A stretch of 44,410 nt of DNA from a bacterium (GCA_021798015.1 JAJZYP010000004.1:1-44410); one strand, 5' to 3'; shown: positions 1 through 44,410, numbered from the stretch's first letter. The notes: generated by a model from the letters alone, not told the origin. Program-made: numbers and translations.

Positions 1-554
1 AATTCCGGCCCATAATGCCAGCAAGCCACCTGCTAAAGCAAATATTTGAATATTTTTTTCTATTGTTAAAAGCAACACCATTGGAGTCCTTATCGGCGTT
101 GGCGGTGTTGGCCCAATAGTATAACTTTCGGAAATTGTGTAAAATACATCGGAAGCAAATCCAAACAAAAATGCCATAATTCCGATAAACACATTCCATC
201 CTTGATGCTTATTCGATGCCTTACTGTTAAACCCTGAATAATATATTGCCCCCAAAATCAGAAATACCAGAAGAAAATCCATCGAATAACCGATAACTCC
301 CGGCTGAAGTTTATTTATAAGTATCCAGAAATTTGGAATTCCGTTTCTTAAGATGCTTAAAAAATAAAAGTAAAGTATCGTTTGAACTGTGCCAATTATC
401 ACAGATACTAAAATAAGCGGTTTTGCAAGCTTAAAATATCTGTCCTCTTTTTTAAATATCCCTATGTAGTGGGATATAAAGGCAATCGCCATAAATCCCA
501 GCGCTAACCTATTTATAAATAGATTTACTATATCGATAACACCTAAATTCATCG
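1..554 (-). CDS. Multi-pass membrane protein, 3' end cut by window edge; directly downstream of the cytochrome b gene
   Basis: Open frame on the minus strand from ATG at 552-554 (MNLGVIDIVNLFINRLALGFMAIAFISHYIGIFKKEDRYFKLAKPLILVSVIIGTVQ...) to position 1 with no stop; several hydrophobic helices. Absent from the ORF track because it runs off the edge. Confidence 0.7.
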
Positions 555-574
555 CATTTACTCCTCTTTTAATT

Positions 575-1693
575 TTATACGGTAGCGGGCGCTTTCGGTT
601 CGCCGCCGATTAATGTTAAATAAACTAACAAAAGGAGAAACAAAATCCCCAGAACCGTCGCCGCGGGTCTTTTAAACGGACTTCTTTCATGTCCCCTGTC
701 AATAAAGGGCAGTGCAAACAATATTATAAATCCAATCGTAGGAACAAGGAATGTTGAAAATATAATCAGTCCGTGACCCGGGAAATATTTTAATAATTCT
801 TCGTTTGCAAGAAAATACCAGTCAGCCTCAGGTGCAAAGTTAAGTGCAAGCGGTCTATACATTGGTCCTATAGGAGCGCCGACATAAATGGCAAGAATAT
901 ACACTACCGCAAATACCCCTAAAGCAATTATCATATCTTTGAAAAACTGATCCGGAAAGAATGGAACGGTTCCATCGGGATGAATCCATTTATTTGGGTC
1001 GTCGTCGGGTAATTTGCTGTTTTTATATTCCAATGCCATACCCTGATGACCTGTTTTTCTAATTAAAAATAGGTGTATAGGAATAAATAGTATCACAACT
1101 ATCGGCAAAAGCCAAACATGAACCGCAAATATGTGCTGCATCGTTATAACGGATGTTTCCGTTCCGCCTTTAACGACAATCCTTAAAAGTCCGCCGATAA
1201 TCGGGGTATGCGATGCAACATTTGTAAGAACGTTTATCGTCCACCACGAGTTTTCGTTTCCGACCAACATATATCCCGTTAAACCCAGTATTACAACAAC
1301 GGAGAATAGAACCATACCCACGACCCATTGAAGTTCCCTCGGTTTTTTATAAGCGCCTGAAAAATATACCCTCGACATATGAATAAGCAGGAAGAATATC
1401 ATAGTAAACGCACCCCACAGATGAATGCCGAGAAGTATATTGCCAAGCAGGACATGGTGTTTTATATAATATGTCGCATTTCTTGCTATCGGAAAATATG
1501 GGACATAATAGAACAGTAAAAATATTCCCGTTACAACTTGAATCGTAAAAAGAAACGCAAGAAGGCTTCCAAAAGTATATGCCCAACCCCCTCTTCGCGG
1601 AATTCTTTCGTTGTTAAATTCGTTTATTACTTCGGTAAGCCCAATTCTTTCATCAAACCAATCTTGAGTTTTTTTAAACATTTTTTTAAACAT
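575..1693 (-). CDS. Cytochrome b (b6 + subunit IV type fusion) of a bc/b6f-type complex
   Basis: 372 aa; RIPRRGGWAYTFGSLLAFLFTIQVVTGIFL, heme-ligand type H-x13-H pairs, PDQFFKD in the C-terminal half; adjacent to Rieske with ATGA overlap. Confidence 0.93.
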   Translation of the reverse strand: MFKKMFKKTQDWFDERIGLTEVINEFNNERIPRRGGWAYTFGSLLAFLFTIQVVTGIFLLFYYVPYFPIARNATYYIKHHVLLGNILLGIHLWGAFTMIFFLLIHMSRVYFSGAYKKPRELQWVVGMVLFSVVVILGLTGYMLVGNENSWWTINVLTNVASHTPIIGGLLRIVVKGGTETSVITMQHIFAVHVWLLPIVVILFIPIHLFLIRKTGHQGMALEYKNSKLPDDDPNKWIHPDGTVPFFPDQFFKDMIIALGVFAVVYILAIYVGAPIGPMYRPLALNFAPEADWYFLANEELLKYFPGHGLIIFSTFLVPTIGFIILFALPFIDRGHERSPFKRPAATVLGILFLLLLVYLTLIGGEPKAPATV

Positions 1694-2214
1694 CAGATCC
1701 CCCTATCCTTTGGATTATCTTCAAACTTATTTTGAATAAATACGGTATTTTTTTCTATTTTATGAACCCACCTGTATAATGGTCTGGGTGGAGGACCTCC
1801 GACAACTTTACCTAAAGCATTAAACATACCGCCGTGACACGGACACAAAAACTTTTCCCTTGCAGGAACCCAGTGTAAAGGGCAACCTAAGTGAGTACAC
1901 TGATTTGAGAAGAAATAAAAATTACCTGTTATATCTTTAACTACTACAACCTGTCTTGGAAGCGTATTTATGGACCACCCTTCCTTAACCCTAAAATAGA
2001 CAGGAATAAACCTTGGCGTTAAGGGTTTAATTTTTTCTAAATCGCTAACCTTGCTAAGTTCAGTCCATACAATATCTCTTTTCTTAAATAGCGGACTTAA
2101 AATCGTCCCTAAAATAGGAACCGCCAGAGCAACCCCTACTATGGCAGAGATTAAACCAATAACAACCATCATAAAAGTTCGCCTTGAAGGCGACTCTTCC
2201 GAACTTTTTGACAT
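1693..2214 (-). CDS. Rieske [2Fe-2S] iron-sulfur subunit
   Basis: 173 aa with CTHLGCPLHW...CPCHGGMFN Rieske motifs and a TAT-like N-terminus (SRRTFMMVVIG). Confidence 0.95.
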   Translation of the reverse strand: MSKSSEESPSRRTFMMVVIGLISAIVGVALAVPILGTILSPLFKKRDIVWTELSKVSDLEKIKPLTPRFIPVYFRVKEGWSINTLPRQVVVVKDITGNFYFFSNQCTHLGCPLHWVPAREKFLCPCHGGMFNALGKVVGGPPPRPLYRWVHKIEKNTVFIQNKFEDNPKDRGI

Positions 2215-2490
2215 TTTAACCCCCCTTTGTTTTATACTTATGATTTAATAACCGATTTTACTAGATTTTACTAATTTATAAAGGTGTTATCATGACATGT
2301 TTGTTTTTTTAAACCCAATTCATTTGATAAAATTTAAATACTAAATATAACTTTTTATCACCATAACATTAAAAAGTCAATATTTTTTTAGTTAATATTT
2401 TATAAAATTTTATATCCGTTTAATATTGATATATTTCGCTTCACAAATACAAAATATTTAATTATTAAGCGAATTTGACCTTTCCAAACT

Positions 2491-5319
2491 TTATCTTGCC
2501 GTATGTTTCCGTGTGTTTTTAATTACGCCTGCCAGATACTTACCTGTTATCGAGTTACCATTTAAAATTATATCTTCCGGAGCGCCGCATGCCACAATAT
2601 AACCGCCCTCATCCCCGCCTTCCGGACCCATATCTATAATGTAATCGGATGATTTGATAACATCGATATTATGCTCGATAACAATGACGGTATTACCTGA
2701 ATCAACAAGCAAATTTAGAATATTTAGCAACTTATTTATGTCGTCAAAATGGAGACCTGTAGTTGGCTCGTCAAGTATATATAAGGTTTTAAACTGACCT
2801 TGTCTTGACAACTCCTTTGAAAGTTTAATCCTTTGAGCCTCTCCGCCGGATAAGGTGGTTGCGAGCTGTCCTAAATTTATATAATCAAGCCCCACATCGA
2901 TTAAAAACTTAATTTTATGATTAAGCGCCGGTATGTTGCCAAAAAACTCATAAGCCTCTTTAACGGTCATATTTAAAATATCATAGATATTTTTATTTTT
3001 ATAAGTTATCTCTAAGGTCTGCCTGTTATATCTTTTTCCCTTGCAAACATCGCATACGACATAAACATCCGGCATAAACAGCATCTCTATCTTTTTTACC
3101 CCGTCACCGCTGCATGCCTCGCATCTGCCCCCTTTCACATTAAAGCTAAATCTACCGGGGTTATAGCCTCTTGCCCTCGCCTCTTTTGTTCCTGCGAATA
3201 TCTCCCTTATCAATGTAAAAATACCTGTATATGTTGCAGGATTAGATCTCGGAGTTCTTCCGATAGGGGATTGATCGATATCTATAATTCTACCTATTAA
3301 ATCGATATTTTCTACATTTTCTATTTCAAACCTTTTAAAATCTTTTATCCCGTTTTTGTAATTTGAAACCGCTGCATAAAGGGTATCGATTATAAGCGTG
3401 CTTTTCCCCGAACCGGAAACCCCTGTCACGCAAATCAAATTTTCAAGCGGTATTGCAATATCGATATTTTTTAAATTATTCTTTTTTGCGCCCTTTATTT
3501 CCAAAAAATTCTTATCCTGCTTTCTCCTTACACCAGGAATATCAACGATCATTTTTCCGCTTAAATATTTGCCTGTCAGCGACTCGGGATTATTCATAAT
3601 TTCCGAAGGAGTTCCTTGAGCCACCACATACCCTCCGTTTTTACCCGCCCCGGGACCCATATCTATAATAAAATCCGATTCTAACATTGTAAGCGTATCA
3701 TGTTCCACTATAATGAGGCTATTTCCTTTATCCTTAAGATCTATAATGGTTTTTAGCAAGCGCTCGTTATCTCTCATATGTAGCCCTATACTCGGTTCGT
3801 CAAGAACGTACAGCACACCGGTAAGCCCAGACCCTATCTGCGAGGCAAGCCGTATTCGCTGAGATTCGCCTCCTGAAAGTGTTTGGGCAGGTCTGGCTAA
3901 TGTAAGATAGTCAAGCCCGACATTTACGAGAAACTTTAGCCTGTCTCTGATTTCGTTGATTAACCTACCAGCTACATTTTGTTCATATTCATTTAAACCT
4001 ACATCTTCAAAAAACTTTAAGGCGTTTTTAATGCTTAAATTAGTAATATCTATAATCGACATATTATTAATCTTATAACTTAAAGACTCTTTTTTTAATC
4101 TAAAACCATGACATTCAGGGCAGGCTTTTTGGTTCATAAATTCGTAAGCATTAATTATGTGGTTAGAACCGCTTATGCTTTTCTCCAACATTGGAATTAT
4201 CCCTTCCCATTTTTTTAAGTAAAAAGAGTTTTTGTCTGTTACAATATCATAAAATTTTATTTTCTCATCTCCGGAACCATGTAGAATAACCTGCCTATCA
4301 TCATAAGTTAAATCTTCATACGGCGTATCAGCCCTAAACCCATAATGTTTTGATAATGCGTTTATTATCTGGTTTTTATAAACAGGACTGGAATTGTTTA
4401 AAACGGTTATCGCCCCCTCTTTTAGCGACATTCTTTTATCGGGAACTATCAAGTCCTCGTCTAAATATTTTGTATATCCCAGACCATCGCAAAAAGGACA
4501 AGCGCCTTGAGGGCTGTTAAAAGAAAACGCCGCAGGTTCCGGTTTTCCATAGCTTATTCCGCAATCCAAACAGATAGAATTTTCGGTTAATATTTCTTCT
4601 TTATCCTCGAACTTTAATTTTAAAACGCCCTGCGATAATTTTAAAGCAAGTTCAATGGAATCCGCCAGCCTTTTTTTATTTTCCTCTTTTATAAGAATGC
4701 GATCTATAACTAAATCGATATCATGTTTTTTATTTTTATCTAAGGTTATAGGGTCCTCGAGATTATATTCCTTTTTATCGACATATATTCTATAAAAACC
4801 GTGTTTCAAATATTCCTCAAATTTAGCTTTAAATTCACCCTTTCTATTAATAGCAACCGGTGATAATATAATTAATTTTTCGCCGATTTTATGCGAAAAA
4901 ACCGCCCCCGTCATCTGGTCGATAGTCTTGGGTTCTATTTTTTTACCGCATTTATAACAATAAGGCGCGCCTATTCTTGCAAAGAGAACCCTTAAGTAGT
5001 CATAAATTTCGGTGATAGTTCCCACGGTGGAACGAGGATTTTTGCTAACGGATTTTTGCTCGATAGAAATGGTGGGGGAAAGCCCTTCTATTGAATCGAC
5101 GTCAGGTTTATCCATTTGCTCCATAAACTGCCTTGCATAGGAAGAAAGCGATTCTAAATACCTTCTTTGACCCTCGGCAAATATGGTATCAAATGCCAAT
5201 GACGATTTTCCCGAACCGGAAAGACCTGTTATAACAACAAGTTTGTCCTTTGGAATTTCTAAATTTATATTTTTTAAATTATGCTGCCGCGCACCTTTTA
5301 TTATTATTTTTCTTTTCAT
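2491..5319 (-). CDS. uvrA: Excinuclease ABC subunit A
   Basis: 942 aa; two ABC ATPase cores ([29 protein letters not shown]), zinc-finger CxxC motifs, [12 protein letters not shown] and [12 protein letters not shown]. Confidence 0.98.
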
Positions 5320-6338
5320 TTTAGTCTATTTCTATTTTTTGAAATCTCGTAAGCTAATTTTATAGATTCTTTCATACTGCTATAATCCGCTATGTTCTTT
5401 CCCGCAATATCATAAGCCGTTCCGTGCACCGGCGATGTCCTTACGATTTTAAGCCCTATGGTCACATTCACCCCTTTATCGAAAGAAAGCAGTTTAAAAG
5501 GTATTAACGCCTGGTCATGATACATTGAAACTATTAAATCGTAATCTTTATATATTTTAGCAAAGAAACTATCTGACGGGAAAGGGCCTTCGACAAAAAA
5601 GCCGTTATTTTTAAATTCCATGATAACGGGGGATATAATTTCTTTTTCTTCCACCCCTATCTTCCCGTTTTCTCCCGCATGCGGATTTAAACCTAAAACT
5701 GCAACTTTAGGATTTTTAATACCAAAATCGTTTATAATCGAATCGATAGAAATTTTTATTATATTTTTTAAAGACCCTCTTGTAATGCTCTTTGAAACCA
5801 TAAATAAAGGAATATGGATGGTCGCAAGAACCGTTATTAATTTTTTTGAATAAAAAAGCATTGCAAAGTCTTTTGAGGAAGTTAAATGCCCTAAAAGTTC
5901 CGTATGTCCTCCGAACTTTGCGCCTCCTTTTATCATCATTTCCTTATTTATCGGGGCTGTTGCAAATCCCGAGATTCTCCCGTCTAATGAAAAATCAACT
6001 GCGGCAGAAATAAATGATTCGGCGTCTTTGGCATATTTGGGATTAATTTCACCGTATTTCACGGATTGATATGATTTGGAAGACAAATCTATTACATTGA
6101 TATGGGTATTTTTGTAAAAATATTCAAGAAAAGAGTCGCGGCTTATTAAATTTATAGGGACATCCTTTTTGATTATACTTTTTAAAACATAATCAATATG
6201 TTCAAAAGACCCAAAAATAACCGGTTTAATTGGTGTGTTAATTTTTATAAAGTATTCCGCAGACTTAACTGCTATTTCAGGACCGATGCCGGCAGGATCC
6301 CCCATTGTAATGCCAATAAAGCTACTTTCTTTAAGCAA
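5316..6338 (-). CDS. pdxA: 4-hydroxythreonine-4-phosphate dehydrogenase
   Basis: [50 protein letters not shown]; 4-nt overlap with uvrA. Confidence 0.96.
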
Positions 6339-6369
6339 TTTTATTTACTTAATCGTCTTATCTTAATCG

Positions 6370-7425
6370 TTAAACCGGAATTTTGATTTTAATATAAGCA
6401 TTTTCTCGAACTTTTCTTAAAAGCCTAGCAAGATATTCATTTGTTTTATGTTTTTCAAGAATTGTAAATATCTCGGGTTTTACCTGTTTGAAAGTCTTAA
6501 CCGCCCCCATTTTTTTTCCGACAGATTTAAGTATCGTATAACCAAACGGAGACTTTATAACTCTGCTTATCTGTCCAACTTTTAACCTAAAAGCTATTTT
6601 GGAAAAATTGGGGGATAATTTATTTTTATAAATATAGCCGATTCTTCCTCCATTTTTTTCCGAGGGGTCTTCAGAATATTTTCTTGCAAGGGATGAAAAA
6701 CTGACATTGCCGTTTATGGCTAAATTTCTAATTTTCGACATTTTTTCATATATTTTTTTCTTTAGCTCTTTATTTGCATTATGAGGTATGGCTAAAAATA
6801 TAAGTTTCAAGTCCACCATAGGCATACCTCTAAATTCTTCCATGTTTTTCTTATAATAATCAAGCATTTCTTTTTTGGTTATAACCATCCTGTTGCCGTA
6901 AACCTTCCTCAGAAGTTCTACTTGAATAAAGTGATTTTTAACCTGCTTAATATATGCCGATTTACTAATGCCCCTTTTTTTTAAAAAATTGAAGAATTGA
7001 TTTTCGGTAAAGTTATTTGCACGGGCTACACCCTTTATATAAGCATTCAATTGTTTCGGAGATATGTAAATAGCTGCTTTTTCCTCTTCCTGTTTCAGTA
7101 AGATTTTATCCACTAAAATATTAATAACATCCTTTGTTCTCGACATTACCCTGGAGTCGGAGCTTGTAAAAATACCCCTGGAGGCTTGATTTTGCATCTG
7201 CTCGTATTCTTTGAACGCCGCCTTGTTAAACTTTGCAAAATCATACAATGTTATAGGAGTCTTATTCACAACGGCAATTACCTGATCTATTATTACGGCA
7301 TTTGCATTTTTTGCGTTTATTATGTTTATTATAAAGAATACACTTATTGTAATAATAATTATAGACGCAAAAATCTTACCCTTTTTTATCAAAAAATCAA
7401 TATTTTTTTTTATTATGCTCTCCAT
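6370..7425 (-). CDS. SurA-like periplasmic peptidyl-prolyl isomerase (SurA_N + PpiC rotamase)
   Basis: N-terminal hydrophobic segment, IDQVIAVVNKTPITLYDF, and a parvulin domain (FSSLARKYSEDPSEKNGGRIGYI). Confidence 0.85.
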   Translation of the reverse strand: MESIIKKNIDFLIKKGKIFASIIIITISVFFIINIINAKNANAVIIDQVIAVVNKTPITLYDFAKFNKAAFKEYEQMQNQASRGIFTSSDSRVMSRTKDVINILVDKILLKQEEEKAAIYISPKQLNAYIKGVARANNFTENQFFNFLKKRGISKSAYIKQVKNHFIQVELLRKVYGNRMVITKKEMLDYYKKNMEEFRGMPMVDLKLIFLAIPHNANKELKKKIYEKMSKIRNLAINGNVSFSSLARKYSEDPSEKNGGRIGYIYKNKLSPNFSKIAFRLKVGQISRVIKSPFGYTILKSVGKKMGAVKTFKQVKPEIFTILEKHKTNEYLARLLRKVRENAYIKIKIPV

Positions 7426-7442
7426 ATTTTAAAGATTTAACC

Positions 7443-8417
7443 CTATTTCTTTCCCTTAATAACTTTTTTTTGAGGTGCGGCTTCAAGGTTTGGTAAATTA
7501 TTGTAATAATATTTAATATTCGATTTAGCCCTTAACTTTTTTACAAAGCTTTTAAGAATTTTAGACGCCTCTTTTTGTTTCATCATAACAACAATATTAT
7601 TCTTTATCTTAGAAAACGGTTTGGGCTTGCCTGTTATTATATTATTAAGCCTTATTATATCAAAATTATTCCCGACTTTAACAATATTTGAATACTCCCC
7701 TATTTTGCGAAGGCTAAAGGCGGCATTGTTAAATGCAGGCGTTGTTTGTTCAAATTTTATCCACCCCAAAATTCCTCCCGATTTTGCATTTGGAGCGGTT
7801 GAATACTTTTGCGCAACAGCGGCAAACGGTTTTCCACTTTTAAGTAAATTGTACGCAACTTGAGCCTGTTTGAGCGAATTTGACTGTATATAGCTGACAT
7901 TAACCTTTGATGGAAGGTTAAAACTTAAGAAATGCTTTTTATAGTAAGCTTTTGCATCCGCAGTTGTTACATGAACTTTATTTGCTATCTCCTTGTGTAA
8001 AAGAAGTTGCACTAAAAGACCGCTTGTAAAATCCGAAACTTGCGACTTATAAGCCTTAGATTTATTAATGCCGTCTTTAATGGCTTCGTTAACTAATATT
8101 TGCCTATCGACAAGGCTTCTGACGAATCTTTTTGAACCGGCGGGGGTTTGAAGATAAGCTTTTAAATTCGGCGGAAATTTAGCAATTTCGGATTTAAATT
8201 TGTTAACCGTTATAGGCTTTCCGTTAACCGTGGCAATGACTTTTGAAGATGGAGCGATTTTTTTGGCGCAACCGTAAAGACTCATTGAAATGACAACCGC
8301 AAATAATGTTATAAACAAAACTTTACCGCTAATTTTAAACTTTTGGGTTTTACTATACATTTGTTTCATTTTTTTTCCCCTGAAATATTTTGATATTAAA
8401 TAAATTATAAAAATCAT
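7443..8417 (-). CDS. PpiC-type peptidyl-prolyl isomerase, probable lipoprotein
   Basis: Lipobox-like VVISMSLYGCAKK; parvulin motif FAAVAQKYSTAPNAKSGGILGWI. True start may be internal (MKQMYSKT). Confidence 0.83.
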   Translation of the reverse strand: MIFIIYLISKYFRGKKMKQMYSKTQKFKISGKVLFITLFAVVISMSLYGCAKKIAPSSKVIATVNGKPITVNKFKSEIAKFPPNLKAYLQTPAGSKRFVRSLVDRQILVNEAIKDGINKSKAYKSQVSDFTSGLLVQLLLHKEIANKVHVTTADAKAYYKKHFLSFNLPSKVNVSYIQSNSLKQAQVAYNLLKSGKPFAAVAQKYSTAPNAKSGGILGWIKFEQTTPAFNNAAFSLRKIGEYSNIVKVGNNFDIIRLNNIITGKPKPFSKIKNNIVVMMKQKEASKILKSFVKKLRAKSNIKYYYNNLPNLEAAPQKKVIKGKK

Positions 8418-8419
8418 TT

Positions 8420-11400
8420 TTAAATATTAACATAGCTATATAATCGTTGCAAGATAATTTTAGAAACACCAAGTTTATCCGATGATATTACCCCTTTTTT
8501 TGGTCTCAATTTAATCATAAATTCCCCAAGAAAGTTTATGATATATTCCGATAAAACATCTTTGTCGTTTACAAACCTGATTAGAGCATTGGAAAGGGCT
8601 TTTGCCGAATCATGAAATTCGATTATAAATTCATTTTCTTTTATCTCTAAAAGTTTAACCTTTGAATTTTTCATATAAACCTTAAGTTCTTCTACCGATA
8701 AAAGATTTTTTACCAAATCCGGAATTTTTCCAAATCTGTCGACGAGCTCCGACCGTACCGCTTCAACATCGTCTAAACTATTGCAATTTGCAAGCTTTCT
8801 GTAAATAGATAACTTTATTTTACTGTCATTTATGTAAGAATCAGGAATATATAAAGATAAATTAGTTTTTACCTCGGGGTTTATTTGGGGCGGAAGAATA
8901 ATATTCTGCATTTTTTCAATCTCTTCTTTAAGTATTTGCATGCACATTTCAAGCCCGATGGCATCTATATGTCCCGACTGAGCTCCTCCTAAAATATTGC
9001 CTGCCCCCCTTATTTCCAAATCTGCCATGGCAAGTTTAAAACCCGCCCCCAGTTCGCTGTATTCCTTTATTGCATTTAGCCTTTTTCTTTGTTCATCCGT
9101 TAAATTAACCAAACCGCATCCAACCACAAGCAGACAATAAGCCTGAAAATGGGATCTTCCCACCCTTCCCCGTAATTGGTACAGCTGGTTTAACCCAAGA
9201 TTTTCGGCATTATTTATAATGATTGTGTTAACATTGGGGTTATCGAGCCCCGATTCGATTATCGATGTGCTAAGAAGCATATCATATCCTTTGTTATAAA
9301 AAAGGTGCATGGTATTTTCGATATTATTAGAACCAAGTCTCCCATGAACGATGCCTATTCTTATATCAGGCATTATTTTTTTAATCTTTTTAGATATCTC
9401 ATCTAAGTGCGATATTCTATTGTCTATAAAATAAACCTGACCGCCCCTTTTAAGTTCCTTAAAAACGGTATCCTTAATAATTTTATCATCATATTCGATT
9501 ATATCGGTAATAACATTCTTTCTTCCTGCGGGAGGAGTGTTAATTATGCTTAAATCCCTGATGCCCGACATAGAAAGATATAAGGTTCTTGGGATAGGGG
9601 TGGCGCTCATAGCAAGGACATCGATAGAAGAACGTATTTCTTTTATTCTTTCCTTTTGCATTGCCCCAAATTTTTGTTCTTCATCGATAATTAGAAGTCC
9701 AATATCATGAAATTTAATTTTTTCCGATAAAAGTTTATGGGTTCCTATTATTATGTCGATTTCTCCGCTTTTAATTCTATCTAAGGTTTTGCTTTCCTCA
9801 CTTTTACCGACAAATCTTGAAATATAGGCTATTTTAACCGGATATTTTTCAAACCTTTTTTTAAAATTATTGTAATGCTGTTCCACTAAAAGAGTGGTTG
9901 GGGCAAGAAGCGCCACCTGCTTTCCATCCATAGAAGCTTTAAATGCCGCTCTGATCGCCACTTCTGTTTTCCCATAACCCACATCACCGCATATTAATCT
10001 ATCCATCGGTTTATTAAGACGCATATCTGAGAAAACATCTTTGATTGCCCTTGCCTGGTCTTCGGTTTCTTCAAATTCAAAACTTTCTTCAAATTCCCTG
10101 TAAACCTCATCCTCTTCCGAAAAAGCAAATCCTCTCTGGGTCATTCTTTTGGCATATAATACTTTTAGATCCTCAACAACTTCCTCGATTTTTTCTTTAG
10201 CCTTTATTTTCGCTCTTTCCCATGATTTATTTCCTAATCTGCTTAATTTTGGTGAGTTTTCCTCTGAAGCGGCAATATATTTATGAATTAAATAAATCTT
10301 GTCCGCGGGGATAAAAACCTTGTCCCCGCCTTCGTACAGGAGTTCAAAATAGTCCGATATAATATCAGTTACGGCAATCTTTTTTATCTCGGTAAATTTT
10401 GCTATACCAAATTCATTGTGAACCACAAAGTCGCCTGGATTAAGCTCGCTTATTTCGTTAAAAAAATCTGGTGTCGAACTCTTATACGGCGATTCTTCAA
10501 TTAAATTAATATGCTCTCTGAAAAGCTCTTCGCCGGTAAATATCAAAAATTTATGTTTTTTTGATATGATTCCTGCTGAAATTTCACCAATAACGATATA
10601 AAACCTGCTTTCCGGTTTATCCTCATCCATCTGAATAGAGGCAAAAATATCTTTTAATCTTTGATGATGAATTTCATTTTTAGAAACTAAAATTATTAAA
10701 TAATTTTTTTCGATTAATCCGGAAAATACCTTTTTTATTAATTTTAAATTTAGTTGTCCATTTTTATATTTAAAATTTTTAATAAAATTTATATTATTAA
10801 AATCTTTAAAGGAATAAAACAAATTTTTGGGATTTTCGGAACACTCATTGCCATGACATACCTTTAATTCATCAAGGTTATAATATAATAATTCGTTTGT
10901 TTTATTTAAGCTTTCGACGTAAAGGGTTTTATTATTGATATCTTGGGTTAGAAGATTTTGAAGTTCCGTTTTGGGTTTTTCCATATATAAAATAGGATTG
11001 TCAACAACATCTAATAAATTCAGATTTTTTTCGTAGATGTCTTCTTTAACGGGAAATATGGTAAAACCGTCTATATTTTTAAAACTCCTTTGGGTATTTA
11101 AATCGAAATATTTTATATCTTCCACTATCTCGTCAAAAAAATCGATCCTGACGGGGTAAGAATCTTCCGCATTAAAAATATCGATTATTTCACCCCTAAC
11201 TGCAAACTCTTTTTGATTTTCAATCTGGTTTATTTGTTCATAGCCGTAAGATAAAAGAGTGGATATAAATTTATCCCTGGGAAACTTTACACCCTTTTTG
11301 ATATTTATTAATGATTTTGAAATACTATCAAATCCAGGAACTTTAGAAAAAAAAGTGGTGGGGGTTAAAACTACGATAGCATCTTTTTCTGTCCTTATAT

Positions 11401-11668
11401 TATATAATAGGCTTATCGGAATAATCTCTTCACAAAAAAAAACTTTTTTTTTCTTTAATAAATGGTTTGTTAGAAATAATGCGTTTTCAAAAAACGTTAA
11501 ATTTTTGTATAAATCCTTCGCCGATAGATAATTGTCGCACAAAAAAATCGATAAATCATTTTTAGAATTAAGCGAAAGGACGGCATCCAGTGCAAAAGCG
11601 GTTAAAGCCCCCTTTTTTAATCCCTGTCCTTCAGAAACCTTACTTTTAAAATCCAAATCTAAATTCAA
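8420..11668 (-). CDS. mfd: Transcription-repair coupling factor
   Basis: 1082 aa; CarD-like LNPGDFVVHNEFGIAKF, helicase GDVGYGKTEVAIRAAF, DEEQKFG, QLRGRVGRS, C-terminal TRCF domain. Confidence 0.97.
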   Translation of the reverse strand: MNLDLDFKSKVSEGQGLKKGALTAFALDAVLSLNSKNDLSIFLCDNYLSAKDLYKNLTFFENALFLTNHLLKKKKVFFCEEIIPISLLYNIRTEKDAIVVLTPTTFFSKVPGFDSISKSLINIKKGVKFPRDKFISTLLSYGYEQINQIENQKEFAVRGEIIDIFNAEDSYPVRIDFFDEIVEDIKYFDLNTQRSFKNIDGFTIFPVKEDIYEKNLNLLDVVDNPILYMEKPKTELQNLLTQDINNKTLYVESLNKTNELLYYNLDELKVCHGNECSENPKNLFYSFKDFNNINFIKNFKYKNGQLNLKLIKKVFSGLIEKNYLIILVSKNEIHHQRLKDIFASIQMDEDKPESRFYIVIGEISAGIISKKHKFLIFTGEELFREHINLIEESPYKSSTPDFFNEISELNPGDFVVHNEFGIAKFTEIKKIAVTDIISDYFELLYEGGDKVFIPADKIYLIHKYIAASEENSPKLSRLGNKSWERAKIKAKEKIEEVVEDLKVLYAKRMTQRGFAFSEEDEVYREFEESFEFEETEDQARAIKDVFSDMRLNKPMDRLICGDVGYGKTEVAIRAAFKASMDGKQVALLAPTTLLVEQHYNNFKKRFEKYPVKIAYISRFVGKSEESKTLDRIKSGEIDIIIGTHKLLSEKIKFHDIGLLIIDEEQKFGAMQKERIKEIRSSIDVLAMSATPIPRTLYLSMSGIRDLSIINTPPAGRKNVITDIIEYDDKIIKDTVFKELKRGGQVYFIDNRISHLDEISKKIKKIMPDIRIGIVHGRLGSNNIENTMHLFYNKGYDMLLSTSIIESGLDNPNVNTIIINNAENLGLNQLYQLRGRVGRSHFQAYCLLVVGCGLVNLTDEQRKRLNAIKEYSELGAGFKLAMADLEIRGAGNILGGAQSGHIDAIGLEMCMQILKEEIEKMQNIILPPQINPEVKTNLSLYIPDSYINDSKIKLSIYRKLANCNSLDDVEAVRSELVDRFGKIPDLVKNLLSVEELKVYMKNSKVKLLEIKENEFIIEFHDSAKALSNALIRFVNDKDVLSEYIINFLGEFMIKLRPKKGVISSDKLGVSKIILQRLYSYVNI

Positions 11669-11676
11669 CTTTAACC

Positions 11677-14340
11677 TTAATTTTTGAGCGCCGCGTGAGC
11701 GGCAGAAATAATTGCAACGGGAACTCTATAAGGAGAGCAGCTTACATAGTCGAGATTTAAGTTATTACAAAATTCGATGGAACCTGGATCTCCGCCATGT
11801 TCTCCGCATATTCCAAGTTTAATATCCGGCCTCGCCTGCGTTCCCTTCTGTACCGCAATCTTCATGAGTTCGCCGACGCCATTTCTATCAAGCTCGATAA
11901 ATGGATCGGCTTTTAAAATATTTTTATTTAAATAATCCGGTAAAAATGAGCCTATATCATCCCTTGAAAAACCGAAAGCGGTCTGTGTTAAGTCGTTTGT
12001 TCCAAACGAAAAAAACTCCGCCTCTTTTGCAATTTCATCCGCAACCATACATGCCCGGGGAAGTTCAATCATTGTCCCTACAAGAAACTTAAGCTTAACC
12101 CCATAACTTGACATAACATCCTTAGCTTTTTTAACGACTAATTCCTTTAGCAATTTTATCTCTTCATATATGCCGACGACAGGAATCATAATTTCGGGTA
12201 TTATAATATTTCCGCTTTTATGAAATTCGCATGCCGCTTCCATAATAGCCTGAACTTGCATTTCATAAATCTCGGGATAACTAACCCCAAGCCTGCACCC
12301 CCTGTGTCCAAGCATAGGATTAACCTCATGAAGCGATACAACCTTTGTCTTTAACCTTTCATATGTCACATTCATAATATCTGCGAGCTCTTTTATCTCA
12401 CTTTCGGTTTTTGGTAAAAATTCATGGAGCGGCGGATCAAGTAAACGGATGTTAACCGAATGCCCCTTCATTTCATTATATAATTCAATAAAATCCGATT
12501 TTTGCATAGGTAGTAGTTTACCTAAGGCTTTTTGCCTTTCTTCCGCCGTCCCGGCAAGTATCATTTCTCTGACGGCTTTTATCCTGTCTCCCTTAAAAAA
12601 CATATGTTCTGTCCTGCAAAGCCCTATTCCTTCGGCGCCGTAACTTCTTGCAACCTTAGCATCCTCAGGGGTATCTGCGTTTGCCCGCACCCTTAATTTT
12701 CTAAATTCATTTGCAAAATTCATTATGGTTATAAAATCCTCATTTATCTCGGGAGTAACCATCTTTACCGGTCCCAAATAAATTTCCCCGTTTGAACCGT
12801 TTAAGGTTATAACATCACCCCTTTTTATTATCCTGTTCCCAACGATTATTTCACCCTTTTTTTCATTTATTTCAAGAGAAGAACAGCCTGTTATCGCACA
12901 CTTCCCCATTCCCCTTGCAACGACAGCCGCATGAGATGTCATCCCCCCCCTTGCCGTAAGGATTCCTTCGGCAACACTCATTCCGTGAATATCTTCCGGT
13001 GAGGTTTCCATCCTGACTAATATTACCTTTTTCCCCTTCTTTGTCTCCTCCTCCGCTTCTTCCGCCGAAAAAACAACTTCTCCGCTTGCGGCGCCCGGGG
13101 AGGCAGGTAACCCTTTTGCTAAAATATCCTTTTTAGACTTTGCATCCACTGTAGGATACATTAATTGAGCAATGGAGTTAGGATCTATTCTTAAGATAGC
13201 GGTTTTTTTGTCTATCATTCCTTCTTTTTCCATATCGACGGCTATAGTTACGGCAGCCTTAGCGGTTCTTTTACCCGTTCTAACCTGGAGCATATAAAGA
13301 ACGCCTTCCTGTATCGTAAATTCTAAATCAAGCATTTCTTTATAGTGTTTTTCCAAAAGCCTTGCATACTCCAAAAGATCTTTATATACCGAAGGCATAG
13401 CATGTTCAAGCGAGACATCGTTTGGATTTTTCTTCGAGATTTCATTTATAGGCTGAGGGGTTCTGATTCCCGCAACAACATCTTCTCCCTGAGCGTTTAT
13501 AAGGTACTCTCCATAAAAACCGTTTTCCCCCGTTGACGGATTCCTTGTAAAAGCAACGCCTGTTGCCGATGTATTCCCCATGTTTCCATATACCATAGAA
13601 ACCACATTAACGGCTGTCCCCCAATCCTCCGAAATTTTGTTAAGTTTTCTATAGGTAATAGCCCTTGGTACATTCCATGATTCAAATACCGCCGATATTC
13701 CCATCCACAATTGTGTCTCAGGGTCATCGGGAAAAACTATGCCTTTTGCTTTTTTAACCACATCCTTGAATTCATAAACAAGGTCTTTGAGGTCGTCAGG
13801 GCTAAGTTCGTTATCATTTTTAACATTCCTTTCTTTCTTTTTCTTTTCGAGAGCTGATTCCATAATACCAGAATCTATGCCTAAAACCACATTCGAAAAC
13901 ATCTGGACAAATCTTCTGTATGTATCATAAGCAAATCTTTTGTTCTTTGATTTATTTATAAGCCCCTTAACTGTTTCATCGTTTAATCCTAAATTAAGAA
14001 CGGTATCCATCATACCCGGCATAGAAATCCTTGCGCCGCTTCTGACAGAAACCAAAAGAGGATTTAAAGCATCGCCAAACCTTGCGCCCATTGCTTCTTC
14101 AACCATTTTGAGGCTATTAATAACTTCATTCTTTAACCCTTCGGGATATTTTTTGTTATGTTTATAATAGTATGTACAAACCTCCGTGGTTATAGTAAAA
14201 CCTGAAGGCACCCTTATCCCGATATTTGTCATCTCGGCAAGTCCAGCCCCTTTTCCACCCAGAAGATTTTTCATCGAACCAACGCCGTCGGCTTTCTTAT
14301 TTCCAAAAAAATAGACATACTTTGCCATAGTATCCTCCAA
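11677..14340 (-). CDS. ppdK: Pyruvate, phosphate dikinase
   Basis: 887 aa; GGKGAGLAEM, phospho-His region GGMTSHAAVVARGMGK, C-terminal FGTNDLTQTAFGFSRDD and GICGEHGGDP. Confidence 0.98.
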   Translation of the reverse strand: MEDTMAKYVYFFGNKKADGVGSMKNLLGGKGAGLAEMTNIGIRVPSGFTITTEVCTYYYKHNKKYPEGLKNEVINSLKMVEEAMGARFGDALNPLLVSVRSGARISMPGMMDTVLNLGLNDETVKGLINKSKNKRFAYDTYRRFVQMFSNVVLGIDSGIMESALEKKKKERNVKNDNELSPDDLKDLVYEFKDVVKKAKGIVFPDDPETQLWMGISAVFESWNVPRAITYRKLNKISEDWGTAVNVVSMVYGNMGNTSATGVAFTRNPSTGENGFYGEYLINAQGEDVVAGIRTPQPINEISKKNPNDVSLEHAMPSVYKDLLEYARLLEKHYKEMLDLEFTIQEGVLYMLQVRTGKRTAKAAVTIAVDMEKEGMIDKKTAILRIDPNSIAQLMYPTVDAKSKKDILAKGLPASPGAASGEVVFSAEEAEEETKKGKKVILVRMETSPEDIHGMSVAEGILTARGGMTSHAAVVARGMGKCAITGCSSLEINEKKGEIIVGNRIIKRGDVITLNGSNGEIYLGPVKMVTPEINEDFITIMNFANEFRKLRVRANADTPEDAKVARSYGAEGIGLCRTEHMFFKGDRIKAVREMILAGTAEERQKALGKLLPMQKSDFIELYNEMKGHSVNIRLLDPPLHEFLPKTESEIKELADIMNVTYERLKTKVVSLHEVNPMLGHRGCRLGVSYPEIYEMQVQAIMEAACEFHKSGNIIIPEIMIPVVGIYEEIKLLKELVVKKAKDVMSSYGVKLKFLVGTMIELPRACMVADEIAKEAEFFSFGTNDLTQTAFGFSRDDIGSFLPDYLNKNILKADPFIELDRNGVGELMKIAVQKGTQARPDIKLGICGEHGGDPGSIEFCNNLNLDYVSCSPYRVPVAIISAAHAALKN

Positions 14341-14417
14341 TCAAAATGTAATTTTTATAATTTTTATAATATTATTATTATAACGATATAAAATGCAAAC
14401 AATACAAACAAATAAAA

Positions 14418-16556
14418 TTAATAGGACAAATTTGAGAAATCACAAAGATTTTTGAGTAAATTCAAAATATTGTTCAATAGCCCCAATCTTGAGTTTTTGA
14501 CATCTTCGTTATCGGTTAATACTAAAACTCCATCAAAAAAATTATTAATAGGTTTTACAAGGGTATGAAAATGATTCATAACCTTAAAATAATCATTTTT
14601 TTTCAAAAAAGAAACAGCCTCTCTTTTAACGGTTTCAAATGTTTTATAAAGATGAATTTCATCTGGCAAAGTGAATTTATTAATGTCAAAATCCAGAATA
14701 CCGCCATAATTTAAAGTAATATTGTTAATTCGCTTATATACCTGCGATAATTCGTAAAGTTCCTCATGCAGCTTATATTTGGAAATGAAATCTATTTTTA
14801 AATATGATGTATAAAAACCCTCGGCACAATCTTCTTTAATTACGGATGCTATTTCGTCAGCTTTATATCCTGAAGATGCAAGAAAATTTTTAAATCTTGT
14901 ATTTGCAAAATTAATTAAAGATGCTTTTAATTCATTTAAATTAAGCTTTTTCTCCTTAAAAAAATTATTAAAATAAAAATTAAAAATCTGTTCTACCTGA
15001 ATAATATATTTCTTTTCCAAAATAACTTCTATTATTCCTATCATAGCCCTTCTTAAATAAAAAGGATCGGATTCACCTGTCGGAAGCCTTTTCAACATCA
15101 CAAACGAAAAAATTGTGTCGAATTTATCGGACAACGAGCATAAAGCCGATAAATTATTCGACGGCATAATCCTTTTTTTAGCTTTAACGATAGGGTAGTA
15201 ATGCTCCTCTATCGCAAGGCATACGGCTCCCTCTTCTTTTGCCTTTTTTGCATAAATTTTGCCCGCTATTCCCTGCATCTCCGGAAATTCATATACAACA
15301 TGGGTTGTAAGGTCAAATTTTAATAAGTTGGCGGCACGGCTAAATTGTAATACGTCATTTTCGGCAAAATTATATTCCTTAGCCATGAACAATCCTAAAC
15401 TCTTTACTCTTTCCATTTTATCAAAATACGACCCCAAACCTTCATAAAATAAAATGTCTTTAGTCTTTTCAACAAAATATGAAAGCGGATTTTTGATATC
15501 TTCTTTATAAAAAAAATCGGCATCGGCAAGTCTTGCCACCAAAACCTTCGAATAACCGGAACGAATATTATTTTCTAATTCCTGCCTATTCGTTTGTAAA
15601 TTTTGAGGCGTAATATCAGCAATGCCTATAAAAGAGGACGCTAAATTAGCCTCGCCTTTTACTAAATTATCCTTATTTTTTAAAGGAAAAAATCTCTGAT
15701 GTTTTCGCATAACTATTGATAAAAGCTCCTCAGGAATGGATAGGAATTTTTTGTCAAAATTGCCCGTAATAGCGTGCGGCATTTCGGTCAGCCCTACTAT
15801 TTCATCCATAAAATCGTCTTCATATTCGGCTACGTCTAAGTTTAATCTTTCGGCGATAGTTTCAAGTTCTTTTTCTATGAATGCCCGCCTGCCCTCATTT
15901 TTTAAAATAATACCGTTTGAGGAAATTAGTTTAAAATAATCTTTTGAATTATCGACTTTTGTATATGATGTTTTGCGCGAACCCTTTCCTGTAAGATAAG
16001 TATAACCTGCCGCCTTAATATCCCCATAATAAAATCTAAGGGGTTTCCCGTCAAAAAGCGATAATATCCATAAAATCGGCCTTGGATAACGAGTATCTTT
16101 GTCTAACCAAAACATAGACTTCTTAAAAGGGAGGTTCTTAATAATATTTGGGATATTTTCGCTTAACAAATCTTTTAATAATCTTCCTTTTATAATCTTT
16201 TTATAAGCCACATAAGGTCTTTTTTTTTGGTTAATTACATATAGTTTTTTGTGGTTTAAAATCCCATTTTTTTTCATAAATTGGATTAAAGGCAAAGCCG
16301 GCAAATCCCCGTGATAAGATATATTTAAGGGAGGGCCCACGATCTCGATTTCTCTATCAAGTGTCTTAAAAGGCAGGTGTTTAATGAAAACAACGACACG
16401 CCTTGGCGTTGAAAACGATTGAATATCAGGTTTTTCCTGAAGCAATACATCATTTTCAAAAAAACTTTTAAGGCGGTCCGAAATGGCAGCAGGAATAGCC
16501 TTTACCTCGCCATAAGGAAGTTCTCCTGAACCAACTTCCAATAAATATTCACTCAC
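14418..16556 (-). CDS. glyS: Glycyl-tRNA synthetase beta subunit
   Basis: 712 aa; N-terminal YLLEVGSGELPYGEV, FSTPRRVVVFI, EMQGIAGKIYA; adjacent to the alpha subunit. Confidence 0.96.
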   Translation of the reverse strand: MSEYLLEVGSGELPYGEVKAIPAAISDRLKSFFENDVLLQEKPDIQSFSTPRRVVVFIKHLPFKTLDREIEIVGPPLNISYHGDLPALPLIQFMKKNGILNHKKLYVINQKKRPYVAYKKIIKGRLLKDLLSENIPNIIKNLPFKKSMFWLDKDTRYPRPILWILSLFDGKPLRFYYGDIKAAGYTYLTGKGSRKTSYTKVDNSKDYFKLISSNGIILKNEGRRAFIEKELETIAERLNLDVAEYEDDFMDEIVGLTEMPHAITGNFDKKFLSIPEELLSIVMRKHQRFFPLKNKDNLVKGEANLASSFIGIADITPQNLQTNRQELENNIRSGYSKVLVARLADADFFYKEDIKNPLSYFVEKTKDILFYEGLGSYFDKMERVKSLGLFMAKEYNFAENDVLQFSRAANLLKFDLTTHVVYEFPEMQGIAGKIYAKKAKEEGAVCLAIEEHYYPIVKAKKRIMPSNNLSALCSLSDKFDTIFSFVMLKRLPTGESDPFYLRRAMIGIIEVILEKKYIIQVEQIFNFYFNNFFKEKKLNLNELKASLINFANTRFKNFLASSGYKADEIASVIKEDCAEGFYTSYLKIDFISKYKLHEELYELSQVYKRINNITLNYGGILDFDINKFTLPDEIHLYKTFETVKREAVSFLKKNDYFKVMNHFHTLVKPINNFFDGVLVLTDNEDVKNSRLGLLNNILNLLKNLCDFSNLSY

Positions 16557-16615
16557 GGTATCATAACCATTTAAATATTATGGGTAAAAATAAAACTTGC
16601 AAATCCGAATTTAAT

Positions 16616-17497
16616 TTATTTAACATCATCTTTGTTTATATTATTTGCGTAAAGTTTAGCGCAACCCTCAGCCAAACTTCTAACCCTTAATATATAATTC
16701 ATTCTTTCAGAAACGCTTATAAGTCCTCTTGCGTCCAATAAATTAAAAACATGGGAACATTTAAGGCAATATTCATAGGCGGGTTTAACAAGCTCCACAT
16801 TTTCTAATAGAAGAAGCCTTTTTGATTCCTTTTCATAAATATCAAAAAGCGTGAATAATGCTTCCCCGCCTGCAAATTCAAAGCTATATGTAGAAAATTG
16901 AAGCTCGTCATCTTTATGAATATCGCCATATTTTAGATTTTCGTTCCACTGCAAATCAAAAACATTGTCTTTATCCTGAAGATACATTGCAATTCTTTCT
17001 AATCCATAAGTAATTTCGATCGCAGGTTTAATAAGAGGGGTGCCGCCAATCTGTTGGAAATAAGTAAATTGGGTAATTTCCATGCCGTCAAGCCAGACCT
17101 CCCAGCCAAGACCCCATGCTCCTAAAGTCGGAGATTCCCAATCATCCTCTACAAACCTTATATCGTGCATATCAGGATTAATTCCGACACTTTCCAAGCT
17201 TTTAAGATAAATCTCTTGAATATTTTTTATATATGGCTGAATAATCACCTGAAACTGATAGTACCTTCCAAGCCTATTAGGATTTTGTCCATACCTCCCG
17301 TCGGTAGGCCTTCTTGAAGGCTGGACATAGGCAACCCTCCAGTCATCTCCTTTTAGACACTTGAGAAAGGTATAAGGCGCAAAAGTGGCAGCCCCAACCT
17401 CTATATCATATGGTTGGAGAATAACACATCCAAAATTAGACCAAAAATTTTGGAGTTTAAATATTAAATGTTGAAAATCTAAGTTTTTGATTTTGAT
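16616..17497 (-). CDS. glyQ: Glycyl-tRNA synthetase alpha subunit; start codon probably ATC (or sequence error)
   Basis: The ORF-track start (17248, GTG) is too short. The same frame extends upstream with conserved sequence [83 protein letters not shown]. In-frame TAA at 17510-17512; ATC at 17495-17497 is preceded by AAAGG at SD distance. Confidence 0.9.
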
Positions 17498-17567
17498 ATA
17501 TTGTACCCTTTAAAATTAGTATGGAAAATTTTTACATATCATATTTATATTAAAGGATAACATTATA

Positions 17568-18491
17568 CTAAAGGGCAAGCATATTTTCAATAGATTTTCT
17601 TGCTTGAATTCTGATATCCTCGGGAATTTTTATAATATTTTTCATATTTGTCAAAGAATTTATAATGTCTTCCAGATGGGTTTTTTTCATATTTGGACAT
17701 ACAAGACCTTTGTTTGATGAAATAAAAACCTTATTAGGATTTTCCTTTTCCATTTTATACATTATGCCGCGTTCCGTTCCAATAATAAAGTATTTTGCAT
17801 TCGACTCACGAACAAACTTATACATGCCTGAGGTTGAAGAAACATGATCCGCAACATCGATAGTCTCGGGAGTCGATTCCGGATGGGCTACGAACACGGC
17901 TCCGGGATATTCTTCCTTGAGAACTTTAATATTTTCCGGTGTGGTCCTCTTGTGAGGAGGACAATATCCCGGCCAATTTATTATCTCCTTATCCGTAAAT
18001 CTTTGCGCATAACTTCCCAAATTTTTATCCGGAACCATTATGACTCTTCTCCCGGACAAAGAATTTACAACCTTAACCACATTGGCAGAGGTGCAACATA
18101 TATCGGAAACCGCTTTGCATTCAGCAGATGTATTCACATAGGCAACCACAGGGGCGCCCGGATAATCGTTTTTTAAATTAATAATATCTTTGGCGGTTAT
18201 CATATCGACCATCGGGCATCCGGCATTTTCGTTCGGAAGAATAACAATTTTATCAGGATTCATAATAGCGGCGCTCTCCGCCATAAATCTGACGCCGCAA
18301 AATACAATAATATTTGCATCGGTTTTATTCGCTTTAATCGAAAGCTCCAATGAATCCCCCTGAAAATCAGCAATTTCTTGAATCTCATCCCTTTGGTAAT
18401 TATGAGCCAGCAATATCGCATTTTTCTTTTTCAATAAGTCTTTTATTACTTCCTGTTTTGTTTTTATATCGTTTTTGTCATTTGTATCCAT
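17568..18491 (-). CDS. nadA: Quinolinate synthase
   Basis: 307 aa; AHNYQRDEIQEIADFQGDSLELS, CGVRFMAESA, VAHPES, GTERGIMYKM. Confidence 0.97.
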   Translation of the reverse strand: MDTNDKNDIKTKQEVIKDLLKKKNAILLAHNYQRDEIQEIADFQGDSLELSIKANKTDANIIVFCGVRFMAESAAIMNPDKIVILPNENAGCPMVDMITAKDIINLKNDYPGAPVVAYVNTSAECKAVSDICCTSANVVKVVNSLSGRRVIMVPDKNLGSYAQRFTDKEIINWPGYCPPHKRTTPENIKVLKEEYPGAVFVAHPESTPETIDVADHVSSTSGMYKFVRESNAKYFIIGTERGIMYKMEKENPNKVFISSNKGLVCPNMKKTHLEDIINSLTNMKNIIKIPEDIRIQARKSIENMLAL

Positions 18492-18538
18492 CTTTTTTAT
18501 CTTTCCTCTCCAAAATGTTCAATATCTTTCGGTTTTCT

Positions 18539-20632
18539 CTATGTTATAACGACTCCTTCTCCCTGCACGAGCAGTCTAATCTTTTCCACGGCTTCAGGAT
18601 TGGCAAGCGTTGTAATATCCCCAATATCAAATTTATTTGGTATAGCAGAAAGCACACGGCGCATGATTTTGCCTGAACGCGTTTTAGGCATATCGGGAAC
18701 AACATAAACATACTTTGGCCTTGCTATCTTGCCAATCTCTTTCTCGATGGTTGAAATCACCTTTTGAATAACTTCCCGCTCTTTGCCTTCAAAACCCGGT
18801 TCTAGTGTTATATAAACGGCAGGCGCTCTGCCTTTTGTTTCGTCTATAATCGGCACTGCGGCGGCTTCCGCTACCTCAGGCAGGGTTAAACACGCGGATT
18901 CCAGTTCCTTTGTTCCAAGACGATGTCCCGAAACATTTATTACATCGTCTATCCTTCCTAAAATCCTATAATATCCGTCAGAAGCGTCCACGGCGCCGTC
19001 GCCTGCAAAGTACGGCCAATCATGCCAATTTTTACTATCTTTGTTTTTATTATATTTTGAATAGTAAGTATTTACAAAGCGCTCGGGGTCGCCCCAAATC
19101 GTTTGCATAATGCCGGGCCACGGATTTTTTATGCATATATTCCCCGCCTTTCCCGAACCCGCTTTAATCTCTTCTCCATTCTCGTCATAAATAACGGGGT
19201 ATATACCCGGTAAACCGGGACCCGCGCTTCCAGGCTTCATCGGCTCGAGAGCAGGGACAGTGCTGCATAGGAAGCCACCGTTTTCTGTCTGCCACCATGT
19301 ATCTACGATAACAGCCTCTTTCTTGCCGACAATTTCATAATACCATTTCCATACGTCAGGCTCTATCGGCTCTCCCACTGTCGTCATATGCTTGAAATGG
19401 TAGTTATACTTCTTTGGCTCATCGGGACCGATTTTTCGTAACATACGGATAGATGTAGGAGAGGTGTGAAAGATATTTACATTAAGTCTTTCTGCAATCC
19501 TCCATACTCTGCCTGCATCGGGACAAGTCGGAACACCTTCATAAATTACACTTGTTGCCGCTAATGCCAACGGGCCGTAAACGATGTATGAATGGCCGGT
19601 AATCCAGCCTATATCAGCCATACACCAGTACACATCTTCGGGGTGTATATCCTGTATATATTTGGATGTTCCAACTACATAGGATAAATATCCACCTATG
19701 CTGTGCTGCACACCCTTAGGCTTACCCGTCGTCCCGCTGGTGTACATGATAAACAAGGGCGCTTCCGCCGGCAATGGTACCGGTTCGACACGTTTGCCGC
19801 GGAAATCTTTAAGGACATCGTCTATAAAAAAATCACGGCCTTTTACCATCGGTGATTTTGAAACATATTTATCAGGGTACCGCCTCCATACAAGAACCTT
19901 ATCGACAGGCTGACCAAGATCTTTCGCTCTTTCCACAGCTATATCGGCATTTAATTTGTGATCGATTAGGTTACCGGATCTATAATAACCATCTATCGTA
20001 ACAAGTACCCTGCTTCCTGAATCGGCAATCCTGTCGCCGCATGCTTGACCGCTAAAACCGCCGTAAACTTCGGAATGAATAATACCGAGCCTTGCGCTCG
20101 CAAGCATACTAATAGGAAGCTCAGGAACCATTGGAAGATGGAAGGTTATCCTATCACCTGTTTTAAGTCCCGCAAACTGCCGTAAAAGCGCTGAAAACTC
20201 GTTTATCCTTGTATAAAGCTCCTGATATGTGATTACTATATGGGATTCCACTTCAGGCTCCGGTACAAATATCAACGCGGCTTTATTTTTGTACTTTGCT
20301 AAATGTCTATCGACACAGTTATAAGATGCGTTTAGTTTACCGCCGACAAACCATTTCCAAAAAGGCGGATTGTTTGTATCGAGTGTTGTATGCCAATATT
20401 TATCCCAGGTAAGCATATCGGCGTATTCCCTAAAACATTCGGGAAAATTCTCCATCTTAAAACGTTCACGGATATTTGGATCAGCCATGTTAGCTTGCGC
20501 AATAAATTTAACGGATGGACTGACCAACGCTTCTTCTTTCCAGTGAACAGAGATTTGGGCTTCAGTTGCCTCAACGCCTTCCGAACTAACGGCATTTTTA
20601 TCATTTTTATTCCTATTCTTAATATCACTCAC
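18539..20632 (-). CDS. acs: Acetyl-CoA synthetase
   Basis: 697 aa; YTSGTTGKPKGVQHS, DTWWQTENGG, RTRSGKIMRR-type C-terminus (KTRSGKIMRRVL). Confidence 0.97.
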   Translation of the reverse strand: MSDIKNRNKNDKNAVSSEGVEATEAQISVHWKEEALVSPSVKFIAQANMADPNIRERFKMENFPECFREYADMLTWDKYWHTTLDTNNPPFWKWFVGGKLNASYNCVDRHLAKYKNKAALIFVPEPEVESHIVITYQELYTRINEFSALLRQFAGLKTGDRITFHLPMVPELPISMLASARLGIIHSEVYGGFSGQACGDRIADSGSRVLVTIDGYYRSGNLIDHKLNADIAVERAKDLGQPVDKVLVWRRYPDKYVSKSPMVKGRDFFIDDVLKDFRGKRVEPVPLPAEAPLFIMYTSGTTGKPKGVQHSIGGYLSYVVGTSKYIQDIHPEDVYWCMADIGWITGHSYIVYGPLALAATSVIYEGVPTCPDAGRVWRIAERLNVNIFHTSPTSIRMLRKIGPDEPKKYNYHFKHMTTVGEPIEPDVWKWYYEIVGKKEAVIVDTWWQTENGGFLCSTVPALEPMKPGSAGPGLPGIYPVIYDENGEEIKAGSGKAGNICIKNPWPGIMQTIWGDPERFVNTYYSKYNKNKDSKNWHDWPYFAGDGAVDASDGYYRILGRIDDVINVSGHRLGTKELESACLTLPEVAEAAAVPIIDETKGRAPAVYITLEPGFEGKEREVIQKVISTIEKEIGKIARPKYVYVVPDMPKTRSGKIMRRVLSAIPNKFDIGDITTLANPEAVEKIRLLVQGEGVVIT

Positions 20633-20757
20633 AAATATTCTCCTTATTATTCATTATTTTTGTTTTCGTGAAACTTGCGAAATTGATTTTATTCTTGTTT
20701 ATATTATTATAACATATTATAATTTAACTTCCACATATAAAACCAATGTCTAAATAG

Positions 20758-21813
20758 GTGCAAACAATAATGGATTTAAAAACAGAAAACACGGCAATAG
20801 CAGATGAATCTAAATTTAAATACAAAAGGATTTTAACAGGGGATAGACCTACAGGTCCCCTTCATCTTGGACATTATGCAGGTTCATTAAAGAACAGAGT
20901 CAGGCTTCAGGATAAGTATGAAACATTTATATTAATTGCCGATATTCAAGCGCTTACGACAAATTTTGAACATCCGGAAAAACTTAAAGAAAATATTTTT
21001 ATTGTTGCTTTAGACTATCTTTCCGCCGGTATAGATCCTAATTTATCTACAATAATTATTCAATCAATGATACCGGAAATTTCCGAACTAACAACCTTTT
21101 TTTCGATGTTGATATCCATTAATCCCCTAAAACACAACCCGACAATTAAAACGGAAGCAAAGGAAAGGGGGTATAAGGAATTAACCTATGGTTTTTTGGG
21201 CTATCCCGTAAGTCAAACCGCCGATATTGCAATTTTTAAAGCGGATTTGGTGCCCGTGGGCATAGACCAGCTTCCGCATATAGAACTTGCAAGAAAAATA
21301 GTTAGGAAATTCAATGAATTATATAACGGAAAACTGATAGAACCTTTTGCCTTGATAGATAAATTTCCAAAGTTAGTCGGGCTTGACGGTAACCTTAAAA
21401 TGAGTAAATCTTATGGAAATGCAATTAACCTCTCCGACGACTTTAACCTGATTAAATCCAAAATCAGGTCGGCTTTAACGGATAAAAACAGAATTCATCC
21501 GACCGATAAAGGTAATCCTGAAATTTGCACCATTTATGCTTATCATAAGGCGTTTTCAAATGAAATCCTTATTAAAGAAACCGAATATAACTGCAAAAAC
21601 GGCAAAATAGGATGTGTTGCATGCAAGGAAAACCTTTTTAATACTATCAAAAAACTTCTTGAACCGATGAATGAAAGAAGAACTTATTATTTAAACAATA
21701 AAGATTTGATTTGGGATATACTGTTTACCGGAACCGGCAATGCTAAAATAATCGCTTCGGAAACCATCAAAGAAGTAAAAGAATCAATGAAAATATTATA
21801 TCGCACCCCATAA
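20758..21813 (+). CDS. trpS: Tryptophanyl-tRNA synthetase (start GTG 20758 or ATG 20770)
   Basis: GDRPTGPLHLGHYAGSL (HIGH class) and KMSKSYGNAI (KMSKS). Confidence 0.96.
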   Translation: MQTIMDLKTENTAIADESKFKYKRILTGDRPTGPLHLGHYAGSLKNRVRLQDKYETFILIADIQALTTNFEHPEKLKENIFIVALDYLSAGIDPNLSTIIIQSMIPEISELTTFFSMLISINPLKHNPTIKTEAKERGYKELTYGFLGYPVSQTADIAIFKADLVPVGIDQLPHIELARKIVRKFNELYNGKLIEPFALIDKFPKLVGLDGNLKMSKSYGNAINLSDDFNLIKSKIRSALTDKNRIHPTDKGNPEICTIYAYHKAFSNEILIKETEYNCKNGKIGCVACKENLFNTIKKLLEPMNERRTYYLNNKDLIWDILFTGTGNAKIIASETIKEVKESMKILYRTP

Positions 21814-21903
21814 CATAATTTTGGGCTATTGCAAATTAACTGATTTTAATGTTATTATATAACATTATGCGTATATGCAAAATTTAAAGGAGGATTATTC
21901 GTA

Positions 21904-22281
21904 ATGGCAAACAAACTTTTTATTATGCTTCAAAACACTACACCTTCTAGCCCACATACCCTTGGAGCGCCATTTTTTCAAGCTGCAGCCGCCGCAACAA
22001 TGGACTATGAAGTAGAGGTTGTTTTAACGGCTGATGCCGGTCTTTTAATGAAAAAGGGAGTGGCTAAAAACTTAAGAGTCAAAGAGGGAAGCCCAAAATC
22101 AGTCTATGATTTTATTAAAGATGCTTATGACGCCGGCGTTGTTTTTAAGGTATGCACCCCTGCCCTTGAATTAAACGATATTACAAAAGACGACCTTATA
22201 GAAGAATGCAGCGGGGTTGTCGGCGGGGCTTATGTTGTTGAAATGGTAATGGATGATAATGTTAAAACCCTTTCATACTAA
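21904..22281 (+). CDS. DsrE/DsrF-like family protein
   Basis: 125 aa; preceded by AAAGGAGG; DsrE-like fold pattern with Cys in FKVCTPALELN and EECSGVVGGAYVVEM. Confidence 0.75.
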   Translation: MANKLFIMLQNTTPSSPHTLGAPFFQAAAAATMDYEVEVVLTADAGLLMKKGVAKNLRVKEGSPKSVYDFIKDAYDAGVVFKVCTPALELNDITKDDLIEECSGVVGGAYVVEMVMDDNVKTLSY

Positions 22282-22288
22282 ACCGGTT

Positions 22289-22352
22289 AAAAAAAAGGGT
22301 TAGATTTATTTACAAATAAATAAGACAACAAATAAATCTAACCCTTTTTTTT
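22289..22352. terminator. Bidirectional intrinsic terminator between convergent genes
   Basis: Perfect 23-bp inverted repeat aaaaaaaagggttagatttattt (22289-22311) / aaataaatctaaccctttttttt (22330-22352), 18-nt loop, poly-A/poly-T edges. Confidence 0.9.
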
Positions 22353-22373
22353 ACCTTTTTTTAAATATTATTA

Positions 22374-23033
22374 TCATCCTACTTTTGAAAGATTATTGAG
22401 CGCATATTCTTTTACCCCTTCCAATAAGGTAAATCTATCAAGGATTACGGTTTCACACGGCATTGACCTTACAAAAAGCGGGTTATTTACAAGTCCGCCG
22501 GTTAAATATATCTTTTTGGGCTTTCTTGCAAATCTATACATCGAGATACAAACGCCTTTGATTAACCTTGCGGCAGCTATCTCAGGTTCCACACCTCCTG
22601 CCACAAAATCAAAAACATGCCCCATCCCAAGAAGTCCGCATGTGGCAGTTATGAATTCTTTTTGCGGCTCAATCTTTGAATAATCTATGTTTAGGTAATT
22701 ACCCAAAATCTCGATAGCCTGACCCGTAAAAGCGCCGCATTCGGTATTCCAATCCGAATGTATAAAATTCCTATTCTCAAAAACGACATATTTTGCATCC
22801 CTTGAGCCAATATCAAGCAGGGTAAAGGAGTCCTCTTTTATAAGTTTTTTACCGGCGTTAGCTAACGCTATAATCTCATTAACCGAATGCCGCGCAAACC
22901 TATTAATGTTATGACCTGTGCCTACGTCGGCTTTAAATGTTTTTTCAAGATCAGATACCCTTTTTACTATCTTATCGTTCGTATCGGTATTTAATATTTT
23001 AGCGTAAGTTGTTCCTGCATCAAGTAATACCAT
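22374..23033 (-). CDS. BadF/BadG/BcrA/HgdC-type ATPase (2-hydroxyacyl-CoA dehydratase activator-like)
   Basis: 219 aa; LLDAGTTYAKI, LLDIGSRDAKYV, NTECGAFTGQAIEILG, ATCGLLGMGHVFDFVAGG (HgdC-like Cys positions), IYLTGGLVNNP. Confidence 0.82.
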   Translation of the reverse strand: MVLLDAGTTYAKILNTDTNDKIVKRVSDLEKTFKADVGTGHNINRFARHSVNEIIALANAGKKLIKEDSFTLLDIGSRDAKYVVFENRNFIHSDWNTECGAFTGQAIEILGNYLNIDYSKIEPQKEFITATCGLLGMGHVFDFVAGGVEPEIAAARLIKGVCISMYRFARKPKKIYLTGGLVNNPLFVRSMPCETVILDRFTLLEGVKEYALNNLSKVG

Positions 23034-23055
23034 ATTTTACATCCCCATTTAAGCT

Positions 23056-23994
23056 TTATATAACATTATTTAATTGCAAGAATGCGGTTAATTTGGCTAC
23101 CGTGCTTCTCGTAAGCCCGATATCCATATCGATGAAAATTCCCCTTGGATGTTTGCCGGCAAGGTAAGATGCAAGACCCGCCTTTGGACAAAAACTCTGC
23201 GAAAAAAACACCGTCGGCACATCAGAGTCGAACTCTAATTCTAATTTAAGGTCTCCGGGGGTAAGATTTTCTACACACCTTGTCCAGCCGTAAACATGAG
23301 TTTCATCTGGAAAATAATTTGCGATACTAAAATCTCCCCAGGGCGGCGTCCCCCAAAAAGCGCATTTCGGTTTAACATATTCAGGTCTGAACGGTTTTTT
23401 CTTTTCTATATCGCGATAAAAATAGCCCGCTATTTTGCCAAATTTTTCATCTAAGGGGATACCGCTTTTACAAATAAAATCCCCTTTCCTTTCTAAGTCG
23501 TTATTTTTTACCCGTCTTAACTTAATTTTAAGTTCGTTTTCGATAAAATCGGCAACAAACCCCATTTCATTGCATCTGCAAATCTCGGAATCCTCGATGA
23601 TTATCTCCGCAATCGGATTTCTTCCGACCAAAACAGAATCCATCACGTCTTCGGTCCAATAATCCGTAACCGACAAAATATTGGCAATTATTCTTTTTAT
23701 TTGAGCGCAATATGCTTTGGGAAGTATGTTATCGGTAGGTTCGGTGATAAGCTGGTCCACCTTATACATATCCAATGATAGAATTATGGCGCTTTTTTGT
23801 ATTAACTCGGTCATTACCTCTTTTGGCGGAATGCCTATGATACCGACAAATGGCTTGTCTTTAGGGTTTTGAAGAAAGGATTTTTCTTTTCCTTGAACAA
23901 ATCCATGCCTCGTTAAAACCATATCCTGCATCGGATTATAATTTTTATCATCCTGTTTATCCAAATTATACGCACCCCTTTGTAATTTAGTCAT
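23056..23994 (-). CDS. HgdB/2-hydroxyacyl-CoA dehydratase-like subunit, divergent
   Basis: 312 aa; VGIIGIPPKEVMTELIQKSAIILSLDMYK...LPKAYCAQIKRIIANIL resembles the HgdB N-terminal segment; immediately upstream of the HgdC-like ATPase gene. Confidence 0.55.
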   Translation of the reverse strand: MTKLQRGAYNLDKQDDKNYNPMQDMVLTRHGFVQGKEKSFLQNPKDKPFVGIIGIPPKEVMTELIQKSAIILSLDMYKVDQLITEPTDNILPKAYCAQIKRIIANILSVTDYWTEDVMDSVLVGRNPIAEIIIEDSEICRCNEMGFVADFIENELKIKLRRVKNNDLERKGDFICKSGIPLDEKFGKIAGYFYRDIEKKKPFRPEYVKPKCAFWGTPPWGDFSIANYFPDETHVYGWTRCVENLTPGDLKLELEFDSDVPTVFFSQSFCPKAGLASYLAGKHPRGIFIDMDIGLTRSTVAKLTAFLQLNNVI

Positions 23995-24090
23995 AAAAAT
24001 ATCTTACAGGATTTTAAATCCTTAATAAATGACTTTTGTCACGGAAATTGGACTTTATCTATTTGTCTAACTCTATTCGGAAAATTTCAA

Positions 24091-25005
24091 TTAACAAACA
24101 TCGCAAATAAACTCTACTGCGGATGTTGCGGCAAGAGCGCCCTCGCCAACCGCCGTTGAAACCTGAAGTAATTTTTTTGAATTGGCATCTCCTGCGGCAA
24201 ATACGCCCGGCATTGAGGTCATTAAAGTATAATGATCGGTTTTTATAAAACCGTTTTCATCCTTTTCTAAATTTTTTAAAAATGAGGTCTGGGGTATTAT
24301 TCCGATGAAAATAAACACCCCCTTTACGGGAATGGTTTTTCTTTCTTTGGTCTTAACATTCTCAATCGTCACAGATTCCACCGTTTTTGTTCCATTAATA
24401 GAAACAGGCGTATGTTCTAATTCCAAGGTAACATTTTTAGCATTATGAAGTCTTTCCTGGATTATTTTTTCGGCTCTAAACTCTTTTCTTCTATGAATTA
24501 AAACAATCGATTTTACGATTTTTGTAAGATAATTAGCTTCTTTAACTGCGGTGTCTCCTCCTCCTATAACGGCAATATCTTCATCCTTGAAAAACGGACC
24601 ATCGCAGGTTGCGCAGTACGACACCCCTCTTCCTGTAAACTCTCTTTCACCCGGTATATTAAGCCTTTTAGGGGATGCCCCAACCGTTATGATAACGGTT
24701 TTTGCCTGATAAGTTCCGTCAACGCCTGTTATAATTTTATATTCCCCGCCATCCGCAATGTCTTTTATTTCGTCATAAATAATATTTAAACCAAGCCCTT
24801 TGGCATGTTCCTCAAATTTTTGCATAAGTTCGACACCTGAAAGCGATGGAAAACCGGGGTAATTTCCGATATTATCCGAAAGCGCAATTTGCCCCCCAAC
24901 CGCCATTTTTTCTATTAAAACAAGATTAAGACGGGCCCTGAGGGCATATATCGCAGCGGATAGCCCCGACGGACCACCGCCAATTATAATCAAGTCGTAA
25001 ATCAT
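24091..25005 (-). CDS. trxB: Thioredoxin-disulfide reductase-like FAD/NAD(P) oxidoreductase
   Basis: GGGPSGLSAAIYALRA, CATCDGPFFKDEDIAVIGGGDTA, GVFAAGDANSKKLLQVSTAVGEGA. Confidence 0.93.
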   Translation of the reverse strand: MIYDLIIIGGGPSGLSAAIYALRARLNLVLIEKMAVGGQIALSDNIGNYPGFPSLSGVELMQKFEEHAKGLGLNIIYDEIKDIADGGEYKIITGVDGTYQAKTVIITVGASPKRLNIPGEREFTGRGVSYCATCDGPFFKDEDIAVIGGGDTAVKEANYLTKIVKSIVLIHRRKEFRAEKIIQERLHNAKNVTLELEHTPVSINGTKTVESVTIENVKTKERKTIPVKGVFIFIGIIPQTSFLKNLEKDENGFIKTDHYTLMTSMPGVFAAGDANSKKLLQVSTAVGEGALAATSAVEFICDVC

Positions 25006-25177
25006 CTAACTTACCTCCATTATTTATAATTTTTAAATAAATAAAATTCTTTTCGGCTTATTTTATGTTGTTTTGTATAGAGACAATTAATATAATACTT
25101 TATAACATGGAATATAAAAATATTACTATTTATATATATTTAAACATATATAATCTTTTTAATCAAACACTTAAACT
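25006..25177. promoter_or_regulatory. Divergent AT-rich promoter region between the trxB-like and permease genes
   Basis: Intergenic gap between divergently oriented genes; extreme A+T content. No specific motif assigned. Confidence 0.4.
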
Positions 25178-26749
25178 ATGAAAAAATCCCTTAATCTATT
25201 ACAGTTAACATTCGCTTCAACAAGCGCCATTATCGGCTCGGGATGGCTTCTGGGAATATATGTCAGCGCAAAATATGCAGGTCCGGCCTCAATATTTTCA
25301 TGGTTTATCAGCGGGTTTGCCATAATGCTTATAGCGTTGGTTTATAGCGAGCTTGGGGCTATGATTCCCGCTGCGGGAGGACTCGCAAGATACCCAAAAT
25401 ATACCCACGGGGCATTTTTAGGATTTATAACAAGCTGGATACTTATCATAGCCGGCGCGGCTGTTAGCACCATCGAGACGGAAGCAACCGTCCAATACCT
25501 TAATTTTTATATACATAACCTTTTTGTAGATCAAACACTCACGCATTTAGGACTGATTTTTGCTTTTTTTATCCTTATTTTTTTCTTTTTGCTTAATCTG
25601 TTCGGGGCGAAAATATTTGCCAAAACTAACACTTTTCTCACCTATTTTAAAATCTTGATACTTATAATCGCCGCTACCGCACTTATTTACGTTTCCGTTA
25701 GAAACGACAATATCAAAAATCTTGCAAGTTATAATTTAATGCCTTACGGCTATGACGGCATTATGAAAAGCATATCTTTAGGAGGAGTGGTATTTTCATA
25801 TCTCGGTTTTAGGCAGGCTATAGACCTCTCAGGTGAAGCCAAAAAACCGGGAAGGGATGTCCCCATTGCAACTATATTATCGGTCGTTATAGGAATTATG
25901 GCATACACATTGCTTGCGTTCAGTTTTATCGTATCGGTTCCGCAGGTAAAAAACAATTCATGGAATATGCTGAATTTTTCATCTCCTTTCGTAAATTTAT
26001 TAAATCTTTACGGATTACCCGTATTTGCTTTGATAGTAGTATTTGGAGCTGTAATATCCCCGTTTGCGACGGGACTGGTATATATGGGAACCACGTCGAG
26101 GGTAACCTACGCCATGTCTAAGATGAAATTTTTGCCCAAAAGTTTTCATTTAAACTTTAACAGATATGGAACGGCTTATATATCTCTTATTTTTACTTTT
26201 TTTCTTTCCGTATTATATCTTCTTCCATTTCCAAGCTGGCAATCTTTGGTTGGAATAATCACATCGGGAATGGTACTTACTTATGTTCTGGGCCCGATTG
26301 GGCTTATGACCTTTCGGAAATTAGACCCTCATAGAAAGAGACCTTTTTATCTCCCGTTTGCAAATACTATTTCTTTACTGGCATTTATAGTCGGAACATT
26401 GATTATCTACTGGTCAGGTTTCGATGTTTTATGGAAACTCGGGATAGGAATATCCGCGGGGGTTATACTTTTTCTTTTTACGAATTTTAATAAAATTAAA
26501 AATAAATTAAGAGAAACGGTTATATCGGGACTCTGGTTTCTGTTTTATATAATCGTTATTTTAATAGTATCATTCTTGGGGAGTAAAAATTTTGGCGGCA
26601 ACAATACCATCAAATCGCCTTACGACTTGATTACCGTGATTTTACTTGCCGTCTTGTTTTACTTTATTGCAATTAACACCTCAATAAAAAAAGAAGAGAT
26701 GAAAATGATAATGGAGGAAGAATTCATCGGGGAAGAGTTTGAAATTTAA
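25178..26749 (+). CDS. APC-superfamily amino acid permease
   Basis: 523 aa, about 12 or more hydrophobic segments; N-terminal TFASTSAIIGSGWLLG; KPGRDVPIATILS. Confidence 0.9.
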   Translation: MKKSLNLLQLTFASTSAIIGSGWLLGIYVSAKYAGPASIFSWFISGFAIMLIALVYSELGAMIPAAGGLARYPKYTHGAFLGFITSWILIIAGAAVSTIETEATVQYLNFYIHNLFVDQTLTHLGLIFAFFILIFFFLLNLFGAKIFAKTNTFLTYFKILILIIAATALIYVSVRNDNIKNLASYNLMPYGYDGIMKSISLGGVVFSYLGFRQAIDLSGEAKKPGRDVPIATILSVVIGIMAYTLLAFSFIVSVPQVKNNSWNMLNFSSPFVNLLNLYGLPVFALIVVFGAVISPFATGLVYMGTTSRVTYAMSKMKFLPKSFHLNFNRYGTAYISLIFTFFLSVLYLLPFPSWQSLVGIITSGMVLTYVLGPIGLMTFRKLDPHRKRPFYLPFANTISLLAFIVGTLIIYWSGFDVLWKLGIGISAGVILFLFTNFNKIKNKLRETVISGLWFLFYIIVILIVSFLGSKNFGGNNTIKSPYDLITVILLAVLFYFIAINTSIKKEEMKMIMEEEFIGEEFEI

Positions 26750-26915
26750 AATTTCACAAGTAGCTTAAATTATTATGTTATATTTATTTTGACATATTCT
26801 AAGCAAATCAAAAAATTATTATTTATTGCTATTGATAGAATACAATTATGATGCAAAACGAGGAATCAAAAAAATAACTGAGATAACAAGCTGTATGGCA
26901 AAAATAAGTAATAAT

Positions 26916-26954
26916 TAGCCCCTTACGGAATCAAACTAAAACCGTAAGGGGCTA
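26916..26954. terminator. Bidirectional intrinsic terminator between convergent genes
   Basis: Perfect 13-bp inverted repeat tagccccttacgg / ccgtaaggggcta followed by ttgtcttttt. Confidence 0.88.
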
Positions 26955-26976
26955 TTGTCTTTTTCACCTTTGCAAG

Positions 26977-27633
26977 CTATTTTAACGACTCAAGATATCT
27001 GGCAATCGTATTAAGTTGCGATGCGGGAATATTTTTAAATTCCGGCATTATCACAAGATAAGTATGACCGTTAATAGTAGCCGGAATTCCATAAGTAAAA
27101 TGTACTTTAGGATCTACTATCTGAGCTTCAATCCATGAAAGACTCCTCGTCTTACCAACATGGGAAAGGTCTGGACCAACATTTCCTCCTGCTCCATCTA
27201 TGCGATGACAGGCAATACAGTTATCCGCCCTGAAAAGCGCCAGCCCTGCAGGCGGTTTTTTATAAGCTAAATTTGCTCTTTTCTGTGGAAATGTTTTGAT
27301 ATACTCCGCCAATTTATTTACCACAGAAGGCGGAATAGTTTTAAAACCCGGCATTCTTACAAGATAAATCTTTTTGTTAATTTTTGTTTTAGTTCCCAAG
27401 ACAAAATGAGTGCCGGGATGCAGTATCTGGGCTTTAATCCAGGAAAGACTTTTTATCTTTCCAACATTGGAAAGGTCGGGACCGACTATTCCTCCCTCGT
27501 GTCCTAATGTATGACAATCGATGCAGTAGTATTTCTTAAAAAGTTTAGGTCCCGAGGGCATTGCAAAAGCAAAACTCGAAACAACAAAAATAATCGCAAA
27601 GCAAAGAGCCGCGATAAAAATATACTTTTTCAT
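26977..27633 (-). CDS. Exported diheme c-type cytochrome made of two tandem monoheme domains
   Basis: 218 aa, signal peptide, CIDCH and CIACH motifs; the two halves share GPDLS.VGK..SLSWI.AQI..P..HF. Confidence 0.95.
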   Translation of the reverse strand: MKKYIFIAALCFAIIFVVSSFAFAMPSGPKLFKKYYCIDCHTLGHEGGIVGPDLSNVGKIKSLSWIKAQILHPGTHFVLGTKTKINKKIYLVRMPGFKTIPPSVVNKLAEYIKTFPQKRANLAYKKPPAGLALFRADNCIACHRIDGAGGNVGPDLSHVGKTRSLSWIEAQIVDPKVHFTYGIPATINGHTYLVIMPEFKNIPASQLNTIARYLESLK

Positions 27634-27721
27634 TTCTTTTCCCTCCTTAATCTTAACTTATAATTAAACATTTAATTAAACATTTTTCTTTAAAACATTT
27701 ATTTAGAACAATCTCTTTAAA

Positions 27722-27771
27722 AATTATCCCTCCCCCGCCAAAGGGGGGCTTAAGAGGGGGGAGTGATAATT
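27722..27771. repeat. GC-rich palindromic element in an AT-rich intergenic region
   Basis: aattatccctcccccgcc...gggggagtgataatt: 15-bp arms (27722-27736 / 27757-27771) with one mismatch, enclosing c/g runs and cttaag. Confidence 0.75.
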
Positions 27772-27841
27772 ACGAATCATTGATGTATTATTCCCATCCT
27801 TTATTTACAATTATATTGCGAATAGCTTTTAATTTATGCAA

Positions 27842-27870
27842 GATAAATACTGATTTTTGTAAGATAAATT
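27842..27870. promoter_or_regulatory. Candidate operator box, copy A (GATAAAT direct repeats, 21-bp period)
   Basis: gataaatactgatttttgtaagataaatt; matches copy B at 40092-40120 in 28 of 29 positions. Confidence 0.6.
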
Positions 27871-27903
27871 TATATATAAAATGTAGGGGAAAAACCTATA
27901 CCG

Positions 27904-28560
27904 CTATTTTAAAATTTTAAGTTTTTCTATTATAAAATCTACGATTTCGGATTTCTTTTTAAAGCCCAATTTTTTTATTCCCCTTAAGCGATATGATGCA
28001 ATAGTCTTTTCACTCAATAAGTATTTTTCCGCTATTTCTTTATTTGTAAAACCCTTAACAATACCGAACATAACCTCCTTTTCCCTTGAACTTAAACTAT
28101 TCCAGAGAAGATCCACTTTACTTAACTCGTTAGCCCGGGTTTTGAACTGTGAATCACTCATAAATCCATCTATCATAGAAGGGTGAATATAAAACTCTCC
28201 CCTTGCCACTGTCTTTATTGCATAGATTAAATCATAATCCATGGCTTTTTTTACCAAAAAACCGGAAACACCCAAATCAAGAGCTTTTTCAAGATATTGT
28301 CTATCTTTATGCTTAGTAAGCATCAATATTTTTGACTGCGGCGATATCTTTTTAAACTTTGGAATGAAATCCAGTCCGTTTACATCCTGCAAACATATAT
28401 TAAACAATATAATGTCGGGTTTTTTTGATTTCACAAGCTTAATAGCAGATGATATATCTTGCGCCATACCAATCACTTTCATATCATCATAACTATTGAA
28501 CAAAACCTTTAAGGCGGTAAGTAATATATAGTGATCGTCAACTATACATATTGTTATCAT
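27904..28560 (-). CDS. NarL/LuxR-type response regulator with degenerate receiver (Asp to Asn at phospho-acceptor)
   Basis: ITICIVDDHYILL..IILFNICLQDVNGLDF..MLTKHKD..GFLVKKAMD, then LuxR HTH (SSREKEVMFGIVKGFTNKEIAEKYLLSEKTIASY). Start taken at the internal ATG 28560; ORF track extends to 28602. Confidence 0.93.
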   Translation of the reverse strand: MITICIVDDHYILLTALKVLFNSYDDMKVIGMAQDISSAIKLVKSKKPDIILFNICLQDVNGLDFIPKFKKISPQSKILMLTKHKDRQYLEKALDLGVSGFLVKKAMDYDLIYAIKTVARGEFYIHPSMIDGFMSDSQFKTRANELSKVDLLWNSLSSREKEVMFGIVKGFTNKEIAEKYLLSEKTIASYRLRGIKKLGFKKKSEIVDFIIEKLKILK

Positions 28561-28603
28561 CTCTCGCTCCGCAAACGGTTTATATAAAAATCGGATTATC
28601 ATT

Positions 28604-28707
28604 GGGGCAAGGTCTCAACACTTTAACTATAACTATAAAAGATCTGCTTTTATATCCCCTATTTAATAAGGAGATACCGATGGTGCTAAGTGTTGAGACC
28701 TGTCCCC
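28604..28707. repeat. MITE-like / REP-like inverted-repeat element
   Basis: ggggcaaggtctcaacactt (28604-28623) versus the reverse complement of aagtgttgagacctgtcccc (28688-28707): 18 of 20 paired, with an exact 14-bp core; internal hairpin ataaaag..cttttat. Confidence 0.7.
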
Positions 28708-28715
28708 GTTAATGT

Positions 28716-31700
28716 TCAAATCTTTTCTATCCTAACCGGAGCATAGTAATAAACCATCGAGCCGCCCACAGGGTCCGTCAAAACGGTCGTCCATCCGTCT
28801 TTAGCCTCAATGGATTTGTCTAATAAAAATAAGGCGTTGGGATGAACTCCGACATTTCTTGCAGGATCCCCTTTATATTTTTTCCCGTTTATATACCATT
28901 CGCCCGAGCCGTAAAGCCATCTTCCAAAGGCCGTTGCAGCCGTAATAACACCGGGTCTGATAGAAGGTAAAATCCTTACACGATGAATAATTCCTTTTTG
29001 ATATGTTGGCGATATTACCTTTATAGTATCTCCGTCGGATAAGCCTAATCTTTTGGCATCTACCATGCCAATTTCCCAAAAAGCGTCCGGCAATAGTTCC
29101 TGAAGCCAGGGATCCGCCATTGTTCTTGATTTGGAATGTATCGGCTGCCTGTGGGTCGAGACCATATATGGGTACTCTTTATTGGAATAAATCTTATCTA
29201 AATCTTCACCTTTCATATTTCTAGAAGGCAGTAAGACGGTTGTTCCGTTGAACCTTTCTCCCGTTATAGCATTGTGCGCGGTTGCAACATCCTCGTTATA
29301 CAAATTAACAGGCGTTTTGGGTCCCCACAAATGAGTTACCCATCTCGGTTTTCCCCACGGAAGATAGCCAACGTCGTAATCCTCAAAGCGTCCGCCTCTC
29401 GCAATAACATAAGCAACCTTTTTCCACTCGGCAGGTTTAAGTGTTTTTCCATGCTTTTTTATGTATTCTTTTACATATTGCATCTCATCCGCATTTGCAT
29501 CAGGCACGGGACCTAAATGAACAAACCCGTTCCCCTTTCTTTTTAGAAAAGTTTTGCTGTCATATGCCACATTGGCAGCCATTTTAAGGTAATAATCCTC
29601 CATTTCGTTTAAAGCCCCGCCCTCGAGGAACGCATTTTCGCCAAAACCGGGAAGTTTAAGCTTCTTTGCAACATCTATTAAGAAATTTTCCATACAGATG
29701 GGTCTTCCGTCGGAAGTTTTTTCCGTCATAGACTCTATAATGGGCTGTCTAATCGATGTCCTTGCTGTCGGATATGTCGGAAGATTTCCAAGAAATCCCC
29801 AATTCTCTAAATATGTTGCGTCCGGAATTATATAATCGGCATAAGCCGAACTTTCCGAAATCATAATGTCCGATGCTATAAATAACGGGGCTTTATCCAA
29901 ATCTTTTATCATTTGCATCCATGGTTTTGATTCATCATCTACTCCTCCCATAGCCGGCATAGACCATGCAGGGTTTGCCATATGCTGAAAGAGAATTTTT
30001 ACAGGATAAGGGTACTGAAAATATGTTCCGCCCCAGATCTCCTGCCACATGCCGAAACTAAAAGGAAACCACGGTCTTTCGGCAGGATACGGCGAGATAC
30101 CCCTTGCAACCCTGTCTTTATATTCCATAGTTTTCTCATAAAAAGAACCTTCCCTGGATATCTTTACACCCTTTGCAGGAACAAAGTCAGGCCACTTTCC
30201 TAAATCATAAGGATAACCCTTGCCTCCCATTACGTTGGCGCTGCCTCCGCCGTTAATATAGCCTCCCTGCCAGTTAACATTACCCACCATCACATTTAAA
30301 AACTGAATAGCCCTGCCGTGATAAAATCCGTTAGTATGTTTTACGGGTCCCCTGTAATAATCCGCCACTGCCGTTTTGCCATGAGAAGTAAACTCTGCCG
30401 CCAGTTCAGGTATTACCCTTGGGGCAAGCCCTGCTTCCTTAGCATAATCCTCTGTGGTATGCTTTACTAATTCAGCCCACAACATTTGCATACCTGTCAT
30501 GCAATTAACGCCGTTTACCTGAACGGGGGTAAGGGATAAAAATCCAGTAGGCCATAATTCGCCTTTCATCGAAACCGAGGTCAAAACAGGATTTTTCGTA
30601 AACTTATCTATTGCATAAAATGAGCTCTCGTTCTTTAAAAATTTGGCAAAATCCTTATTCCCCTCATCTGTAACCACAAGATACGAGGCATTTGAAAAGT
30701 TGGGTTCACCGTTAGCGTTTGCAGCGCCGTGATTTAGATTTTCAAGGAAATTCCCGTCATATCTTTTATTTTCTATTATCCACCTTAACATGCCCATTGC
30801 TAAAGCCCCGTCGCCGCCGGGTTTAATAGGTATATATTTATCTGCATGAGCTACCTGATTGCCTGCTCTGACATCTATTACAACTATTTTTAACTTACCT
30901 GATGAAGTGGCGGCTACAGACCTTCTTGCTAAAGTCTGCATAGGGAAATTGGCTTCTAAATAATTGGCTCCAAAAACCAAAAGATATTCGGAATTGGGTA
31001 AATCAGGTTTTAACATATTCGTTCCCGGAAATGTCCTGAAAGTGGATACATGATGGGACAGCTCACAGATTGAAACGTGGGGTAAGGCATTAACGGAACC
31101 AAATGCATTGGCAAATCTTGTAATAAAATTGGCTTGACCCCCTTCAGCCCTGCCCCAATAACTTACAAACTGATTGGTTTTTGGACCAAAATCCGGATAT
31201 TTGGGGTTTGCAGAAATAAACCTGTTTTTGCCTTCATTCCATAAGTGTTTAAATCCCTCCACATATCTTTTTTCCTCGCCGGGTATATCTTTAAATAAAT
31301 ATCCGCCGTTAACTACTTCATCTATTAACTGCTCATAGGAAATTACTTTAAATTTCTTAGAGCCCCTTTCCCCGACTCTTTTTAATGGCATATATATTCT
31401 GTAAGGGTCATAAACCGTCTGTCTTCCTGCTACGCCCCTGGGACATACTGAATGCGCGCCATCTATGAACGGTTGCCCACTCGGCGAATAATACGACCCC
31501 GTGTAAATTATGGATTCCTTTACGGGCGTCGAATAAGTTATATTTGGTTCCGTAGTTTGTATATCGTAAGGGTTGCCAAAAATAGGCAATATCGTTCCAT
31601 TAAACTTTCTAACCATTATTCCGCAATCGCTATGACACTGCTTGCAGGTGGAATATTTAACCTCTTCGTTTGGCCAAGTTTCTGGTCTGGCCGGAAAAGT

Positions 31701-31817
31701 ATATTCGCCCTGATAATGAAATAACCCCCCTGCCCATTGAGTTAAACCTGCGCCTGTTGCTACTGCGGACACCCCAAAAACCCCGTACTTAAGAAAATCT
31801 CGTCTATTTATTGCCAT
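28716..31817 (-). CDS. Molybdopterin oxidoreductase catalytic subunit (Psr/Phs/Ttr-like complex iron-sulfur molybdoenzyme), TAT-exported
   Basis: 1033 aa; NRRDFLKYGVFG TAT signal; CKQCHSDCGIMVRKFNG..HSVCPRG [4Fe-4S] motif; probable Mo-ligand Cys in LPHVSICELSHH; C-terminal molydopterin-binding domain (STHRQPIHSKSRT). Confidence 0.93.
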   Translation of the reverse strand: MAINRRDFLKYGVFGVSAVATGAGLTQWAGGLFHYQGEYTFPARPETWPNEEVKYSTCKQCHSDCGIMVRKFNGTILPIFGNPYDIQTTEPNITYSTPVKESIIYTGSYYSPSGQPFIDGAHSVCPRGVAGRQTVYDPYRIYMPLKRVGERGSKKFKVISYEQLIDEVVNGGYLFKDIPGEEKRYVEGFKHLWNEGKNRFISANPKYPDFGPKTNQFVSYWGRAEGGQANFITRFANAFGSVNALPHVSICELSHHVSTFRTFPGTNMLKPDLPNSEYLLVFGANYLEANFPMQTLARRSVAATSSGKLKIVVIDVRAGNQVAHADKYIPIKPGGDGALAMGMLRWIIENKRYDGNFLENLNHGAANANGEPNFSNASYLVVTDEGNKDFAKFLKNESSFYAIDKFTKNPVLTSVSMKGELWPTGFLSLTPVQVNGVNCMTGMQMLWAELVKHTTEDYAKEAGLAPRVIPELAAEFTSHGKTAVADYYRGPVKHTNGFYHGRAIQFLNVMVGNVNWQGGYINGGGSANVMGGKGYPYDLGKWPDFVPAKGVKISREGSFYEKTMEYKDRVARGISPYPAERPWFPFSFGMWQEIWGGTYFQYPYPVKILFQHMANPAWSMPAMGGVDDESKPWMQMIKDLDKAPLFIASDIMISESSAYADYIIPDATYLENWGFLGNLPTYPTARTSIRQPIIESMTEKTSDGRPICMENFLIDVAKKLKLPGFGENAFLEGGALNEMEDYYLKMAANVAYDSKTFLKRKGNGFVHLGPVPDANADEMQYVKEYIKKHGKTLKPAEWKKVAYVIARGGRFEDYDVGYLPWGKPRWVTHLWGPKTPVNLYNEDVATAHNAITGERFNGTTVLLPSRNMKGEDLDKIYSNKEYPYMVSTHRQPIHSKSRTMADPWLQELLPDAFWEIGMVDAKRLGLSDGDTIKVISPTYQKGIIHRVRILPSIRPGVITAATAFGRWLYGSGEWYINGKKYKGDPARNVGVHPNALFLLDKSIEAKDGWTTVLTDPVGGSMVYYYAPVRIEKI

Positions 31818-33022
31818 TATAAAGCCTCCTTATTTTTATCATTTATTTCTCCCGCTTCATGTTCCCATCCCAAAAAATAGCCAAAAATAAATATCAAAAG
31901 GATGCCAATCCCAAATAGCCCTATACCTGTTAAATATCCGTCATAACCCCAGAAAGGGATACGCAAATTAACGAGTCCCTGTCCGATTTTAACCGGAAGC
32001 TGCCCACCTATAACCGTATCGAATCTCATTTCCCAGACGCCTACTGTAACGATAAAATCAAGAATTAAAGTCCAGACTAACGATCTTCTGATCTTTTTAA
32101 ATACAAGAAACAAAAATGCCGGAATTATAAGTCCAAGCCCTATCTGCAGAACATGATAATTAAACCACAACGGGCCGTGCCCTGCAAAACTATATACCGC
32201 ATGCCAGTTGTCATACACCTCTTTGGAACTATATCCTCTGACCGAATAGAGCCACTCTATCAAGTCGAAAAAAAGGTCTGCAAATATCGCATAAACCAAA
32301 GACTTATTAAGAACTTCTAATGTATCAGGTTCAACTTTGTTTTTATCCGAAAAAAGGGTAAAGCCGATGCCGTATAATAAACCCACAAAGGCTATACCGG
32401 ACACAACGGCAGAGCTTATAAACATAGGGGGTATATCGGGATCCGACCACAAAGCCCTTGCCTTAATGGCGCCGAATAAAAATCCAACATAGCCGTGAAA
32501 TAAGACGGAAAGAATAATTCCTATAATTGATATTATCCAGAGAGCCTTATGGTCTCTTATTATACTTTTTTGGGATAAATCAGCGCTTCCAAGTGATAAA
32601 ATCCTTGCTACCTTTCCCCTTATCCCATTATCTTCACGCGCCCTTTTAATATTACTTTCTCTAAAAAGATAATAAAGTTCAAAAAGAAAGGCTATGACAA
32701 ATATTGTCCATATAATAATAAACATTGCTAATGGCGAGTATGGGAAATGATCTCTGAAATATAATTCCCATATGGCTCTTGAAGGTTGAAGCGCATCAGC
32801 TAAAGGCGCTGCTGCTGCCAGTAAAAGCATCGCAAAACTTGCTATGAGCGCAAGTTTGGATATAGGCTTGAGCTTTTCTATGTTAAAAAGATGATATAAA
32901 GCGCCCACAACAAAAGAACCCGCTAAAAGTCCTGAAAGAAACGGGTAAATTACTATAGGTAATCCCCAATAAATATTTTCTAAAGTACCGTAAGAACCAT
33001 TAATTGCAATCATAATATTCAC
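31817..33022 (-). CDS. NrfD/PsrC-type membrane subunit
   Basis: 401 aa polytopic protein (YWGLPIVIYPFLSGLLAGSFVVGALYHLF) between the Fe-S and Mo subunits. Confidence 0.9.
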   Translation of the reverse strand: MNIMIAINGSYGTLENIYWGLPIVIYPFLSGLLAGSFVVGALYHLFNIEKLKPISKLALIASFAMLLLAAAAPLADALQPSRAIWELYFRDHFPYSPLAMFIIIWTIFVIAFLFELYYLFRESNIKRAREDNGIRGKVARILSLGSADLSQKSIIRDHKALWIISIIGIILSVLFHGYVGFLFGAIKARALWSDPDIPPMFISSAVVSGIAFVGLLYGIGFTLFSDKNKVEPDTLEVLNKSLVYAIFADLFFDLIEWLYSVRGYSSKEVYDNWHAVYSFAGHGPLWFNYHVLQIGLGLIIPAFLFLVFKKIRRSLVWTLILDFIVTVGVWEMRFDTVIGGQLPVKIGQGLVNLRIPFWGYDGYLTGIGLFGIGILLIFIFGYFLGWEHEAGEINDKNKEAL

Positions 33023-33054
33023 TCCTTAAAATAAATTTTGAAATTAGCCTGCAT

Positions 33055-34152
33055 TTAACCTGCATATGGATATTCTCTCTCCTCCATATACGGTAATACC
33101 GGCGCTCCGCCAAGTTTTTCATAAGCGGTAGCTTCTAAACCCATTGCATAAGTGTAAACCATCTTAACTTTTTCGGGATTAGTCTGATCAGCAAAATTCT
33201 CGTCAAGACCTATATACCAAATCTGCGGATCGGTCCCTACGCCGGTTCTTAGCCTTGAAGTTTTTTTAGTTGCTATTAATTTTGAAACCTCGCTCTGCGG
33301 GTCGTTTAAATCCCCAAATTTCATTGCTCTTCCTACACATGAAGTAACACAAACCGGTAAAAGCGGGGTATATGATTTTTCATGGGAAACTGCCGCCCTG
33401 CCTGCGCACATATTACACTTATCCGCGGTATGCTGAACGGGATTTGCAAACCTCATATCATATGGACAAGCCTGAACACAGGTCAGACACCCTATACACA
33501 GATCATAATCTATTTCGACCTGACCGGTTTGCAGTTTATATGTGGCTTTTACAGGACACACCTCCACACATGGGGGATGATCGCAATGATTGCATGTTCT
33601 TGGAAGAAAAAACCGTTTAACGTTAGGAGTATAATTCCCCTCATCTGTCACGACTACGCCATTTTCATCCGGAACCATCTCCCCCGTCTCCATTACCTGC
33701 ACCACCCTTCTAAATACCCCTAAAGGTACGGTGTTTTCACTTTTACAGGCAACAACGCAAGCCTGACACCCCACACATTTATTTATATCTATTACAAAAA
33801 CAAAATGATGTATTTTAGGCCTAATTCCCTTTATCCTGTAAAACTTATCATGAAAAATCCGCGCATGCAGTGGATTTTGTATTGTATTCTGCCAGTGGTC
33901 CCATCCATCATTTATGTACTGCGAGGGATCCATCCACCCCATCCACCTGTGATTTTTTAAAGGTCCTGTCGGAACCCCCGCGCCTTTTTCCGGAACACGT
34001 GAAATCCTTTTCAAAACCTTTCGTTTTAATGGAGAGGCTAAAACCTTCCCGGGCAAAGAAAAAATAGATGTTCCTATCCCAGCAGCAGTTAATCCGCCTA
34101 AACCCATCATTTTTAAAAATCTTCTTCGTGAACTCTTTTTCTTTTTCATCAA
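33055..34152 (-). CDS. Four-[4Fe-4S] electron-transfer subunit (PsrB/TtrB-like), TAT-exported
   Basis: 365 aa; SRRRFLKMMG TAT signal; DINKCVGCQACVVACK, CNHCDHPPCVEVCP, CIGCLTCVQACP, CNMC. Confidence 0.95.
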   Translation of the reverse strand: MMKKKKSSRRRFLKMMGLGGLTAAGIGTSIFSLPGKVLASPLKRKVLKRISRVPEKGAGVPTGPLKNHRWMGWMDPSQYINDGWDHWQNTIQNPLHARIFHDKFYRIKGIRPKIHHFVFVIDINKCVGCQACVVACKSENTVPLGVFRRVVQVMETGEMVPDENGVVVTDEGNYTPNVKRFFLPRTCNHCDHPPCVEVCPVKATYKLQTGQVEIDYDLCIGCLTCVQACPYDMRFANPVQHTADKCNMCAGRAAVSHEKSYTPLLPVCVTSCVGRAMKFGDLNDPQSEVSKLIATKKTSRLRTGVGTDPQIWYIGLDENFADQTNPEKVKMVYTYAMGLEATAYEKLGGAPVLPYMEEREYPYAG

Positions 34153-34161
34153 CTTGCCTCC

Positions 34162-35220
34162 TTAATTATTAATTAAATCAGGGACCCTAAATATCCCCGA
34201 AGGAGCCTGAACAGGAATATTCTTAATCTCTTTTCCCGTTCCGACATTAAAAACATTTACGGAATTACCAAAATAACTTGATGCGTAAATGAGTTTACTA
34301 TTTCCGGAAAAGCTCATAAACATAATCCTTCTTCCCGCCTTTATGTTTTTTATAACCTTCATATTTTTTGCATTTATAAGGCTTAAATAATCATGAGCTG
34401 CACCGCTGTAATTTATGGCTATTACCCTGTGATTCGGGGAAAAGATTATAAAGATGGGATAGCCTATCAAGCTAACGGAGCCTATTTTCTTTTTAGTCTT
34501 TAAATTCATAATGACTAATTTTTTCTCTCCCACGGCGGGTATAAAGGCTTTACCTTCCCACACCGAATAAATGCCGTAATGAGGTATTTGATGAGAAAAT
34601 TTTTCCGTTTCCCCGTAGTTTATGATATGATATTTCATACTATTTAGGTTTAATACTCCAAACTTCTCACCTAAAAGGAAAGCCGCTATATAATCGTGAT
34701 CGGACATAAGGGCATCTATCGGCATACTTCCTATATTTTTTATCTTCTTTATGACCTTAAAATTTTTAGAAATATCAACAACCCATATCTGGTCCTTACC
34801 CATCAACTCAAATATCAGATAATCTTTATAAAACTCTATACCTATATTCCTTGAACCGGTTTTTATAGTTTTTATTATGTTTAGATTTTTATTAAGCACG
34901 ACAACATCTTTTGGGGTATAATTCGCCACTGCTATTAAATTTTTCGATAAGCAAAAATCCACCGTGTCATCCGATATCTTCTTTTGCGCTATAATTTTGT
35001 CGGTTTTTGTGTCTATTTTCGATAAATAGCCATTTCTACTGATTGCGTAACCGTAACGGCTTCCAAAATATACTATGACATGGGTTCCGTTCCCGATATT
35101 CTTTATCTGACCCGTTAATTTGTTATGCGATATAATGCCAAGCGAACTGCTTGCCCTTTCCACCACATAAAACTTACCTGCAAAGGCAGGTTTTAAGAAG
35201 ATAAAACCAACTGTTACCAT
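34162..35220 (-). CDS. NirF-like heme d1 biosynthesis/binding propeller protein, exported
   Basis: Signal-like MVTVGFIFLKPAFAG, propeller blades; GKAFIPAVGEKKLVIMNLKTKKKIGSVSLIGYPIFIIFSP, NYSG, SSYFGNSVNVFNVGTGKEIKNIPVQAPSGIF resemble NirF. ATG at 35220 lies 8 nt after the nirJ-like stop; the ORF-track start at 35334 would overlap it. Confidence 0.82.
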   Translation of the reverse strand: MVTVGFIFLKPAFAGKFYVVERASSSLGIISHNKLTGQIKNIGNGTHVIVYFGSRYGYAISRNGYLSKIDTKTDKIIAQKKISDDTVDFCLSKNLIAVANYTPKDVVVLNKNLNIIKTIKTGSRNIGIEFYKDYLIFELMGKDQIWVVDISKNFKVIKKIKNIGSMPIDALMSDHDYIAAFLLGEKFGVLNLNSMKYHIINYGETEKFSHQIPHYGIYSVWEGKAFIPAVGEKKLVIMNLKTKKKIGSVSLIGYPIFIIFSPNHRVIAINYSGAAHDYLSLINAKNMKVIKNIKAGRRIMFMSFSGNSKLIYASSYFGNSVNVFNVGTGKEIKNIPVQAPSGIFRVPDLINN

Positions 35221-35228
35221 AAAACAAA

Positions 35229-36326
35229 TTACATAAAACAGGCGGGGTCTTCCTGAAAATAATCCCCATAAACCGCATAAGCCCTTGCCCTTGAACCTCC
35301 GTTGCAAACTTCTAAGTAATTGCATTTTGCACACCTGCCTTTTAGTTTTCTTGGTGTTTGTCTTAATTCGGAAAATAATTTATCGCCGTTTATTATGTCT
35401 AAAAAATCCCTATCTTTAATATTGCCCGCATTATAATCAAAAAAGGGATCCGGTTTAACAAAACCGGAATAATCTATGTTTATTATTCTTTTACCGGATT
35501 GATTTCCTCCCCACTTTAGTATGTTACTATGTATATTTTCATAAAACTCAGGGTATAACTGTTTAAACCTATTTAATAATAAAACTGCATCCGGCTCATT
35601 GTTTCCGGTAACTATATCTATGGGCACACCCTGTTCAACAAATTCAAAAGCCTTTTTTATGATGGACAAAGACACTTCTTTGTGAAGTCTTTTATTCATA
35701 TCAGTTAGCTTAGAGCCGCGGCCGGCATAGACAAGATGGGATATATAGACCTTTTTTATCTTTTCTTTCTTTGCCAGTTCAAATATAAAATCAATATCTT
35801 TATAGTTATGTCTTGTAAGTGAAATCCTTAAACCCACATTAATACCATTATCCCTGAGCAGTCTTAAAGTATTTAAAGATGCATTAAACGCCCCCCTTTT
35901 TTGCCTGAAACTATCGTGTGTCTTTTCGTTTCCGTCTAAACTGATACCGACATAATTAAAAAGGGATTTTATATTACCCAAATCCTTTTGCTTTATCATC
36001 GTACCGTTTGTAGATAAATGGGTTGCAAAACCTTCGTTTTTAAGTATTTTTGCTATATCAAAAAGATACGGCGACATTAGGGGTTCTCCGCCAGAGAGTA
36101 TAACCGCCTTTATATTGGCTTTCTTTAAAGACTTAACTGTCGATAAGATAAGCTCCGGGGTTATATTGGCTTTTTCCCCTGCCACTGAAAAAGAGTAACA
36201 GTGTTCGCATTTAAGGTTGCAGGCGCTCGTTATATTCCATATTAAGAGACCGCCGCTACCTGTTTTCTTAAAACTTTCTAAATCAGGTGTTAATGATTTT
36301 TTAATATAGTTAGTTATTCTAAGCAT
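35229..36326 (-). CDS. NirJ-like radical SAM/SPASM protein
   Basis: CNLKCEHCYSFSV, ILSGGEPLM, VGISLDGNEKTHDSFRQKRGAFNASL, KVYISHLVYAGRGSKL (NirJ-like), C-terminal CAKCNYLEVCNGGSRARAYAVYGDYFQEDPAC. Confidence 0.88.
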   Translation of the reverse strand: MLRITNYIKKSLTPDLESFKKTGSGGLLIWNITSACNLKCEHCYSFSVAGEKANITPELILSTVKSLKKANIKAVILSGGEPLMSPYLFDIAKILKNEGFATHLSTNGTMIKQKDLGNIKSLFNYVGISLDGNEKTHDSFRQKRGAFNASLNTLRLLRDNGINVGLRISLTRHNYKDIDFIFELAKKEKIKKVYISHLVYAGRGSKLTDMNKRLHKEVSLSIIKKAFEFVEQGVPIDIVTGNNEPDAVLLLNRFKQLYPEFYENIHSNILKWGGNQSGKRIINIDYSGFVKPDPFFDYNAGNIKDRDFLDIINGDKLFSELRQTPRKLKGRCAKCNYLEVCNGGSRARAYAVYGDYFQEDPACFM

Positions 36327-38077
36327 CAGTTTCCACGCCTCCAGAAATTTTTGTTATCCGAATCGCGAATAAAAGCGATAAGCGCTTTGAACTCCTGTTT
36401 GGTCAATTTGAATCTCGGCATAGCATTATGTTTATATCTCAGCAGTTTGGAAACTCCGTTCGGGTCTGTTATTTGCGCATTAATTTCATTATCGTTCAAG
36501 TGTTTTGCTATATATGAAAAAGATGGTCCTATTGACTCTAACGTGGGGTTATGACACCCCCAGCAATAGGTAAAGTAAACCTCTTCTCCGAGAAGCGCCG
36601 CTTCATTCATTCTTTGATAGTTTACATAATTATATTTGCCTATAACGTCCTGCGCAGGTATATCCTTAACAATTTTTAACGAATTTGTATTTATAATCGC
36701 AAGTTCGCCATTTTTACCGTAAACGCTCACATAGGCTAATCTCTCGTTTCCGGAAAACTGCGTATGTATAACAAGACCGCCCCTTTTTACAACAACTTTT
36801 TTAGTATGAAAATCATGCTTATTTATCAATATGTCGGCACCAGAACTGTTATCCACCCACAGATATTTCGTATAAGGATTTGTTTTTACAAAAAAACCAG
36901 CCCCGCCCGTATATACATTTCTTATAAATTTCCAGTCATACATCCGCCATATCGAAACATACGGCGTCTTTAAGTTTGTTAGTGCAAAATAAAATCTGCC
37001 TTTTCTAAACCAGAAAGCCGCACCTGCCGGGTGAGGAATACCTGTTGATTTATGAGACCAAACCATCTTTTTTGTTTTAAGATTAAAAACATTGAGCGTA
37101 CCGCCTTTAAAAGACCCTCCGATAGCATACTCATCCAATGGATCTACAAAGAAATCCTGAAAGGTGATTTTGGTTTTGTAATAAGATGCGTTTAACGTAT
37201 TTGTGTTCAGTATTCCTATTTGGGGCTTATGTATAAAAGAAAATACGGCTTTATCGGTTCTAAATAAACCGTAAATTACGCTAACCCTGTGCTTTAAAGG
37301 TATTATCTTTTCAGGTTTGAGATTCTTTGCATTTAAAACAACGATTGATTTTGGAAGCCAGCAGGCAGCTAAGACATATGCCCCGCCCTCGGATAACGAA
37401 ATATTCCTTAGATAACGGCAGGCTCTCACCTTATAAGCTAATCTTTTAGTATAAAAGTCATACTTGCCTATATAACCGGTTGTAGAGGGAAGATATAAAT
37501 ATCTTCCCGATGGGGAATATTTGAGACCCCCGTGTATATTGTTAAAATCGAACTTGTTTAATATCTTTTCCTTTTTCATTATCCAGACTTTACCCGTCCC
37601 GCCCTCCACCACCGCCATAAGATTTTTTACATTTACGGGCTTAACATTTTTGTTCTTTTTTCTGCCATATCTTATAAGACTGTTTTTTATATCCCCTTTA
37701 GTCCAGTAAACCCTTTTTGAAGGCGATCTTAGATAGTTTATTAGATAAGATAAATCCTTAGGAGATAACCCATTGAATGAAGGCATGGGTATCGGAAATA
37801 AACCCTTCGTTATAATGGTTTTAAGTTTTTTATAAGAGTAATGACCTATAAAGGCTGGTATAAGCGGAGGGGCAGATTTTCCGAGCCTGTTCACCCCGTG
37901 GCATACAAAACAGCCATAATCCATATATACCTTATGCCCCGGTTTTTGAGTATGCGTTAGTTTATATTTAAAGGAGTTTTGGGCATTTACCGGAATGGAA
38001 AAATACAATATTAAAGAAACCGTGAATATTATTATTGTCTTGATTACATTATCGAATGTATTATTGGGAGATTTCAT
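36326..38077 (-). CDS. Cytochrome c - d1-type propeller - cytochrome c protein (NirS/NirN-related)
   Basis: 583 aa; signal peptide; N-terminal GCFVCHGVNRLGKSAPPL; central segments IHGGLKYSPSGRYLYL, STGIPHPAGAAFW, GGAGFFVKTNPYTKYLWVDNSSGADI and YVSVYGKNGELAIINTNSLKIVKDIPAQDVIGKYNYVN align by eye with the NirS d1 domain; C-terminal CWGCHNPTLESIGPSF. Confidence 0.85.
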   Translation of the reverse strand: MKSPNNTFDNVIKTIIIFTVSLILYFSIPVNAQNSFKYKLTHTQKPGHKVYMDYGCFVCHGVNRLGKSAPPLIPAFIGHYSYKKLKTIITKGLFPIPMPSFNGLSPKDLSYLINYLRSPSKRVYWTKGDIKNSLIRYGRKKNKNVKPVNVKNLMAVVEGGTGKVWIMKKEKILNKFDFNNIHGGLKYSPSGRYLYLPSTTGYIGKYDFYTKRLAYKVRACRYLRNISLSEGGAYVLAACWLPKSIVVLNAKNLKPEKIIPLKHRVSVIYGLFRTDKAVFSFIHKPQIGILNTNTLNASYYKTKITFQDFFVDPLDEYAIGGSFKGGTLNVFNLKTKKMVWSHKSTGIPHPAGAAFWFRKGRFYFALTNLKTPYVSIWRMYDWKFIRNVYTGGAGFFVKTNPYTKYLWVDNSSGADILINKHDFHTKKVVVKRGGLVIHTQFSGNERLAYVSVYGKNGELAIINTNSLKIVKDIPAQDVIGKYNYVNYQRMNEAALLGEEVYFTYCWGCHNPTLESIGPSFSYIAKHLNDNEINAQITDPNGVSKLLRYKHNAMPRFKLTKQEFKALIAFIRDSDNKNFWRRGN

Positions 38078-38115
38078 AAGTTTGCCTATTTAAACTTTTA
38101 ACAGTTTTGATTTAA

Positions 38116-39222
38116 TTATGGTTTTACAAAATTATAGTCTGAATAACCCAAAAAATTGCTCCTTAATACGTCAGAAAACTCATTGTTATTATTAAAAGCT
38201 CCGTATATCCTGTAACCGCAAAACCCGCATGAGCCCTCAGGCGTTATTTTAATATCCTTTGGGAACAAGCCGATTCTTTCTACCACAGTGTTTTCGCATG
38301 ACGGACATACGGTATTTATATGTTCGCCTTCGCCTAAATTACCTGTGTAAACATAATTTAAACCGTGGGTTTTTCCGATTTCATAAGCCCTTTTAATGGA
38401 GGATAGGTCCGTTTCTTTTATATCTTTCATTTTGTAATAAGGAATAAATCTTAAAACATGCCATGGAATATCTTTGCTTACCTGTGCAATATATTTTGCC
38501 AAATTTCTAAGTTCTTCCTCCGAGTCGTTATGCCCTTCTATTATAGTGGTCGTCAGTTCTATGTGAATGCCGAAGGAAAACATTTTCTCTATTGTATTTA
38601 AAACTGGCGACAGCGTTCCTCCGCACATTTTTCTATAGGAACGGTCGTTAAAAAACTTAATATCGATATTTGCGGCATCTATGTAATTTTTAAGAATATT
38701 TATCGACATATCGGTTAAATATCCGTTAGTTACAAAAACATTTTTCAGCCCCTCCCTCAATGCTTTTTCCATAGTATCCAGACTGTATTCGAAGAATACG
38801 GCGGGTTCGGTATATGTGTAGGAAATGGACTTTGCCCCTACCCTCAGAGCCCTTTCGATAATCTTATCAGGCATTGTTTCTTGAATAGAATTTATTTTAT
38901 CTAAATATAGCTTGTAGTTTTCATCTTTATAAACCTGAGATATACCGGCATTCAAACATCCGTTACATCTAAAATTACAGCCGGGGGAAGCAACCGAGTA
39001 CGAAAATGAGCCTGGAAGAAAATGAAAGAGGGGTTTTTTCTCGATACGGTCATTAGACTGCGCAACTACGATGCCATAATTTGTGTCATATAACACTCCC
39101 TTTATATTCTTTTTGGCATGACAAATTCCAAATTTATCTTCCCTTATTTTACATTCATGCGCGCATATATGACACACAACATATTCTTTTTCTGTTGTAA
39201 ATAGTTTTATTTCTTTTAACAT
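38116..39222 (-). CDS. AmmeMemoRadiSam-type radical SAM enzyme (PflA-like)
   Basis: CHICAHECKIREDKFGICHAKKNIKG, FHFLPGSFSYSVASPGCNFRCNGCLNAGISQ, SYTYTEPAVFFEY, GFCGYRIYG. Confidence 0.88.
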   Translation of the reverse strand: MLKEIKLFTTEKEYVVCHICAHECKIREDKFGICHAKKNIKGVLYDTNYGIVVAQSNDRIEKKPLFHFLPGSFSYSVASPGCNFRCNGCLNAGISQVYKDENYKLYLDKINSIQETMPDKIIERALRVGAKSISYTYTEPAVFFEYSLDTMEKALREGLKNVFVTNGYLTDMSINILKNYIDAANIDIKFFNDRSYRKMCGGTLSPVLNTIEKMFSFGIHIELTTTIIEGHNDSEEELRNLAKYIAQVSKDIPWHVLRFIPYYKMKDIKETDLSSIKRAYEIGKTHGLNYVYTGNLGEGEHINTVCPSCENTVVERIGLFPKDIKITPEGSCGFCGYRIYGAFNNNNEFSDVLRSNFLGYSDYNFVKP

Positions 39223-39234
39223 AATAAACCCGAA

Positions 39235-39609
39235 TTATTTTAAAGATGTTAAATATTGCGTAAGTTTATTAAGGTTTGCATCGCTTATTTTTTTATTTGC
39301 AGGCATAATCGACTCATATACCTTTCCATGAAACATAACAAAAGAATTGGGCGTAAAAAAATTTAATTTAGGATTTCTTATCTGCCTCCTAATCCATGAA
39401 TATGTTCTTATTTTGCCGATAGCGGAAAGATTTGGACCAAACGAACCGCCCTTTCCATGAATAGCATGGCACAAAATACATCCATCCTTTTTAAATAATT
39501 GTTTACCGGTCATGGCATAACTCACCTTTAAGTTTATTGCAATAATCCCTATTATAAAAACCACCAATAAAAACATCCTTTTCATGATTTTATCTCCCGT
39601 AAATAACAT
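39235..39609 (-). CDS. Monoheme c-type cytochrome, exported
   Basis: 124 aa; signal peptide; CILCHAIHGKGGSFGPNLSAIGKIRTYSWIRRQI...ESIMPANKKISDANL. Confidence 0.94.
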   Translation of the reverse strand: MLFTGDKIMKRMFLLVVFIIGIIAINLKVSYAMTGKQLFKKDGCILCHAIHGKGGSFGPNLSAIGKIRTYSWIRRQIRNPKLNFFTPNSFVMFHGKVYESIMPANKKISDANLNKLTQYLTSLK

Positions 39610-39679
39610 AAAATTCCTTTATCTATAAAAAAAATATAAATATAAACTGAAAAATGCACCTTTATCGGCTAAAATAACG

Positions 39680-40009
39680 TTATTTTAGCGATTCCAAATA
39701 CTTAGCAACCGTTTCAAGTTGTGCGGGTTTTAAATGAAAATGAGGCATTATAGATGATGGATCATGTTCACCTGGATTGGTAATCTGCACTTCGAGCCAG
39801 TGAATACTGTGTCCTTTTTCACCTTCCTTTGAGAGATTAGGTCCCATCGAGCCGCCAACACCGTTGATTGTATGGCACGAAAGACACCCCTCGGCATTAA
39901 TAACCTTCATAGCATTTTTCTTTAAACCCTGAGCACTGGCGTTCCCATAAAAAAGAACTATCGTTAAAAATATAGATAAAATAACAGTAAGCATCCTATA
40001 ATTTTTCAT
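39680..40009 (-). CDS. Monoheme c-type cytochrome, exported
   Basis: 109 aa; signal peptide; GCLSCHTINGVGGSMGPNLSKEG...SSIMPHFHLKPAQLETVAKYLESLK. Confidence 0.95.
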   Translation of the reverse strand: MKNYRMLTVILSIFLTIVLFYGNASAQGLKKNAMKVINAEGCLSCHTINGVGGSMGPNLSKEGEKGHSIHWLEVQITNPGEHDPSSIMPHFHLKPAQLETVAKYLESLK

Positions 40010-40091
40010 TTCTACTACCTCCTTAAATTTAGATTATTTTTATTATGGCCTTTAATTTTAATCTAATATATACCTGGAGGATTTTAAATAG

Positions 40092-40120
40092 GATAAATAC
40101 TGATTGTTGTAAGATAAATT
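40092..40120. promoter_or_regulatory. Candidate operator box, copy B
   Basis: gataaatactgattgttgtaagataaatt; 28 of 29 identical to copy A; 83 bp upstream of the cytochrome c start at 40009. Confidence 0.6.
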
Positions 40121-40168
40121 AAGAAATAAATCGTAGGAAATAAACTTACGCGGAAGAATTATGAAGGA

Positions 40169-40825
40169 TTATTTATGTTTTAAAATTTTAAGCTTAAAAA
40201 AAATTAAATCCACTAATTCGGATTTATTTGAAAAACCCAATTTTTCCATCCCTCTTGAACGGTATGTCGCAACGGTTTTTTCGCTCAAAAAATGCCTTTC
40301 GGCAATTTCTTTATTTGTAAAACCCTGGGCAATACCGATCATAACCTCTTGTTCTCTTTTACTTAAAGTGTTCCATAGAGATTCTTCTCTGCTAAGATTA
40401 TGAATAGAGGGTTTATCTGCATTTATAAAATTTTCAAGCATCGAAGGGTGAATGTATATTTCTCCCCTTGCCACCGTCTTTATTGCATAGATTAAATCAT
40501 AATCCATGGCTTTTTTTACCAAAAAACCGGAGGCGCCTGCGTCAAGAGAACTTTGCATATATTGTTTATCTTCGTACATGGTTAAAATTAATATTTTGGA
40601 GTTAGGCGAGGCCTTTTTAATTCTTGGAATCAAATCGATTCCGCTAATTTTCGGCAAAGACAAATCAAGCAGAATAACATTGGGGGTTTTTGCTTTTATA
40701 AGTTCAACGGCAGCTAAAGCATCGTTAGCCGTTCCGACAACATTAATGCCTTCTTGATCGTCCAAAAATACTTTTAAAGTTGAGGTCAGTATGGAATGGT
40801 CATCAACTAATACTACTGTTATCAT
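40169..40825 (-). CDS. NarL/LuxR-type response regulator
   Basis: ITVVLVDDHSIL, phospho-acceptor VILLDLSLPKISG, LTMYEDKQYM, GFLVKKAMD; LuxR HTH SKREQEVMIGIAQGFTNKEIAERHFLSEKTVATYR. ORF track extends to 40849. Confidence 0.95.
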   Translation of the reverse strand: MITVVLVDDHSILTSTLKVFLDDQEGINVVGTANDALAAVELIKAKTPNVILLDLSLPKISGIDLIPRIKKASPNSKILILTMYEDKQYMQSSLDAGASGFLVKKAMDYDLIYAIKTVARGEIYIHPSMLENFINADKPSIHNLSREESLWNTLSKREQEVMIGIAQGFTNKEIAERHFLSEKTVATYRSRGMEKLGFSNKSELVDLIFFKLKILKHK

Positions 40826-42266
40826 TTGTATTCTCCAAATAACCGGCAAGCGGAATACTGAATTTAACTACTGTTCCTAAATCTTTTTCGGATTCGATAG
40901 TCAATTCACCGCCAAGTAATTTTGCCCTTTCTTTCATGCTATTTATTCCCAGATAATCCTTATTCCCCTCAAAACATTCAAAACCAACCCCATCATCTTC
41001 GATAATCCCCCTAATTTTCCCCTCGCATACCTTATCAAGAATTATCGTAACGGAACTTGCAAAAGCATGACGAACAACATTTAACAGCGCCTCTTGAACT
41101 ATTCTGTATATATTAATCTCTATATGCTTATCCAATCTATAATTTTCAAGATTGATATGATAAAAATCTATTTTTATGTTGGGATTATTTTCAACGGCAT
41201 CGGCAATATATAGATTAATAGCATTAACTAATCCCATTTCATCGAGTATGCTTGGTCTTAAGTTTTTAGCTATATCATGTATAAGACTTAGCCCTTCCAT
41301 TAAATCACCCCTTATTTGATGAATTTTATCTTTGATTTTACCTAACTCGTTCACATCATCAAGCATTCTAAGTTTTATTTTTACGGAAGAAAGAAATTGG
41401 CCGACACTATCATGTAAATCTCGGGATATATTTTTTCTTTCTTCCTCCTGTGCATTGATTACACCGCTTATAAAATTTTTCCTTAAGTTTTCATTTTTAA
41501 TCCTTTCCTGTTCCGCTTCCTTTAAACTTAAAGCCATTTCGTTAAAGGCTTTCGAAAGCTTCCCTATTTCATCATCCCTTGCTATATTTACATTGACATC
41601 ATAGTTGCCTCTCTTTACTTCTTCAGTGGCATCTGAAAGCTTAACCAGAGGGGTTATTAGCCACCATGTAATAGCGCTAGATAATCCTATTATTAAAAAA
41701 GCTGCAAATATAGTAATAATAGTAATATATTTAATTAATAAAAGGGGTGTTCTCTTAGCGCGGTTCAAAGACAGCCCAACTCTCACAATTCCGAGTTTAC
41801 CGTTAAGTATAGGGGCGGATGTATTCCATATCTTTCCATATACAGAGCTTGTTAATTTGACGGAAGATAAATGTTGGGGCGCATTATTATTATACTCTGA
41901 TTGTTTTTTTATATAGCCAAAAATAAAAAAGCCTTTTTGAAAAGCAGAAGCAATGATTTTTCCACTATTATTTTCGACAAAGATATATAAGATATCATTA
42001 TCATTTAAAATTTCATTTTTTAACAAACTATTGAGTCGATTAAAATTCCTATTAAGAATAAAATCCGCAGACTCTTTTGCCGTCTGTTTTCCAATAACCC
42101 TACTCATTAATTTTGTATCATGCGAGATTTCCCCTATATAGGATGAGGAAATAGATAATAACATGAAAATTCCCAAAAAAAGGATTCCAAATATAAAAAG
42201 ACCGATGAATTTAATCCTTAAAGAAACATTAATAAATTTTTTCCAAATATTTTTTAATAATGTCAT
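40803..42266 (-). CDS. NarX/DegS-type sensor histidine kinase (two TM, HAMP, HisKA_3, HATPase)
   Basis: N-terminal TM, extracytoplasmic segment, second TM, HAMP (PLVKLSDATEEVKRGNYDV), ISRDLHDSVGQFLSSVKIKLRML, HATPase G-boxes (IIEDDGVGF); overlaps the regulator start. Confidence 0.94.
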   Translation of the reverse strand: MTLLKNIWKKFINVSLRIKFIGLFIFGILFLGIFMLLSISSSYIGEISHDTKLMSRVIGKQTAKESADFILNRNFNRLNSLLKNEILNDNDILYIFVENNSGKIIASAFQKGFFIFGYIKKQSEYNNNAPQHLSSVKLTSSVYGKIWNTSAPILNGKLGIVRVGLSLNRAKRTPLLLIKYITIITIFAAFLIIGLSSAITWWLITPLVKLSDATEEVKRGNYDVNVNIARDDEIGKLSKAFNEMALSLKEAEQERIKNENLRKNFISGVINAQEEERKNISRDLHDSVGQFLSSVKIKLRMLDDVNELGKIKDKIHQIRGDLMEGLSLIHDIAKNLRPSILDEMGLVNAINLYIADAVENNPNIKIDFYHINLENYRLDKHIEINIYRIVQEALLNVVRHAFASSVTIILDKVCEGKIRGIIEDDGVGFECFEGNKDYLGINSMKERAKLLGGELTIESEKDLGTVVKFSIPLAGYLENTNDNSSIS

Positions 42267-42285
42267 ATTTAAATATTTTTGAAAC

Positions 42286-43443
42286 TCATTTTTTTACCCT
42301 CATGATTAAAATATAACAGGCTAACGAAGAGATAATAAGTATAACAGGAATTAAACCGTAATAATCTTTAAATAATAGCCCCGCTATGCTTCCGCCAAAA
42401 AAACTTCCGGAGAATTGCAATGTATTGTAAATCCCCATCGATGTCCCCGTCAAAGACTTGTCCGATGACGAGGCGACTAAAGAAGGCATTATAGGCTCCG
42501 TAATAGAAAAACCGGTAAAAAAAAGTATCCCGCCGAGAATTATAACCGACAAAGTATAACTGCCCGCATAAGAAAACATAAAAAGGCTTGAAATACCCAT
42601 TAATATAAAACTAAATTTTAGAAGATGAATTTCATACCCCATATCAGCCTTTTTTGATGCCTTCATCATGGCAAAAAGGGAAAGAATTACCATCGGAATT
42701 AAAATCTTATAATAATAACCGGTTCCCAGTTCGTGTTTGACGATTAACGGCAAACTAAAAAAGAAAATCGTCATAAAAAGTGATAATAAAAAACCCTGAA
42801 TCGAGAGATTTGCCAATGTTTTATTTTTAAATACCTTTATGATGTCTTTAAATGTAATCTCTATCTCTTTTAGCATTTCTTTGCTTTTTGGTTCTTCTAC
42901 TAAAACAAGTATAAAAAGGGCTGAAAGTATGCCCAGAACACCCGAAAAATAAAATAAAAAGGGGTAGCCAAAATAATATGACAAAAATGGTCCCATAACA
43001 ATACCGACAACAAAACTGAGTCCAATGGGAATACCCAAATATGCCAGCGCTTTTGCCCTATCGTTTTCCGAAACGGTATCGGAGACTAATGCAAAGGCAA
43101 CAGAGCTTTCAGCCGCAACTCCCTGTAAAAATCTAAGAGAAATCAATTCGTAAATATTCGAGGTAAATCCTATTATAAATGTTAAAACGCCGAATAAAAG
43201 CATACCAAAAAATAATACATTTTTCCTTCCGATTTTGTCGGAAAGATAACCGAAAGGTATCTGAAAAATTGCCCTCGATAATCCATAAATACCGAATGCG
43301 ATTCCGACTAGGATAAGATTTGTCGTAAATTTTTCGGCAAACAGGACAAAAACAGGCAAAACAAGAAATACCGCAAGCATCCTGAGCCCCACCACGGAAC
43401 TCATTGCCATAATCGTCTTTTTTTGTGTTTTATTAAAAGCCAC
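42286..43443 (-). CDS. Major facilitator superfamily transporter
   Basis: 385 aa, about 12 TM; GYLSDKIGRKNVLFFGMLLFG MFS loop 2-3 motif. Confidence 0.92.
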   Translation of the reverse strand: MAFNKTQKKTIMAMSSVVGLRMLAVFLVLPVFVLFAEKFTTNLILVGIAFGIYGLSRAIFQIPFGYLSDKIGRKNVLFFGMLLFGVLTFIIGFTSNIYELISLRFLQGVAAESSVAFALVSDTVSENDRAKALAYLGIPIGLSFVVGIVMGPFLSYYFGYPFLFYFSGVLGILSALFILVLVEEPKSKEMLKEIEITFKDIIKVFKNKTLANLSIQGFLLSLFMTIFFFSLPLIVKHELGTGYYYKILIPMVILSLFAMMKASKKADMGYEIHLLKFSFILMGISSLFMFSYAGSYTLSVIILGGILFFTGFSITEPIMPSLVASSSDKSLTGTSMGIYNTLQFSGSFFGGSIAGLLFKDYYGLIPVILIISSLACYILIMRVKK

Positions 43444-43494
43444 ACCGCATCTCCAAGATATTTAAAAAGATATTTAAACGGTTTAAATCATAAA

Positions 43495-44385
43495 TCACTT
43501 CCCTCCTCGAATATGGCGAGATTGATAGCTTCTTATAGCCCTTAAAAAATCTATTTCTCTAAACTCGGGCCAGTAAGCATCGCAAAAATAAAATTCACTA
43601 TAAGCGCTTTGCCATAAAAGAAATCCAGAAAGTCTAACCTCACCGCTTGTTCTAATAATTAAATCAGGGTCGGAAGAGTCTTTTGCGTAAAGATATTTTG
43701 ATATATTTTCGACAGTAATGATATTAGATAAATAATCGTAACCTCCGGGGTCTGAAGCACAATTATTATTTAAATCTAAAATATTTTTATTTAAATCTGC
43801 TTTAATTTTATCTTTGCTTATCTCTGAAATATTTTTTGCATAATTTAATTTTAAAACATCCGAAATATTATCGGAAATAAACCTTATGAGGGCATCGCAT
43901 ATCTCCTGTCTTCCCCCATAACCCAAAGCGATGTAAAGTTTAAGATTGGAATAATTTTGGGTTTTCTCCTCCAGCTTATCTATTATGGTTATCAGGTCAT
44001 TCGGGAGAAGTTCCCTTTTCCCGATAACGGAAACTCTTATTTTATTCTCATTAATAAGTTTTGAATTTATATAACACTCAAGCTGAGACTTTATGATTTT
44101 AAATAAATGATCTACCTCGGCTTTACTCCTTTTAAAATTATCGGTTGAAAAAGCCCATACTGTTACAATTTTAATGCCAAGCTCAATGCACCATAATAAA
44201 ACTTCATCAAGTTTATCCGCCCCCTTTTTGTGTCCCTTTGAAATATTATCAAGCCCGTATTTCTCCGCATACCTTCTATTTCCGTCGAGAATAATCCCGA
44301 TATGCCCGGGAATTTTTTTATGCGAAATATCCTTTTTAAGCCTTTTTTCGTAATAATAATATATTAATTTTTTTATGAAGGTCAT
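43495..44385 (-). CDS. uppS: Isoprenyl transferase (undecaprenyl diphosphate synthase)
   Basis: HIGIILDGNRRYAEKYGL, VTVWAFSTDNFKRS, ALGYGGRQEI, DPDLIIRTSGEVRLSGFLLWQSAYSEFYF. Confidence 0.96.
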   Translation of the reverse strand: MTFIKKLIYYYYEKRLKKDISHKKIPGHIGIILDGNRRYAEKYGLDNISKGHKKGADKLDEVLLWCIELGIKIVTVWAFSTDNFKRSKAEVDHLFKIIKSQLECYINSKLINENKIRVSVIGKRELLPNDLITIIDKLEEKTQNYSNLKLYIALGYGGRQEICDALIRFISDNISDVLKLNYAKNISEISKDKIKADLNKNILDLNNNCASDPGGYDYLSNIITVENISKYLYAKDSSDPDLIIRTSGEVRLSGFLLWQSAYSEFYFCDAYWPEFREIDFLRAIRSYQSRHIRGGK

Positions 44386-44410
44386 TATTTTCTTATGTTA
44401 TAATGGAATT

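Follow-up and report, generated by a model that had tools for sequence, protein, structure and literature searches.

Does the locus at positions 28716–40009 of the DNA studied here encode a heme-d1 enzyme other than cytochrome cd1 nitrite reductase (NirS)? Heme d1 is a rare, green cofactor made by nitrite-respiring bacteria. It is described as occurring only in cytochrome cd1, that is, NirS (PMC6054029). Here, genes for d1-type proteins share an operon with a molybdenum (Mo) complex of the Psr/Ttr type. The window, by which we mean the whole stretch analyzed, covers 44.4 kb of a 47.6-kb contig from a metagenome-assembled genome (MAG) of 2.1 Mb in 184 contigs that is 79% complete. A preliminary description of this DNA held that no characterized system combines d1-type proteins with such a complex, and the open-licence papers that we searched likewise contain no description of the arrangement. 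The parts are known; what is new is the placing of a NirS-less d1 module within the operon of a Ttr/Psr-like Mo complex. The reading we favor, with a probability of roughly 0.4, is that the locus encodes a NirN-derived heme-d1-type enzyme of nitrogen-oxide metabolism, converting nitrite to NO and co-expressed with the Mo complex.

Content and extent of the operon

Nine open reading frames with short gaps or overlaps make up the locus (Table 1), and all of the consecutive minus-strand genes listed in the preliminary description were recovered by ORF prediction and Pfam/NCBIfam domain annotation. Its central observation also proved correct: a Psr/Ttr-like Mo complex shares its locus with genes for a d1-propeller cytochrome and for proteins resembling NirJ and NirF. 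In the c-d1-c protein, CxxCH domains at both the N- and C-terminal ends flank a PF02239 propeller. The conserved unit is wider than these nine genes, taking in a kinase and regulator upstream (40169–42266) and a regulator and diheme cytochrome downstream (26977–28602); in one related locus (L007), no homologue of the second regulator follows the Mo gene. The gene for the AmmeMemoRadiSam-type protein occurs only in the window and L007 and is missing from the other loci compared, and we rejected this protein as a member of the system because only two loci have the gene. Another locus (L006) carries strain-specific additions, namely extra cytochromes and a porin-like protein.

Table 1 Genes of the conserved unit, with positions in the window
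Feature	Position	Strand	Basis
HAMP/HisKA_3 sensor histidine kinase	40803..42266	-	Pfam; precedes response regulator in most loci
Response regulator RR1, NarL/LuxR-type	40169..40849	-	Pfam/NCBIfam; kept across loci
Exported monoheme cytochrome c A	39680..40009	-	PF00034
Exported monoheme cytochrome c B	39235..39609	-	PF00034; conserved among loci
AmmeMemoRadiSam-type radical SAM protein	38116..39222	-	TIGR04337 279.5 bits, cut-off 220
c-d1-c protein (NirN homologue with extra C-terminal cytochrome c)	36326..38077	-	PF02239 130 bits
NirJ, heme-d1 radical SAM enzyme	35229..36326	-	TIGR04051 361 bits; NirJ clade
NirF-like periplasmic d1 propeller	34162..35334	-	PF02239 84 bits; start uncertain, overlaps nirJ
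Four-cluster Fe-S subunit, Tat-exported, TtrB/NrfC/DsrO-like	33055..34152	-	TtrB model 186 bits
NrfD-type membrane subunit	31817..33022	-	PF03916 121 bits
Mo-bisPGD catalytic subunit, Tat-exported, TtrA-related	28716..31817	-	TtrA model 563 bits; CELSHH motif
Second response regulator RR2, NarL/LuxR-type	27904..28602	-	Homologue 3' of Mo gene in most d1 loci
Exported diheme cytochrome c	26977..27633	-	Kept at 3' end of locus, 66–80% identity

Conservation among relatives

Conservation was assessed in five public MAG contigs and by a search of 61 genomes, 30 of them in the family; the five contigs match contigs of five carrier genomes in length and are not counted as extra loci. The block is present in 11 of the 30 family genomes, in the order cytochromes c, c-d1-c, NirJ, NirF, Fe-S, NrfD and Mo, with protein identities of about 66–90% (68–76% to the window for c-d1-c and 79–87% for Mo) and pN/pS values of 0.11–0.28 (0.19–0.28 for the three d1 genes and 0.11–0.14 for Mo). 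Because the copies in two carriers (G021 and G029) are nearly identical and the public contigs duplicate genomes, the 11 carriers amount to about ten independent loci; at one of the 11 (G016), the contig stops within the Mo gene. The pN/pS values point to purifying selection. Recurrence at these identities and pN/pS values argues that the arrangement is not due to chance, and the neighborhood first described from the window alone is thus a conserved one. The bacteria of this lineage are uncultured and appear to originate from acid mine drainage. The origin of the MAG and its gene content suggest Candidatus Acidulodesulfobacterales as the taxon, and the habitat is probably sulfur- and metal-rich acid mine drainage.

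The c-d1-c protein is a NirN homologue

Judged from structure matches, residues and tree position, the c-d1-c protein belongs by ancestry to the NirN (dihydro-heme-d1 dehydrogenase) family and not to the cd1 reductases. The role described for NirN is biosynthetic, namely catalysis of the last step of heme-d1 synthesis. Compared with solved structures, the c-d1-c protein matches NirN (PDB 6rtd) with an E value of 4.7e-50 and NirS with 2e-12, and its tree position is within the NirN clade, where its nearest relatives outside the family are NirN proteins with a C-terminal cytochrome c from two genomes (G292 and G156). Alignment with NirN, NirS and relatives shows that the NirN residue set is kept (the proximal His, the GMPH His, the VAGH His and the SGKYN Tyr), and H181, H348, H437 and Y481 are invariant in ten orthologues (A1 numbering, full-length minus 1). 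H181, H348 and Y481 are equivalent to NirN His147, His323 and Tyr461, which Kluenemann reportedly found in 2019 to be essential; NirN residue numbers were mapped on the 6rtd chain, where four residues all gave an offset of 34. The proximal His182 of NirS has an equivalent; of the two His residues of the NirS nitrite site, His369 has one and His327 (the His of LHD) does not, and a Tyr, as in NirN, occupies the position of the Phe in the TGKFN of most NirS proteins. The placement of both propellers in the d1 family stands (PF02239 scores in Table 1), but the earlier label ‘cd1-like’ is not supported in its NirS sense. Absence of the His327 equivalent lowers the chance that the c-d1-c protein reduces nitrite without excluding it, because this residue is not universally kept in Chloroflexi NirS either (PMC8756737). 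An AlphaFold2 model of c-d1-c orthologues was poor, with a mean pLDDT of 51.

NirS was found in none of the 30 family genomes, which are MAGs, and the only proteins with PF02239 matches above background were the two encoded at the locus, c-d1-c and NirF. A third PF02239 propeller (a 470-aa ORF, G000:C78) was considered as a d1 protein and rejected, being of the repeat type, devoid of CxxCH and present also in genomes without the locus; the weak PF02239 match that we examined is a generic repeat propeller. Because NirS is missing from every family genome, we infer that the cofactor stays in the c-d1-c protein, which would then be the working enzyme. It is unlikely, in our estimate, that the locus is instead a cofactor factory only, in which an ordinary NirN would make heme d1 or dihydro-heme d1 for another, unrecognized protein: the c-d1-c protein does keep all NirN catalytic residues, and a separate NirS accompanies NirN in the other phyla examined, but carriers contain no other strong PF02239 protein that might receive the product.

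Predicted supply of a d1-type heme

The NirJ-like protein scores 361 bits with TIGR04051 against 216–302 bits for the AhbC, NirJ1 and pseudo-SAM models, the best result among all models yet under the curated TIGR04051 cut-off of 515. Its clusters, CX3CX2C and CX2CX5CX21C, agree with the published NirJ motif of CX3CX2C and CX2CX5CX20-21C (PMC10548856). The possibility that it is really AhbC was rejected by the tree, which places it in the NirJ clade away from the genome's own AhbC and AhbD, and by the presence in the window's genome of a separate AhbC/AhbD-like pair. The NirF-like protein matches solved NirF (PDB 6tv2) with an E value of 4.9e-32 and has invariant H85 and H252. Two residues kept by all other NirF proteins compared are replaced, Lys by Gln at position 249 (in all 11 loci examined) and His by Phe at position 339 (in the loci aligned or matched). 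The heme-d1 keto groups are put in place by NirF acting together with NirC; the NirF residues reported as essential, for which no numbers are given, comprise a Lys, an Arg and two His (PMC13168839). With two NirF residues replaced, the product of the locus may differ from standard heme d1, and we offer a chemically altered d1-type heme as a suggestion only.

Siroheme and 12,18-didecarboxysiroheme are common to the synthesis of heme d1 and the alternative synthesis of heme b. In the window's genome, the AhbA and AhbB parts of siroheme decarboxylase are fused in one protein that scores above both NCBIfam cut-offs, and a PF17805 domain is found in 26 of the 30 family genomes. Because AhbAB, encoded elsewhere in the genome, gives the precursor, a route to a d1-type heme would need neither nirE nor nirDLGH in the operon. 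Siroheme decarboxylase, NirJ, NirF and NirN are all encoded and form a heme-d1 pathway set, and a complete route in genomes without NirS implies another heme-d1 enzyme.

Nitrogen-oxide genes

NirK, NarG and NapA were likewise not detected above cut-off in the 30 family genomes, nor was a canonical denitrification set (NarG or NapA with NirS or NirK) found there. Matches to the NapA model reached 109–135 bits against a cut-off of 930; some contain a TGA codon in frame and may be selenocysteine formate dehydrogenases, whose genes share this feature. A quinol-type NO reductase (qNOR) is encoded in seven of the 11 carriers and three of the 19 non-carriers (Fisher p 0.015, for genomes that are related and not independent; p 0.13 when the comparison is confined to genus g6), and was not found in the other four carriers, among them G006 (99% complete) and the window's own MAG (79% complete). 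In the carrier G002, qNOR is followed by cytochrome c, a remnant of 46 aa from the c-d1-c C-terminus, NosZ and NosR, and this remnant, lying between the qNOR cytochrome and NosZ, links the c-d1-c gene by position with NO and N2O reduction. The Mo operon also occurs in d1-free copies, one of which, in G020, directly follows RIC, cytochrome c and qNOR (order CydAB, Rrf2, RIC, cytochrome c, qNOR, PhnD, kinase, regulator, Fe-S, NrfD, contig end); in G028, CydAB and Rrf2 lie directly 5' of such a copy. For Acidulodesulfobacterales, a published study found norB and nosZ in a single MAG and mentions neither tetrathionate nor nir genes (PMC6776010).

The Mo complex is separable from the d1 genes

The Psr/Ttr-type CISM set is complete, with a Tat-exported Mo subunit, a four-cluster Fe-S subunit and NrfD encoded together and with RR motifs at the N-termini of the Mo and Fe-S subunits (RRDFLK and SRRRFLK). 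For the Mo subunit, TtrA is the best-scoring model, but its cut-off of 1750 is far from reached (563 bits), and both the tree and the Mo-ligand motif CELSHH differ. By identity and motif, the subunit is nearer to a Citrobacter/E. coli plasmid complex; its best match among plasmid records, at 38% identity, belongs to a complex in a Citrobacter arsenic-resistance island. In G006, Ser replaces the Mo-ligand Cys.

Copies of the Mo complex that are 65–85% identical occur in d1-free operons within the family (G004, G015, G028 and second copies in G002 and G021) and once outside it (G141). These operons usually include a TorD/NarJ-like chaperone and some a PhnD-like protein; PhnD-like binding proteins lie 5' of the kinase, a TauE gene lies 3' of the d1-free copy in G002, and G004 and G015 have the Mo complex with neither qNOR nor d1 genes. 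Because close copies occur in d1-free operons, the Mo complex does not depend on heme d1 and the two modules are separable; the tie between them drawn in the preliminary description does not hold as a general rule. A relative of cytochrome c A precedes the Fe-S gene in two d1-free operons (L138 and L139), and identification of the small cytochromes as NirC is unsupported, with relatives in d1-free Mo operons and NirC references absent from the best matches listed.

Respiration of a sulfur or arsenic oxyanion, an earlier proposal for the locus, would join the Mo/NrfD complex and the c-d1-c protein in one chain with the d1 heme as electron outlet or terminal reductase. TtrA as the closest model, the arsenic-island match, the TauE and PhnD-like genes and the probable habitat all fit this proposal. 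We nevertheless regard it as unlikely, as the Mo complex is separate from d1 in several genomes, the d1 genes resemble part of a denitrification cluster and the nearest functional genes are the nitrogen-oxide genes qNOR, RIC and NosZ.

Related blocks beside nirS

Of 386 genomes sampled outside the family, a minority encode NirN-like proteins. Five genomes of other phyla (G292, G156, G232, G362 and G239) have nirS, then nirN extended by a C-terminal cytochrome c, then nirJ and nirF; in G292, COX1-family (NorB-like) and NorQ genes come next. The c-d1-c architecture is therefore not unique to the window; it is an added NirN architecture, present in several outside families, of which the literature searched contains no description. 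Because the same block adjoins nirS elsewhere, the block at our locus resembles part of a denitrification cluster from which nirS has disappeared. That the remainder is itself decaying is very improbable: the absence of nirS, the gene fragment in G002 and the two conserved residues lost from NirF fit such decay, but the ORFs are full-length in 11 of 11 carriers with invariant catalytic residues, pN/pS for the d1 genes is low in the range given above and gene order is conserved within a regulated operon.

Proposed function

Gene content, family membership, active-site residues, the missing NirS, NirK, NarG and NapA, and genomic context together suggest that a heme-d1 enzyme other than NirS, possibly acting on nitrogen oxides, probably works in this lineage. 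In the NirN-derived nitrite-to-NO reading that we prefer, one operon would hold two modules, the first for a d1-type cofactor and its use and the second for the Mo/Fe-S/NrfD complex, both under the same two-component system. First, AhbAB would supply 12,18-didecarboxysiroheme, normally destined for heme b; NirJ would remove two propionates; and NirF, with a cytochrome c, would carry out a periplasmic step. Second, the NirN-type c-d1-c protein would complete the cofactor, keep it and act as the working enzyme, receiving electrons through the small cytochromes and its own pair of cytochrome c domains. Most likely it would reduce nitrite to NO, which qNOR, where present, could then consume. Finally, the Tat-exported Mo/Fe-S/NrfD complex may exchange electrons with the quinone pool and act on a putative oxyanion, nitrate being one candidate. 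Cofactor retention and nitrite as the substrate are the weakest steps, and the electron route and Mo substrate are likewise conjectural. A broader version, which we put forward tentatively and with some doubt, is a d1-dependent, NirN-derived, non-NirS terminal enzyme, its cofactor possibly altered, in a Mo/NrfD operon that perhaps takes nitrate to NO without Nar, Nap, NirS or NirK.

The locus offers a small gene set for testing a non-NirS heme-d1 enzyme. In this lineage, where NO and N2O reductases are encoded and the known NO-forming nitrite reductases are not, such an enzyme could fill the nitrite step.

Comparison with known systems

On the Mo side, the locus shares with TtrBCA/TtrSR the order Fe-S, NrfD, Mo after a two-component pair, TtrA as best model and, in d1-free Mo copies, a PhnD-like protein. 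By contrast, its Mo subunit is only ~31% identical to enterobacterial TtrA and has CELSHH where TtrA has CGLAYR. The Citrobacter/E. coli plasmid complex (L086, in the arsenic-resistance island of C. arsenatis) has CELSHH and the 38% match, but no d1 genes in the stretches read.

Among d1 proteins, NirN (PDB 6rtd/6rte) has the same N-terminal cytochrome c and d1 propeller, with His147, His323, His417 and Tyr461 all represented in the c-d1-c protein, which differs in its second, C-terminal cytochrome c and in having no NirS client in family genomes. The Chloroflexi C1-C2-NirS fusion (PMC8756737) likewise pairs two cytochrome c domains with a d1 propeller and does not universally keep the His327 equivalent; in that fusion, however, a NirS carries its two c domains at the N-terminal end, whereas the c-d1-c protein is NirN with one of them C-terminal. 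The blocks of the five genomes from other phyla share the c-d1-c architecture and the order nirN-c, nirJ, nirF, but adjoin nirS and have no Mo complex in the stretches read. Finally, the nirS clusters of Pseudomonas, Paracoccus and Ruegeria group homologues of NirN, NirJ and NirF with small cytochromes c. In contrast to these clusters, the operon described here is without nirS, nirDLGH and nirE, with siroheme decarboxylated by AhbAB encoded elsewhere, and it combines a NirN bearing an extra C-terminal cytochrome c with a co-encoded Mo complex.

Variation among d1-linked loci and their relatives

Because the ~100-base overlap of the nirJ and nirF reading frames in the window (35229-35334) is kept in relatives L049-L053, it suggests either that the two genes are translationally coupled or that the true nirF start lies further on. 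In one strain, a gene run inserted between the small cytochromes and the c-d1-c gene encodes cytochromes with multiple CxxCH motifs, a propeller lipoprotein and a porin-like protein that carries a CxxCH near its N-terminus, presumably resembling Cyc2/Cyt572-type iron oxidation proteins. Contig C8 of G002, a genome of the window's family, carries a 46-aa remnant with 62% identity to the c-d1-c C-terminus, flanked by a qNOR-linked cytochrome and NosZ.

The cytochrome d1 protein of L095 is placed by the tree as a sister of NirS. Less than 6 kb, including a pentaheme cytochrome gene, separates it from a NirF-like protein (36% identity to window NirF), and no NirJ was found in 19 kb; this is perhaps another non-standard d1 system.

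Coordinates of variant, related and additional features
Feature	Locus	Positions
c-d1-c C-terminal remnant	L152 (G002:C8)	11089-11226
Inserted gene run (one strain)	L006	2400-9790
NirS-related cytochrome d1 protein	L095 (G346:C23)	7765-9474
NirF-like protein	L095 (G346:C23)	12355-13509
Mo subunit, d1-linked locus	L009 (G006)	9343-12438
Fe-S/NrfD/Mo complex	L086 (Citrobacter arsenatis plasmid)	6031-10835
Putative acyl-CoA dehydratase activase-like gene and neighbour (by eye)	window	22374-23994
Small DsrE-like protein (by eye)	window	21904-22281

In the Mo subunit of G006, another genome of the family, serine replaces the conserved Mo-ligand cysteine (SISEPS versus SICELS). Among plasmid-borne systems, the one most closely related to the Mo complex in the window is the Fe-S/NrfD/Mo complex in the arsenic-resistance island of the Citrobacter arsenatis plasmid.
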